Of a DNA stretch of 48,468 nt, positions 1-48,468 are shown piece after piece. The translations under genes and the position numbers were made by a program. The DNA is from a virus. A model generated the notes under the pieces. It had not been told where the DNA came from, did no database searches, and worked only from the letters and a program-made list of their open reading frames with translations. Where the stretch lies: the IMG/VR virus record IMGVR_UViG_3300017779_000017, positions 1-48,468 of that record; one strand, written 5' to 3'. Positions within the stretch are counted from its first letter, which is position 1, and the number at the start of each line of letters is the position of its first letter.

Positions 1-1118
1 GCTTTTTCAAATGCTTCTTGTTGGAACGCATCTAATATTAATTGCATGTATTCACTGTCTGGTGCCATCTTACCTAGATTTTGAATAATGCTTCTAGTTG
101 TTTCAGCTTGCCCAGTTAATCCTGCTTGTTCCATAGACATTACTGCTGCTGAACCAAATTCATCAAATGATGCTGTAGCTCTACGCATTGCTTCTGCTCT
201 AGTTAAGGCTGTCATGTTTGCTACTGCGCCTGCTTCAATTTGTAAATCAATAAATGATGAATTAACTTTAGAAGCACTTTGGTTTAGGTCTTTGTTTACC
301 ATTCCTGTTCGACGTGCATATGTTAAGTATTCTGCATACTGTGACATCATGTCTTTGCTTGCCAATCCTAGATCGCCAAAGTTCTCTACTGATTCATCTA
401 GTGCTGAATAGAACTTTGTAAACTGTTGAACACCTTCTGACATTGTTCCACCAAGTCCTAGCATACCATCACCAAACTGTTGAATATTATCAATCAATGA
501 TGTATATGATACACCTGCTGACAGCGTTCGTTTACGCAAGTCATCAAATGCTTCTGCTCCACCTGAGTATGTAACACCGGAGTCAATTATTTTTGCTTGA
601 GCTCCTGCAAACTGTTCTATCTTGGCTGCATTCCAACCTGCATATGCTAACATGGCATCAATGGCTATGTTCGTTCCTGTTCCTAATGCATTTGCCATTG
701 TTTCAGATATATTGAATTTAGAAAATAATTTTTTAGTAACTTTTTCAGAACCTTTTGCCAAGGATTTACCTGCATCAACTACTGCTGTCAATGGCTTTTC
801 TGTTTGTCCAAAAAACCTTGCAGTCTTCATTAATCCTGATGTAGCATTAACTACTTGTTTGTTCCATTCTACTCTAGTTTGTGCTTCTTCATCTTCTTTT
901 CTATTATCTTGAGTTTGTGCTATTAGTAGGTCTGATAATTCTCGTTGTAGGTCATTAACATTCCCACCTACTTTAGACATCATCTTATTTAGATCTCGAT
1001 CAGTCTTATTCTGTGCGGACATGTAGGCAACAATTCTATTTGCTGTTTCTTCTGATGCCCATGCTGGAACTTGAACTACTGATCCACCAATATCTATATT
1101 ATTCATTTTATCAGCCAT
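1..1118 (-). CDS. Tape-measure-like tail protein, N-terminal part (runs off the window)
   Basis: The minus strand is open from an ATG at 1118 to the left edge, about 372 codons with no stop, so only the N-terminal part is present. The start MADKMNNIDIGG is followed by PAWASEETANRI, which matches PWASEETVERM near the N-terminus of the 1012-aa protein at 1765-4803. Further blocks also align in order: Gly/Met-rich GDGMLGLGG against MVGIGGDM, and FGDLGLASKDMM against FGYSPKELSGLL. The two are therefore paralogues. The helical, Ala/Met-rich low-complexity character suits a tail tape measure or tail-lumen protein. ATG shares its A with the TAA stop of the kinase-like gene (TAATG), which suggests translational coupling. 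Function is inferred from composition, paralogy and the tail-gene neighbourhood; the missing C-terminus could change the picture. Confidence 0.72.
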   Translation of the reverse strand, partial: MADKMNNIDIGGSVVQVPAWASEETANRIVAYMSAQNKTDRDLNKMMSKVGGNVNDLQRELSDLLIAQTQDNRKEDEEAQTRVEWNKQVVNATSGLMKTARFFGQTEKPLTAVVDAGKSLAKGSEKVTKKLFSKFNISETMANALGTGTNIAIDAMLAYAGWNAAKIEQFAGAQAKIIDSGVTYSGGAEAFDDLRKRTLSAGVSYTSLIDNIQQFGDGMLGLGGTMSEGVQQFTKFYSALDESVENFGDLGLASKDMMSQYAEYLTYARRTGMVNKDLNQSASKVNSSFIDLQIEAGAVANMTALTRAEAMRRATASFDEFGSAAVMSMEQAGLTGQAETTRSIIQNLGKMAPDSEYMQLILDAFQQEAFEK

Positions 1119-1765
1119 TATTTGTTCTCCCAAATATCTTTTAAGTAATTAATATTGTAATCAGTAAGGAAATTATGCCTCTTTAAATTAAATGCAAATC
1201 TGTTGAATTGTTTATGCCAATCAACAGGCCTGCCTGCTCCGTATTTAATTGTTTCATCGTGATCAATATTAGTCCACTTTAAATCTATATCTATCATAAT
1301 ATTTCCTGGATGATAATCACTGAATCCATAAGGATATAATGCTTCACATCTATTCTTTATATTATCTCTAACATAGCCTATATAATGTTCTATGTCTTCA
1401 AACTGTTTTAATAATTCTTCGCTATGAAGGTGGTAGTAAGAATCAACTTTCTTTTGTTCTAGGCGTAAGTAATAATTAGGTTTCCATTCATAGTTAATAA
1501 TAATATCATCCACAGAATTTAATAATTTAATTACATCTTGTATTCCTTCATCAATTGATTCATAATTTTTTTCATAGTATTCTAGATTCTTTTTACTAAT
1601 TATTTCTGGTTTGAACCATATTTTAATAAACTTGTTATCCTGTTCAACTATTGTTTGCGAACAATTAAAATTTCGATTATGCTGTGGCATACCCAAACTT
1701 TCTGGAGATGGCAACGATTTAAACAGATCGTCAGCTTCTTGAGTATATAAGTTCTTATAGTCCAT
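1118..1765 (-). CDS. Small kinase-like (APH/PKL-type) protein between two tail genes
   Basis: A 215-aa protein. Residues 148-155 read FSDYHPGN, resembling the catalytic loop of aminoglycoside-phosphotransferase-type kinases (HxD-x4-N, usually HGDLHPGN). D150 would be the catalytic base and N155 the metal ligand; NIDHD at 166-170 could supply the second metal-binding Asp. The usual His is Phe, and the N-lobe lysine is not obvious (a candidate lies near residue 49, FIKIW). It is shorter than typical APH enzymes (about 260-300 aa). It starts with ATG overlapping the TAA of the upstream gene by one base and ends overlapping the next ATG in the same way, so it sits inside the tape-measure operon. 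Role unknown: perhaps phosphorylation of a host target or a small molecule. An inactive fold is possible. Confidence 0.5.
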   Translation of the reverse strand: MDYKNLYTQEADDLFKSLPSPESLGMPQHNRNFNCSQTIVEQDNKFIKIWFKPEIISKKNLEYYEKNYESIDEGIQDVIKLLNSVDDIIINYEWKPNYYLRLEQKKVDSYYHLHSEELLKQFEDIEHYIGYVRDNIKNRCEALYPYGFSDYHPGNIMIDIDLKWTNIDHDETIKYGAGRPVDWHKQFNRFAFNLKRHNFLTDYNINYLKDIWENK

Positions 1766-4700
1766 TATGGATTGCCCTCATTTTCTGTTTCCCTTACTTG
1801 AAGTTCAAGTCGTTTCATTTCCTTTGCAATTTTTTCATCTAATACTTGTAATTGCGATTCCCAATCTACCGTCATGTCGGTATCATACTCGCCGTCGACC
1901 ATCATTGGCCCATCATTATAAATTTCGTCTCTATAATCTTGTAATTCTTCTAAAGTCCACACTTCAGGAGCATTATTTTCAACTGTGGGTCCTGGACCAT
2001 TATTTTCAATTGTAGTTTCATCTTGACTTGTTGTTTGTGTAGATGGTATTGCTGCTGTTAGCTCACCTGTGGTCATTGCAGTCATAAATTGATCTGCATA
2101 ATTTGTTCTCTGTTTTAAATCAGCTATGCGTCCAGAACTTGTTGCTGTTTTTCCATACACAACTTTATATACAGTATCCATATTGTCAAGATCATTTTTA
2201 TACTTTTCCCACCACGGTAAACTAAAGTAAGCGGCACTTGCCGCTGCGGCAATAGTTGGATCCAACATTAGATCTGGATTACCAAAAAGATCTACTCCTA
2301 TCATTTCTCCAACAAGTTTATAATTCTCCTCACCAGTTAATTGTATAAAGCCTCGTCCTCTGTAATCGTATCCACCTAGATCAGGATATACAGTATCAAA
2401 AAATTTCTTGGGATCTTTTTTTAACTTATCCAGTTCGTCATCTTTAATGTTTTCAGGTAAACGACTACCCATTACTTCTCTAATTCTTTCATTGGATGTG
2501 TTTGCATATGATTGTTCTGCAACCATTTTAAATGCTGACTCGCCTTGTATCATTCCTAGTATATTAGCTTGGGCTCTAACATCTACAATTCCTTGTGCTT
2601 TTAACTGTGCTAAAACTATACCTTGTAGTGTTGCTCCTTCACCATACGCATCAAGTTCATTACGCTTTTTTACCGTTGCTATCTTACTAAGTGAATTTCG
2701 TAACTCATCTAGATAGATAGTTTTTTGATCCATTTGTTCCGTTATGGCCGCAAGTTCATCTTCGAGTGGTTTTGTTTTCTTTAATGCATTGGCTAAATTT
2801 GCTTCAGCAATTGCTAGTTTAAGTTGTTCATCCTCAAAGTTGTCGCCTTTTGCTTTGGCTTTTTCTACTGCCGCCATTGCATCTTCTACAATATCCATTA
2901 AATTATCTGAAAAGAATTTGTTGTCTAAATTTAAAGACTTTTTTAACTTCTTAAGTTTAGATGCAACGTTATATGCGTTATTTTGATCTTCTTTTATCGA
3001 ATCCCGTATGTCAAACGATTCTTTTATTGTTGATACTCTTAACTCCTCAACAGCATTCTTTTGTGTTTTGTCATTGTATCCAATTTGAGTTGTTGTATCA
3101 ATGTCGCCGGTGCCTCCAACACTTATTGTGCTATCACTGTATATTATTTTACTTGCGTCAGCATTGTCTTTGCCAAACACTTCAGAAGCTGACTGCGTAG
3201 AATGATCAAGTCCGAACATATCTCTCCAAAAGTCTGCAAACGTTCCTATTGAACCTTCTAACACTCCCATTACTGATCCCATTGTTTCAAACCCTGGAGT
3301 AAATTCGTGTTGGGCTCTTAGAAATGCTTTACTCATTCCACCAACAATTTCAATTGCATCATCGGCTCCATCTATACCATCTTGTGCTGCTAATAGTTTG
3401 GCTTTTATTTCTGCTTCTGTTCCCATAAAATAAGATTCTGGTATAAGTTGAACTGATGCTATTAATTTGTTAACTGCTACACTATCAGGATCAAGTCCTG
3501 CTAGTGTTGGTGAATCTTTTATTAATTTTATTAAACCTTGAAATCTACTGGCAGTTTCTGCTGGTGATTTTAAGTCACCTTTTGCACCATCTTCAAAAAA
3601 GGTCATAAAACCTTTAAACACTTCTGGATCTAATAGTTGTAATGTTTTTCTAAGTTGTTCGTCTTGTATATTATTAATTGCTGATTCATCAAACTGAATA
3701 TCACTGGCTGTTCCAATAAACACATCCATTAACGCTGATGTCATTTCTTCGCCTAGTGTGGCACTACCTAGCATACTGATCCAATCAGCGGCTTCTCTTA
3801 CATTTGAAGCTGCACCTTTCCCATATTTTTCTTCTAAGAATGCTGTGTTCTGATTCATAGCTAATTGAAAATCATCATTTTCTCTTGCCATGTTTCTTGC
3901 TTGTAACATTGCACCTCGTTGCACACCTAATGTATCAGCAAGATACATACCCATTTGATTTGCTGTTTGAAAACTTTCAATTACTTTATTTTGTTCAACT
4001 GAGTTTAGGTTATTGACTTCGTTGAGTTTGTATAACTGTTCTGTTTCTTCAGCTAACAATCCTGATAATTCTTTTGGTGAATATCCAAAATTCTTAACTT
4101 CTTTAATTCTACGAGGGTCTGTTAAAAAACCATGCATCATACCTTGCCCAGATACCATGTCGCCACCAATACCTACCATCAGTGTTGCGGCATTTTGTGT
4201 CATTGCTGCATATTCACCTAATTTCATACCAGTGTCAACAGCATTTCTACGCATGTGTGTATAGTTAGCAGTATCGCCTAGTGCCATTCCCATATCAATC
4301 ATGCTTCTCATTTCTTTTTCTTGAGAAGCTATTACTTTGGCTACTACAGCACCTACACCTGTTAATGCAACTGCGCCTCCTGTAAAGTATGAGGCTATCC
4401 AACCAGTTTTTGCGGTCTTTTTGCTCATGTTAGCTAGTCCTTTAGCAGAGGCGTGCATTGCTTCTGCACCTGCGCCTGCTAATTCAACCATTGATTCTAA
4501 ACCTGTTTGTCCACCGCCGGTTATTGCTCTTCCAACTGTTCTTGTATTACTATTAATGCTATCTATACGTGCATTTATTTTTGCCTGGCGCCTGTCTAAC
4601 TCTATTTTGACTTTTCTAATATTGCTTGTTAAGTCTTTTGCGGCTGTGACGCCATTTAGTTGAGCAATAGCTGTAGCTAATGCTGTTGTTTTTATAGTGC

Positions 4701-4803
4701 TGGATCTAGATAATTCGGCCATTCTTTCCACAGTTTCTTCACTTGCCCATGGGTAAGATGAGTAAACTTGGTTCAAAATTCCTTGTATTTCTTCCGGGTC
4801 CAT
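1765..4803 (-). CDS. Tape-measure-like tail protein with C-terminal GH19 peptidoglycan hydrolase domain
   Basis: A 1012-aa protein. Residues 1-600 are mostly helical and Ala/Met/Gly-rich, with a hydrophobic patch near 140-160, as in phage tape measures. Around residues 740-900 lies a GH19 (chitinase/endolysin) domain: GESAF near 753 carries the expected catalytic Glu, and RGRGFIQLTG near 813-822, followed by NYKLVG, is the hallmark GH19 signature. The last 100 residues are acidic and probably helical. GH19 phage enzymes cut peptidoglycan glycan strands, so this is probably the tail-associated lysin used at entry. The N-terminal PWASEETV block and several later blocks match the partial protein at 1-1118. 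An AGGA-like site precedes the ATG, and a minus-strand late promoter lies about 60 bp upstream. It heads a three-gene operon joined by TAATG overlaps. The GH19 call is strong; the tape-measure call is inferred. Confidence 0.82.
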   Translation of the reverse strand: MDPEEIQGILNQVYSSYPWASEETVERMAELSRSSTIKTTALATAIAQLNGVTAAKDLTSNIRKVKIELDRRQAKINARIDSINSNTRTVGRAITGGGQTGLESMVELAGAGAEAMHASAKGLANMSKKTAKTGWIASYFTGGAVALTGVGAVVAKVIASQEKEMRSMIDMGMALGDTANYTHMRRNAVDTGMKLGEYAAMTQNAATLMVGIGGDMVSGQGMMHGFLTDPRRIKEVKNFGYSPKELSGLLAEETEQLYKLNEVNNLNSVEQNKVIESFQTANQMGMYLADTLGVQRGAMLQARNMARENDDFQLAMNQNTAFLEEKYGKGAASNVREAADWISMLGSATLGEEMTSALMDVFIGTASDIQFDESAINNIQDEQLRKTLQLLDPEVFKGFMTFFEDGAKGDLKSPAETASRFQGLIKLIKDSPTLAGLDPDSVAVNKLIASVQLIPESYFMGTEAEIKAKLLAAQDGIDGADDAIEIVGGMSKAFLRAQHEFTPGFETMGSVMGVLEGSIGTFADFWRDMFGLDHSTQSASEVFGKDNADASKIIYSDSTISVGGTGDIDTTTQIGYNDKTQKNAVEELRVSTIKESFDIRDSIKEDQNNAYNVASKLKKLKKSLNLDNKFFSDNLMDIVEDAMAAVEKAKAKGDNFEDEQLKLAIAEANLANALKKTKPLEDELAAITEQMDQKTIYLDELRNSLSKIATVKKRNELDAYGEGATLQGIVLAQLKAQGIVDVRAQANILGMIQGESAFKMVAEQSYANTSNERIREVMGSRLPENIKDDELDKLKKDPKKFFDTVYPDLGGYDYRGRGFIQLTGEENYKLVGEMIGVDLFGNPDLMLDPTIAAAASAAYFSLPWWEKYKNDLDNMDTVYKVVYGKTATSSGRIADLKQRTNYADQFMTAMTTGELTAAIPSTQTTSQDETTIENNGPGPTVENNAPEVWTLEELQDYRDEIYNDGPMMVDGEYDTDMTVDWESQLQVLDEKIAKEMKRLELQVRETENEGNP

Positions 4804-4836
4804 ACTATTTCCTATAATTAACTGGTATTTTAATTA

Positions 4837-4845
4837 GATAAATAC
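4837..4845 (+). promoter_or_regulatory. Late promoter (GATAAATAC) for the gp26-type gene
   Basis: GATAAATAC matches the T4-type late core TATAAATA(C). By T4 spacing transcription would start near 4850, giving a leader of about 30 nt with GGAG at 4869-4872, eight bases before the ATG at 4880. It lies back to back with a minus-strand copy at 4861-4869. Confidence 0.65.
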
Positions 4846-4860
4846 ATTTATACTATAACA

Positions 4861-4869
4861 GTATTTATG
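4861..4869 (-). promoter_or_regulatory. Late promoter (CATAAATAC) for the tape-measure operon
   Basis: Read on the minus strand this is CATAAATAC, the same late core. Transcription would start near 4855, about 50 nt before the ATG at 4803. Together with 4837-4845 it forms a divergent late promoter pair in a 76-bp gap. Confidence 0.6.
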
Positions 4870-4879
4870 GAGATTAAAT

Positions 4880-5710
4880 ATGACAAATCCACTTATCCAG
4901 GCATATAGAAAGCCTGGAATGTATATTGCACTTCCAAGTGGTGGGAAGTATTATAATACAAAGCCCAAACTTAGTGTAGACGGTGAATTAGCCATTTATA
5001 GCATGACTGCTAGAGATGAACTAGTTTCAAAAACACCTGATGCATTATTTAATGGCGAAGCCACGTTCAGCTTAATTCAAAGCTGTGCACCGGATATTGG
5101 CGATCCACAAGAAATGCCTGTTAACGATCTTATTGTTGTGCTAATTGCAATACGCATGGCAACATATGGTGATAGCATTGATGTTGACGTAAAATGTCCA
5201 GAATGTGATCATACAAACCAATTGAGTGTTAGCACTAACGCATTGTTATCTACAATTAAAGAAAATAGTGCAAGTGATAAAGTAACACTTGATAATAAAT
5301 TTGTAATTAAATGTAAGCCTTATAATTTAGCAGACAGAACAAAATTGCAAATACAACGTATCAAACAACAAAAGTTAATTCAAAACTTGGGCGATGCAGC
5401 ACTAACCGATGAAGAACGTCAAATTAGATTTGGCGAAACGTTTATTGAGATTGCAGACTTAACTGTAAGTCTTATTGCAAATGCAATATTACAGGTTCAG
5501 CCACCTGAAGGTGAAACTGTTGAGGATAAACTTTTAATACTTGAATGGTTAAAAAGTATCACAAAAACAGACTACGATCAAATTAGACTATGTGTTGAAG
5601 GACTTAGTGATAATGGAGTTGATACGAAGTTTGCGGCAGAGTGCATCGAATGTAAACATACTTGGAATACTAATATAGATTTAGATATTGCAAATTTTTT
5701 CGCGGGTTGA
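4880..5710 (+). CDS. 26: gp26-type T4 baseplate / tail assembly protein
   Basis: A 276-aa protein with the look of the T4_baseplate family (T4 gp26-like). It opens with PGMYIALPSGGKYY, has a conserved helical middle, and carries two Cys motifs, CPECDH near residue 110 and CIECKH near 256, which could bind zinc. T4 gp26 (about 208 aa) is shorter. The start has GGAG eight bases upstream. The stop TGA overlaps a TTG that begins the next ORF. Just before the stop, codons GCA AAT TTT TTC contain in-frame -1 slippery heptamers, so a fraction of ribosomes may make a fusion with the next ORF. Position beside the tape-measure gene suggests it may act as a tail assembly chaperone rather than only as a hub subunit. 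The family call is fairly sure; the chaperone role is inferred. Confidence 0.8.
   Translation: MTNPLIQAYRKPGMYIALPSGGKYYNTKPKLSVDGELAIYSMTARDELVSKTPDALFNGEATFSLIQSCAPDIGDPQEMPVNDLIVVLIAIRMATYGDSIDVDVKCPECDHTNQLSVSTNALLSTIKENSASDKVTLDNKFVIKCKPYNLADRTKLQIQRIKQQKLIQNLGDAALTDEERQIRFGETFIEIADLTVSLIANAILQVQPPEGETVEDKLLILEWLKSITKTDYDQIRLCVEGLSDNGVDTKFAAECIECKHTWNTNIDLDIANFFAG
5692..5701 (+). promoter_or_regulatory. Candidate programmed -1 frameshift site
   Basis: The ten bases AAATTTTTTC lie in frame as A AAT TTT followed by TTC, so both A_AAT_TTT (5692-5698) and T_TTT_TTC (5695-5701) fit the X_XXY_YYZ rule. After a -1 slip the ribosome would read through the TGA at 5708-5710 and continue in the frame of the 81-aa ORF (TTG at 5707 is in that frame). 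Confidence 0.6.
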
Positions 5711-5952
5711 TAGCATCTCGACAACCCAAAGATATTGCTGAACTTGTAGACAACTACAACAAACAGCTAGACGCAACTGAAGCCAGCTATTTAGATATAA
5801 TAATCAAATCGGGAGGCTTGTTAACATACAAAGATGTTATGACAATGCCTGTTGGCTCGTTGACAAAGTTTGTTGAAAGATATAATGTATACACTGAAGA
5901 TCAGAATAACCAAATGAAAGCCGCACAGGCTCAGGCTAAAGGTAGAAGATAA
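5707..5952 (+). CDS. 81-aa downstream partner of gp26-type protein (probable -1 frameshift extension; position of T4 gene 51)
   Basis: The ORF begins at a TTG that overlaps the preceding TGA and is exactly in the -1 frame. It may be translated as a C-terminal extension of the gp26-type protein, from the TTG, or both. The protein is mostly helical: residues 20-60 include YLDIIIKSGGLLTYKDVM and MPVGSLTKFVERYN, and the tail is Gln/Ala/Lys-rich. T4 places gene 51 after gene 26, so synteny suggests a gp51-like assembly role, though it is far shorter than T4 gp51 (about 249 aa) and I see no clear similarity. Its stop abuts the stop of the convergent gene at 5953 with no terminator between. Confidence 0.72.
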   Translation: MIASRQPKDIAELVDNYNKQLDATEASYLDIIIKSGGLLTYKDVMTMPVGSLTKFVERYNVYTEDQNNQMKAAQAQAKGRR

Positions 5953-6396
5953 TTATTGATCTAGCATTATAGATTTATAATACTCTGCAGGCCAACTATC
6001 ATAATAAGATGTTCTATGCAATGATGCTCTGCGTCTAAGTAACTCAGCTCTTATTTGAATTAAAATCACATTAGATACATTTTGAACAAAATGACCAGAA
6101 GTCTTAGTGCTATGCAAATACATTAAGTCTGGATTAAGTTCTTTCATAGTAGTCAAGTCAACTTTAGTTACATCTACTTTATCACCAAAGTAACATACAC
6201 CTACCATTTTTACTCTAGGATCAAACTCAAGCATAGCATCAGGGTTAGGACCACTGCAATCTATAAATTGTATTTTTTCTTGAACTCTGGCAGTTTTTGC
6301 ATAAGGACAAGTAGGATACCCGTCATCCTTGTTTACTTCTAACTTGGTAATCATCCATTCTGTGAAGTCTTTTTTGAATTGTTCAAATTTGCTCAT
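5953..6396 (-). CDS. Conserved-looking protein of unknown function (147 aa)
   Basis: I do not recognise a family. The N-terminal third contains GYPTCPYAKTARVQ near residues 26-40, a CPxA-like segment, and a further Cys in QFIDCSG. The middle has alternating beta-like segments (KMVGVCYFGDKVDVTKVDL), and the C-terminus is helical and Arg-rich. No signal peptide or membrane segment is visible. The leader, read on the minus strand, holds three perfect hairpins (6435-6514) and lies downstream of the structured non-coding stretch, so expression may depend on that RNA. A GATAAATG element lies about 15 nt before the ATG and could be a weak late promoter. It is convergent with the gp26/81-aa pair. Confidence 0.7.
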   Translation of the reverse strand: MSKFEQFKKDFTEWMITKLEVNKDDGYPTCPYAKTARVQEKIQFIDCSGPNPDAMLEFDPRVKMVGVCYFGDKVDVTKVDLTTMKELNPDLMYLHSTKTSGHFVQNVSNVILIQIRAELLRRRASLHRTSYYDSWPAEYYKSIMLDQ

Positions 6397-6434
6397 AGCT
6401 ATTCATTTATCCATTTGATGTTGTTTTATATTTC

Positions 6435-6514
6435 GATGTCTTACGACATCATGATTATCGTATTGCTATCGCAATACTCAATCAGTTTTTTAATTGTTTA
6501 TAATATCTATAAAC
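6435..6514 (-). promoter_or_regulatory. Three tandem perfect hairpins in the leader of the 147-aa gene
   Basis: Perfect inverted repeats: GATGTC-ttac-GACATC at 6435-6450, GTATTGC-tatc-GCAATAC at 6460-6477, and GTTTATA-atatc-TATAAAC at 6496-6514. None is followed at once by a T-run on the minus strand. On the plus strand a T6 run follows the second after 8 nt, so it could act weakly as a plus-strand terminator. A structured leader or RNA-processing region is equally possible. Confidence 0.5.
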
Positions 6515-6569
6515 AGTAAAAACTTATTAACTACTATGTTATTTATTATGATCTATTTCCCTGATTTTT

Positions 6570-6880
6570 TATTCACACTTAGCTTGTTACAGCCAAGTGC
6601 AAAATAAACTTTAACTATTTCCCGTCAAGAATACCCACTCGTTATAGTAAAACCTTTTTAGCACAAGGTAGTGGCGGTTATGCGATACCACTTTACATAC
6701 TGCTTATTAACGCAGAAACACTCTAAGCCATAACGACGACTTTTGAGCTATCCGTAAGTTCCAATTGTCAGGAGAGCTTACTCATTTTGGTTTGTCAAAC
6801 CATGCATTGACTAAGGCACACCAGTTCCAGTCACGTGATTACGTAACTTCAAGGTGAGTCGACCTACGCCGACCAAACGA
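6570..6880 (-). ncRNA. Candidate structured non-coding RNA of unknown class
   Basis: The 528-bp gap at 6397-6924 has no ORF longer than about 20 codons on either strand. At 6570-6880 it is packed with short inverted repeats: 6576-6599 (9-bp stem), 6652-6669 (5), 6670-6692 (5), 6700-6715 (4), 6725-6742 (5), 6754-6781 (5), 6789-6801 (5), 6830-6847 (7) and 6858-6873 (4). Several loops are 8 nt. At 6576, 6725 and 6830 the stems close with G·U pairs only when read as minus-strand RNA; the plus strand would have A·C mismatches. This argues for a minus-strand transcript, perhaps as a long 3' region of the gp55-46-nuclease operon. I could not match it to tmRNA, RNase P RNA, a group I intron or a tRNA. 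Stems this short can occur by chance, so the ends are approximate. Confidence 0.45.
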
Positions 6881-6893
6881 AGCCATGTGAGCC

Positions 6894-6923
6894 TGTGTTA
6901 GTTTTGTGTTAGTTTTGTGTTAG
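6894..6923. repeat. Tandem 11-bp repeat (TTTTGTGTTAG)
   Basis: Two full copies (6902-6912, 6913-6923) and one partial copy (6894-6901) stand directly after the stop of the nuclease gene (minus strand), at the edge of the structured stretch. Function unknown; it could arise by slippage or form an unstructured spacer. Confidence 0.7.
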
Positions 6924-6924
6924 C

Positions 6925-7470
6925 CTAAAAGGGATTATGCCCTGTGCCTTTAATAGCAAACTTTTCAAGTGTTTCTAAGTTTTCTTTATTTTTCATAAAA
7001 TCGTCCCAGAAAGTAATTCTCCAGGAACCATATTTTGGTGAGCCATAAGTTACTCCACGAGCTGTAAATAAAAATCTTTGCAACTCTGAAGGGAATGCCA
7101 AATAAATGCCTTTGCGATTAAACTTCATAAACAATATGTCTAAGTCGTTTTCATCATGTGCGTCTAGTGTTTGTTCGAGCCATTGTTCTAATAGTGGTAT
7201 TGGTTTTTCTTGTAGTAAATGATGAAAAGGGAAATCTGCATAGTTCTTACACTCGCAGTTGAAATAGTTCCAATGATCAGGTGGAATGATGTCCCCTTTA
7301 AATGCCTTGATTTGATTTTCCGTAAGTGTGCTCTTACGCACAGCGTTTTGGCCTCCGACAAATGCTCCGCTGTGAGGAACACGTTCAAAGTTGTCGTTGT
7401 ATAATTCGGAAAGGATATTACAAACTTCTCGTTCGAATCCCTTACCTTTTGTCTTGCTCTTGCTTGCCAA
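6925..7470 (-). CDS. Hjc-like PD-(D/E)XK nuclease (probable Holliday-junction resolvase)
   Basis: A 181-aa protein. KGKGFEREV at residues 8-16 supplies the N-terminal Glu typical of archaeal-type Hjc and related resolvases. PHSGAF near 32-37, GDI near 58-60 and ECKN near 71-74 give the D...ExK metal-binding core. Such enzymes cut branched DNA, so it may replace T4 endonuclease VII (gp49) beside gp46/47. The only start that keeps the FERE block is TTG at 7470, without a clear Shine-Dalgarno site. The start overlaps the end of the 48-aa ORF by 29 bases, so re-initiation is likely. It is the last gene of the gp55-47-46 operon. RecU- or restriction-like nuclease function is an alternative. Confidence 0.72.
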   Translation of the reverse strand: MASKSKTKGKGFEREVCNILSELYNDNFERVPHSGAFVGGQNAVRKSTLTENQIKAFKGDIIPPDHWNYFNCECKNYADFPFHHLLQEKPIPLLEQWLEQTLDAHDENDLDILFMKFNRKGIYLAFPSELQRFLFTARGVTYGSPKYGSWRITFWDDFMKNKENLETLEKFAIKGTGHNPF

Positions 7471-7588
7471 TTTCTGTTTCTTTTTTTAGTTTTTGCAAAA
7501 TGTCGTGTCCAACTAATTGTTCATTTATTTTATTAGTTGGCCAAAAATCACCCTGCCATTCTTCACTTATATCTGCGTGATCACGCAT
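7442..7588 (-). CDS. Small ORF (48 aa) between gene 46 and the nuclease gene
   Basis: ATG at 7588 overlaps the end of gene 46 (ATGCGTGA contains both the start and the TGA stop), and the frame stays open to TAA at 7442-7444. The product, MRDHADISEEWQGDFW..., is acidic at its N-terminus and Lys/Gln-rich at its C-terminus. No family is recognised. It fills the 110-bp gap between gene 46 and the nuclease gene and overlaps the nuclease start, so it may serve mainly to deliver ribosomes to that TTG. It could also be a real small protein. Confidence 0.5.
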   Translation of the reverse strand: MRDHADISEEWQGDFWPTNKINEQLVGHDILQKLKKETEIGKQEQDKR

Positions 7589-9356
7589 CAATAACTTCTA
7601 ACTCTACGTTAAAAGTAGTGAAGCCGTTTTCTTTAGTAACTTGTAAAACATTGTCAACTCTACCTACTAGTTCATCTCTGTGACTAATAAGCAAAATGTT
7701 TTTATGTCTTTCTCGTTCCATCTTCTTTAATACACCTAATGCACTTTCAACACCAATTGTATCCATTCCGCTATCAACTAATTCATCAATACAAATCAAG
7801 TTAATAGGATGATTCATACTTTCAAATACATCACGGAAGCTCCAACTGAGTCCAAGTATAAGTCGATTACGTTCACCTCTACTTAAATTATCAAAATCTA
7901 AGTCTTGTCCTAACTGTGTAATAGTTACAGTTAAGTCACTTTGAAATTGAACCTCATGCGGTAAACCTAATCTAGTGATATAATACTCTAATCGAGTATT
8001 TAAGAACTGCAAGTTCTGTTCAATAATTTTCTTACGAACGAAGCTATCTTTGTTAGTAAGTAGCTTCAATAGAAAGTCTTGATGCTCCTTGAGTTCGTTA
8101 AGTCTATTTACCTCCGACCAGTCAACTTCCTGCAAACCAGTGTCTTTTAATGCGGTTATTTGATCATCATACGGATTTATCTCTTCTTTTATACGAATTA
8201 GTTCAGAATCTGCTGAACTAAGTTTGTTCTGATGATCATATGCTTCTTTAACACTATTGTAATGCATTGTTGGTGCTTTGTCAAGTGGTCCTATATCATT
8301 TAATGCATTATTATACTCATCAATCTTAAGATTATAATCATCTATATGCTCTTGACTTTCTGCTACTGCTTCTGTTTTTTGTTTAACAATTTCTTCATGT
8401 TTCTCATCATGTAGTTCTTGTCCACACGCATAACATTTATGATCTAACGTATCGTTTAGGTCTTTTTGTGCTTTATCTAAGCGTTTTTGTTCTCTATCTT
8501 TAGTGCTGGTTAGTCTTGCTATCTCAACATTTAAAGTATCTATTTGTGATTTTTTTGTATTAAATTCTTCAAACTCTGAATGTGCTTTTAGCTCTATATC
8601 AATATCAATGTGTCGCAGGTTTAATAGTTCAGTTTCAAGCGATTGGATGTCTGTATCACGTTTACCTTCCCACACACTTTTTCTGCGTTCTAAGTCTGCA
8701 ATACTTTTGCCTATACGCTCGTTTGCTTCTTCTGTTCCTTTGATACGATATGTTTCTTCTGTTATTTTGTCTTTACTTAACTTTGTAAGTTCTTTTAGTA
8801 TCTCAGCTTTTTCACTTAGCTTAGTAATACCAAGTAGCTGTTCAATCATGTCACGTTGATCAGTTGCCCGCATACTAAGGAAAGGTTCTGTGTAAGTGTT
8901 TAGTGCAACAATGTGTTTAAACATTGTATGACTCATTCCAATCACACGTTCAATTACACGTTGACTCTCACGTCCTTCGCCCTGCATTTCATCAGTGATT
9001 TCTCCATCACTGCCAGCACCATTAACAAGAAATTTAAAAATGTTTGGCTTACGTCCACGCTCTACACGATACTCAGTTCCATTCATTTCAAAGTCAACAG
9101 TAACTAACATACCTTTGTTGTTTGTTTTGTTAACTAAATTATCTTTCTTAATATTATATAATGCGTTGCCAAACAATGCATAACTTAATGCATTAATAAT
9201 TGTTGTCTTACCTGTTCCATTACGTGAGCCATCTCCGCCCAAGTCCATATTGTTACCTAACACAAGTGTTAGACCTGCATTGTCAAAGTGAACAGCCTGT
9301 GTGACATTGCCAACACTCATAAAGTTTCTTACGGTGATATTCTTAATTCTCAGCAT
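7581..9356 (-). CDS. 46: gp46 recombination endonuclease subunit (Rad50/SbcC-like)
   Basis: A 591-aa SMC-type ATPase that works with gp47 to resect DNA ends in recombination-dependent replication. In order: Walker A GSRNGTGKTT near residues 44-53, a first coiled coil, the zinc hook CYAC near 307-311, a second coiled coil, the ABC signature LSRGERNR near 490, and Walker B LICIDELVDSG near 522. Length is close to T4 gp46 (560 aa). The start lies 7 bases after the stop of gene 47. All functional motifs are present. It is part of the minus-strand replication operon with genes 55 and 47. Confidence 0.96.
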   Translation of the reverse strand: MLRIKNITVRNFMSVGNVTQAVHFDNAGLTLVLGNNMDLGGDGSRNGTGKTTIINALSYALFGNALYNIKKDNLVNKTNNKGMLVTVDFEMNGTEYRVERGRKPNIFKFLVNGAGSDGEITDEMQGEGRESQRVIERVIGMSHTMFKHIVALNTYTEPFLSMRATDQRDMIEQLLGITKLSEKAEILKELTKLSKDKITEETYRIKGTEEANERIGKSIADLERRKSVWEGKRDTDIQSLETELLNLRHIDIDIELKAHSEFEEFNTKKSQIDTLNVEIARLTSTKDREQKRLDKAQKDLNDTLDHKCYACGQELHDEKHEEIVKQKTEAVAESQEHIDDYNLKIDEYNNALNDIGPLDKAPTMHYNSVKEAYDHQNKLSSADSELIRIKEEINPYDDQITALKDTGLQEVDWSEVNRLNELKEHQDFLLKLLTNKDSFVRKKIIEQNLQFLNTRLEYYITRLGLPHEVQFQSDLTVTITQLGQDLDFDNLSRGERNRLILGLSWSFRDVFESMNHPINLICIDELVDSGMDTIGVESALGVLKKMERERHKNILLISHRDELVGRVDNVLQVTKENGFTTFNVELEVIDA

Positions 9357-9363
9357 GTTATTC

Positions 9364-10386
9364 CTAATTGCTCAATCCCTGATAAATGTCAATTAACATT
9401 TGTTTCTTAATAGTTTCACTTTGCACAGATTCTAATTGTGATAATACAATTGTATCTACATTTTCTACTTCTATGTCTACGCCCTGTTGCCAATCATTTG
9501 TGTGTTCTTCTTTTTTACTTGGTATCAAACTAATTTCACGTAAGTCGTATTGTTTAGCAAATGTTTCTTTAATAAAGTTTGCTTCTTCATATGTAATGCC
9601 TACGTCAAGTGCCACACGAGCATATGTTTTGTCTGCCAGATACTTTTCTGGTTCATCAATAAGTTTACTTAAAGATAGTGTTCTATACTTTGGTGCATCA
9701 GGCCATGCTTGATAATCAATAGTGCCATCCCAATCAAGGAACATACAACCTCTGTCATCATCCCACGCATCAGCAAAGTTATGAGGGAAGCAGTTACCTG
9801 GATAAATTACATTACCTTTCTTCTGTCGCTTATGAAAGTGTCCACTAAAAACCATTTCTGGTTTTGCTAAATCTTCTGCTTTTAGTCCACCATGGTCTGG
9901 CATTTGAACTAGTGCATTCATATAAAACTGTGGAAGCTCAAAATGTCCGAACATAAATTTACATTTTACATCTCTAACTTTTTTCCATTCGTCATCTACT
10001 AACCAAGGAATAAAAGCAACATCATCTTCAATTAACATAGTATCATTTACAATACGTATGTTAGGATATTCCTTGCCCATTGGAATACTATGTATTTCTC
10101 GTTTCTCTCTGTAATATAAATCATGGTTGCCCATAATCATAATAACTTCTTCAAAGTTATCGTTGAGTCTACGTAAATTACTTACTGTATAGTTTAGTGT
10201 GCTTACATTAATTGTCGCCCTATGATGATGCCAATCACCTAAGAAGAAACATTTTTTAATTCCTCTTTTGTGTGCTTCATCTATCATCCATATGATAAAA
10301 TCTTCGCAATCTTGATTATGTAAACGTGAATTGTTTTTATTACCTAAATGTATGTCAGTGAATATTACTGCCTTGTCAAATAGCAT
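9364..10386 (-). CDS. 47: gp47 recombination endonuclease subunit (Mre11/SbcD-like)
   Basis: A 340-aa metallophosphoesterase, matching T4 gp47 in length. Metal-binding motifs appear in order: FTDIHLGN near residues 9-16, GDWHHH near 50-55, GNHD near 93-96, and GHFHKR near 181-186. It forms the nuclease half of the gp46/47 complex. AGAGGTAA stands upstream of the ATG. It is 18 bases after gene 55 and 7 bases before gene 46. Confidence 0.96.
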   Translation of the reverse strand: MLFDKAVIFTDIHLGNKNNSRLHNQDCEDFIIWMIDEAHKRGIKKCFFLGDWHHHRATINVSTLNYTVSNLRRLNDNFEEVIMIMGNHDLYYREKREIHSIPMGKEYPNIRIVNDTMLIEDDVAFIPWLVDDEWKKVRDVKCKFMFGHFELPQFYMNALVQMPDHGGLKAEDLAKPEMVFSGHFHKRQKKGNVIYPGNCFPHNFADAWDDDRGCMFLDWDGTIDYQAWPDAPKYRTLSLSKLIDEPEKYLADKTYARVALDVGITYEEANFIKETFAKQYDLREISLIPSKKEEHTNDWQQGVDIEVENVDTIVLSQLESVQSETIKKQMLIDIYQGLSN

Positions 10387-10404
10387 ACTTAGTCTTACCT
10401 CTGT

Positions 10405-11292
10405 TTATTTGTTAGCTTCAGTGTTGTTCTTTTCGTTCATCTGCCTAATCTTTTCAATCTCAACTTTTTCTTTACTTTCCCATTCAGCATTAAATGTTCT
10501 AGTGTGACTAGGATTTAATCCTGCTTCTTCAAGTAAGTCATCTCTGATATTTTGACTACGCTTTTCTAAATTTAAAACTCTTGTAAAACTATTGTTAATT
10601 GCCGCAGTATAATATGCAAATGGATTCTGCGACTTAAATTCGTTAAACTGTAGTCCTATTTGACTAAGCTGAACTAGTGCTTGTCCACGCATTTCATCTA
10701 CATATGTGTAACCACGCCAATTGCCACGCATACTATAACGTTCGCATAGTTTAATATACATTCCGCCTAGTGTGTTTGTTGTATTGCCGTGTGTGGTATT
10801 AAAGTATCCATTGTCTAGTCCACCTTCCCAATGACTTCTAGCAACTTCTTTAAGTTCTCCGTCTTGATAAGCATAATGCTTAAATGGAGGGAAATTACAT
10901 TTACTGTGTAAGTCTGCTTCTGTTTTAGGTTTGTTTTTTCTGTTCTCTAATGGGACGTGATCAAATGTCATTACTCGGATAACAATATCTGTGTCTAATA
11001 TTGTATCTACTTCAACTAAAAAATCTGCTACTCTTGGTTTAGTTTTCTTACCTGTTAGTCCTTGTTCCCAACGTTTAACTTCGGCTTCATGTGCTTTCTT
11101 TTGTAAACGTGTTGCACGTGATTGTTTTGCTTCTGCTACAGCTTCGGGTGTAATATCTTCAAATGATTCAACGATTAAGTCATAATCTGCATACTGATCG
11201 TCATTCACATAACAATAGGACATCTTAGATTTATGAATCTCTTTCAATAACTCTTTGTTTGTTAAATAGAATTGTCTTGGTGCTCTTGCCAT
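10405..11292 (-). CDS. 55: gp55-type sigma factor for late transcription
   Basis: A 295-aa protein in the replication operon position of T4 gene 55. The sigma region-2-like core lies near residues 185-250: YTYVDEMRGQAL, FNEFKSQNPFAYY, INNSFTRVLNLEKR, then NIRDDLLEEAGLNPSHTR, a block typical of gp55 proteins in marine T4-like phages. It is longer than T4 gp55 (185 aa) because of an N-terminal extension. It directs host RNA polymerase to the ATAAATA late promoters seen throughout this window. I chose ATG 11292 because AGAGGAAC lies just upstream; the longer reading to 11355 would run through the promoter. A sigma70-like promoter (11315-11342) drives it. Confidence 0.92.
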   Translation of the reverse strand: MARAPRQFYLTNKELLKEIHKSKMSYCYVNDDQYADYDLIVESFEDITPEAVAEAKQSRATRLQKKAHEAEVKRWEQGLTGKKTKPRVADFLVEVDTILDTDIVIRVMTFDHVPLENRKNKPKTEADLHSKCNFPPFKHYAYQDGELKEVARSHWEGGLDNGYFNTTHGNTTNTLGGMYIKLCERYSMRGNWRGYTYVDEMRGQALVQLSQIGLQFNEFKSQNPFAYYTAAINNSFTRVLNLEKRSQNIRDDLLEEAGLNPSHTRTFNAEWESKEKVEIEKIRQMNEKNNTEANK

Positions 11293-11314
11293 AATTGTTC
11301 CTCTGTTCTTAACT

Positions 11315-11342
11315 ATTATAACTGATTTGCTAATAAAGTCAA
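11315..11342 (-). promoter_or_regulatory. Sigma70-like (early) promoter for the 55-47-46 operon
   Basis: On the minus strand TTGACT (11342-11337), a 16-bp spacer and TATAAT (11320-11315) make a near-consensus host promoter. Transcription would start near 11308, just before the AGAGGAAC site of gene 55. It lies beside a plus-strand late promoter. Confidence 0.75.
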
Positions 11343-11357
11343 CCGGTTTTTGCAAGT

Positions 11358-11366
11358 CATAAATAC
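11358..11366 (+). promoter_or_regulatory. Late promoter (CATAAATAC) for the baseplate operon
   Basis: CATAAATAC lies 16 bases before the ATG at 11382, with GGAG at 11371-11374 as ribosome site. Predicted start near 11372 would leave a very short leader. Confidence 0.65.
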
Positions 11367-11381
11367 TAATGGAGAATAGAC

Positions 11382-11990
11382 ATGATTATTAATGAAATTA
11401 TACAAATTAGAGAAGACGTAGATAGCATTACAGTATTTTACGGTGGTCGTTTTCAACCTATGCACCAAGGACACAGAGATGTATATCAACATCTAGTGGG
11501 TAAGTTTGGTGCGGATAATGTATTTATCGCTACAACTTTTAGTCAAAAAGCTACTAAGGCACACACTGCAGGTAACTACAGTGACGATCCTTTTACATTT
11601 GACGAAAAGAAAAGCATCATGTCTACAATGTTTGGCATACCAGCAGACAAGATTGTAAACAGCAATCCATATAGAAGTGAACCAGCTACAGTGGGCAGAG
11701 ACAACAATACAACAGGTATTGTGCTAGTTTTTGGTGCCAAAGATGCAGGACGTTTGGGTGGATCAGCTAATGTTCAACAATTACCAGATAATATAAAAGA
11801 TGTAAAGCCACAAAGTGAAATGATATATTTTTATGAAGCACCATTAATGCAAGGCGGAATGAGTGCAAGTGACTTCCGTAAAACAATGGCAAGTGATGCC
11901 ACACCGGAAGAAAAACAAAAAGAATTTACAAAGTTTTTTGGCAAATTTGACCAAAAGATTTTTAGCTTTATAGAGGATAGATTAACATGA
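11382..11990 (+). CDS. Nucleotidyltransferase of the NMN adenylyltransferase / cytidylyltransferase superfamily
   Basis: A 202-aa protein with the HIGH-type nucleotide-binding motif: VFYGGRFQPMHQGHRDV near residues 18-34 (HxGH as HQGH). GGMSASDFRK near 159-168 corresponds to the C-terminal ISSTxxR-like phosphate-binding motif. Enzymes of this fold join NMN, phosphopantetheine or alcohol phosphates to a nucleotide. The substrate cannot be read here; NAD synthesis or salvage is one option, and a phosphopantetheine adenylyltransferase or CDP-activation role would be relevant to the ACP and glycan genes in this window. It is the first gene of the baseplate operon and overlaps the next by ATGA. 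Confidence 0.8.
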   Translation: MIINEIIQIREDVDSITVFYGGRFQPMHQGHRDVYQHLVGKFGADNVFIATTFSQKATKAHTAGNYSDDPFTFDEKKSIMSTMFGIPADKIVNSNPYRSEPATVGRDNNTTGIVLVFGAKDAGRLGGSANVQQLPDNIKDVKPQSEMIYFYEAPLMQGGMSASDFRKTMASDATPEEKQKEFTKFFGKFDQKIFSFIEDRLT

Positions 11991-12670
11991 GTAAATCAGG
12001 AATACCAAATTCATCTTTAGGGTTTATAAATAGTCCTGGAGCAGTTGTATCATTAAAACCAAGACCGGGTAACCCGTTTCCACTTGAAGGTGCCGACGGA
12101 TCTAGTGTTCGAGTTGGCTCAATGATCCAATCTGACTATAACATATTGGGTCCACTAGTTAACGATGGCGGGTTAGTATTTCCTTATACACCAACACTGC
12201 AAGTAGGACACCAAGCCAACTACGGAACATATGATATTACACATACAATATACCAACCACAGTATTACATATCAACAGCAAATCCTAGTATCAGTATTAC
12301 AGCAAACTTTACATCAAATGATCTAGAAGAAGCAAGACATACAGCAGCCGCAATACAATTTTTAAAAACATGCACCAAGTCAGACTTTGGTGAACAAAAC
12401 CCAACTACAGCAGGCACACCGCCTCCAATTTTAAATCTCAGAGTATATGCCAAAAATGCTCTACATGCCCAAGCAACACCAGTGGTTGTAAGAAGCATGA
12501 ACTATACAATGCCAGAAGATGTTAATTATGTTGAATGTGAAGCAGGCGTTGTTCCAACTATGTTATTATTAGCAGTTGAACTTTCTGTTCAACTATCACC
12601 AGCAACAGTCAGAAAGAAATTTAATATCGCTGATTTCTCACAAGGAAACCTACTTGGAGGTTTTAATTAA
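11987..12670 (+). CDS. Baseplate tail-tube initiator/cap protein (gp48/gp54 type)
   Basis: A 227-aa protein. The N-terminus is Pro/Gly-rich (LGFINSPGAVVSLKPRPG), followed by beta-rich tail-tube-like sequence: YDITHTIYQPQYYISTANPSISI near residues 84-106, then a long helix (LEEARHTAAAIQFLKTCT), then beta strands. This helix-within-beta-barrel pattern is that of tail-tube-fold proteins, and its place just before gp53 and gp5-type genes points to the tube initiator or cap. Whether it equals T4 gp48 (364 aa) or gp54 (320 aa) cannot be settled; it is shorter than both. It shares ATGA with the upstream gene and TAATG with the downstream one. Confidence 0.7.
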   Translation: MSKSGIPNSSLGFINSPGAVVSLKPRPGNPFPLEGADGSSVRVGSMIQSDYNILGPLVNDGGLVFPYTPTLQVGHQANYGTYDITHTIYQPQYYISTANPSISITANFTSNDLEEARHTAAAIQFLKTCTKSDFGEQNPTTAGTPPPILNLRVYAKNALHAQATPVVVRSMNYTMPEDVNYVECEAGVVPTMLLLAVELSVQLSPATVRKKFNIADFSQGNLLGGFN

Positions 12671-12957
12671 TGGCTATAGAATTTAGAAGAGATAGTTTAT
12701 ACAGATCAACTCCAATAGAGGAAAAGAAGTATCTTGGTATATGGGAACCCACTGTTGCGGAAATATCGGGTCTCATAACAGAACCATACACAATAGAAAA
12801 TAAATATCATCAGCGTCCAGACACACTGGCAAATAAGTTATATGGCAATGCTAAACTTTGGTGGGTATTTGCAATGGTAAACCAAGATAAATTAAATGAC
12901 CCTATTTTTGATTTTGAAGCAGGATTAACTATTCAAGTTCCTACAAGGTTTACGTAA
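12670..12957 (+). CDS. 53: Baseplate wedge protein gp53 (LysM-like)
   Basis: A 95-aa protein with the LysM-like pattern of gp53: YHQRPDTLANKLYGN near residues 46-60, then LWWVFAMVNQDKLNDP near 63-78, and FEAGLTIQVP near the C-terminus. It helps close the baseplate wedges. T4 gp53 is 196 aa, so this is a minimal version keeping the core. ATG overlaps the preceding TAA and the stop overlaps the next ATG (TAATG). Confidence 0.85.
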   Translation: MAIEFRRDSLYRSTPIEEKKYLGIWEPTVAEISGLITEPYTIENKYHQRPDTLANKLYGNAKLWWVFAMVNQDKLNDPIFDFEAGLTIQVPTRFT

Positions 12958-14846
12958 TGTTAAAAGATAACTGGCTCAATACAGTATCCTCGGGCACTTA
13001 TAAGTTTACATTTATGATTGTAGACACTGATACTCACAATGCAGCGACTGAAGGAAGTTTTAATAAAGAACAGGCACTTGCACAAGGCAAGGCAGTTATT
13101 GTTGCCGAAGATGGTGTTGAAAGTGCGTATGCAGTTCAAAATGTAAATATTATTTCCAATACAGCATCAATTAAAAATGGACATGCTACGGCTACAAGAG
13201 TTACGTTTGATTTAATAGAACCACTTGGATTTGGATTTTTAGATAGATCATTAACAGTTGGTGGCTACTTTGGAATGAACGCAAACATACAACAACTAAA
13301 ATGGGTATTGCAATTAGATTTCCTAGGCAGAGATCCAGTTACTGGTGCAAGTGTAACTAAACCTGATCCATTCTTTTATGCTCTTGCATTGCAAGGAATG
13401 ACAGGAACACTGGGAGAAGCAGGCGCAAAATATTATATGGAATTCACTAACATGGATAGTGAAGCAATGAAAGAGACTGTAACAAAAACAGACATAACAG
13501 TTAAGAACGTAACAACAGTAAAAACGTTTGCAGAAGAATTAGAAATAACATTAAACAATGCAGCAAAGAAACACCAACCACAAGGAAACCCAGTAGATAT
13601 AGAGCAAGGATTTGCTGATACTCCACCTTTGATTAATTATAAAGTTAAGTTAGCTGCATCAACAACTACACAAGCTCAAGATTATTTTGGCATCCCATCA
13701 TTTAACTTAGCAGACGCTCCATGGGCAGGAACGGCAAATAGTGCTAATTCTGGTGGACAAAGTGAATCTCTTGAAGAGTTAGGCACAAGAGAAATAGTTA
13801 TAAACAACGAAACACAGCTATCTGCAAAAGTAAGAGATTTGATAGCAGCTAATGTTCCAACATATACCGAACACAACAACCTAGCACAAAAAAATGGAAT
13901 AACATACGATCTACAGTGTAAGCCTACAGCAAAACTTATAAACGAAGTTGACGGCAGGTTAAATGTTCAGCGTAAAGAAATAACGCTAACAATATCATTA
14001 ATAACTACAGGTGAAACAGTTCCACCAAATGGTCCCACAATTGAAAATTTAAGAAATTCAGCAGCAGCTCAAAATGAAAGATTTAATAGACTTGTTCTTC
14101 CTAAGCTAGTTAAAAAGTATACATATCAATACACAGGCGAGAACACAGAAGTAATGGATATTGATTTACAACTAAACTCAACTTTCTACACAGCGTTATC
14201 ACCTGCAGCGGCAATATATTATGCAGACAATAATAATATGTTCGAAGCCAATATAATTACGCCACCACCAAAGCCAACTGACCAAGTAGATATAGAGCAA
14301 GGATTTATAGATGAAGCTGACATTATAACTGAAGTGCCAGCAAACACAGAAAAAGATTTAGGAATATCATCAGTAAAATTTTTAAGTGACGTGCCACTAC
14401 AAAAATATAATATTAATCAAAGTCCGGTATTTGGTGTGCAACCATTAGGAGCACAAGGACAACAAGTAAATGAAACAACAGACATAGACACAACTGCAAA
14501 CTTGGCGTTGATTAATTATGCAGCACGAATAAAAGATACACAAGACTTAAGAATAGAAGCAAGAGGTGATCCAATATTTCTAGGACAGAATGGGACAAGC
14601 ATATTTGATATTAACGAGTCTTCGGTATATATGGCATTTATAAACTTTCAGCCAAATCCAGAAGACTTATTAATAAATCAGCAAAAAGGCCCAATTGATA
14701 TGCTAACAACTGGAATATATAAAATTAATGAAGTTATAAGTAAATTTCAACAAGGATCATTTACACAAACAATCTCTACATATAGAGATCAAAACAGTAG
14801 CACATTTTTGCTACTTAATACATTATTAAATCTGAGGGTGGATTAA
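12957..14846 (+). CDS. Baseplate hub-region structural protein with internal duplication
   Basis: A 629-aa beta-rich protein between gp53 and the gp5-like spike gene. The N-terminal 170 residues (YKFTFMIVDTDT; VTFDLIEPLGFGFLDRSL; FLGRD) look like a hub/tube-fold domain of the kind found beside gp5 in marine T4-like phages, so it may take the place of gp27 (391 aa in T4). VDIEQGF occurs twice (near residues 213 and 444), encoded by an identical 21-bp stretch (13593-13613 and 14286-14306), and each copy is followed by a similar GI-S...F..DxP segment, suggesting a duplicated domain. No enzyme motif is seen. The hub role is inferred from synteny. Confidence 0.75.
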   Translation: MLKDNWLNTVSSGTYKFTFMIVDTDTHNAATEGSFNKEQALAQGKAVIVAEDGVESAYAVQNVNIISNTASIKNGHATATRVTFDLIEPLGFGFLDRSLTVGGYFGMNANIQQLKWVLQLDFLGRDPVTGASVTKPDPFFYALALQGMTGTLGEAGAKYYMEFTNMDSEAMKETVTKTDITVKNVTTVKTFAEELEITLNNAAKKHQPQGNPVDIEQGFADTPPLINYKVKLAASTTTQAQDYFGIPSFNLADAPWAGTANSANSGGQSESLEELGTREIVINNETQLSAKVRDLIAANVPTYTEHNNLAQKNGITYDLQCKPTAKLINEVDGRLNVQRKEITLTISLITTGETVPPNGPTIENLRNSAAAQNERFNRLVLPKLVKKYTYQYTGENTEVMDIDLQLNSTFYTALSPAAAIYYADNNNMFEANIITPPPKPTDQVDIEQGFIDEADIITEVPANTEKDLGISSVKFLSDVPLQKYNINQSPVFGVQPLGAQGQQVNETTDIDTTANLALINYAARIKDTQDLRIEARGDPIFLGQNGTSIFDINESSVYMAFINFQPNPEDLLINQQKGPIDMLTTGIYKINEVISKFQQGSFTQTISTYRDQNSSTFLLLNTLLNLRVD

Positions 14847-16057
14847 TGAAAACAACAAAATCAGCAGGTGCAGGTTATCATACATATGGTGTAGAAGTTG
14901 CCAAACGTGCTAAGGCATCGCAAGGATACAATATTAATACCATCAATGGAATATACATTGGTGAAGTAATAAATGATAAGGATGCACAACACAATGGAAG
15001 AATAACTGTTAAGATTCCAGAATTTGGTGCAGACTCAGAGCGTATTATATTATTAACAACGCCATTTGGTGGTAACACTGAAATTAAAAAAGATGCTGGT
15101 AACTTTATTTTAGAACCTGGATCATCAACTACATACGGTATGTGGCCACAGCCACCCGCAATTGGATCAAATGTTATAGTTGGTTTTACCGGATCAATGG
15201 AACAAGGCTTTTACTTAGGTTACTTGCCACCCAAGGATAGAAATGCAACCATGGGCGGTAACGCAAGTAATGAAGCATATGACCGCGACGGCAATGTTAT
15301 ATTATCACAGACCACTGAAAAGAATTCAAAAGATATAAATGATTCAGTAACAAAAGCGGCTAAACAAAAACAACTCTTTCAATTACTTGAATCTGGTCTT
15401 GCAGTAGACTATGTTAGAGGACACAGTCAAAGTAGTGCAAGAAGAGAAAGCCCTAGCAAGGTAGTTGGGTGGACATCTAAAATGGGTCATACTATCAGTA
15501 TGGACGACCACGAAGAAAATGATAATATTAGAATTAGAACTAGTGGTGGTAATCAGATTTTAATGGACGATACCAGTGGATTTATATTCATTAGTAATAA
15601 TAAAGGTAATGCATGGATAGAAATGGATGCAGACGGTCGTGTTGACGTTTATAGTAAAGGCGGTGTTAGCATAGCAACGGATGGAGATTACAATGTTCAT
15701 GCAAAGGGATCTATTAATATGCAAGCAGAACAAGGAGTTAATATTAAGAGTAGTGGAGCAGAAGGGCTCAAACTGGAAAGCAGTGTTGGTTCAATTGACA
15801 TCTATAGTGCTATCAATATTAATAGTAATGCTGATCGCGAAATTAACTTAACAGCAACTAACAATTATTATTTACAAGCAGGTCGTGTTGATATAAATGG
15901 TCCTGCGCCTACATCAGCAGAAAAGGCAGCAGTGCAGGCACAAACAACTAACACAAGTGTAACATCAAGTATCAACAGCAGAGTTCCTGAGCATCACCCA
16001 TGGAAAGGTGTTGCAGTGCGAGAAAAAATAGTAACAGGTAAAGGAAATTCAGGATAA
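14846..16057 (+). CDS. 5: gp5-like baseplate central spike (OB-fold plus beta-helix, no lysozyme domain)
   Basis: A 403-aa protein. Residues 35-130 form a gp5/VgrG-type OB-fold: GIYIGEVINDKDAQHNGRI, then YGMWPQPPAIGSNVIVGF. After a linker comes a repetitive beta-helix with short GxxNI/DI repeats near residues 215-350 (INMQAEQGVNIKSSG; SVGSIDIYSAININS). The triple-stranded helix forms the membrane-puncturing needle. T4 gp5 (575 aa) carries a lysozyme domain between these two parts; it is absent here. The C-terminus is low-complexity. Overlaps TAATG on both sides. The call is firm; the missing lysozyme is notable because separate GH24-like and GH19 domains exist in the window. Confidence 0.88.
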   Translation: MKTTKSAGAGYHTYGVEVAKRAKASQGYNINTINGIYIGEVINDKDAQHNGRITVKIPEFGADSERIILLTTPFGGNTEIKKDAGNFILEPGSSTTYGMWPQPPAIGSNVIVGFTGSMEQGFYLGYLPPKDRNATMGGNASNEAYDRDGNVILSQTTEKNSKDINDSVTKAAKQKQLFQLLESGLAVDYVRGHSQSSARRESPSKVVGWTSKMGHTISMDDHEENDNIRIRTSGGNQILMDDTSGFIFISNNKGNAWIEMDADGRVDVYSKGGVSIATDGDYNVHAKGSINMQAEQGVNIKSSGAEGLKLESSVGSIDIYSAININSNADREINLTATNNYYLQAGRVDINGPAPTSAEKAAVQAQTTNTSVTSSINSRVPEHHPWKGVAVREKIVTGKGNSG

Positions 16058-16779
16058 TGGCAACATATACTTTACCTAATACAATAACAAAGGAAGATTT
16101 ATTACCTTTTGATTTATTTCCAATTGCTGATAACACATTAGCAAGGACACTTGTGCCTATTAGAAACTTAGAAACTAGTCCAGCAATGATTAACTTAATA
16201 TTAAGAAATATTGGGTGGAAGGGCTATGCATACAAAGATGTTGACAATGTTATAAAAATTGGTTATAATCTGGTTGACGGGGTAGACGGAGACGGACTTA
16301 CTGAAGAAGATGCGTTTAATAAATGGATTAAAGTTTTCAAAGATGCAGAGCGTAGATTCAAAGAAGTATTTATATTAGAGTCATTAAGTCAAAGTCAATA
16401 TGATGGATTAGTAAGTTTATATTACTTAACAGGTGATTGGACTAGAGTAGGATCAGAACAACGAACATTTCAATTATATGATTATGTAAAAGATAGAGAA
16501 TGGCAATATGTAGCAACTGCTATGACCAACAGTGGTATTAATCGTGTCCAACGACAATTAGAAGCAAAAGTTATTATGCTTGCTGATTATGGAGTGGCAA
16601 AAGATAGATCTCTAATTAAACGACAAGGTATACAAGAAATAGCAAACAAATATCCAACAAGATTGTTGGATGACAGAAGTAGAACTCAAGCAGAATATGT
16701 TTATTATGCTGAAACCAAAAGGTTCCTACCTAACATGGCCGAATCAAGGCAACGAATTTTATCTTCCAAACTGAATTAA
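16057..16779 (+). CDS. GH24 (T4 lysozyme)-like baseplate protein lacking catalytic residues
   Basis: A 240-aa protein. Near residues 52-74, IGWKGYAYKDVDNVIKIGYN lines up with the T4 lysozyme active-site region, and LSQSQYDGLVSLYY near 109-122 with the downstream lysozyme helices. In this alignment the catalytic Glu11 becomes Ile and Thr26 becomes Lys, while Asp20 is kept. The protein therefore looks like a lysozyme fold reused for structure, or an enzyme with altered chemistry. It follows the lysozyme-less gp5 gene by a TAATG overlap, as though the gp5 lysozyme had been moved to its own gene. Followed by a late promoter and gene 25. Confidence 0.7.
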   Translation: MATYTLPNTITKEDLLPFDLFPIADNTLARTLVPIRNLETSPAMINLILRNIGWKGYAYKDVDNVIKIGYNLVDGVDGDGLTEEDAFNKWIKVFKDAERRFKEVFILESLSQSQYDGLVSLYYLTGDWTRVGSEQRTFQLYDYVKDREWQYVATAMTNSGINRVQRQLEAKVIMLADYGVAKDRSLIKRQGIQEIANKYPTRLLDDRSRTQAEYVYYAETKRFLPNMAESRQRILSSKLN

Positions 16780-16798
16780 CTTAGTAGATAACGAATTC

Positions 16799-16807
16799 GA
16801 TAAATAC
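16799..16807 (+). promoter_or_regulatory. Late promoter (GATAAATAC) giving a leaderless gene 25 transcript
   Basis: GATAAATAC is followed by TAGT and then the ATG at 16812. With T4 spacing (start six bases after the last A of ATAAATA) transcription begins at the A of ATG. No Shine-Dalgarno sequence is present, because the upstream bases belong to the promoter. Confidence 0.65.
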
Positions 16808-16811
16808 TAGT

Positions 16812-17195
16812 ATGAGTAATATAGTAGGTTATACCACAGTAGATCAACAAAATGGAAGTTTAAGATTACAAGGTCTAGAACTTGCAAAACAAGATCTGAT
16901 GAATCATTTTAAAATCCGTAAAGGTGAAAAGTGGACTAATCCAAACTTTGGTAGTAATCTACTTAATTATATTTTTCAACCACTGGATGATAATACGACA
17001 GAAGCAATTAATGACGAAGTTTATGAAATTGTATCGTATGATCCACGCTTTAAGCTAGCCAGCAATGATATTATTGTTGACCAAGACGCTCATTCAGTTA
17101 CAGTAACAGTTAAATTAATGTATCTACCAACTACAACTGCAACAGACTTGCAGATTAAATTTGACAGCGAATCCACAGAACAGGCAGAGTTTTAA
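16812..17195 (+). CDS. 25: Baseplate wedge protein gp25
   Basis: A 127-aa protein of the gpW/gp25 family, close to T4 gp25 (132 aa). KGEKWTNPNFGSNLLNYIFQP near residues 37-57 is the family signature (R/KGE...P.FG), and ITVTV-like beta strands follow. It joins wedge to sheath. The start sits 4 bases after a late promoter core, with no ribosome site. Gene 6 starts two bases after its stop. Confidence 0.92.
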   Translation: MSNIVGYTTVDQQNGSLRLQGLELAKQDLMNHFKIRKGEKWTNPNFGSNLLNYIFQPLDDNTTEAINDEVYEIVSYDPRFKLASNDIIVDQDAHSVTVTVKLMYLPTTTATDLQIKFDSESTEQAEF

Positions 17196-17197
17196 TT

Positions 17198-20100
17198 ATG
17201 GCACAAAATATTAGACAATCAAAACTTTTTGCAGCTGAAGATTATGTAGCAGTATATGAATCTTTTATCAATGCTAACTTACAAGCATTTGATTACGATA
17301 CAATACGAACTGCAATGGTCGACTATGTAAGAAGCACATATCCAGAAAATTATAATGACTGGATTGAAAGTTCAGAGTTCATAGCACTACTTGACGTAGT
17401 TGCACAAATGGGACATAACTTAGCGTTTAGAGTTGACTTAAACTCACGTAATAACTTCTTAAGCACAGCAGAAAGACAAGAAAGTGTTTATAAACTAGCA
17501 GAATTTTTAGGCTATACTCCAAGACGTAATGTGTCAGCGTTTGGTGAAATGAAAGTAGTCAGTGTAAAAACAAACGAACCTGTAATTGGTAGTGCAGGAA
17601 CAAGTTTGGGTGGACAAGATATTAAATTTGAATCTACTAGCAACATAAACAACTTAGATGATTTTATTGCAGTAATGAATGGAGTTTTACAGTTTGGTAA
17701 TCAATATGGTAGTCCAAAGAAACAAACTTCGGTAGGAAATATAACACAACAGTTTTATGATTTAAACAATACAGCAAATCAAATTAAGTTTGATGTGCCT
17801 GGTATTGCTAACGGTCAATCATCTACATATAATATTGTAAGCATAGATTATACAGATAATATTGTTCATGAGAAATCACCAAATCCAACAGGTGCATTTG
17901 GAATATATTATAAAAATAGTGGACTGGGTTTATCAAATAAAGATACTGGATTCTTCTTAGGAGTAAAAGAAGGAAACTTACAATTCCAAGATACAAAAAT
18001 AGACACACCAATTGATAATCAAACCATTGATATTAATGTAGACAATATTAACTTTAGTGACGTATGGGTGCAAACCATTAATACAAATGGAGCAGTAGTT
18101 AAAGAGTGGAAAAATGTAAAGCATATTTCAACATCCGAAGATGCAACATACAACAGCGTTAATTCAGCAGACAGAGATGTATTTTCAGTCAAGACAAGAA
18201 AGAATAATCAAATATCAGTTCAGTTTGCAGATAAGACATTTGGAAATTTACCACAAGGTATTATACGTGTATGGTATCGTGTAAGTAAAAATGAATCATA
18301 TGTAGTTAGACCAGATGACTTATCAAATAAAAAAGTTACAATTGCATATCAAGGAATTGATGGAAATAACTATTCAGCAATATTCACATTACAATTAAAA
18401 ACCAGCATAACATCTGCAAGTGCTAACGAAAGTTTAGATAGCATTAAACAAAATGCTCCACTGGCATATGCAAGTCAAAATAGATTAGTTACAGCAAACG
18501 ACTACAATACATTATTTGGTTACCAAACATCAAGTGTAGTAAAAGTAAAAAGTATTAATAGAACATTTAGTGGACACAGTAGATATGTTGACTTTACAGA
18601 TCCAACAGGTGAATACAGTAACTTATTAATAAATGGAACAGACGGACGTTTATATGAAACTGATAATGTTAAAAGTAAAACCACAATTGTTGGACAAAAC
18701 AAAGATTACATATTTGAAAAATATGTAAAGCCACAACTATCAGATTTTGATTTAATTAATCTTTACTATACAAAATACACAACCGCATTTAATGATTTAA
18801 AATCTTCATTTCCAGCAGGAACATATGAATGGAATGCGCCAGGCACAAATTTATATAATGCAAACACAGGCTATATTCTAAGTAGCTCAGCTATTCAACG
18901 AGTAGGCAAAACTGCATCAAATTATTTAAATCAATTTAGAACAGGTGCATTAATTAAGTTTACTAAAACTGATGGCACATATGTTTGGGCAAAGGTATTG
19001 AATATATTTGCTTATGGCCTTGGTATAGATAGAACTGGTGTTCAGCTTGGTCAACCAAGCGGAAAAAGATCAAATGGATTAGGAGCAATTACACTAGATA
19101 CATATGTTGAAAGTGGAAGCACAATTGATGTTATTGTTCCAGCATTCCCACGTTTATTTAAAACAAAAGAATCAAATATTATTACAACATATCTAGAAGC
19201 AAAAAGAACATTTGCTCTTGCATATGATTATCAAAATCAAAGTTGGGAACTAGACAGCGATCCAGGATCTTATACTACACCTGCTAGTTCATATAATAAG
19301 GATACATGGTTAATCTACTTTAGTTTTGATAGTGGAAGATATAACATATACACTAGAACAACACAATATGTTTTTGAAAGCAGTAGTGTTGCATTTACAA
19401 ATGTTAGTTTAAACAGTGGACTAGATTCACTTACAAAGAAAAAAGCAAAAGATACTATAGACATGTCATTTGATACTGTTGTTAGAGGCGGAACTGAAGA
19501 TGATGACACAGTTGTAAAAACTGGCGGTAAAATGCATGTTAGTGGAATCGAACAAGACTCAAATGGAGTTATTGATGCATCTCATGTATTTTTATCATTA
19601 GTAGATGACAATGCTGATGGAAGACCAGATAATCCATTAGTGTTTAGCGAACTAGTCACTAAACCAGGCGGCGGACTAGAATCAGTTATTATAGATGACG
19701 TAGCAAAAACTGGTCGAGCTAATTTAGATTTTGAATGGCGCCATGTTGCAGCTGATAAAGAAATAGTTGATCCTAGTTACACAAACATTATAGATGTTTA
19801 TGTGTTGGATAAAGCATATGATACAAAATATAGAAATTGGTTGTTAACAAATACAGGTGAAGAACCACTTCCACCAACAAGTAATGCGTTAGCTAATAAT
19901 TTTGCAAATGTTGAGAAACAAAAAGTTACAAGTGATACCATATTGTATAAACCAGCAAAATATAAAACAATATTTGGACCAACTGCACATTCATCATTAC
20001 GTGCAACATTTAATGTTGTTAAAGTAAAAGGTAGTAATGTAGTTGACAGTGAAATTAGAGTTAACGTAGTTAAAGCAATCAATGAATTTTTTGCTGTAAC

Positions 20101-20323
20101 AAATTGGGACTTTGGTGAAACTTTTTACTTTACAGAACTTGCAGCATATGTGCATAAAGAATTATCAATGTCAATAAGTAGTTTTACTATTATACCACAT
20201 GGTGCTTCAAGTGTGTTTGGCGAATTATTTGAAATTACTCCAAACATTGATGAAATGTTTATACCAGATGTAAGTGTTGACGATATAGATATTGTTAGTA
20301 ATGTTGTTACTAAAACAAATTAG
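17198..20323 (+). CDS. 6: Baseplate wedge protein gp6
   Basis: A 1041-aa protein in the position of T4 gene 6 (660 aa) right after gene 25. The N-terminal region fits gp6: YDTIRTAMVDYVRSTYPE, then FIALLDVVAQMGHNLAFRVDLN and LSTAERQESVYKLAEFLGY near residues 32-110, the gpJ/gp6 baseplate core that forms the inner ring. LVTANDYNTLFG near 430 is another conserved block of this family. The middle is enlarged and beta-rich. The C-terminus (VNVVKAINEFFAVTNWDFGETFYFTEL) also matches family style. gp6 dimers lock the wedges together. Confidence 0.92.
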   Translation: MAQNIRQSKLFAAEDYVAVYESFINANLQAFDYDTIRTAMVDYVRSTYPENYNDWIESSEFIALLDVVAQMGHNLAFRVDLNSRNNFLSTAERQESVYKLAEFLGYTPRRNVSAFGEMKVVSVKTNEPVIGSAGTSLGGQDIKFESTSNINNLDDFIAVMNGVLQFGNQYGSPKKQTSVGNITQQFYDLNNTANQIKFDVPGIANGQSSTYNIVSIDYTDNIVHEKSPNPTGAFGIYYKNSGLGLSNKDTGFFLGVKEGNLQFQDTKIDTPIDNQTIDINVDNINFSDVWVQTINTNGAVVKEWKNVKHISTSEDATYNSVNSADRDVFSVKTRKNNQISVQFADKTFGNLPQGIIRVWYRVSKNESYVVRPDDLSNKKVTIAYQGIDGNNYSAIFTLQLKTSITSASANESLDSIKQNAPLAYASQNRLVTANDYNTLFGYQTSSVVKVKSINRTFSGHSRYVDFTDPTGEYSNLLINGTDGRLYETDNVKSKTTIVGQNKDYIFEKYVKPQLSDFDLINLYYTKYTTAFNDLKSSFPAGTYEWNAPGTNLYNANTGYILSSSAIQRVGKTASNYLNQFRTGALIKFTKTDGTYVWAKVLNIFAYGLGIDRTGVQLGQPSGKRSNGLGAITLDTYVESGSTIDVIVPAFPRLFKTKESNIITTYLEAKRTFALAYDYQNQSWELDSDPGSYTTPASSYNKDTWLIYFSFDSGRYNIYTRTTQYVFESSSVAFTNVSLNSGLDSLTKKKAKDTIDMSFDTVVRGGTEDDDTVVKTGGKMHVSGIEQDSNGVIDASHVFLSLVDDNADGRPDNPLVFSELVTKPGGGLESVIIDDVAKTGRANLDFEWRHVAADKEIVDPSYTNIIDVYVLDKAYDTKYRNWLLTNTGEEPLPPTSNALANNFANVEKQKVTSDTILYKPAKYKTIFGPTAHSSLRATFNVVKVKGSNVVDSEIRVNVVKAINEFFAVTNWDFGETFYFTELAAYVHKELSMSISSFTIIPHGASSVFGELFEITPNIDEMFIPDVSVDDIDIVSNVVTKTN

Positions 20324-20334
20324 GATAAGGTTTA

Positions 20335-23300
20335 ATGGCTAAGAAAAAAGCAGGAAGTTACAAAACTCCAAATACAAAAGCATCTAATTTATTGCCATCA
20401 GTTTTTAATACTGATGTAAATAAAAAATGGCTAGACAGCACATTAGATCAAATGATCTCAAAAGGTAACCTGAAGAATGTAGAAGGTTTCATAGGCGATA
20501 AGTCAGGCAAGAACAGATTCAAAGAAGATATTTATTTAGACAATACAGATATAAGTCCAGCAATTGTAGTTACAGACAAAGATAAAAAAGTAACTAATTC
20601 AATTACAATGAGTGACATTGCAAATGCAATTAACATAAACTTTTCTGAATATAATTATAATACAGCATATGCAACAAAATCATATAGTTATAGACCTCCA
20701 ATTAACGTAGACAAGTTTGTAAATTATACAAACTATGCATGGGTGGATCAGATGCCCATATACGAAAGTATTAGAACTCTTGACGCAGCAACAGTAGGAT
20801 CAGTAACATCAGGCTCAAGCTATCCAGCAAGTCCTTCACATGGTGATTATTTTGCACTCAATGATGGAGTAAACACAAAAACTTATCAATGGGATAATGT
20901 TGTTAAGACATGGCAACCAAGCGGAGACACAGGTTCAATTTACAGTAACAATGGAAACAACGCAGGCTTTACAACTGTAGTTAATCCAGTTGACTTGTCA
21001 GCTGGTCAATTAGCATATGCAATTGTGGATAACAATAATACATTTGTTATGGAAGACCAAATGCTTATTAAGTTTGTTGGTGATGGTTGGCATTCAGATG
21101 CACACAAGAGAACATATCTTGTATCCGGCACTGGTAGAAATATTAAATTAATAGAAGTATACAGTTGGGTTGACAATAGCACACGCTACCCAGACACAAC
21201 AAAAACTACAGTAACAGTTGGTGGTATTTGGGACAAGAGTAAAGTATTTACAGTTCAGCCCAACAAAGAAAGTAAGATATATTCAGTTGATGGGCAAATT
21301 GGTGTAGCTAGTATGCTTGCTCGCTATAACGCTACAGACGACACTAGGTTACCTGTATTTGATGGTTTTATATTTCCATCTGAAGAATCAAACAAATCAG
21401 CTTGGATGACTGACGAACTAATTATGTTTGCTGACGAATGGACTCAGCAAGATAGCACACCAATGGATGCTACAGATTACCACAAAATATTTTATACACA
21501 GCGTGATAGTGTTACCGGTGATATTACTATAACAAAATTAGTTGATGCAAGAATTCTTGGATCAAATCAAAAGATAGAACAGTTTATTGTTCCTGGCACA
21601 AGTGAATCAGTATTAGCAAAATACAAAGATAGATTATCTGGATTTGATATTTTAAATTGGGACAAATCAACTGTGGTGTTTGCTGAAAAAGATTATCAAG
21701 TTATGGAAACTGATAGTCCGTATAGAACTGCATGGAGCAGAAATAATAAATGGACAGCAGTAGAAACACTAATAAAAATTAACGAGTTAATATATGGCGG
21801 CATTAATTTAAAACAATTAACTGATACAAAATATATTGCTAAAAGACCAATCATGGAATTTGATGGCAAACTTAATCTCTACAACTGGGCAGACATTGAT
21901 ACAAATTTAGGTGATAGTCAATGGGCTGGCGTAATAAACACAATGGTTAAGCCAACTGGAAGTTACATACCAACATCATTGCCGGGTGGAAAATATGGCT
22001 TTAATTTAACAGACATTGAACTTAAAGAAGAACAGCGTATTGCATTCTCTGAAGGCACATTTGCAAGTAAAACCTGGCAGGTTAGTTCAAATATAATTAC
22101 TTATAATGGCATTGAGTATAATGAGCTAACTGCTGATATTACATTACAACCAAATTATTGTGCATACGTTAGAGAATCATTACCAGACAGTGAAGATAAA
22201 AAATGGAACAACAGTGATGTTTGGTTTAATGGCACAGTATGGAGCACAGGGCAACAACGTGTTAAGGTTAACCAAATGCCGTTGTTTAAATTATATACAA
22301 CCAGTGGACAAAGATTAGAAAGTTTAGAAGGTGCAAAGTTTACAGGTAGTAGAATATTTAACTACAAAATAGGCACAAGCACAGTTGATCCTGAATTAGG
22401 TATTGGACTGTCATATAAAGATATTAATGGAATTGGCGAGTATCAGTTTGAAAATTATTTATTTACTGAGCCGCATTTCCAAAGTATTACGTCACAGTTT
22501 AATAAAGATACAAACTATCATAGACAGATACTAGGACAAAAATTATTTAAAGTAAACAATAAATTAACTAATCTATACAAGCAAAGCGAAGAAATTGGCG
22601 GGGCAGAAACATTAGTAACACATGATGTAGTAACTAGTAATGCAGACTTTACAATTAACGTAGGGCATAGTTCATGGAGAACAGATAGACGTGTTGTATT
22701 ACATCAACAAGATAAAAGATGCGTAGTAACAGAATTACAAAATGGTGTTTACTTAGACAAAACAAATGTAGATCATACAAACATATACGTAGGTAAAAAT
22801 ATACCTGTTGTGTTTAACAACTTATTAGAAACTGGTGATGTTAAATTTAAAACTGTGGCTGGTGTTGATATTGAAACAACTCCACAAGCAGGTGTAACTG
22901 TAACAAGAAGTGGAAATGATATTACCTTAGCACTTACTACATACAGTAGCAAAATTATTATTGACCCAGTAGATGCAACATTAACAAATGACTATACAAT
23001 CATACCACTTGACAACTATGATAGCATTCAGCATACAGTGGAAGTTAATGGTAAGCAATTAAGTCCTAACAATTATACAATCAATGCAGACACAATTGTT
23101 ATTCCTGCATCCGTCGGATTACAAAAAGATGATATTGTTGATTTAAAATACTTCAGCAATAACAATACAAATATAACTACTAACTCATCTTTGCCAAATA
23201 CATTAAAGCATAATGCAAATAACGAAGTAATAGAAACATTTACAATGAGCGAAACAATGGCTCATTGGCAAAGTATAATATCTTCTACTCCTGGGTTTGA

Positions 23301-26300
23301 AGGCGACATCCTTGGAACAAATAACTATGAGGCACTAAACAAACAACATTACTTTGGTGGTGAAATATTTATTCACAACGATTTGAGTATTGTTCACGAT
23401 GCTTTATATTCCAATGATACAGTAAACGTTACAGATGCATTAAGAACATCAGGTGAAGATTGGGATAACTTTAGAAATAGATTTAGAGCTCAAGTAGCCA
23501 GATTAAATGAAAGAAAAAATTATCTAACTGTTAGAGAATTAGTTGATGATGCAATTGAATCAATTACTATTACTAGATCAGGTGGAGACTTATTTAGAAC
23601 ATCTAACATGGTATATAAAACTCCTGTTCGAGTGGAAGAATTTATTCATGCAGATGGAGATACAGTATTACCTAGAATATTTTTAAAAGATAGTATTCAC
23701 AGTGATGACAATATTCAAGACCACGTTTATGTTTACATCTCAGATAATGTAAGTGGAACACTAACAACAAGACTAGCAATAAAAGATATAGACTATATAC
23801 AATCAGGAAACTTAATTGAATTTATATATCAACCAATAGCTATGCCAAACAAAGGTTATCCAAAAATTACAGTGTATAAAAGACACATGGATGATATATG
23901 TTATGTTCCTCCTAGTTTAACAAAACTTAAACTTGCACCAGGGTGGTCACCAGAAGTAGACACTACAAACAATATACTAACTGGGCATGACGGAACACAG
24001 TGGGAATTAAAATCAACAGCAGAATTATTTAACATGACAGATGCAAACTTTGATGTTGTTAACGCATGTCAGTTTGAATTAGAAAAAAGAATTTACACAG
24101 GATTAGTTATAAGTGATACAATTAATACAGATGACGAGTCTGTTGAAAGTTTACAATATGGTATGGTTTCAAAGTTCACTCCAAGTGCAACACGTGAAAC
24201 ATGGTATACACTAGAAACAATTAATGATTTACTCAGTAAATCATTTGCACAATGGAAAGCAAAGAACAAACGAGAAGATACAGAAGTTGTATACTCGCTT
24301 GCAGATGTAGATACATGGAACTTTAGTTCAATGGGTTCGGCATTAGGTGCAGATATTCCAGGACAATGGAAAGGTGCATACAAAATATTATTTGGAACAA
24401 GCACTCCAGACAAAACGCCATGGCACATGCTTGGTTATGCATTTAAACCTACATGGTGGGACAGCACATACAGTTGGACAAATGCTACAAAACGTGCGGC
24501 ACTTATTAAAGCACTAAAACGTGGACTAGTAGCACCTGGTAGACAAGATATAGAATGGGCAAACCATTTGTGGGATTGGGATAATAAATGCCCAGTTACA
24601 TCAGCAGGTGTATTAGAAACAATTACGACTGTGTTAGGAACTCCACAAGACATTGATAAAGCAAAACGTTTTGAATTTGGTGATCATGCTGGACTAGAAG
24701 CTGAGTGGAGAGCAAGTGGATCAGGACAAGCATCTACAATAGATGCTATTGTTAAATTAAATCCAACAAAAGCATCTAGCATATTTTATTCACCATCTGT
24801 AAAAGTTAATACCAAAGAAATAGATTACTTAGGCAAAGACGATTTAGAAATTTATACAACTTCATCTATACCAACACCAGGCAAAGTTTATGGAAGATCA
24901 ATTGTTGATGTTGAAGTTACAGCTATTGCGTTATTTGATACAAACACATTTGTTAAACTAGTTGGACCAGATGGATCAACAGAAGCAGACATAACATTAT
25001 CTTTTGATACTAGACCAGGAGTATACACACCCAATGAAACTAGACGACATGTTATTGGTGCAAGTGTATCACACAGAGGAAGAAACTTAACAACACTTCC
25101 AGCAATATATACTGGGTTTGACAACTCACAGGTTGCAACATCAACATTTAAATTTAAAACAAAAGAAGTAGAATATGTAGCAAGCGGTATAGCACAATCT
25201 TTATACAATCATACATTGCGTAACAATTTAGATTACAACATAGACAACTTACATACTAAAGTTGATACAAGACTAGGAACACAATTACGTGGATTTAGTA
25301 GTAAACATCTTTTAGAATTTAAGACACAAACATACGATGAAACAAAACATACACTAGGCGAAAGTGACTTTGAACTATCAATGTATAAAAGCACACCAAT
25401 TAATATTGCAATTGCTAGTGAAATTACTGTTGAGTATTTGGCTCCAGGTTGGAAGATTAGTGGCAATGGATATGGTAAACAAGAATTTAATTTCTTTGCA
25501 CCAGATAACACTAACTCAACTTCGTATACAAATGTGGAAGTTGAATCAGTAGAAGTTAAGAAATATAAAAAGTTTGCACCAACACATAGCATATTAGAGT
25601 ATAATGCAATACTTAATAAGATACAAGACACTTATTCATTTATAAGAGGATACTACGCTTATTTAGAATCAATTGGATTTGAATTCCCATACAGCGGAGA
25701 CAGTGTAGCTGTAGAGTTTGTTAAATGGGCATTAACTAATCCATCAACTACTAAAACATTTGACCTAGGATCTAATTTTAAATTTAAGCCAATACATGGT
25801 AGCGTAGTAGAATTAAACACAGGTGTGTTTAAAGAAAATACTATCACTGATACAAAAGGTATTACAGTTGAATCAGATAATTTATTAGTAAGCAGAACAG
25901 AAGATGTATTATCATTAGAAACAAAAGATAAAACAATAATTGGTTCAGCAGGATTTGTTGTTGTGGAATACGAACACATTGCATTACTAAATGATAAAAC
26001 AACGTTTGGTGTTGTTGTGCATGATGATATTAAAAATATAAATCAATACAAAATAGCATTCAGAGGATTAATAACTGATAAGTGGGACGGTAATAAACGT
26101 GCACCAGGTTACTTAGTTTTTGATGATAAGGTTGTTGAAAACTTTGATAGCAGTGTGCAATCAGTTGACGACTACTATAAAACAGATGGCATTGACTTTA
26201 ATCCTACAATTAGAAAACTAGAAGATATAACTATTGGTAATTCAAACAACGAACTTACTATTAGTGAGAATGAGTTTGATTCAATTACTAAACGTAATTA

Positions 26301-29300
26301 TTTTCAAGGGTTGATCAAACAAAGAGGAACATCAAGTGCATTTGATAAAATTGAACGTAAATTTATAACTGATAAGCTAGACATTAAAGTTCATGAACAA
26401 TATATGTTGTCTAGAAGTTACTTTGGTAACACAGACAGATTAGACGCAATAGAATTTACATTAGACAATAACACATTTGAAACATCACCACAAGCTATTA
26501 AGTTTAATAACTTTACAGGAAGTGAAACTGTATACAATGATGTATTAGTTTATCCGCAAGGTGATAGTAGATTTGTTAATCCAGTAAAAACAGTTAACGC
26601 AGTATCGCTTGCTGTTGGCAAAACTTATCAAATAAAATCATTGGGAACAACATCTCAAAACGATTGGAATTTTCTTGCAGGAACTTCAGGAGTTACATAT
26701 GTATCTGGTGATACATTTACTGCGGTTAAGACTAATGAAAACATTACAGGAACAGGCACAGCTACAACAGGCACTTCGTTTTCTACTCAACCTATAACAG
26801 AAGTTGACATAAGTAACTTAACAGCAGGTGCTTTATTAGACACTGAAGCAAAATATAAAACAAACTTATTAAGTGAAATTGGAAATGTATATAACAAATT
26901 AGAAGATTATGCAATCATAGAAACTTGGGCAAATAATAAAAGTTATAAAAAAAGTAATATAGTAAGATACCAAGGTGGATTATATCAGTGTATACCAGAT
27001 AGCACAACAGTATCTACTGTAAGTGAGAATATAAGCATAACTGGTAATAATACAAATCCAACATGGCCATCAGGAACAATAGTAAGTATTGATGGTGCAG
27101 TGTTTCCTATATCTAAGGAAGTCCAGGAGAAACAACCAATACCAGTTACAGGAACAGTTTTGAATCCTGTTATTACTGGTGCAACATCATCAACTAATAC
27201 ACTAATAATTGATGGACAATCAGTAACACTTAGCAAACTAGCAGGTGTCAATGTTCTAACTGGTGTTCCAGCATCAAAGACAGGAATTGTTCCAGGACCA
27301 GCATTTAATTCAAATAATGGATTTGTTACAGATAAGCAATTAGTTATTAATGGAATAACTGTTGACTTTGACACAACACCACCAGACGTAATAGAAAACT
27401 TTACAGGTGATAACTTAGGAATTACGCCAAGTGATGCAACAGAAAATATCACAGGTGTAGCAGCACAGCAAACATATACTATTCCTAATACAACACTAAG
27501 TGGATCAACATATAGTGTTAGTGGTATAACAGTTGATGGAACTGCTTATGCAGAAACAACAGACTGGACAATAAGTGGACAAGACATTACATTTACTAAT
27601 CCAACATTTGCAGGTAGCGAAGCTATTGTAGTTACAATGACACACGTTACAGTTGTAGATCTCAAAGATACATTTACAATTGCACAAGGAATTGTTGGCA
27701 CTGCATATACAGTTCAATCAGTTACAGTTGGTGGAACTACACAAACTGATCCAACACATTATTCAATCAGTGGACAAACATTAACATTCACTTCTGGAAA
27801 TGAACCGGCAGACGGAGCATCAATTGTTGTAACTATTGAACATACTCCGTTAAGTATGACAACTGCAGAAATTGTAACAAAGATCAATGACACAATGGTA
27901 GCAAATGGAATCAGCATAACTGAACCAACTGGCACACCATATGTTGCCAATGATGCTATACAGGCCGATTTGATTGGAAGTAGATTACGTATACGATACT
28001 GGGCTACAAGCACAGATCAGAGTAGCAATGATAGTAAATTAATACTTGGAAGTAGTATCAATGGCACTAATGAAATATTAGGCTTTGTTACAAATCCAAC
28101 AGCAAGTTTAGTAGGATTAATCGAAGAACAACAAGAACAAGATTTAACTTTAGATGACATAGTTACATTAATTACTAATACATCAAACCTTGGACACATC
28201 ACTGCAACAAACGACAGTGGGTATCTTAAATTAGTAAGTGGTGCAAACTTAACACCGGCTCAGAGAAGAACAACACTAACAGTAGAAGGAACACAGCGAG
28301 CAACAGTAGGATTGCCACTTAGCACTGCGGTTACAACATCACCTGTTACTGAACCTGTTGACTTAACTACTGCGGTATCTTTAATTACAACTGGACTAGC
28401 AGATCCTGTAGCAGCAGGAGGATCGGGTAACGCTGTAACTGGAGTATCAGTATTAGGCACAGGTAATGCTTTAACTATAGCATCAACTAATCCAATACTT
28501 ACATTAGCAAATCCTGGCGATGTATTCTTAAATAACGCAGGTATTAGTAGTTATGGAGTAATAAGTTTAGTATCAGACAGTTCACAATTAAATACATTTG
28601 TTCCATCTGAATGGACAAACATAAGTCATACAGATCCAGCATTGTTTAATGTATGGGTAGCAAACGATTCAGATTATGAAATTGATGGTATTGTAGGTAA
28701 TAATAGTATTGCTGTAGACACAAAACATTATGGATGGAATGTATTCCAAGTTCAGAGCAGAGGATTATATACAGCAGATTTACAAAATAACCCAACTGAT
28801 CCACTTACAAAAGATGAACCATGTGGAATATGTGCAGGATCGATGACTGCCGATGGAAATGATGCACAAGTAACTGTAAACGCAAATCATGGATTAGCTG
28901 TAGGTGATTATGTAATGTTGTTAAACACAACTACTACACCTAACATTGATGGTATTCATAAAGTAACAAAAATTGGATCGTCAACAGAATTTTATATTGA
29001 TCAATATATTGACAAATGTGGATCATCTAGTTCAGTAATGACATTACGATCAACAAGATTTTCTACAATAGAACATAGAGATGCAGCATTAAAAAGTATA
29101 CATTGGAACATTCCACCAAACACATTAGTCTTTACAGACGAGGATACTAATCAAAAAACATCAATAAATGTATTTGAATCGGTATATCCAGTAGCAGGTG
29201 GATCAACTCTTACTGGTGCAGGATATCTAAATGGATATCTATATAATGAAGCAGTTAGTAATGCTTCAGTAGTAACAGATTCTATGGCAGTAGTTAGACA

Positions 29301-31884
29301 CCAAAGTTCTAGAATTGTAAATAAAGACTTAGACAACATAACAGTTTATGATTATGATAGCAATACACCTATACTTGATTTAGAATTGTATGACCCGCTA
29401 CGTGGAATTATTCCTGGTGTAGCTGATGCAGAAATTGATATTAAGAGTGTTCATGATGTAGCAATATATAATACATCTACAGAAGAAACATATGAAGCAG
29501 ACGAAGATAACGCATGGGCAGAATCAGAAGTAGGTAAGAGATGGTGGGATACTAGTAAAGTTCGTTACTATGATTACGACCAAGGAGATATAAAAGATAA
29601 AGCAAGTAACTGGGCAAAGCAATTTGTAGGCAGTGAAGTTGTAATTTGGGAATGGACAAAAAGTTCTGTCGCACCAGATGATTATAACAAAGCTGTTGAA
29701 AGCAACAAAGTAATGTATGGAAACGTAGCATCAGGAACAGCATACGCTGAGTTTGATGCAGTTAAAAATCAAAACGAATACTACTACACACTACGTAGCG
29801 AATGGAATCCAAGCACTACCAAATATGATAGTGTTTATTATTTCTGGGTGCGTAACAAAGAAACAATTGGTCACTCAAGCAAAAATATTATTACAAGCGA
29901 AGTAGAAAATATTATTACAGATCCAAGTGCAAATGGAATCTATTGGTTCTCAGTAGCTGACAATGATGCAATTATTGTTTCAGACATATGGGACTTTGTA
30001 AATAAAAAAGTTGTGTTACAATTAAACAAACAAGTTGATCACAATCACGCACAATGGATATTAGTAGGTAAAGACACAGATGTAATACCTGACTATTGGT
30101 ATACTGGATTAAAAAATAACTTATCACAAATTGATGAGAATACTTTACGTCTCCCAGATTATACAAATCACCCGTATGCAAGATACGGTGATGATAGAGC
30201 CAACAGACAAGCATGGTATGATGATATAGTTGCAGCAAGATTAAATGCACTTGATATTATTAATAGACAACTTGTATCAGTAAACGTATACAATGACTTT
30301 AAAACTAAATTCTTAACAGCAGTTGCAAATTCAACTATTCCAGATGATAGTTGGGATTGGACAGACTTTGTTTCTCCATTGCATAACTATGCTAACACAT
30401 TTGCAACAGTTGTAGAGAATATAGACGAATTAAACACATTAGATACAAATGAATACCAAACAGCAAGGATTCAAATAATCAACGATGATGATATTGACAG
30501 AACTGAATTTTATCTATATAGATATAAAGAATGGATCCTAACTAAAAAGAATAACGCAACAATAAAATGGAACAAAGAAAGATTAGCTAAAACTTACACA
30601 TGGGATATGGAACCATGGGATAGTTTAAATTGGGATAATACAGCTATAGCAGATTGGTGGAAAGCTCTTGTAACAATGTTAAGAGATACACTGTTCTTAA
30701 ATGAACATACTGTTAAGTTTAATAAATTCTTCTTTGGAATGATTGATTATGCATTGTCTAGAACAAAACAAGTTGAGTGGGCAATGAAAACTTCTTATAT
30801 ACGATTAGAAGTTAAAAGTGATTTAGTAGAGAAAAAGAAATACAAAAAAGATATTATGTCCTCAATTGAAGGATATGTAAATGAGGTTAAACCTTTCCAT
30901 GTTAAGGTAAGTGACTCTGCTAGAACATTCAACAAACAAGAAGAAGTGTATTTTGAACTAGACGAAGATAATTTTAAAAGTATTACAATTAAGCATGAAG
31001 AAAAAGGCACAAACTTTAATGAGCTTGTGCTTAATGCTAACAACGAATTAGAAAAAACTATTACGTTGGCTAACAACGGAACTACAGTTTATACAATAGA
31101 TAAAGCAGATGCAAACATGTTAGATTGGGATCATGTTGAAGTTAAAGATGGATCAACAGTATTAACTTCAGCAGTTGATTACTTCTTGATAGATCAAGTT
31201 ATTAACTTTGTAACAGCACCAACTGGTATAGTAACTGTAGATGTTGCAGTCGAAGATGAAGCTCAAGTAATAGTATCAGGTGGCGTTGGTAATACTGCAT
31301 ATGATGATGACGATGGTGTTGATGGCTATGCAATTGTATCAGGTGGTAATGGAAGACAACCTGAACTGTATTCAAACACAACATACAGATCAACTGAAGC
31401 AGATATTAGGCCGCAAGAAACAGCAATAATTAAAGTGCAAACAAATAGATCAGGTTCAACTGATACAAATGAAACAAGAACATTTGCATATATGCTTGAT
31501 ATAAACAAATACCAGCATGTATATGGAATGGAAGATGCAAAAACATCTACACTGTCTGCACCGTTAACTGTAGGAGATACAACACTAACAGTAGCAGATG
31601 CAAGTAAATTTACAACAGCAGAATTAGTATTAGTTAACAATGAAATAATACAAGTTCAAAACGTTGGCGGTGTAATTTATATTAAAAAACGAGGACTAAA
31701 CTTAACATTTGCAAATGCACATGCATCAGGAACAACTATTACTGATGTTACTAATAATGCATTGCATTATGTAAATTCTTCAGCAGATAAGAAATTTAAT
31801 GAAGATAACACTACAATATTAGACAGTTCAACTTCAGCAGAAGCTATTATGTTGAACAATATAGGAAAAGGAACTATACTATAG
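20335..31884 (+). CDS. Giant baseplate protein (3849 aa), gp7-like position
   Basis: This is the largest gene here, directly after gene 6 where T4 has gene 7 (1032 aa). The N-terminal 700 residues, with ASNLLPSVFNTDVNKKWLDSTLDQ at the very start, look like the large wedge proteins of marine T4-like phages. The C-terminal part has IEGYVNEVKPFHVKV near residue 3515, like the INEVKPYHTK block of such proteins. Between them lie many beta-rich modules, including two related repeats at 27475-27845 and short folds such as WANNKSYKKSNIVRYQGGLYQC near 2200, which resembles a carbohydrate-binding domain. It probably surrounds the wedge and may bind glycans. The start has AGGATAAGG upstream. Function is inferred from position and composition; no frameshift is seen over 11.5 kb. 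Confidence 0.8.
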   Translation: MAKKKAGSYKTPNTKASNLLPSVFNTDVNKKWLDSTLDQMISKGNLKNVEGFIGDKSGKNRFKEDIYLDNTDISPAIVVTDKDKKVTNSITMSDIANAININFSEYNYNTAYATKSYSYRPPINVDKFVNYTNYAWVDQMPIYESIRTLDAATVGSVTSGSSYPASPSHGDYFALNDGVNTKTYQWDNVVKTWQPSGDTGSIYSNNGNNAGFTTVVNPVDLSAGQLAYAIVDNNNTFVMEDQMLIKFVGDGWHSDAHKRTYLVSGTGRNIKLIEVYSWVDNSTRYPDTTKTTVTVGGIWDKSKVFTVQPNKESKIYSVDGQIGVASMLARYNATDDTRLPVFDGFIFPSEESNKSAWMTDELIMFADEWTQQDSTPMDATDYHKIFYTQRDSVTGDITITKLVDARILGSNQKIEQFIVPGTSESVLAKYKDRLSGFDILNWDKSTVVFAEKDYQVMETDSPYRTAWSRNNKWTAVETLIKINELIYGGINLKQLTDTKYIAKRPIMEFDGKLNLYNWADIDTNLGDSQWAGVINTMVKPTGSYIPTSLPGGKYGFNLTDIELKEEQRIAFSEGTFASKTWQVSSNIITYNGIEYNELTADITLQPNYCAYVRESLPDSEDKKWNNSDVWFNGTVWSTGQQRVKVNQMPLFKLYTTSGQRLESLEGAKFTGSRIFNYKIGTSTVDPELGIGLSYKDINGIGEYQFENYLFTEPHFQSITSQFNKDTNYHRQILGQKLFKVNNKLTNLYKQSEEIGGAETLVTHDVVTSNADFTINVGHSSWRTDRRVVLHQQDKRCVVTELQNGVYLDKTNVDHTNIYVGKNIPVVFNNLLETGDVKFKTVAGVDIETTPQAGVTVTRSGNDITLALTTYSSKIIIDPVDATLTNDYTIIPLDNYDSIQHTVEVNGKQLSPNNYTINADTIVIPASVGLQKDDIVDLKYFSNNNTNITTNSSLPNTLKHNANNEVIETFTMSETMAHWQSIISSTPGFEGDILGTNNYEALNKQHYFGGEIFIHNDLSIVHDALYSNDTVNVTDALRTSGEDWDNFRNRFRAQVARLNERKNYLTVRELVDDAIESITITRSGGDLFRTSNMVYKTPVRVEEFIHADGDTVLPRIFLKDSIHSDDNIQDHVYVYISDNVSGTLTTRLAIKDIDYIQSGNLIEFIYQPIAMPNKGYPKITVYKRHMDDICYVPPSLTKLKLAPGWSPEVDTTNNILTGHDGTQWELKSTAELFNMTDANFDVVNACQFELEKRIYTGLVISDTINTDDESVESLQYGMVSKFTPSATRETWYTLETINDLLSKSFAQWKAKNKREDTEVVYSLADVDTWNFSSMGSALGADIPGQWKGAYKILFGTSTPDKTPWHMLGYAFKPTWWDSTYSWTNATKRAALIKALKRGLVAPGRQDIEWANHLWDWDNKCPVTSAGVLETITTVLGTPQDIDKAKRFEFGDHAGLEAEWRASGSGQASTIDAIVKLNPTKASSIFYSPSVKVNTKEIDYLGKDDLEIYTTSSIPTPGKVYGRSIVDVEVTAIALFDTNTFVKLVGPDGSTEADITLSFDTRPGVYTPNETRRHVIGASVSHRGRNLTTLPAIYTGFDNSQVATSTFKFKTKEVEYVASGIAQSLYNHTLRNNLDYNIDNLHTKVDTRLGTQLRGFSSKHLLEFKTQTYDETKHTLGESDFELSMYKSTPINIAIASEITVEYLAPGWKISGNGYGKQEFNFFAPDNTNSTSYTNVEVESVEVKKYKKFAPTHSILEYNAILNKIQDTYSFIRGYYAYLESIGFEFPYSGDSVAVEFVKWALTNPSTTKTFDLGSNFKFKPIHGSVVELNTGVFKENTITDTKGITVESDNLLVSRTEDVLSLETKDKTIIGSAGFVVVEYEHIALLNDKTTFGVVVHDDIKNINQYKIAFRGLITDKWDGNKRAPGYLVFDDKVVENFDSSVQSVDDYYKTDGIDFNPTIRKLEDITIGNSNNELTISENEFDSITKRNYFQGLIKQRGTSSAFDKIERKFITDKLDIKVHEQYMLSRSYFGNTDRLDAIEFTLDNNTFETSPQAIKFNNFTGSETVYNDVLVYPQGDSRFVNPVKTVNAVSLAVGKTYQIKSLGTTSQNDWNFLAGTSGVTYVSGDTFTAVKTNENITGTGTATTGTSFSTQPITEVDISNLTAGALLDTEAKYKTNLLSEIGNVYNKLEDYAIIETWANNKSYKKSNIVRYQGGLYQCIPDSTTVSTVSENISITGNNTNPTWPSGTIVSIDGAVFPISKEVQEKQPIPVTGTVLNPVITGATSSTNTLIIDGQSVTLSKLAGVNVLTGVPASKTGIVPGPAFNSNNGFVTDKQLVINGITVDFDTTPPDVIENFTGDNLGITPSDATENITGVAAQQTYTIPNTTLSGSTYSVSGITVDGTAYAETTDWTISGQDITFTNPTFAGSEAIVVTMTHVTVVDLKDTFTIAQGIVGTAYTVQSVTVGGTTQTDPTHYSISGQTLTFTSGNEPADGASIVVTIEHTPLSMTTAEIVTKINDTMVANGISITEPTGTPYVANDAIQADLIGSRLRIRYWATSTDQSSNDSKLILGSSINGTNEILGFVTNPTASLVGLIEEQQEQDLTLDDIVTLITNTSNLGHITATNDSGYLKLVSGANLTPAQRRTTLTVEGTQRATVGLPLSTAVTTSPVTEPVDLTTAVSLITTGLADPVAAGGSGNAVTGVSVLGTGNALTIASTNPILTLANPGDVFLNNAGISSYGVISLVSDSSQLNTFVPSEWTNISHTDPALFNVWVANDSDYEIDGIVGNNSIAVDTKHYGWNVFQVQSRGLYTADLQNNPTDPLTKDEPCGICAGSMTADGNDAQVTVNANHGLAVGDYVMLLNTTTTPNIDGIHKVTKIGSSTEFYIDQYIDKCGSSSSVMTLRSTRFSTIEHRDAALKSIHWNIPPNTLVFTDEDTNQKTSINVFESVYPVAGGSTLTGAGYLNGYLYNEAVSNASVVTDSMAVVRHQSSRIVNKDLDNITVYDYDSNTPILDLELYDPLRGIIPGVADAEIDIKSVHDVAIYNTSTEETYEADEDNAWAESEVGKRWWDTSKVRYYDYDQGDIKDKASNWAKQFVGSEVVIWEWTKSSVAPDDYNKAVESNKVMYGNVASGTAYAEFDAVKNQNEYYYTLRSEWNPSTTKYDSVYYFWVRNKETIGHSSKNIITSEVENIITDPSANGIYWFSVADNDAIIVSDIWDFVNKKVVLQLNKQVDHNHAQWILVGKDTDVIPDYWYTGLKNNLSQIDENTLRLPDYTNHPYARYGDDRANRQAWYDDIVAARLNALDIINRQLVSVNVYNDFKTKFLTAVANSTIPDDSWDWTDFVSPLHNYANTFATVVENIDELNTLDTNEYQTARIQIINDDDIDRTEFYLYRYKEWILTKKNNATIKWNKERLAKTYTWDMEPWDSLNWDNTAIADWWKALVTMLRDTLFLNEHTVKFNKFFFGMIDYALSRTKQVEWAMKTSYIRLEVKSDLVEKKKYKKDIMSSIEGYVNEVKPFHVKVSDSARTFNKQEEVYFELDEDNFKSITIKHEEKGTNFNELVLNANNELEKTITLANNGTTVYTIDKADANMLDWDHVEVKDGSTVLTSAVDYFLIDQVINFVTAPTGIVTVDVAVEDEAQVIVSGGVGNTAYDDDDGVDGYAIVSGGNGRQPELYSNTTYRSTEADIRPQETAIIKVQTNRSGSTDTNETRTFAYMLDINKYQHVYGMEDAKTSTLSAPLTVGDTTLTVADASKFTTAELVLVNNEIIQVQNVGGVIYIKKRGLNLTFANAHASGTTITDVTNNALHYVNSSADKKFNEDNTTILDSSTSAEAIMLNNIGKGTIL
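27475..27845 (+). repeat. Two diverged tandem beta-module repeats inside the giant baseplate gene
   Basis: Two modules of about 60 residues share the order TYTIPN/TFTIAQ, TYSVSGITVDG/AYTVQSVTVGG, TDWTISGQDITFTN/THYSISGQTLTFTS and IVVTMTHV/IVVTIEHT. This is an internal protein duplication, diverged at the DNA level. Confidence 0.75.
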
Positions 31885-31903
31885 AACCAAGAATTCTAAT
31901 TGG

Positions 31904-31912
31904 CATAAATAG
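31904..31912 (+). promoter_or_regulatory. Late promoter (CATAAATAG)
   Basis: CATAAATAG lies 24 bases before the ATG at 31937, with AAGGAG at 31918-31923 as ribosome site. It would start a separate transcript for the tail-fibre genes within the operon. Confidence 0.55.
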
Positions 31913-31936
31913 TATATAAGGAGTAGGCGAACAGCA

Positions 31937-32533
31937 ATGAAAAATAATTATAACGAACAAACAGATATTTCAGTAGACGGTCATTGTTTAATCAAAGACT
32001 TTGATACAGGTGAAGTATTACTAGACAAACATAATGCTATCAACTTTCAAAACTTTGCTTTTGCAGTTGCAAATCTATTAGCAAATAAATCTGTAAGCGG
32101 TAATCAGTTTTTTATTAATAGAATTGCGTTTGGTTACGGAGGCACAACAGTTGATGCCAACGGTAACATTACTTACAGAAGTCCAAAAGTAGATGGAGTA
32201 AATGGTGGATTATATAATCCATTGTTAGACAATGCAACACCACCTGCTGCATATCTAAAAGCAGTAGAGAGTATAGAGTTAGTAGATGCTGAAAGCAATC
32301 CATATTCAGACATAACTGTAAAGGTTATACTTGATTACGATGAACCTACAACAGCACCTACACTAGACAATGCACAAAATTTTGAAACACCAAGCGAATG
32401 GGTTATTGATGAATTAGCATTAGTAACTGAAACTGGTGACTTTCTAACACATTTGGTTTTCCATCCTATACAAAAATCAAAGAATCGTAAAATAGAAATT
32501 CTGTATTCACTTAGAATCAGAGCAGGAGTATAA
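31937..32533 (+). CDS. Tail/baseplate structural protein (198 aa)
   Basis: I recognise a style found after the giant baseplate gene in marine T4-like phages rather than a named family. The N-terminus (SVDGHCLIKDFDTGEVLLDKHN) resembles a short beta-hairpin domain seen in several phage tail proteins, followed by helix (NFQNFAFAVANLLAN) and beta segments (INRIAFGYGGTT; DITVKVILDYDEP). No catalytic motif. By position it could replace T4 gp8, but there is no clear similarity. It has its own late promoter and AAGGAG site. Confidence 0.65.
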   Translation: MKNNYNEQTDISVDGHCLIKDFDTGEVLLDKHNAINFQNFAFAVANLLANKSVSGNQFFINRIAFGYGGTTVDANGNITYRSPKVDGVNGGLYNPLLDNATPPAAYLKAVESIELVDAESNPYSDITVKVILDYDEPTTAPTLDNAQNFETPSEWVIDELALVTETGDFLTHLVFHPIQKSKNRKIEILYSLRIRAGV

Positions 32534-32536
32534 AAA

Positions 32537-33439
32537 ATGTCATATACAATTAATAAATTAGGCGCTTCGGATATAACAGTAGAATACGGTACCCTTAATA
32601 CAGAAACCAGCCTACAACTTGTTGGTAAAGATTATTTTGGATACGGTGAAGCAATTGCTCAAAACTTTGTTGATCTACTAGAAAATTTTGCAAGCGACAA
32701 CACAAGTACCGGCCCATCAAATCCAATAGCAGGTCAGCTATGGTATCATAAAGATGTAGATACACTTAAAGTTTATGATGGAGTTAAATGGAGCGGAACA
32801 ACATTCAATCAAGAAACAATATTAGATAACGGATCAACAGAACATGATTGTTTTGTAGTTAAAGCAAACAGTGTGCCAGTTGCTATATTCTCAAGTGATG
32901 CTGAATTTATAATTCATTCATCAGAAACACAATACCATGGAGACATAGCAGGCGGACTAAACAAATTTCCAGATAATAAAATCCATAAAGGATTAACACT
33001 GGGTAAAGATATGAAAATGCACGGAACGGCAACTGAAGCAGAATACGCCGACCTTGCAGAACTTTACACAAGTGATGCAGAGTATGAAGCAGGCACCGTT
33101 GTTAAAATTGGCGGCGAAGCTGAAGTAACACAGACAACAATTGAGTATTGTCCAGAAGTATTTGGTGTAGTATCTACTAACCCAGCATACTTAATGAATA
33201 GTGCTGCAGAAGGACTAACAGTGCCAGTTGCACTAGAAGGAAGAGTTCCTTGTAAAGTTATGGGCGAAGTTCATAAAGGACAACGTCTTATTTCAAGTGA
33301 TGAACCAGGTGTAGCTAGAGCAGTATCAGACTATGAAAAAGAAGTAGGCATGGATTGGTTCCGTGTTGTTGGTCGTGCATTAGAAAATAAAGATACGCTA
33401 GGTATTGGATTAGTTGAAATTGTAGTTGGAGTAAAGTAA
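32537..33439 (+). CDS. Tail fibre-like protein with C-terminal peptidase-like domain
   Basis: A 300-aa protein. The N-terminal half (GQLWYHKDVDTLKVYDGVKW near residues 65-84) is the short repeat typical of marine phage fibre proteins. The C-terminal half (YADLAELYTSDAEYEAGTVVKIGG; VFGVVSTNPAYLMN) matches the domain often found at the ends of such fibres and related to the G2/chaperone-like peptidase group. It may be host-recognising or an assembly chaperone. Three bases separate it from the preceding stop; the next gene starts one base after its own. Confidence 0.72.
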   Translation: MSYTINKLGASDITVEYGTLNTETSLQLVGKDYFGYGEAIAQNFVDLLENFASDNTSTGPSNPIAGQLWYHKDVDTLKVYDGVKWSGTTFNQETILDNGSTEHDCFVVKANSVPVAIFSSDAEFIIHSSETQYHGDIAGGLNKFPDNKIHKGLTLGKDMKMHGTATEAEYADLAELYTSDAEYEAGTVVKIGGEAEVTQTTIEYCPEVFGVVSTNPAYLMNSAAEGLTVPVALEGRVPCKVMGEVHKGQRLISSDEPGVARAVSDYEKEVGMDWFRVVGRALENKDTLGIGLVEIVVGVK

Positions 33440-33440
33440 T

Positions 33441-34571
33441 ATGCCGACTATCCCTATCGAAACGGGTAATACGATTACTGCCGAACAGTTCAATGAACTT
33501 GTTACGCTATACAATGTATATTGGCATGATTCAGTTAATGGAGGATACTCGTTTGATGCAAATCATAATACCACAAATGATGATAGACGCAAAGGATGGG
33601 GACAAGCACCAGTAAATATTTCAAATAGTTTACAAGTCAACCAAGACGAACTTATTACAGCAGAACATACTAACTATTTAATTTCACAAATAAACGCAGG
33701 CTTGTGGCATATGTCAGAGACTGTAAGTGATCTAGTCATACATAAAGCTCCATCAATGGCTATAGCGGCACAAGTATATAAAGACCTTGTAACTTTATAC
33801 AATACTAAATTTAGTCCTAATCATCTAGTATGTGTTCCTACATCAAAAAGTATTACAACAAATGTGCTTAGTGTTACTAATCCTAGTTCATCTACATGGA
33901 CAGATGATTTATATTGCGAGAACGTATTTCAATTTGATAATTATAATGAAGCAAGACATTTCTTTAACAGTGGCGGAGAGCTACTAGTTGATATGTCAAG
34001 TTCAAGTGGCGGAACAAGTGATCCATCTCTAGTGTGGAGTTCATTCTTTGATGATATGGGTATTATTCGAATAGGCGCCATATCAGCAACAAACGATGGA
34101 GATGGAGAAGGTGATGCTCCATTTAATAGTTTAGGTGGTAACACCAAAGGATTTTACAGTATAAACTTTACTTCTGGAAACTATGAACCAGTGTATGATG
34201 TAGCTGCTGATGACAGAACAACAAGTGGCGGCAGTCCTAACCCAGCTTTCTCTGATTATAATCAGCGTAGGTTTAGAATATTACTAAAGGGCGAAGACTT
34301 ATCACCAATCTTTAAAGTGCATTTAAAAATACAACTTATTGAAGACAGAGATGATGATAGCACTCAAGCTCCAATTGATACTAACATTGTTGCAGAATTT
34401 GGATATGCACAACCATTAGATACACCAACTGCCCAAGAAGCAATTGACAATGATAGTTTCTCTCCTAAAACAGGAATAAATTTTAAATTTGTGGAACGTG
34501 AAGTTCCTGGTATCGTAGCCACAGTCGGTTGGACTGCTACAGACACTGGACTACCAGACGGCGACGGCTAA
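33441..34571 (+). CDS. Virion structural protein, last gene of the baseplate/fibre operon
   Basis: A 376-aa protein. N-terminus TITAEQFNELVTLYNVYWHDS, a middle block (NEARHFFNSGGELLVDMSSSSG near residues 173-195) and FRILLKGEDLSPIFKVHLKIQL near 276-297 are the style of structural proteins in marine T4-like phages. Beta-rich, acidic, no enzyme motif. Likely exposed on the virion; exact role unknown. The stop is at 34571, followed by a promoter region rather than a visible terminator. Confidence 0.7.
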   Translation: MPTIPIETGNTITAEQFNELVTLYNVYWHDSVNGGYSFDANHNTTNDDRRKGWGQAPVNISNSLQVNQDELITAEHTNYLISQINAGLWHMSETVSDLVIHKAPSMAIAAQVYKDLVTLYNTKFSPNHLVCVPTSKSITTNVLSVTNPSSSTWTDDLYCENVFQFDNYNEARHFFNSGGELLVDMSSSSGGTSDPSLVWSSFFDDMGIIRIGAISATNDGDGEGDAPFNSLGGNTKGFYSINFTSGNYEPVYDVAADDRTTSGGSPNPAFSDYNQRRFRILLKGEDLSPIFKVHLKIQLIEDRDDDSTQAPIDTNIVAEFGYAQPLDTPTAQEAIDNDSFSPKTGINFKFVEREVPGIVATVGWTATDTGLPDGDG

Positions 34572-34579
34572 AACAAGTA

Positions 34580-34588
34580 TATAAATAC
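34580..34588 (+). promoter_or_regulatory. Late promoter (TATAAATAC)
   Basis: A full match to the T4 late core, TATAAATAC, placed directly before a sigma70-like promoter. Predicted start near 34593, 50 bases before the ATG at 34643. Confidence 0.6.
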
Positions 34589-34617
34589 TTGACAAAAACC
34601 CCAATCTAAAGTATTAT
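34589..34617 (+). promoter_or_regulatory. Sigma70-like (early) promoter for the accessory region
   Basis: TTGACA (34589-34594), 17-bp spacer, TATTAT (34612-34617). Its consensus -35 and ideal spacing make it one of the strongest host-type promoters here. The accessory genes can thus be expressed early from this site and late from the adjoining TATAAATAC. AGGAG lies before the ATG at 34643. Confidence 0.75.
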
Positions 34618-34642
34618 AGTATATAAACTAGGAGAATTTTCT

Positions 34643-34993
34643 ATGGACGAACGTCTAGAGAAGGCGTTAGAGTTTAGCAATTACACTCTAACCCTTAATA
34701 ATCAGAAGCAAAATATTAAAAATAGAGTAGCACAACTACAACTAGTGCATTACAACGGAGGCGTATTTGTAGCAAATCAAGAAACTATTTCGTTTGTAAA
34801 AACAATGATTGATCTTGATAAAACTGTTGATGGTGTTATAATTGATTCAAAAGATAATCCAATAAGAGTAAAAGACTACAAAGATCTACTTGAGAAACTT
34901 GTTGATGCATATGTTAGTGCCTCACAAGAATATGCAGTAGAATATGATAAGCTACGAAAGTCTAGAAGCATTAAATCAATAATGGATTGGTAA
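34643..34993 (+). CDS. Conserved-looking hypothetical protein (116 aa), first gene of the accessory operon
   Basis: No named family. The protein is mainly helical: MDERLEKALEFSNYTLTLNNQKQNI at the start, a short beta segment (LVHYNGGVFVANQ), VDGVIIDSKDNPIRV, then a long helix ending KSRSIKSIMDW. Small helical proteins of this style occur in marine T4-like phages. AGGAG precedes the ATG. Both a sigma70-like and a late promoter stand upstream, so it may be expressed throughout infection. It is followed immediately by a glycosyltransferase-like gene. Confidence 0.7.
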   Translation: MDERLEKALEFSNYTLTLNNQKQNIKNRVAQLQLVHYNGGVFVANQETISFVKTMIDLDKTVDGVIIDSKDNPIRVKDYKDLLEKLVDAYVSASQEYAVEYDKLRKSRSIKSIMDW

Positions 34994-35890
34994 ATGCCTG
35001 AACACAAAGACAAACAAGGTGTATGTTTCTTTGTCTACAACAATGAAGAATTAGATTATGTAGACTTAGCCATGCTGGCAGCTAGATATGTTAAAGAGTA
35101 TCTAAAACTTCCTGTATGTATAATTACAGATGAAGGCACACATGGTTGGCTTAAACAATCACAATCACAAGAAGATATTGATAAGTTTGTTGACTATATA
35201 AAAATAACCACCGACGAACTTAAACCAAATATACGTAGACACTACGACAGTCCGTATACAGAATTTAAAGCACAATTTAGTAACAGTAACAAGCATAAGA
35301 TATGGGAATACAGCCCATTTGAACAAACGTTATTACTAGACACAGATTACATTGTCAAAAATAGTTTCCTATTAAAGAGTTTTGAATATGATGGTGTAGC
35401 AATGTTTAATAATGCATTAAGTATTAGAAACGATAAACCTCATCAAAACGAAATACTGTTATACGATCAAGGAATTAAAATGTGGTGGAGCACCGTTGTG
35501 TATTTTGATCGCAGTGACTTCAGTAAAATGTTTTTTGACTTATGGGCTCATATAGCAGACAACTATCAGTTTTATCAATTCCTATATAACTTTCCGGGTA
35601 ATTTATTTCGCACAGACTATTGTGTAAGCATAGCAGTGCATATTCTCAGTGGCATGGAGCAATCAAATATTATACATAACTATGATGACGAACCTATGTA
35701 TTTTGTTTCGCAACGAGATAATGTTATTGATGCAAACAATATACAAGACTGGATATGTTTAGGTAACAGTTCAACTGAAAGCTGGAAGGACATTCTTATA
35801 AAACACAGCAACTTAGATTTACATGTAATGAACAAACGTGCTTTGTTAAGAGTAAAACCAAAACTTGTGGAGCATTTTAATGCCAGATAA
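34994..35890 (+). CDS. GT-A (GT8-like) glycosyltransferase
   Basis: A 298-aa protein with a GT-A pattern. After an N-terminal beta-alpha-beta (GVCFFVYNNEELDYVDLAMLAARY), SPFEQTLLLDTDYIVKNS near residues 110-127 supplies the DxD motif (DTD) that binds the metal and sugar nucleotide. A Trp-rich block (IKMWWSTVVYFDRSDF) follows, as in GT8-type enzymes. It probably transfers a sugar to a phage or host acceptor. It starts directly after the preceding stop and overlaps the next gene by 11 bases. The next gene is its diverged paralogue. Confidence 0.72.
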   Translation: MPEHKDKQGVCFFVYNNEELDYVDLAMLAARYVKEYLKLPVCIITDEGTHGWLKQSQSQEDIDKFVDYIKITTDELKPNIRRHYDSPYTEFKAQFSNSNKHKIWEYSPFEQTLLLDTDYIVKNSFLLKSFEYDGVAMFNNALSIRNDKPHQNEILLYDQGIKMWWSTVVYFDRSDFSKMFFDLWAHIADNYQFYQFLYNFPGNLFRTDYCVSIAVHILSGMEQSNIIHNYDDEPMYFVSQRDNVIDANNIQDWICLGNSSTESWKDILIKHSNLDLHVMNKRALLRVKPKLVEHFNAR

Positions 35891-36725
35891 TATTGCACAA
35901 AATGGTTATGTAATAATTGCAGTCAACCCAACTGAATATAGACAAGCACAATGTTGTGCTTTCTCAATCAAAAGTAAAATGCCTGATGCAAGTGTTACAT
36001 TAGTAGTAGGCAAACAAAGTAAAGTTCAACAAAAGTTTCTTGAAGGGTTTGATGCAATTACTGAATTACCATTTACTGTTGCTACAAATTGTAGACAGAA
36101 TGACTGGCAGTTGTATTGGGCAAGCCCATATGAGAACACAATTGCTATAGATTGTAGCACATTGGTTAAAACTGATCTAACTAGTGCATGGGATTATTTA
36201 ATTGATCATTGCAGTATTGCATTTCCTAATTCAATTACTAACATGCGTAAAGATCAAATATATCCATTATATAAAAAACATTTAGAAAAAGATTATAACT
36301 TAGATGTAATTTACAGCGGTATATTCTTTTTTAAGAAAGATGAAATTGCTCTTAGACATTTCAAAATGGCAGATATTTATTTTCAATATTGGACTGATGT
36401 ATGTAGCAAATATTTAAAAGCAGAACACATACCAGATTTCTTTGACGCAGACATAATGCACACACTAGTAGCTGATCATACTAATGGAGATGTAGTAACT
36501 ATACCTAAGATATTAAGTTACATTGATATGAGAAACAGTGCAGGCAACACACTAAACAAAGTTAATAAGTGGACTGATAAACTTACTGTATGGCCAAGTA
36601 ATGCAGGAAAGATAAAAATACAAAACTATGCAATCAATGATGTTCTATACTATCATGAAGAAGAGTTTTTAACACAAGAAATATTCAATGAGCAACAGCA
36701 TCACTACAACAACATCACAAAGTAA
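35880..36725 (+). CDS. Glycosyltransferase-like protein with altered DxD motif
   Basis: A 281-aa protein related in layout to the previous one: SPYENTIAIDCSTLVKTDL near residues 83-101 lines up with SPFEQTLLLDTDYIVKNS, but DTD becomes DCS, so the second metal-binding Asp is lost. The rest (SGIFFFKKDE; FFDADIMHTLVAD) keeps the GT-A pattern. It may be a partner or pseudo-enzyme of its neighbour, or use a different metal geometry. ATG 35880 is chosen over an upstream TTG because it lies inside the end of the previous gene in the usual overlapping manner. The next gene starts within its 3' end. Confidence 0.65.
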   Translation: MPDNIAQNGYVIIAVNPTEYRQAQCCAFSIKSKMPDASVTLVVGKQSKVQQKFLEGFDAITELPFTVATNCRQNDWQLYWASPYENTIAIDCSTLVKTDLTSAWDYLIDHCSIAFPNSITNMRKDQIYPLYKKHLEKDYNLDVIYSGIFFFKKDEIALRHFKMADIYFQYWTDVCSKYLKAEHIPDFFDADIMHTLVADHTNGDVVTIPKILSYIDMRNSAGNTLNKVNKWTDKLTVWPSNAGKIKIQNYAINDVLYYHEEEFLTQEIFNEQQHHYNNITK

Positions 36726-37668
36726 TCAACAATGGAACATAAGATTTAACCCGGAGTCTGGCCGTATACTTGGGATTAGTCCACAACCATTTAAGCAAGT
36801 AAACGATAACGAACAGGTAGTATCTGTAACAAACAATGTATGCAGAGAGTTAGTATCTGGAAAAAAGAATATGAGAAAGTATTCTATGCATTGGGATTCA
36901 ATTGATAACCAATGGGATATTGATGCTAAAAGTGATACACTTGTATTAGAAATAAAAGGTAACAAACTAAATCAGTTTACTCAAGGCACACATCCTGAAA
37001 AGAATGATGTGTTTGTTCAAGTTATACGTAACGAAAATATTTTGAGAATTAAAATTAACTTGTTGACTATTAGACGTTCTCTTAATCTTGGACAGATTAA
37101 TAATATTAAAAATGAAAACCCTGACATATTAGATTTATATGTATGCAGAAAAAACAATCCAGATTATTTAATTGGAGTAATACCAGTTGATGCAATTGAA
37201 TTATTTAACAAGTATGTAATCTATATTGATGTTCCAAAAAATATTATTGAACATATTAATTCATGGGACGATATAAGTATTTTTACAAAACCTGTTTTTA
37301 AAACTTATGGTATAGAATTTACTGACATGTCAGCAGATAGTATACAAGATCATAATAAGAAGCACCAAGTATCAAACTCGTCACTGGATGCTCATATAAA
37401 TATGTATACATTAAATGATAATTTAATTATTGATAGTAAGCTAGATAAAGATATGATGCATTATTTTAATAATAAAAGATATATGCAATTCCATGTTTCT
37501 GATAGTCACATTGATAATTATGTAACCACGCTAAACGTAAGTGTAGCTAAGTTACTTTATTATAATAAAGTTAAATTAGACTTACCTGCTAACTGGCCTG
37601 CAAACCCATTAATTGCTTTTGCAGAAACTCGACTTGCAGTAAATTATATTACGGAGAAAGAACAATGA
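36688..37668 (+). CDS. Unknown protein (326 aa) in the glycosyltransferase cluster
   Basis: I recognise no family. The N-terminal 20 residues are Ser/Thr/Gln-rich. The body is beta-rich with Asn/Asp/Ile bias (WNIRFNPESGRILGISPQP; VFVQVIRNENILRIKINLL; VIYIDVPKNIIEHINSWDD), which may be a structural or carbohydrate-binding fold. No catalytic motif, signal peptide or membrane segment. It overlaps the previous gene by 38 bases and the next by four (ATGA), so it is expressed with them. A virion protein decorated by the neighbouring glycosyltransferases is one possibility (inference). Confidence 0.65.
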   Translation: MSNSITTTTSQSNQQWNIRFNPESGRILGISPQPFKQVNDNEQVVSVTNNVCRELVSGKKNMRKYSMHWDSIDNQWDIDAKSDTLVLEIKGNKLNQFTQGTHPEKNDVFVQVIRNENILRIKINLLTIRRSLNLGQINNIKNENPDILDLYVCRKNNPDYLIGVIPVDAIELFNKYVIYIDVPKNIIEHINSWDDISIFTKPVFKTYGIEFTDMSADSIQDHNKKHQVSNSSLDAHINMYTLNDNLIIDSKLDKDMMHYFNNKRYMQFHVSDSHIDNYVTTLNVSVAKLLYYNKVKLDLPANWPANPLIAFAETRLAVNYITEKEQ

Positions 37669-38651
37669 GTAAAATGCAAAGCATTAACGAATTTGATATT
37701 GTATATATCAGCTATGATGAACCTAATGCTGATGAGAACTACGCAGACTTATTAGATAAATGTCCATGGGCTAAACGTAGTCATGGAGTAGAAGGAAGTG
37801 ATGCAGCACACAAGGCCGCAGCCAACATGGCAGAGACTGATAGGTTTATTACTATTGATGCAGACAATATTGTAGATCCAGCTTTCTTCAGCGTGGAAGT
37901 AGACATGGATAAAATTACTAATGTTGATGTTATTAGTTGGGCTGGCAAGAACATTACTAATGGACTTGTATACGGCAATGGTGGCATCAAGTGTTGGCCG
38001 AAAGATGTTGTTATGAATATGCGAACACATGAAAATGCAGATCCTAATAACAAAGCTGCACAAGTAGACTTTTGTTGGAACATTAACTATGTGCAAATGA
38101 ATAATATCTATTGCACAGTAATGAATAACGGTAGTCCACTACAAGCCTGGCGTGCAGGTTTCCGTGAAGGAGTTAAGATGGGATTAGTAGACGGTGACGT
38201 AATAGATCCAGCTGACATGAAAAAGACAGTGCATGATAAAAACTACAAACGTTTATTAACATGGATGAGTGTTGGCGATGATAGTGAGAATGGCATATGG
38301 GCAGTGTATGGCGCACGTCTAGGATGTCATATGACAAACATTACTAGAACAGATTGGGATTGGAAAAACGTTAGAGACTTTAAATGGTTAACTAATTATT
38401 TTAATGAAAACGTATTACCAAAGTTTCAAAACAGTCCAGATCAATTATGCAAACGCACAGGCACACAATGGAATTACAAAGCAGTAGAAGATGAAAGCAT
38501 TAGACTTGGTATTGATTTACGTAAGAGATTAGATTTAGAAATTGCTGACTTAGGCAAAGAAGGCTCTCGATTCTTTAAAGAAGTATACATCAACCCAAGT
38601 CGTATGGGTGCTCAAATTAGAGAAGACCAGGTTGAAGATACATTAGAATAA
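37665..38651 (+). CDS. GT-A glycosyltransferase-like protein
   Basis: A 328-aa protein. FDIVYISYDEPNADENYADLL near residues 9-29 followed by RFITIDADNIVDPAFF near 60-75 is the pattern of GT2-type GT-A enzymes, with the DxD as DADN. A middle block (GNGGIKCWPKDVV) and a C-terminal helical region follow. Such genes are frequent in marine T4-like phages. The ATG overlaps the previous stop (ATGA). AcpS begins one base after its stop, so the glycosyltransferases and the carrier-protein genes form one operon. Confidence 0.72.
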   Translation: MSKMQSINEFDIVYISYDEPNADENYADLLDKCPWAKRSHGVEGSDAAHKAAANMAETDRFITIDADNIVDPAFFSVEVDMDKITNVDVISWAGKNITNGLVYGNGGIKCWPKDVVMNMRTHENADPNNKAAQVDFCWNINYVQMNNIYCTVMNNGSPLQAWRAGFREGVKMGLVDGDVIDPADMKKTVHDKNYKRLLTWMSVGDDSENGIWAVYGARLGCHMTNITRTDWDWKNVRDFKWLTNYFNENVLPKFQNSPDQLCKRTGTQWNYKAVEDESIRLGIDLRKRLDLEIADLGKEGSRFFKEVYINPSRMGAQIREDQVEDTLE

Positions 38652-38652
38652 A

Positions 38653-38967
38653 ATGAATATAGGTGTTGATATAGTTTCAGTTAATAGGATTAAAAAAATC
38701 TATAACAAGTATGGAACACGATTCACTGATCAATTTTTAACAGATGTAGAAAAACAAAAAGAACTTACTCCAGAATATATATCAAAGTGTTGGGCAGTAA
38801 AGGAAGCATCAATTAAAGCAAGCGGCATAACAGATGCTAAACAATTCTCATATGGCAAGAACGGTAAGCAACCTATTGTAGTTACTAAAGTAAAAGGCAA
38901 TTGGAATCTAAGTGTATCAGATGAAAAAGATTATGCAGTAGCAATGGTAATAAAATCAGATGAGTAA
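38653..38967 (+). CDS. acpS: Holo-ACP synthase (4'-phosphopantetheinyl transferase, AcpS type)
   Basis: A 104-aa protein, slightly shorter than E. coli AcpS (126 aa). IGVDIVSVNRI at residues 3-13 gives the metal-binding Asp (D6), and WAVKEASIKASG at 47-58 gives the second metal ligand (E51) and the catalytic lysine (K55). It moves phosphopantetheine from coenzyme A to the serine of an acyl carrier protein. A matching ACP gene lies 6.8 kb downstream (45733). The C-terminus (YAVAMVIKSDE) ends as AcpS does. It overlaps the radical SAM gene by 8 bases. The motif match is strong; whether it acts on the phage or host ACP is open. Confidence 0.9.
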   Translation: MNIGVDIVSVNRIKKIYNKYGTRFTDQFLTDVEKQKELTPEYISKCWAVKEASIKASGITDAKQFSYGKNGKQPIVVTKVKGNWNLSVSDEKDYAVAMVIKSDE

Positions 38968-40534
38968 ACTAACCAAAGACTTTGATTGGGAAATTAATTC
39001 TCGAACAAAGGGATTTGATCCTGTTGGCAGAAACCAACAACACATGAAGGACATGCTAAACAGTACCGGTCCTGGATTCTGCTTGGCTAAATGGACACAA
39101 GTTACTATGCACTTAGGAAATGGCACAACACATAGTTGTCACCATCCATCACCACACAAGATACCATTGGATGAAATAAAGAACAATCCTGGTGCGTTAC
39201 ACAATACCAATTATAAAAAACAACAACGCAAAGCAATGCTTAACGGCAAACGTCCTAAAGAGTGTGATTTCTGTTGGCGAGTGGAAGACAACGGAGAGAC
39301 AAGCGATCGTGTTTATAAAAGTTTAGATCAATTTAGTTTTAAGCATCATGATAAGATTGCAGAACTAGTGGGCGACGAAGATATATTTCCAACATATGTT
39401 GAAGTGAGCTTTGGCAATACATGTAATTTTAAATGTGCTTACTGTGGTCCTGCATATAGTAGTCAGTGGCAACAAGAAATTAAAAACGGCGGTGCATATC
39501 AATTAACTGATATGACGTTTAATAATATAAGAAAAGATGAAACACACATACCGCAACGTGAACACAATCCATACATTGAAGCATTTTGGGAATGGTTTCC
39601 AGAAGCATACAAACACATGCATACATTTCGTATTACAGGCGGCGAGCCTTTATTAATTAAAGATACAATGAAAGTTATTGACTTTTTATTAGAGAACCCA
39701 AATCCAAATTTAAACTTTGCTATAAACAGTAATGGGTGTCCACCTGGCAAGTTATGGAATGAGTTTACCGATAAGGTGAGACAATTAGAAGAAAGAAAGT
39801 GTGTTAAAGATTTTGTATTGTTTACTAGTGCTGAAGCAGGTGGAGATAGAAATGATTATATTCGACATGGTATGGACTATGAACTATGGAAAAAGAATAT
39901 AGAATACTTTTTAGAAAATACATTATACGCAGGTGTTACTTGTATGAGTGCGTTTAACTTACTAAGTCTTAGTTCTTTTAAAGAGTTGTTACAATGGATA
40001 TTAAAACTTAAACAAAATTATAATTGGGCAGGATGGGACCATTGGTTACACAGCAAAGGGCTTCAACGACCTTTACTTAACAACAATGCTGTTAGAGAGG
40101 ATGGTAGACCTATAAAGCCAGCTCGTGTGCTAATAGATATTCCTTATCTAAGGCATCCTTCTTTCTTAGATGCAAACATTGCCTCAATTCCACTAATTCA
40201 AGATCATTTATTACCTGCAATTGACTTTATGTATGATAACTTATCGCATGCTGATTGGGGTGGCAACATAGCATTTGATGATTGGGAAGCAAACAAATTA
40301 CGTAGAACTGTAGTTGGTATTATTGATAAAGCACAAGAACATACAGCAGAACAGATAACAACCAATCCAGTTACAAGACAAAACAGAAGTAGGTTTTATG
40401 ATTTTATAAATCAATATGACAGTCGTAGAGATACTAATTTCTTAGATACATTTCCAGAGTATGCAGACTTCTTAGAGCTATGCAAACAAGAACATGATAT
40501 ACTGCACGAATTGAAAGCACAGGGCAAAGCATGA
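38960..40534 (+). CDS. Twitch-domain radical SAM protein
   Basis: A 524-aa protein. The 4Fe-4S cysteines are C155, C159 and C162 (CNFKCAYC), and FRITGGEPLL near residue 225 is the SAM-binding GGE motif. Three further Cys in the N-terminal region (C60, C102, C105; HSCHHP and CDFCWR) could bind an auxiliary cluster, as in twitch/SPASM-type enzymes. This family is common in marine T4-like phages, with unknown substrate. Radical SAM enzymes make a 5'-deoxyadenosyl radical to modify peptides, sugars or tRNA. It overlaps AcpS at the start and the P-loop gene at the end. Confidence 0.88.
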   Translation: MSKLTKDFDWEINSRTKGFDPVGRNQQHMKDMLNSTGPGFCLAKWTQVTMHLGNGTTHSCHHPSPHKIPLDEIKNNPGALHNTNYKKQQRKAMLNGKRPKECDFCWRVEDNGETSDRVYKSLDQFSFKHHDKIAELVGDEDIFPTYVEVSFGNTCNFKCAYCGPAYSSQWQQEIKNGGAYQLTDMTFNNIRKDETHIPQREHNPYIEAFWEWFPEAYKHMHTFRITGGEPLLIKDTMKVIDFLLENPNPNLNFAINSNGCPPGKLWNEFTDKVRQLEERKCVKDFVLFTSAEAGGDRNDYIRHGMDYELWKKNIEYFLENTLYAGVTCMSAFNLLSLSSFKELLQWILKLKQNYNWAGWDHWLHSKGLQRPLLNNNAVREDGRPIKPARVLIDIPYLRHPSFLDANIASIPLIQDHLLPAIDFMYDNLSHADWGGNIAFDDWEANKLRRTVVGIIDKAQEHTAEQITTNPVTRQNRSRFYDFINQYDSRRDTNFLDTFPEYADFLELCKQEHDILHELKAQGKA

Positions 40535-41211
40535 AACATCCTTCTATAAAAACAATACACTCTAAAGTAGGTTTATTAAATATATTATTCACACCAGGAG
40601 CAAGTGGAACTTTCTTAGCCAGCATGTTAGCCCAAGCAATAAGAGATCCTTGGTGGGAAGATTATAAGCCTTCAACTGATAATGAATTGTTTAGAGTGAC
40701 AAATGAATTTCTTAATCCATTTAATCATATTGCAATGACATGGCATCCAATTAATATTCCTGAAACACATGAAGTGTTAAGTCTAAAAGATATTAATTGG
40801 ATTAACTTAACTATTACTCCTGAAGAAGCTAAGTTTACAAAAGTATTATGGGCAATAAAAAGACAAGACTTTACAGGTGTTACAAAAGAAGATATACTGC
40901 ATAGACTATCAAGTGACACTGATGAAGAATACAAAGGCATGCATGCTAGACAAAAGCGTATAGCATCACAACTGTCAGTTAATAATAATGTGTTAGATGT
41001 AAAGTTTAGTGATGTGTTTGCTGATGGTAACACAGATGTAATACTATCCATATTGAACACAGTATACAAAGGACACTATGTTGCAAACGGTATAGTAGAC
41101 AATATAGCAAAACAATGTGTTGCCAAATACAAAGTAGATGTTAAGCTACATGATGATTTACTTGTGCCGGACGGTGACGGACTTATTGATTATATACTAG
41201 CTCAAGTATAA
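40531..41211 (+). CDS. P-loop (sulfotransferase- or kinase-like) protein
   Basis: A 226-aa protein. LLNILFTPGASGTFLASMLAQ near residues 14-34 is a beta strand-loop-helix with a GASGT phosphate-binding loop, the layout of sulfotransferase-type P-loops. VLDVKFSDVFADG near 152-164 may be the second nucleotide-contacting region. The acceptor is unknown. It shares ATGA with the radical SAM gene and meets the minus-strand gene at 41197 tail to tail with a 15-base overlap and no terminator. Kinase or plain P-loop NTPase function is possible. Confidence 0.55.
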   Translation: MKHPSIKTIHSKVGLLNILFTPGASGTFLASMLAQAIRDPWWEDYKPSTDNELFRVTNEFLNPFNHIAMTWHPINIPETHEVLSLKDINWINLTITPEEAKFTKVLWAIKRQDFTGVTKEDILHRLSSDTDEEYKGMHARQKRIASQLSVNNNVLDVKFSDVFADGNTDVILSILNTVYKGHYVANGIVDNIAKQCVAKYKVDVKLHDDLLVPDGDGLIDYILAQV

Positions 41212-42201
41212 ATCAAAGAACCCATTCTTTCTTAGTTCTAAATTTATAAAATGATCTCCATACGTGTATGGAGTTCTATCAACACCTGAACTACTAAGGT
41301 TAGGCAAACTTGAATCTAATAGATCTTTATATAATTTAAAACCCATGTCATTGTTATGATACATATATGTAAACTCTGTATCTGGCATAGTATTTGCTAT
41401 ACTATTAATTGATTGTAGCTCTTCTGGTATATCTTTACAAAATACCAGGTTACGCAATGCTACTTCAAATGGAACTGTAAAGAAATTAGACATTTTATAC
41501 TTTCCACCTACTGGTGCGTAATACCCATTGGTTAATACAACATTAGGATCGCATGTTGTAGTGCCGCTTGTTATTAATACTCTAGTAGCATTTAAATAGT
41601 AAGCAAGCATACAACTACTGTGTCCATTCTTGCAATCAGCAATAACAGTATACTCTGTGTTTGGAATTAACTTCTTGATATAGTCAGCTATCTTTTCTGG
41701 ACTGTTAAGTTCATCATTGATACCATCATACAAACAACTATCATACAATACTGGATTGCGATAACTTCTTTTAACATCATCTACTATGCTTATAACATTA
41801 TAGTCGGTGTAATGATCTAACATCCAACTGCCTTGATGTTCAACTGAATTTCTAGCAAGTTGTAGTAACCAACTGCCGCCACTTACTGTTACTATAGTTT
41901 TATCTTTGCCTCTATCAACATATGATACTGCATCATTATGATCTTGTATTGAATTATAATGATTATTTTCATACATTAATGTATCTATGTTTTTTAAATT
42001 ATCAAAATTATCTACAGCATATTGTCTCTGTTCAGCGGTAACTTGATCAGAATTATTATTCAAGTGCTTTATCCAAAATTGATTCATTGCACTATAAAAG
42101 TTTATACTTTGATTTGAATCCTCAAAGTCCCAATCATTGTCAGCTATGTATTGTATAATAGGGCACTGCCATTTTCTTCTGCCCGAATAATAAAATTTCA
42201 T
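41197..42201 (-). CDS. Alpha/beta-hydrolase-like protein (tentative)
   Basis: A 334-aa protein. TIVTVSGGSWLLQLARNS near residues 102-119 and YTVIADCKNGHSSCMLAYYL near 184-203 look like the beta strand-turn-helix of an alpha/beta hydrolase, with GHSSC as a possible nucleophile elbow (S195), followed by the strand ATRVLITSG. The N-terminal 100 residues are helical and the C-terminus is not recognised. A hydrolase or acyltransferase acting with the ACP system would fit the neighbourhood, but this is inference and the family match is weak. The ATG directly follows the stop of the upstream gene, with GGTGGA as ribosome site. Confidence 0.5.
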   Translation of the reverse strand: MKFYYSGRRKWQCPIIQYIADNDWDFEDSNQSINFYSAMNQFWIKHLNNNSDQVTAEQRQYAVDNFDNLKNIDTLMYENNHYNSIQDHNDAVSYVDRGKDKTIVTVSGGSWLLQLARNSVEHQGSWMLDHYTDYNVISIVDDVKRSYRNPVLYDSCLYDGINDELNSPEKIADYIKKLIPNTEYTVIADCKNGHSSCMLAYYLNATRVLITSGTTTCDPNVVLTNGYYAPVGGKYKMSNFFTVPFEVALRNLVFCKDIPEELQSINSIANTMPDTEFTYMYHNNDMGFKLYKDLLDSSLPNLSSSGVDRTPYTYGDHFINLELRKNGFFDLYLS

Positions 42202-43242
42202 TTATATTCCACCACTCCACCCTGGAAAGATATTAGCATCATATTCTTTTTCAAGTTCCTCATTGGTTAGTTTTTCTAACTGTGGTATAACACCATCTGG
42301 CCAATACTCCGCTCTTACTGGAAATGGTGCTATTGGAACCAGTGGTGCTTTTGGTGGATGTGTTTGCAATGGATAAGTGTATACGTTTGGTGTATACCTT
42401 GCTATATATGGAAACATACTCTTAGGTATGTTCATCTTAGATGAAATTCCAGCAATCATTTCATGTGTGTCTATTTGAGGATAGCCACGATAAATTTTAT
42501 GCATTGAATGATTACTGCTATGCTTACTAGGTATATGTTCTAGTGCATCGTATACCCATACGTCTAATGCATTGCCAACTCCCATTACCCATAAGTCTTG
42601 ACCGTTAGGAAACATCATTGTTCCGTTGTATCTTCTAATAATTTCTATAGGCTGATATAATATTAAATTTTTATCAGCAGTGCAAAACGTTTGACGCTTG
42701 TTTACTGGATTATCCATTAAACTGTGAACCATTGTTTCAAATGCATGCATTGGCCATACCAGAACATCATAACGTTGCATAACAACTAAGTCATAGGTTA
42801 TATCTGCTTCAGCTTCATATTTTTGCTTTAGCATAATAACTTCGGTCCACCCTGCTAATACCTTAGACTGTAGTATAGATTTTTTAATATCTCTGAGTTC
42901 ATTTTCATATTCAGTTGTATATAATTTAAATTTTTTTGGTTTGTAATGTTCAAGTATTTGTTTTGTTTGATACTTAACTGCATCTTCTGGTAGATGTTGT
43001 TGATCTTTAGCATACTCATAATCAAATTTTTCTTTGTTATACTTGTGTCTTGTATATGTAGTTTCATATTCTTTTAAACTACAAAAGAAATCTACATTTA
43101 TACCATCCATTTTGTAAAATTGTTTTATAGATTCTATACATGCATCACCTGTTCGATATTGCCCATACATGCACACAGCTACGTTTTTAATTTTTATTCT
43201 ACTATCTTGAAGCTGTTCGTCTCTCCATTTTTTATTCGGCAT
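42202..43242 (-). CDS. Glycosyltransferase-like protein (346 aa)
   Basis: ATG 43242 is chosen because TTGGAGGAT stands just upstream; the longer reading to 43317 overlaps the previous gene. KNVAVCMYGQYRTGDACIES near residues 19-38 and YDLVVMQRYDVLVWP near 152-166 (R-x-D) resemble the GT-A-like domain of uncharacterised glycosyltransferases found in phages and giant viruses. GQDLWVMGVGNALDVW and the Pro-rich C-terminus follow. It probably transfers or binds a sugar, acceptor unknown. It overlaps the upstream gene by 11 bases. Confidence 0.6.
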   Translation of the reverse strand: MPNKKWRDEQLQDSRIKIKNVAVCMYGQYRTGDACIESIKQFYKMDGINVDFFCSLKEYETTYTRHKYNKEKFDYEYAKDQQHLPEDAVKYQTKQILEHYKPKKFKLYTTEYENELRDIKKSILQSKVLAGWTEVIMLKQKYEAEADITYDLVVMQRYDVLVWPMHAFETMVHSLMDNPVNKRQTFCTADKNLILYQPIEIIRRYNGTMMFPNGQDLWVMGVGNALDVWVYDALEHIPSKHSSNHSMHKIYRGYPQIDTHEMIAGISSKMNIPKSMFPYIARYTPNVYTYPLQTHPPKAPLVPIAPFPVRAEYWPDGVIPQLEKLTNEELEKEYDANIFPGWSGGI

Positions 43243-43753
43243 AAAAATCCTCCAACGAAGTCCATTGTATATTCCTTTGCCACAATGTTCTTTGTAACAA
43301 TTGTCTACTAGTATCACCTGCTAACATCTGCGGTTCGTTTTTATAACTATCAATCCATTTCCATACACTTACTAATTTCATAAAACAACTATAGCTGGTT
43401 ACAAATGTATTGGGTGTAGGAGTTGGCTCAGGATAGTGTCCAACATCATCTATGACTCTAAACATATGATCAAATATAATTGTGTTCTTGGGAAGTTTAT
43501 TGAACCTATCTAGTAGATAATCAAAGTCGTATGGATCTGTTGTTGCACAAACTGTAGAGCAATTGTTGGCAAGCTCATGCTGTCCATACTTGTCATACAT
43601 GTTTACACCATTTGTCCAGTGTGCTTTAAAATTAGTATACAAAGAGTGTTCGTATTGCAACCAAGGGTTCACAGTATCATTACGTTTTGTTTTGAATATT
43701 TCGTATGTTGAATGGTTGAAGCTAGTTGCACCAGTTACGCTTAGTAGTATCAA
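43232..43753 (-). CDS. Unknown protein (173 aa), TTG start
   Basis: No family recognised. The start MILLSVTGATSFNHSTYEIFK has a beta strand-Gly turn-helix look that might be a nucleotide-binding N-terminus but lacks a canonical P-loop. The rest is rich in aromatic and Asn/Asp residues. TTG 43753 is used, with AGGGAG six bases upstream and a minus-strand late promoter (43778-43786) giving a leader of about 19 nt. First gene of a three-gene minus block with the GT-like and hydrolase-like genes. Confidence 0.62.
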   Translation of the reverse strand: MILLSVTGATSFNHSTYEIFKTKRNDTVNPWLQYEHSLYTNFKAHWTNGVNMYDKYGQHELANNCSTVCATTDPYDFDYLLDRFNKLPKNTIIFDHMFRVIDDVGHYPEPTPTPNTFVTSYSCFMKLVSVWKWIDSYKNEPQMLAGDTSRQLLQRTLWQRNIQWTSLEDFYAE

Positions 43754-43777
43754 AGTTGACTCCCTATAATTATGTAT

Positions 43778-43786
43778 GTATTTATC
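43778..43786 (-). promoter_or_regulatory. Late promoter (GATAAATAC) for the 41197-43753 block
   Basis: Minus-strand GATAAATAC, with predicted start near 43772. It is only two bases from the plus-strand late core at 43789, making a compact divergent pair. Confidence 0.6.
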
Positions 43787-43788
43787 GA

Positions 43789-43796
43789 CTAAATAC
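43789..43796 (+). promoter_or_regulatory. Late promoter (CTAAATAC) giving a leaderless aminotransferase transcript
   Basis: CTAAATAC, then TAGT, then ATG at 43801. The core has one change from ATAAATAC. The spacing is identical to that before gene 25, so transcription should begin at the A of ATG. No Shine-Dalgarno site. Confidence 0.5.
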
Positions 43797-43800
43797 TAGT

Positions 43801-44580
43801 ATGGCGTTCACTAAATTGATAGACACCTTTATACTTCCGGAGGTGCAAGCTGAACTGGATAAAGTAAAACCGCAGCTCAACGGAAGGCACCAATACGAAA
43901 CTAATATCAAGACTTGGCTTAAACCTTTAATAGATTTAAAAGACTTTTATGTATATCCAATGAATGGTATAACTGAATGTATTAACTGGTGGCAACAGCA
44001 CGAAAAACGAAACGTTAGAAAAGCCAAAGGTGACTACGAATGGGTAGACTATAACAAAGTAATGACAGTTGGTAATACAATTGCTTATGTTAGTTGTCCT
44101 AGCAGTATTGATGGAAACTACACAGAGATACCAGATGAGGTTCCTGTTGTGCTTGATATAGCATATGCTGGGTGTGTTCCTGTTAAACCAATTAAGTTAA
44201 AAGACAATGTAGAGAAAGTATTCTATAGTTTAAGTAAGCCATTTGGTATAGGAAACATAAGAACAGGTTGGTATTTTACTAGACGCCCGGACGCAAAACT
44301 ACATGCACTAAGCATAGAAGCAGCATATTATAACCATTGTGCTAATCAGTATGCAGAACATGTAATAAATACATACAGTATAGATTATATACATACAGAA
44401 TTAAAGGATATACAACACAGCGTTTGTGCTGAACATGACCTAACACCAAGTGATTGTATTTGGTTAGCTACTAGCACAGATGAACAATACAAAGACTTTA
44501 GACGTCATGAACACACTGACGTTGCGAGACTCTGTATCACAGAATTGATTAAGGAATATTATGGAAAACAGTCCAGGTAA
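43801..44580 (+). CDS. Fold-type I PLP aminotransferase-like protein (short)
   Basis: A 259-aa protein, shorter than usual class I/II aminotransferases (350-400 aa). VVLDIAYAG at residues 116-124 matches the DxxY block (D119 pairs with the PLP ring), and YSLSKPFGIGNIRTGWYF near 142-159 matches SxSK...GL..R.G, with K146 as the PLP lysine and R154 binding phosphate. MNGITECINWW near 54-64 fits the N-terminal NGxxE helix. It would move an amino group to a keto-sugar or keto-acid. The start at 43801 follows a late promoter core by 4 bases; a longer reading from 43726 would run through the promoter. It overlaps the radical SAM gene by 20 bases. Confidence 0.78.
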   Translation: MAFTKLIDTFILPEVQAELDKVKPQLNGRHQYETNIKTWLKPLIDLKDFYVYPMNGITECINWWQQHEKRNVRKAKGDYEWVDYNKVMTVGNTIAYVSCPSSIDGNYTEIPDEVPVVLDIAYAGCVPVKPIKLKDNVEKVFYSLSKPFGIGNIRTGWYFTRRPDAKLHALSIEAAYYNHCANQYAEHVINTYSIDYIHTELKDIQHSVCAEHDLTPSDCIWLATSTDEQYKDFRRHEHTDVARLCITELIKEYYGKQSR

Positions 44581-45721
44581 AAATATATCAGCAGCAGAAC
44601 GCATAGAGTTCAAGCCAACTGAGGAAATGAACGCTCCTATGACTGGTGACCCGACCAAGGATAATATTACTATTCTTGATGACAAGCCACCTATCTTTCA
44701 TAGCTTACCAGAGTATGATATAGAAAAGAATCCATTTAGTTTTTTATATGTTGACATGACATATGATTGTAACATGGAATGCGAGTTCTGTTATAACCCA
44801 GTTAGAACATACAGCACACTGGACATCGAATGGTTTGAAGATGTATGTGCTAGACTGCCACACCCTGTTAACTTTAGATTGTTAGGCGGTGAACCAACAC
44901 TGTATCCGCATTTAGATAGAGCATTAGATGCCGCTACCAAACACGGACACCAAGCAGCAATTGTTACCAATGGATTGCGTTTGGCTAGCATGAGTTATGC
45001 TAAGAAACTTAAAAAGGTTTTAGATCGTAACCCTACAGTAAACGTTAGCTTGAGTATGAACGGTGGTATGCATCACGATGATTGGTATATAGATATTGAT
45101 GGGGAGAGCAGACGCAAGAAGAAAGTCAAAGCACTAGAGAACATGTTGGAACTTGGCTATCGTAGACTTTGTATTAACGCTATTATTGTTAAAGGTTTAA
45201 ACGAAGGACTAGTAAAAGAATTTTATGACAAAGCATTACAGCACCCAGGACAAATAACAAACATACGTTTCCGCACAGCAGCCAAACAAGGTCGTTGGAA
45301 TGATGAGATTGGTGCGTTTGATAATGATGAACACGATCAAACCAGTTACACAGGATTGCAACTGGATGAATACATTAAAACTGTAATACCAGAAGCACGT
45401 AGTCCTATTAAAGTAATACGTGACGGTTATCACCCTAGCACAGGTTCAGGAGTTAGACTCAATGTTCCAGGCTTAAAGTGTAACCAGTGTTGCTTTATGT
45501 ATTATATAAGACCACAGCTATGGGTTGCTACAGTTGAATTTGGATCACATAACAGTGCGTTATGCTGGAGACGAGGACAATTAGTGCAAGGCAATGGCGT
45601 TATACAACCATTCCACCATTACATGGATGAACTAAGTAGATACATTCAAACTTATAAGCCAGGTGGAATGAGGGATACAGCTTCACAAAAAGCAATAAAA
45701 AGCATACCTATTCAGGAATAA
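44561..45721 (+). CDS. Radical SAM protein with C-terminal Cys cluster (SPASM-like)
   Basis: A 386-aa protein. VDMTYDCNMECEFCYNP near residues 64-80 holds the 4Fe-4S cysteines C70, C74 and C77, and FRLLGGEPTLYP near 107-118 is the SAM motif. The C-terminus has several Cys (LKCNQCCFMYY; SALCWRR) that may bind a second cluster as in SPASM enzymes, which often modify peptides. AAGGA precedes the ATG. The ACP gene follows 11 bases after its stop, so this enzyme may work with the carrier protein. It is distinct from the twitch-type enzyme at 38960. Confidence 0.86.
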   Translation: MENSPGKNISAAERIEFKPTEEMNAPMTGDPTKDNITILDDKPPIFHSLPEYDIEKNPFSFLYVDMTYDCNMECEFCYNPVRTYSTLDIEWFEDVCARLPHPVNFRLLGGEPTLYPHLDRALDAATKHGHQAAIVTNGLRLASMSYAKKLKKVLDRNPTVNVSLSMNGGMHHDDWYIDIDGESRRKKKVKALENMLELGYRRLCINAIIVKGLNEGLVKEFYDKALQHPGQITNIRFRTAAKQGRWNDEIGAFDNDEHDQTSYTGLQLDEYIKTVIPEARSPIKVIRDGYHPSTGSGVRLNVPGLKCNQCCFMYYIRPQLWVATVEFGSHNSALCWRRGQLVQGNGVIQPFHHYMDELSRYIQTYKPGGMRDTASQKAIKSIPIQE

Positions 45722-45732
45722 AGGATAAAACT

Positions 45733-45975
45733 ATGAACAAAGATGAAACAAAACAAGCAATACAAGATGTATTGACTGACGGCTTATTCCTCAAAGAGGA
45801 TACAGTATTTGATTGGACTACAACATTTGAAGCTCTAGGACTAGATAGCTTAGATAAGATTGAATGTAAAATGACAATCGAAGATGGATTAAGCGTAACA
45901 TTACCAGAAGATAGCTTTGCAGGTGACGTGCTAACTGTAGAAGATGCTGTTAACTTGGTAATGGAGCATGCATAA
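45733..45975 (+). CDS. Acyl carrier protein
   Basis: An 80-aa acidic four-helix protein of the expected size. FEALGLDSLDKIECKMTIED at residues 32-51 contains the DSL motif; S39 is the phosphopantetheine attachment site. LPEDSFAGDVLTVEDAVNLV completes the ACP pattern. It carries acyl or aminoacyl groups as thioesters. AAAGGAT stands before the ATG. It lies between the SPASM-like radical SAM gene and the SGNH gene, and a phage AcpS (38653) could activate it. No condensing enzyme or adenylation domain is visible in the window, so the loading enzyme is either host-encoded or elsewhere. Confidence 0.92.
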   Translation: MNKDETKQAIQDVLTDGLFLKEDTVFDWTTTFEALGLDSLDKIECKMTIEDGLSVTLPEDSFAGDVLTVEDAVNLVMEHA

Positions 45976-46639
45976 CTATAAAAAATTAGTTGTAGCTGGT
46001 TGCAGTGTAAGTGATAGGGGCGGTGGAGTAGACTGGTGTTATGGAGATAAACTAGCTGAACTACTAGATGCTGAATACGATCATCAAGGTGTAATCATTG
46101 GCAGCAACGATAGAATATTCCGTGTAGTAACAAACAGAGTTATTGAAAGACACATAGACAGCAGCACACTTGTTGTAATACAATACAGTAATCCATTAAG
46201 ACGAGAATTTTGGACTTGTAACGAACCAGATGCTGGTAGACCTCACCGTAGACCTATACCATTAGAAGAACCCTATGATGATGGCTGGCTGATTCGTTAT
46301 AAACCGAATGCAGCCCGTTGGCAAGTAAACAAACACAATAAAAAGTTTTTTGAACTATACGAAACACAGTTTAGCAACCAGAGGTTTGTATATGAAAACT
46401 TTAGAGCTCAGCACTATGCTTTTATGCATATGCTGGTTGCACATCACATCCCACATGTATTTTTAAATGCTTGGGAATACTTTGACAGACGACAGTTAAC
46501 TTTCACACCTACAAGTCTAGTAATAAACATAACCAAAGATAACTTTCCTGAAGAACTTCAGCAAAAACCCAGAGACTTTCATTTTAGTAACGAAGGACAT
46601 ATAGAAATAGCCAACAGGATATACAGTGCGTTACAATAG
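45968..46639 (+). CDS. SGNH/GDSL hydrolase-like protein
   Basis: A 223-aa protein. KKLVVAGCSVSDRGGG near residues 5-20 is the block-I region (G-C-S in place of GDS), and FHFSNEGHIEIANRI near 203-217 fits block V (H near the C-terminus, usually DxxH). Such enzymes hydrolyse or transfer acyl esters, for example O-acetyl groups on sugars; with an ACP beside it, thioester release or acyl transfer is attractive (inference). The middle carries polar and Arg-rich segments. The start overlaps the ACP gene by 8 bases. The Asp of block V is replaced, so activity is uncertain. Confidence 0.68.
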   Translation: MHNYKKLVVAGCSVSDRGGGVDWCYGDKLAELLDAEYDHQGVIIGSNDRIFRVVTNRVIERHIDSSTLVVIQYSNPLRREFWTCNEPDAGRPHRRPIPLEEPYDDGWLIRYKPNAARWQVNKHNKKFFELYETQFSNQRFVYENFRAQHYAFMHMLVAHHIPHVFLNAWEYFDRRQLTFTPTSLVINITKDNFPEELQQKPRDFHFSNEGHIEIANRIYSALQ

Positions 46640-47456
46640 AATAATACTGCTAGGGTTTCCCAAGACAGGAAACACAACCATACACAATACACTGCGTCAT
46701 TTAGGTTATGACAGTTTTATACAGCATTGGACTGATGTAGAACCTGCACACATGGCTGAACCCGACAATATAGAAGCGTCACAGAAGCTGGTGTTAAACA
46801 TACCAGAGAACAGTGGAGCAGCACTAGGCACACTGGGTCAGTTAAGTTTGTGGAAACAGTATACCGAGCGTTATCCTGATGCACTATTTGTATTAAACAC
46901 ACGAAGCGATAGAAGTCACTTAACAAGTATATACAAGCATGCATGGTATGATTGGGAACAAAATGGACAAATTAGCACTTGGAAAACATCTTATTGGCCA
47001 CCAAATGCCCAAGTCGGTTTCAGAAGATTAAGTGCCAAACACAAACACGAAAGCAATATAGAACAAAACATCGGTGATGTAGCATACATTTGTGTTGATA
47101 TAGGAGAACCTGGCTGGCAAGACACACTGGTAAAGTTGATAGATCCCAATGCCGATATCAACAAGTTATTAACAACGGGCTACAGTTATCCAGGATTTCA
47201 ATTTGAAAGTGTGCAAATGCGTAGTAAGTTAACTGAACTACATAGTAATTACCGTTTAGACAGTAGCTTACCCGTAGAATACATGAATGAGATCAACAGT
47301 GTAGTAGATGCTACACTCGACGCAATAGAATGCGACAAACAGTTACAAGCTCATATGGAGAAGGAACGCTACCACTTAGAACATCTAAAAACTCACAGAA
47401 CAGCTGCAGAACAACTAAGAGCAGAACTGAAACAATTTTGGGCCGAATCCAGCTAG
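46626..47456 (+). CDS. Sulfotransferase (PAPS-dependent type)
   Basis: A 276-aa protein. IILLGFPKTGNTTIHNTLRHLGY at the N-terminus contains the 5'-phosphosulfate loop (PKTGNTT), the hallmark of PAPS-dependent sulfotransferases. A middle segment (ALFVLNTRSDRSHLTSIYKHAW near 99-120) fits the 3'-phosphate binding strand and helix. The C-terminus is a long charged helix. It would sulfate a hydroxyl or amine, probably of a glycan or the product of this pathway. Start GTG, overlapping the SGNH gene by 14 bases, with AGGA upstream. Last gene of the plus operon. Confidence 0.85.
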   Translation: MRYNRIILLGFPKTGNTTIHNTLRHLGYDSFIQHWTDVEPAHMAEPDNIEASQKLVLNIPENSGAALGTLGQLSLWKQYTERYPDALFVLNTRSDRSHLTSIYKHAWYDWEQNGQISTWKTSYWPPNAQVGFRRLSAKHKHESNIEQNIGDVAYICVDIGEPGWQDTLVKLIDPNADINKLLTTGYSYPGFQFESVQMRSKLTELHSNYRLDSSLPVEYMNEINSVVDATLDAIECDKQLQAHMEKERYHLEHLKTHRTAAEQLRAELKQFWAESS

Positions 47457-47477
47457 ACTACAACACCTAAATGCATT

Positions 47478-47506
47478 GCGGCGAAGCCGCTTTAGCTCAA
47501 TTTTTT
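47478..47506 (+). terminator. Candidate terminator after the accessory operon
   Basis: GCGGC-gaa-GCCGC hairpin (47478-47490) followed after 10 bases by a T6 run (47501-47506). The T-run is farther from the stem than in a classic rho-independent terminator, so efficiency is uncertain. The rest of the gap to 47587 holds a GGTCTATAGACC palindrome and no ORF. Confidence 0.5.
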
Positions 47507-47586
47507 CAACCTCATTAAGTATACAGTTAACCACCAGGTCTATAGACCAGCAAAGGCTAAAATTCAGTGCGTAAAATTTTTTATAG

Positions 47587-48063
47587 CTATAACCGTGAAT
47601 GGAGATTCAAAGCTGCTACCCAGTCATCTATTGATATTATATCTTTAACAGGAGTATACAGGCTTTTATAATAGTAACTGTTGGTATCTATGCAAGAGTA
47701 TTGATGACTACTATGATTCCAATCAGTTAGTTGAATCTCTAATAGTTCCTCGGGTGAGAGATCTGTTAGCGGAAGATAAATCTCATCTTTTAATCTATCT
47801 ATACCAAACTCTTTGCATATAGTAAGCCAATCTGATTCTGTAGGATTAGTGTATGGATGTATTGCACGACGAAGCTGATCCCGACTTACATAAGCACTAC
47901 CAACAGCCATCAGTAATTTTTCATACTTAAACGTGCTGAATATGTCGTGATCACAAGCATGTCCATGGATACAGTAAGTATCCTGAATGGGAAAGTCACG
48001 GAATACATCGCTGTAATCTATATCACCTGGATCGTAAGGATAACTTTGCTCACTCATGTTCAT
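47587..48063 (-). CDS. Unknown protein (158 aa)
   Basis: No family recognised. The N-terminus MNMSEQSYPYDPGDIDYSDVF is acidic and Tyr/Pro-rich; CIHGHACDHD near residues 31-40 (C, H, C, H, D) could bind a metal. The rest is mixed alpha/beta with a long acidic helix (LTDLSPEELLEIQLTDW). ATG 48063 is chosen because the late promoter TATAAATAC lies 4 bases upstream with no Shine-Dalgarno site; another ATG at 48057 is possible. The Cys-rich extension to 48264 would run back through this promoter and is rejected. Single-gene unit with no visible partner. Confidence 0.6.
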   Translation of the reverse strand: MNMSEQSYPYDPGDIDYSDVFRDFPIQDTYCIHGHACDHDIFSTFKYEKLLMAVGSAYVSRDQLRRAIHPYTNPTESDWLTICKEFGIDRLKDEIYLPLTDLSPEELLEIQLTDWNHSSHQYSCIDTNSYYYKSLYTPVKDIISIDDWVAALNLHSRL

Positions 48064-48067
48064 GTTA

Positions 48068-48076
48068 GTATTTATA
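48068..48076 (-). promoter_or_regulatory. Late promoter (TATAAATAC) giving a leaderless transcript
   Basis: Minus-strand TATAAATAC, then TAAC, then the ATG at 48063: the same 4-base gap as at 16799 and 43789, so the predicted transcript starts at the A of ATG. Confidence 0.65.
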
Positions 48077-48180
48077 GTGCTACATTGTAACACAGTAGCA
48101 GGACGACATCTAACCCACATACACGTGTTGTAACGCACTAAATATAGCCTAAAACGAACGTAAAGAGGGAGAACTATATA

Positions 48181-48273
48181 GTGAATAACTGGATAAAGAT
48201 CATAGCGTATATATGGGTAACAGCAGTATGGACAACTATAGTATACGGAACAGTAATAACACATATAGTGTGA
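48181..48273 (+). CDS. Small single-helix membrane peptide (30 aa, GTG start)
   Basis: GTG 48181 has GGGAG nine bases upstream. The product MNNWIKIIAYIWVTAVWTTI... is one hydrophobic helix with a Lys near the N-terminus, typical of small membrane proteins. A CTAAATAT element at 48138-48145 could be a weak late promoter. Possible roles include a holin-like or membrane regulator, but nothing in the sequence decides this. It overlaps, in another frame, an 83-aa ORF reading that lacks a ribosome site. Confidence 0.5.
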   Translation: MNNWIKIIAYIWVTAVWTTIVYGTVITHIV

Positions 48274-48275
48274 AC

Positions 48276-48464
48276 ATGATCATACGTAGTAGTAAAGAAG
48301 AAGACAACTGTATATCAAGGTCTGCAAACGGCATCCCTTGTATGCACAGTGCATTGCACAGTAGCATAATAGCACACATCAGAAGGTTCAAACGAAGCAC
48401 CATTGACTATAGTATACGAAAAGGTTTATACAGTGACAAAAAGACCATAGTGGACCGTTGGTAA
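48276..48464 (+). CDS. Small basic protein of unknown function (62 aa)
   Basis: ATG 48276, two bases after the stop of the membrane peptide, opens a frame to TAA at 48464. The product begins MIIRSSKEEDNCISRS and ends in a Lys/Arg-rich helix (RRFKRSTIDYSIRKGLYSD). No family is recognised. A longer reading from 48213 overlaps the membrane peptide in a different frame and has no good start. Coupling to the peptide gene is the better model. Low certainty that it is a real gene. Confidence 0.4.
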   Translation: MIIRSSKEEDNCISRSANGIPCMHSALHSSIIAHIRRFKRSTIDYSIRKGLYSDKKTIVDRW

Positions 48465-48468
48465 AAAA

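Follow-up and report, generated by a model that had tools for sequence, protein, structure and literature searches.

Carrier-protein and radical SAM genes of T4-like phages in a probable exchangeable cassette for biosynthesis

Genes of the cassette

The window, that is, the whole 48,468-nucleotide stretch of viral DNA analyzed here (IMG/VR record IMGVR_UViG_3300017779_000017), carries an acyl carrier protein (ACP), its predicted activator AcpS, two radical SAM enzymes, a miniature aminotransferase, and a release-enzyme candidate. Taken together, the set resembles a miniature assembly line for chemistry that may serve to change the surface of the cell or the virus. The genes are:

37665..38651, + strand: conserved gene, left border of variable cargo (80-100% identity in cassette lineages)
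38653..38967, + strand: AcpS, 4'-phosphopantetheinyl transferase, 104 aa, predicted ACP activator (PF01648)
38960..40534, + strand: rSAM1, twitch-domain radical SAM enzyme (NF033640)
40531..41211, + strand: conserved cassette protein, 226 aa (same place in all four lineages)
41197..42201, - strand: probable alpha/beta-hydrolase, 334 aa, candidate thioesterase/acyltransferase (weak AlphaFold2 model and homology)
42202..43317, - strand: conserved cassette protein (PHROG 13607, E 2.8e-11, a family without assigned function)
43232..43753, - strand: conserved cassette protein (tblastn 50-100% in relatives)
43801..44580, + strand: predicted mini fold-type-I PLP aminotransferase (mini-AT), 259 aa, K146 (AlphaFold2 model and structure matches)
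44561..45721, + strand: rSAM2, radical SAM enzyme (PF04055)
45733..45975, + strand: ACP, S39 (PF00550)
45968..46639, + strand: SGNH-like protein (DUF6071), cargo (Pfam)
46626..47456, + strand: sulfotransferase, cargo (PF17784)

AcpS scored 38.7 bits with PF01648 (cut-off 25) and matched solved AcpS structures in the PDB search (best E 6.6e-11), and it fell below the stricter TIGR00516 (49.2 vs. 59.8). Its catalytic residues D6, E51, and K55 are in place and invariant in the seven AcpS sequences aligned. The ACP scored 28.6 bits with PF00550 (cut-off 20.8), and S39, the serine of the DSL motif, is kept in 4/4 sequences. These scores and residues confirm both identities given in the original prediction. 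Its twitch label for rSAM1 is also correct, since this protein matched the NCBIfam family N_Twi_rSAM (NF033640) with 299.8 bits against a curated cut-off of 170.

rSAM2 has the C70-x3-C74-x2-C77 motif and matched Radical_SAM (PF04055) at 6e-14; among the matches listed, none of the NCBIfam families reached its cut-off. It had been described as SPASM-like, a label that was not supported: the Pfam search gave no SPASM match at E≤1, and the late cysteines (C307, C310, C311, and C335) follow what we take to be a different pattern.

The open reading frame of the mini-AT begins at 43726, and ATG 43801 is a more likely start than TTG 43726. The AlphaFold2 model (259 aa, pLDDT 80.9) matched class-I aminotransferases in Foldseek (best E 1.8e-9), with the lysine of the SLSK motif, K146, at the position of the Schiff-base lysine. 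On this predicted fold and lysine we assign the protein to the class-I aminotransferases, in agreement with the fold-type I call made earlier, although its sequence is under the Pfam cut-off for PF00155 (17.8 vs. 19.7 bits) and gave nothing convincing against PDB sequences.

The 41197-42201 protein is probably an alpha/beta-hydrolase. Its AlphaFold2 model is poor (pLDDT 56) and matches alpha/beta-hydrolases with a best E of 7e-5; the search of PDB sequences gave nothing convincing. Comparison by hhalign with the hydrolase that adjoins the ACP in other phages was weak with one homologue (probability 61) and strengthened with eight (probability 93, E 2.8e-7). D189-C190-K191 and H317 are conserved. 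A GHSSC nucleophile was considered and dropped, as the alignments favor the D-[C/S]-K residue as the conserved candidate.

For 40531-41211 there was no Pfam family above cut-off and the PDB-sequence search was unconvincing (best E 0.13). The 42202-43317 protein resembles a glycosyltransferase by eye, an unproven likeness, and had no PDB-sequence match at E≤1; 43232-43753 had no Pfam match. The GT-A glycosyltransferases proposed upstream were not supported: neither 35865-36725 nor 37665-38651 had a relevant Pfam or PHROG match, and for the latter the PDB-sequence search gave no relevant match.

Gene order and exchangeable cargo

We compared the window with five other contigs that have rSAM2 and ACP, which represent three lineages besides the window's own. 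The order AcpS, rSAM1, 40531, 41197, 42202, 43232, mini-AT, rSAM2, ACP, together with the strands, was constant in 4/4 lineages, so the genes proposed to work together are not scattered in relatives. In contig L012 the order is kept despite 45-91% identity of the cassette proteins. AcpS and ACP were both present in 6/6 records of this group. In another record (G026, 91 kb) AcpS was present and ACP was not found.

The six cassette genes tested between the window and contig L010 all had dN far below dS (dN/dS pairs: AcpS, 0.020/0.33; ACP, 0.035/0.37; mini-AT, 0.040/0.21; rSAM2, 0.013/0.27; rSAM1, 0.044/0.40; 41197, 0.074/0.24). The overlaps AcpS/rSAM1, rSAM1/40531, mini-AT/rSAM2, ACP/SGNH, and SGNH/sulfotransferase are real; a single operon was nevertheless rejected, because the three middle genes (41197-42201, 42202-43317, and 43232-43753) are transcribed in the opposite direction, being minus-strand genes.

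The genes after the ACP vary. We base the SGNH label of 45968-46639 on our reading of the motifs GCSVS and DFHFSNEGH; the overlap with the ACP gene stands, and the family call is DUF6071 (40.2 bits vs. 27), with GDSL reaching only E 0.25. The sulfotransferase call was borne out by PF17784 (35.6 bits vs. 22.8). Among the relatives compared, the sulfotransferase was matched only in the near-identical contigs L008 and L006, and L004 and L005 have different genes at the SGNH position. Sulfation had been included in the joint pathway; since the sulfotransferase occurs in just 1/4 lineages and an SGNH gene in 2/4, sulfation is not a core step. A HAD phosphatase and a nucleotidyltransferase are lineage-specific cargo in relatives.

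The cassette sits near a tail-fibre-type gene. Its carriers are probably a group of T4-like phages of marine origin, and the island is most likely an exchangeable biosynthetic cassette of such phages located after the tail-fibre region.

Related genes in other phages

The absence of a visible loading or condensing enzyme, noted in the original prediction, is true of the window: an AMP ligase or ketosynthase was found in 0/6 of the window and its five close relatives, all fragments of 33-62 kb. A second group of seven phage contigs (5 lineages) has the rSAM2 and mini-AT pair with an AMP-binding (AMP-forming) ligase and a thiolase, enzymes of the loading and condensing types, in 7/7, and ACP or AcpS in 0/7. 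More distant members carry an AMP ligase, a ketosynthase, and ACPs. The pair accompanies either an ACP or an AMP ligase, the pattern that action on a thioester would predict. In 5/5 lineages the thiolase has QACTT and GHP intact. We take its second catalytic cysteine to be missing from the expected place, and condensation by this enzyme is therefore uncertain.

A distant homologue of rSAM2 (hhalign probability 99.6, E 1.3e-23) has an ACP immediately after it in 11/16 loci. The 41197-type hydrolase follows it in 12 of the 15 loci with an untruncated homologue; in 4/15 the hydrolase is present with no ACP between, and three loci, copies of one lineage, have the ACP and lack the hydrolase. A desaturase adjoins this module in 9/16 loci. 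The mini-AT loci without rSAM2 have a desaturase in 6/8 (copies not collapsed), as do phage Mosig and contig L055. All six desaturases tested were at or above the Pfam cut-off, that of L053 exactly at it.

G042, a 342-kb T4-like jumbo contig, encodes gp23 and pairs AcpS with three ACPs; it has both a loading-type AMP ligase and a condensing-type ketosynthase, as well as desaturases and a halogenase-family protein. Jumbo relatives have clusters of AMP ligase, Trp_halogenase-family protein, desaturase, GNAT-like protein, and ketosynthase; the GNAT label was given by eye, with no Pfam match or 14.7 vs. 20.7 bits. The 2OG oxygenase label in type-B contigs was likewise by eye, with no Pfam match.

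Among 50,697 named phage records, AcpS and rSAM1 had no tblastn match. The 22 relatives of rSAM1 (36-100% identity) share a record with AcpS in five cases and with ACP in seven. One peptide-pattern scan of a genome collection was done for each of the rSAM2 and mini-AT families. The scans gave no relative of rSAM2 among 34 matches and one relative of the mini-AT among 55, on L055, a 'Ca. Paceibacter' MAG contig in which a PF02668 dioxygenase and a PF00487 desaturase adjoin the mini-AT, as in Mosig. Judged by its genes, L055 reads as phage DNA. A cellular origin of the two families was rejected, as the pattern matches gave only this phage-like contig; both appear phage-specific so far.

The isolated SAR11 (Pelagibacter) phage Mosig EXVC030M (MT647606) carries a mini-AT 43.6% identical to that of contig L046, adjoining a desaturase, a TauD-type dioxygenase, and tail fibres. 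Searches found no ACP, AcpS, or AMP ligase in it, and its gp23 shares just 37% identity with the gp23 of the window group. Single ACPs (36-38% identity) occur in ICP1-like vibriophages and Erythrobacter phage vB_EliS_R6L. The PLP enzyme of the cellular AcpR/AasR system is an alpha-oxoamine synthase and not a class-I aminotransferase. That system (AcpR, AasR, and serine palmitoyltransferase; PMC9386255) is alike in placing a dedicated ACP, an AMP-type synthetase, and a PLP enzyme on one acyl unit; it differs as a sphingolipid pathway whose abstract mentions no radical SAM enzyme.

Pelagimyophages, as presented in parts of PMC7029224, resemble the window in being T4-like and in a hypervariable region, the host-recognition cluster, that combines radical SAM gene cassettes with glycosyltransferases and tail fibres; a freshwater group there has fabF and a desaturase. 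The main text has no occurrence of acyl carrier, AcpS, phosphopantethein-, ketoacyl, or halogenase. A jumbo phage survey (PMC7824862) describes, in the part consulted, a likewise phage-borne cyanophage cluster of halogenase, carbamoyltransferase, and 2OG oxygenases, read there as polysaccharide decoration or secondary metabolite; its main text does not contain acyl carrier, radical SAM, desaturase, aminotransferase, or thiolase. Phage clusters of a secondary-metabolite-like kind are in print, as are radical SAM cassettes; our searches gave no ACP/AcpS cassette of this type.

Proposed chemistry and alternative readings

We observe the protein families, the active-site residues, the conserved order, and a core that recurs alongside carrier-thioester enzymes; from them we infer a substrate, its loading, an order of steps, a product, and a destination. 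AcpS would transfer phosphopantetheine onto Ser39 of the phage's own ACP, which would then carry, as a thioester, an acyl unit whose loading falls to a host enzyme or to one encoded outside the fragment. rSAM2 would perform a radical C-H reaction on this unit or on its acceptor, the mini-AT would aminate a carbonyl, and the hydrolase may release or transfer the product. rSAM1 and the lineage-specific SGNH protein, sulfotransferase, HAD phosphatase, and nucleotidyltransferase may act on the acceptor. Of the possible destinations, a host-envelope or virion glycan would be the likeliest, with changed recognition or superinfection. We give about an even chance to this reading, in which acyl groups bound as thioesters undergo radical and amination steps and serve envelope or virion decoration. 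The tail-fibre-type neighbor and the sulfotransferase or HAD and nucleotidyltransferase cargo support surface decoration, as does the view of the pelagimyophage hypervariable region in the portion of PMC7029224 cited above.

Against this reading stand the lack of an AMP ligase or ketosynthase in the six window-group fragments, the lone AcpS of G026, the rSAM2-homologue loci that lack either the ACP or the hydrolase, and the poor hydrolase model. The desaturases, ketosynthase, and halogenase of relatives point equally to a lipid or small molecule, and a glycan acceptor is our supposition.

Alternatively, the same thioester chemistry could make an aminated lipid or small diffusible molecule, which relatives might also halogenate or desaturate, with membranes or competitors as its targets rather than a glycan. 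We consider this possible but rather unlikely. Desaturases beside the mini-AT and the rSAM2-homologue module, the jumbo-relative clusters, and the secondary-metabolite reading given for the cyanophage cluster in part of PMC7824862 favor it, as does a tetraether lipid synthase, the top hit when the rSAM2 profile was searched against PDB sequences (E 8e-11, radical SAM core only). The sugar-type cargo of the window group and the lack of a ketosynthase in its six fragments argue against it.

The genes might also be independent morons in a recombination hot spot, the ACP and AcpS being unrelated to the radical SAM and aminotransferase genes. rSAM1 and 37665 do occur in phages without AcpS or ACP (several have 76% identical copies of 37665-38651 and no AcpS), post-ACP cargo is swapped between relatives, G026 has AcpS alone, and Mosig has a mini-AT without carrier or ligase. 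We regard this as improbable given the intact order in the diverged L012 and the renewed linkage of an rSAM2-type enzyme, ACP, and hydrolase in distant phages; this recurrence favors a pathway over scattered morons. Of the joint carrier-protein pathway originally proposed, the shared order and the thioester enzymes in relatives speak for it, while the single operon and sulfation as a core step were lost, and AcpS without ACP in G026 counts against it.

An auxiliary set that boosts host fatty-acid synthesis through an added ACP and AcpS, as acpP-fabF-fabG sets in Roseobacter prophages might suggest (PMC8224337, consulted in part), is very improbable. There is no ketosynthase in the window, and the mini-AT and rSAM2 would be left without explanation. 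The ACP fails the fatty-acid ACP equivalog TIGR00517 (40.8 bits, cut-off 70.45), and K42 and K46 of its helix II are invariant in 4/4, unlike the acidic helix II of fatty-acid ACPs. DNA hypermodification, whose pathways include radical SAM and PLP enzymes, as found together in this T4-like phage, is hardly credible: the genes lie near a tail-fibre gene, and we know of no role for ACP and AcpS in it.

Tentatively, and at less than even odds, the window may be one ACP-type branch of a marine T4-like jumbo phage clade with its own carrier-protein biosynthesis (phage AcpS, ACPs, AMP ligases, ketosynthase or thiolase, radical SAM enzymes, mini-aminotransferase, halogenase, and desaturases), which would yield, in the course of infection, a new acyl compound that is aminated or halogenated. 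Part of such a system is open to direct test, because an isolated SAR11 phage carries the mini-AT. Single metabolic genes are known in phages; a carrier, its activator, and tailoring enzymes in one phage would, if true, amount to a whole pathway independent of host carriers.

Phage identity and layout of the region

The 48,468-base IMG/VR record carries T4-like genes for a baseplate wedge protein, SbcC/SbcD-like nuclease subunits, and a late sigma factor. The closest relatives of the wedge protein (~37%) were found in jumbo phages such as Pectobacterium phage CBB, and the gp23 capsid gene was present in G001, a record ~99.95% identical to the window. Because of their relations to SAR11 phages, we infer that these phages are marine. 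The tail region includes:

20335-31884: giant ORF of 3,849 codons, flanked by the baseplate wedge gene and by other genes of the tail region; it probably encodes a giant tail fibre
32537-33439: tail-fibre-type gene (PHROG match)

Past the tail-fibre-type gene, the order is the conserved gene 37665-38651, AcpS, the twitch radical SAM enzyme rSAM1, gene 40531-41211, three minus-strand genes (41197-42201, 42202-43317, and 43232-43753), the aminotransferase mini-AT, the radical SAM enzyme rSAM2, ACP, SGNH, and sulfotransferase. The conserved gene at the far border (47587-48264, minus strand) resembled plant Lir1 (PF07207) weakly, with a score below the threshold (E 1.1e-4).

Inheritance of the cassette in the window group

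Relatives were found by single-protein scans of IMG/VR. Five other contigs had the cassette. Two are near-identical copies; the more distant three (L010, L011, and L012) have identities to the window of 97%, 85%, and 87% for rSAM2 and 93%, 65%, and 65% for ACP, respectively. Order and strands were the same from AcpS to ACP, minus-strand genes included, in 4/4 lineages, and dN was well below dS for all six cassette genes tested, the larger dS values being saturated. AcpS also occurred in L036 and L037, contigs that both stop inside rSAM1. Relatives of rSAM1 occurred in 22 records, of which 5 had AcpS and 7 had ACP; ACP was not found in L040 (record G026), though AcpS was present there. The conserved order and the record counts therefore show that AcpS, mini-AT, rSAM2, and ACP travel together within the window group, so that the joint pathway of the original prediction stands up to its check of co-occurrence in relatives; rSAM1 is commoner than the cassette itself.

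The genes after ACP differed. In the window and in L008, one of its copies, ACP is followed by SGNH and sulfotransferase (the contig of the other copy, L002, ends past ACP). L010 has a different SGNH gene there, L004 a HAD gene, and L005 HAD, nucleotidyltransferase, and a third N_Twi radical SAM gene. Sulfation is therefore not a core step of the cassette.

Partners of rSAM2 and mini-AT in other phages

A profile search brought up rSAM2 (58-61%) in another seven contigs (L007, L046-L051), or five lineages once copies of 99.9-100% were collapsed. Each of the seven encoded mini-AT together with an AMP-binding ligase and a thiolase; both Thiolase_N and Thiolase_C scored above their cut-offs in 5/5 lineages. 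Matches to PF00550 (ACP) and PF01648 (AcpS) occurred in 0/7 of these records (18-137 kb). The same rSAM2 and mini-AT pair therefore has ACP as its partner in one group and an AMP ligase in another. The ligase passed the TIGR02262 (benzoate-CoA-ligase family) cut-off in two of three tested; that of L051 fell below it (349 vs. 375 bits). The remaining genes were variable, with a methyltransferase and, in L046, a sulfotransferase. A RuBisCO-large-chain-like protein (PF00016, E 1.4e-19) lies within the L051 cassette at 13737-14735.

An ACP search of 26 records showed that G019 and G022 had an rSAM2 homologue (32-34%; profile-profile match, prob 99.6) with ACP directly 3'. A scan for such loci gave 16, with an adjoining ACP in 11 and no ACP between in four (L062, L064, L066, and L067). 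A hydrolase followed in 12 of the 15 untruncated loci (the truncated L072 is outside this count) and was lacking in L057-L059; with copies collapsed at 97%, ACP was adjacent in 5/9 and the hydrolase in 8/9. This hydrolase was homologous to window 41197-42201 (prob 93, E 2.8e-7, 223 columns). The motif was D-S-K in 8/8 distant homologues and D-C-K in 4/4 of the window group, which places Ser and Cys, respectively, at the putative nucleophile position (41197-42201 vs. L053:7901-8920), and the hydrolases had a C-terminal His. The rSAM2-type enzyme, ACP, and hydrolase thus came together in phages that share 76% gp23 identity with the window group.

The viral scan for mini-AT gave 21 loci, or 20 (copies uncollapsed) after the weak L114 was dropped: rSAM2 was nearby in 12, a desaturase without rSAM2 in 6, and neither within 6 kb in 2. 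Mosig, an isolated Pelagibacter phage, has a mini-AT gene that adjoins the tail fibres along with genes for a desaturase, an FMN reductase, and a TauD-type dioxygenase. The predicted fold of mini-AT is that of class-I aminotransferases of ~310-430 residues, shortened to 259. The contig of L055 (JABAAK010000084.1) is assigned to a Ca. Paceibacter MAG but looks like DNA of a T4-like phage. Some phages had very many radical SAM genes: counting weak matches too, the N_Twi_rSAM profile matched 17 times in 91 kb (L040, G026), 14 in 116 kb (L025, G019), 12 in 95 kb (L013, G007), and 9 in 192 kb (L015, G009).

Jumbo relatives, precedents, and proposed mechanism

Among 47 of 49 records, AMP ligase was present in 14, ACP in 17, AcpS in 11, ketosynthase in 7, gp23 in 11, and mini-AT in 21 (15 strong, 6 weak); absences carry little weight because most records are fragments. 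Besides gp23, record G042 (342,607 bases) encoded AcpS and three ACPs. It also had an AMP ligase, a second AMP-binding protein that is shorter, a ketosynthase in which Cys-His-His motifs are present, a protein of the Trp_halogenase family, and one Pfam-supported desaturase with a second similar protein. Genes for AMP ligase, halogenase, desaturase, a GNAT-like protein, and ketosynthase follow one another in G042 and again in G034, G036, and G046; loci of this conserved cluster, with Trp_halogenase, in T4-like jumbo contigs are L074:8104-14551, L082, L083, and L084. Two desaturase-like genes flank the GNAT-like gene in G042 and G034. The run lies near genes for DHFR and thymidylate synthase, whose identities rest on profile matches (DHFR, ThyA) in G042 alone.

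Published precedents include the radical SAM cassettes of pelagimyophages (PMC7029224), the halogenase cluster of cyanophages (PMC7824862), a tryptophan halogenase from cyanomyoviruses (PMC2984593), and the acpP/fabF/fabG genes of Roseobacter prophages (PMC8224337). No phage cassette of AcpS, ACP, radical SAM, and aminotransferase appeared in the papers found by full-text search of the open PMC library.

The protein families, residues, and linkage of the cassette are established. In the proposed mechanism, AcpS would activate ACP, rSAM2 would change the acyl thioester, mini-AT may aminate it, and the 41197-42201 hydrolase could off-load the product. The destination is the weakest step. A surface glycan is suggested by the sulfotransferase, HAD, and nucleotidyltransferase cargo and by the tail-region location; the desaturase, ketosynthase, and halogenase of the relatives point to a small molecule or a lipid.
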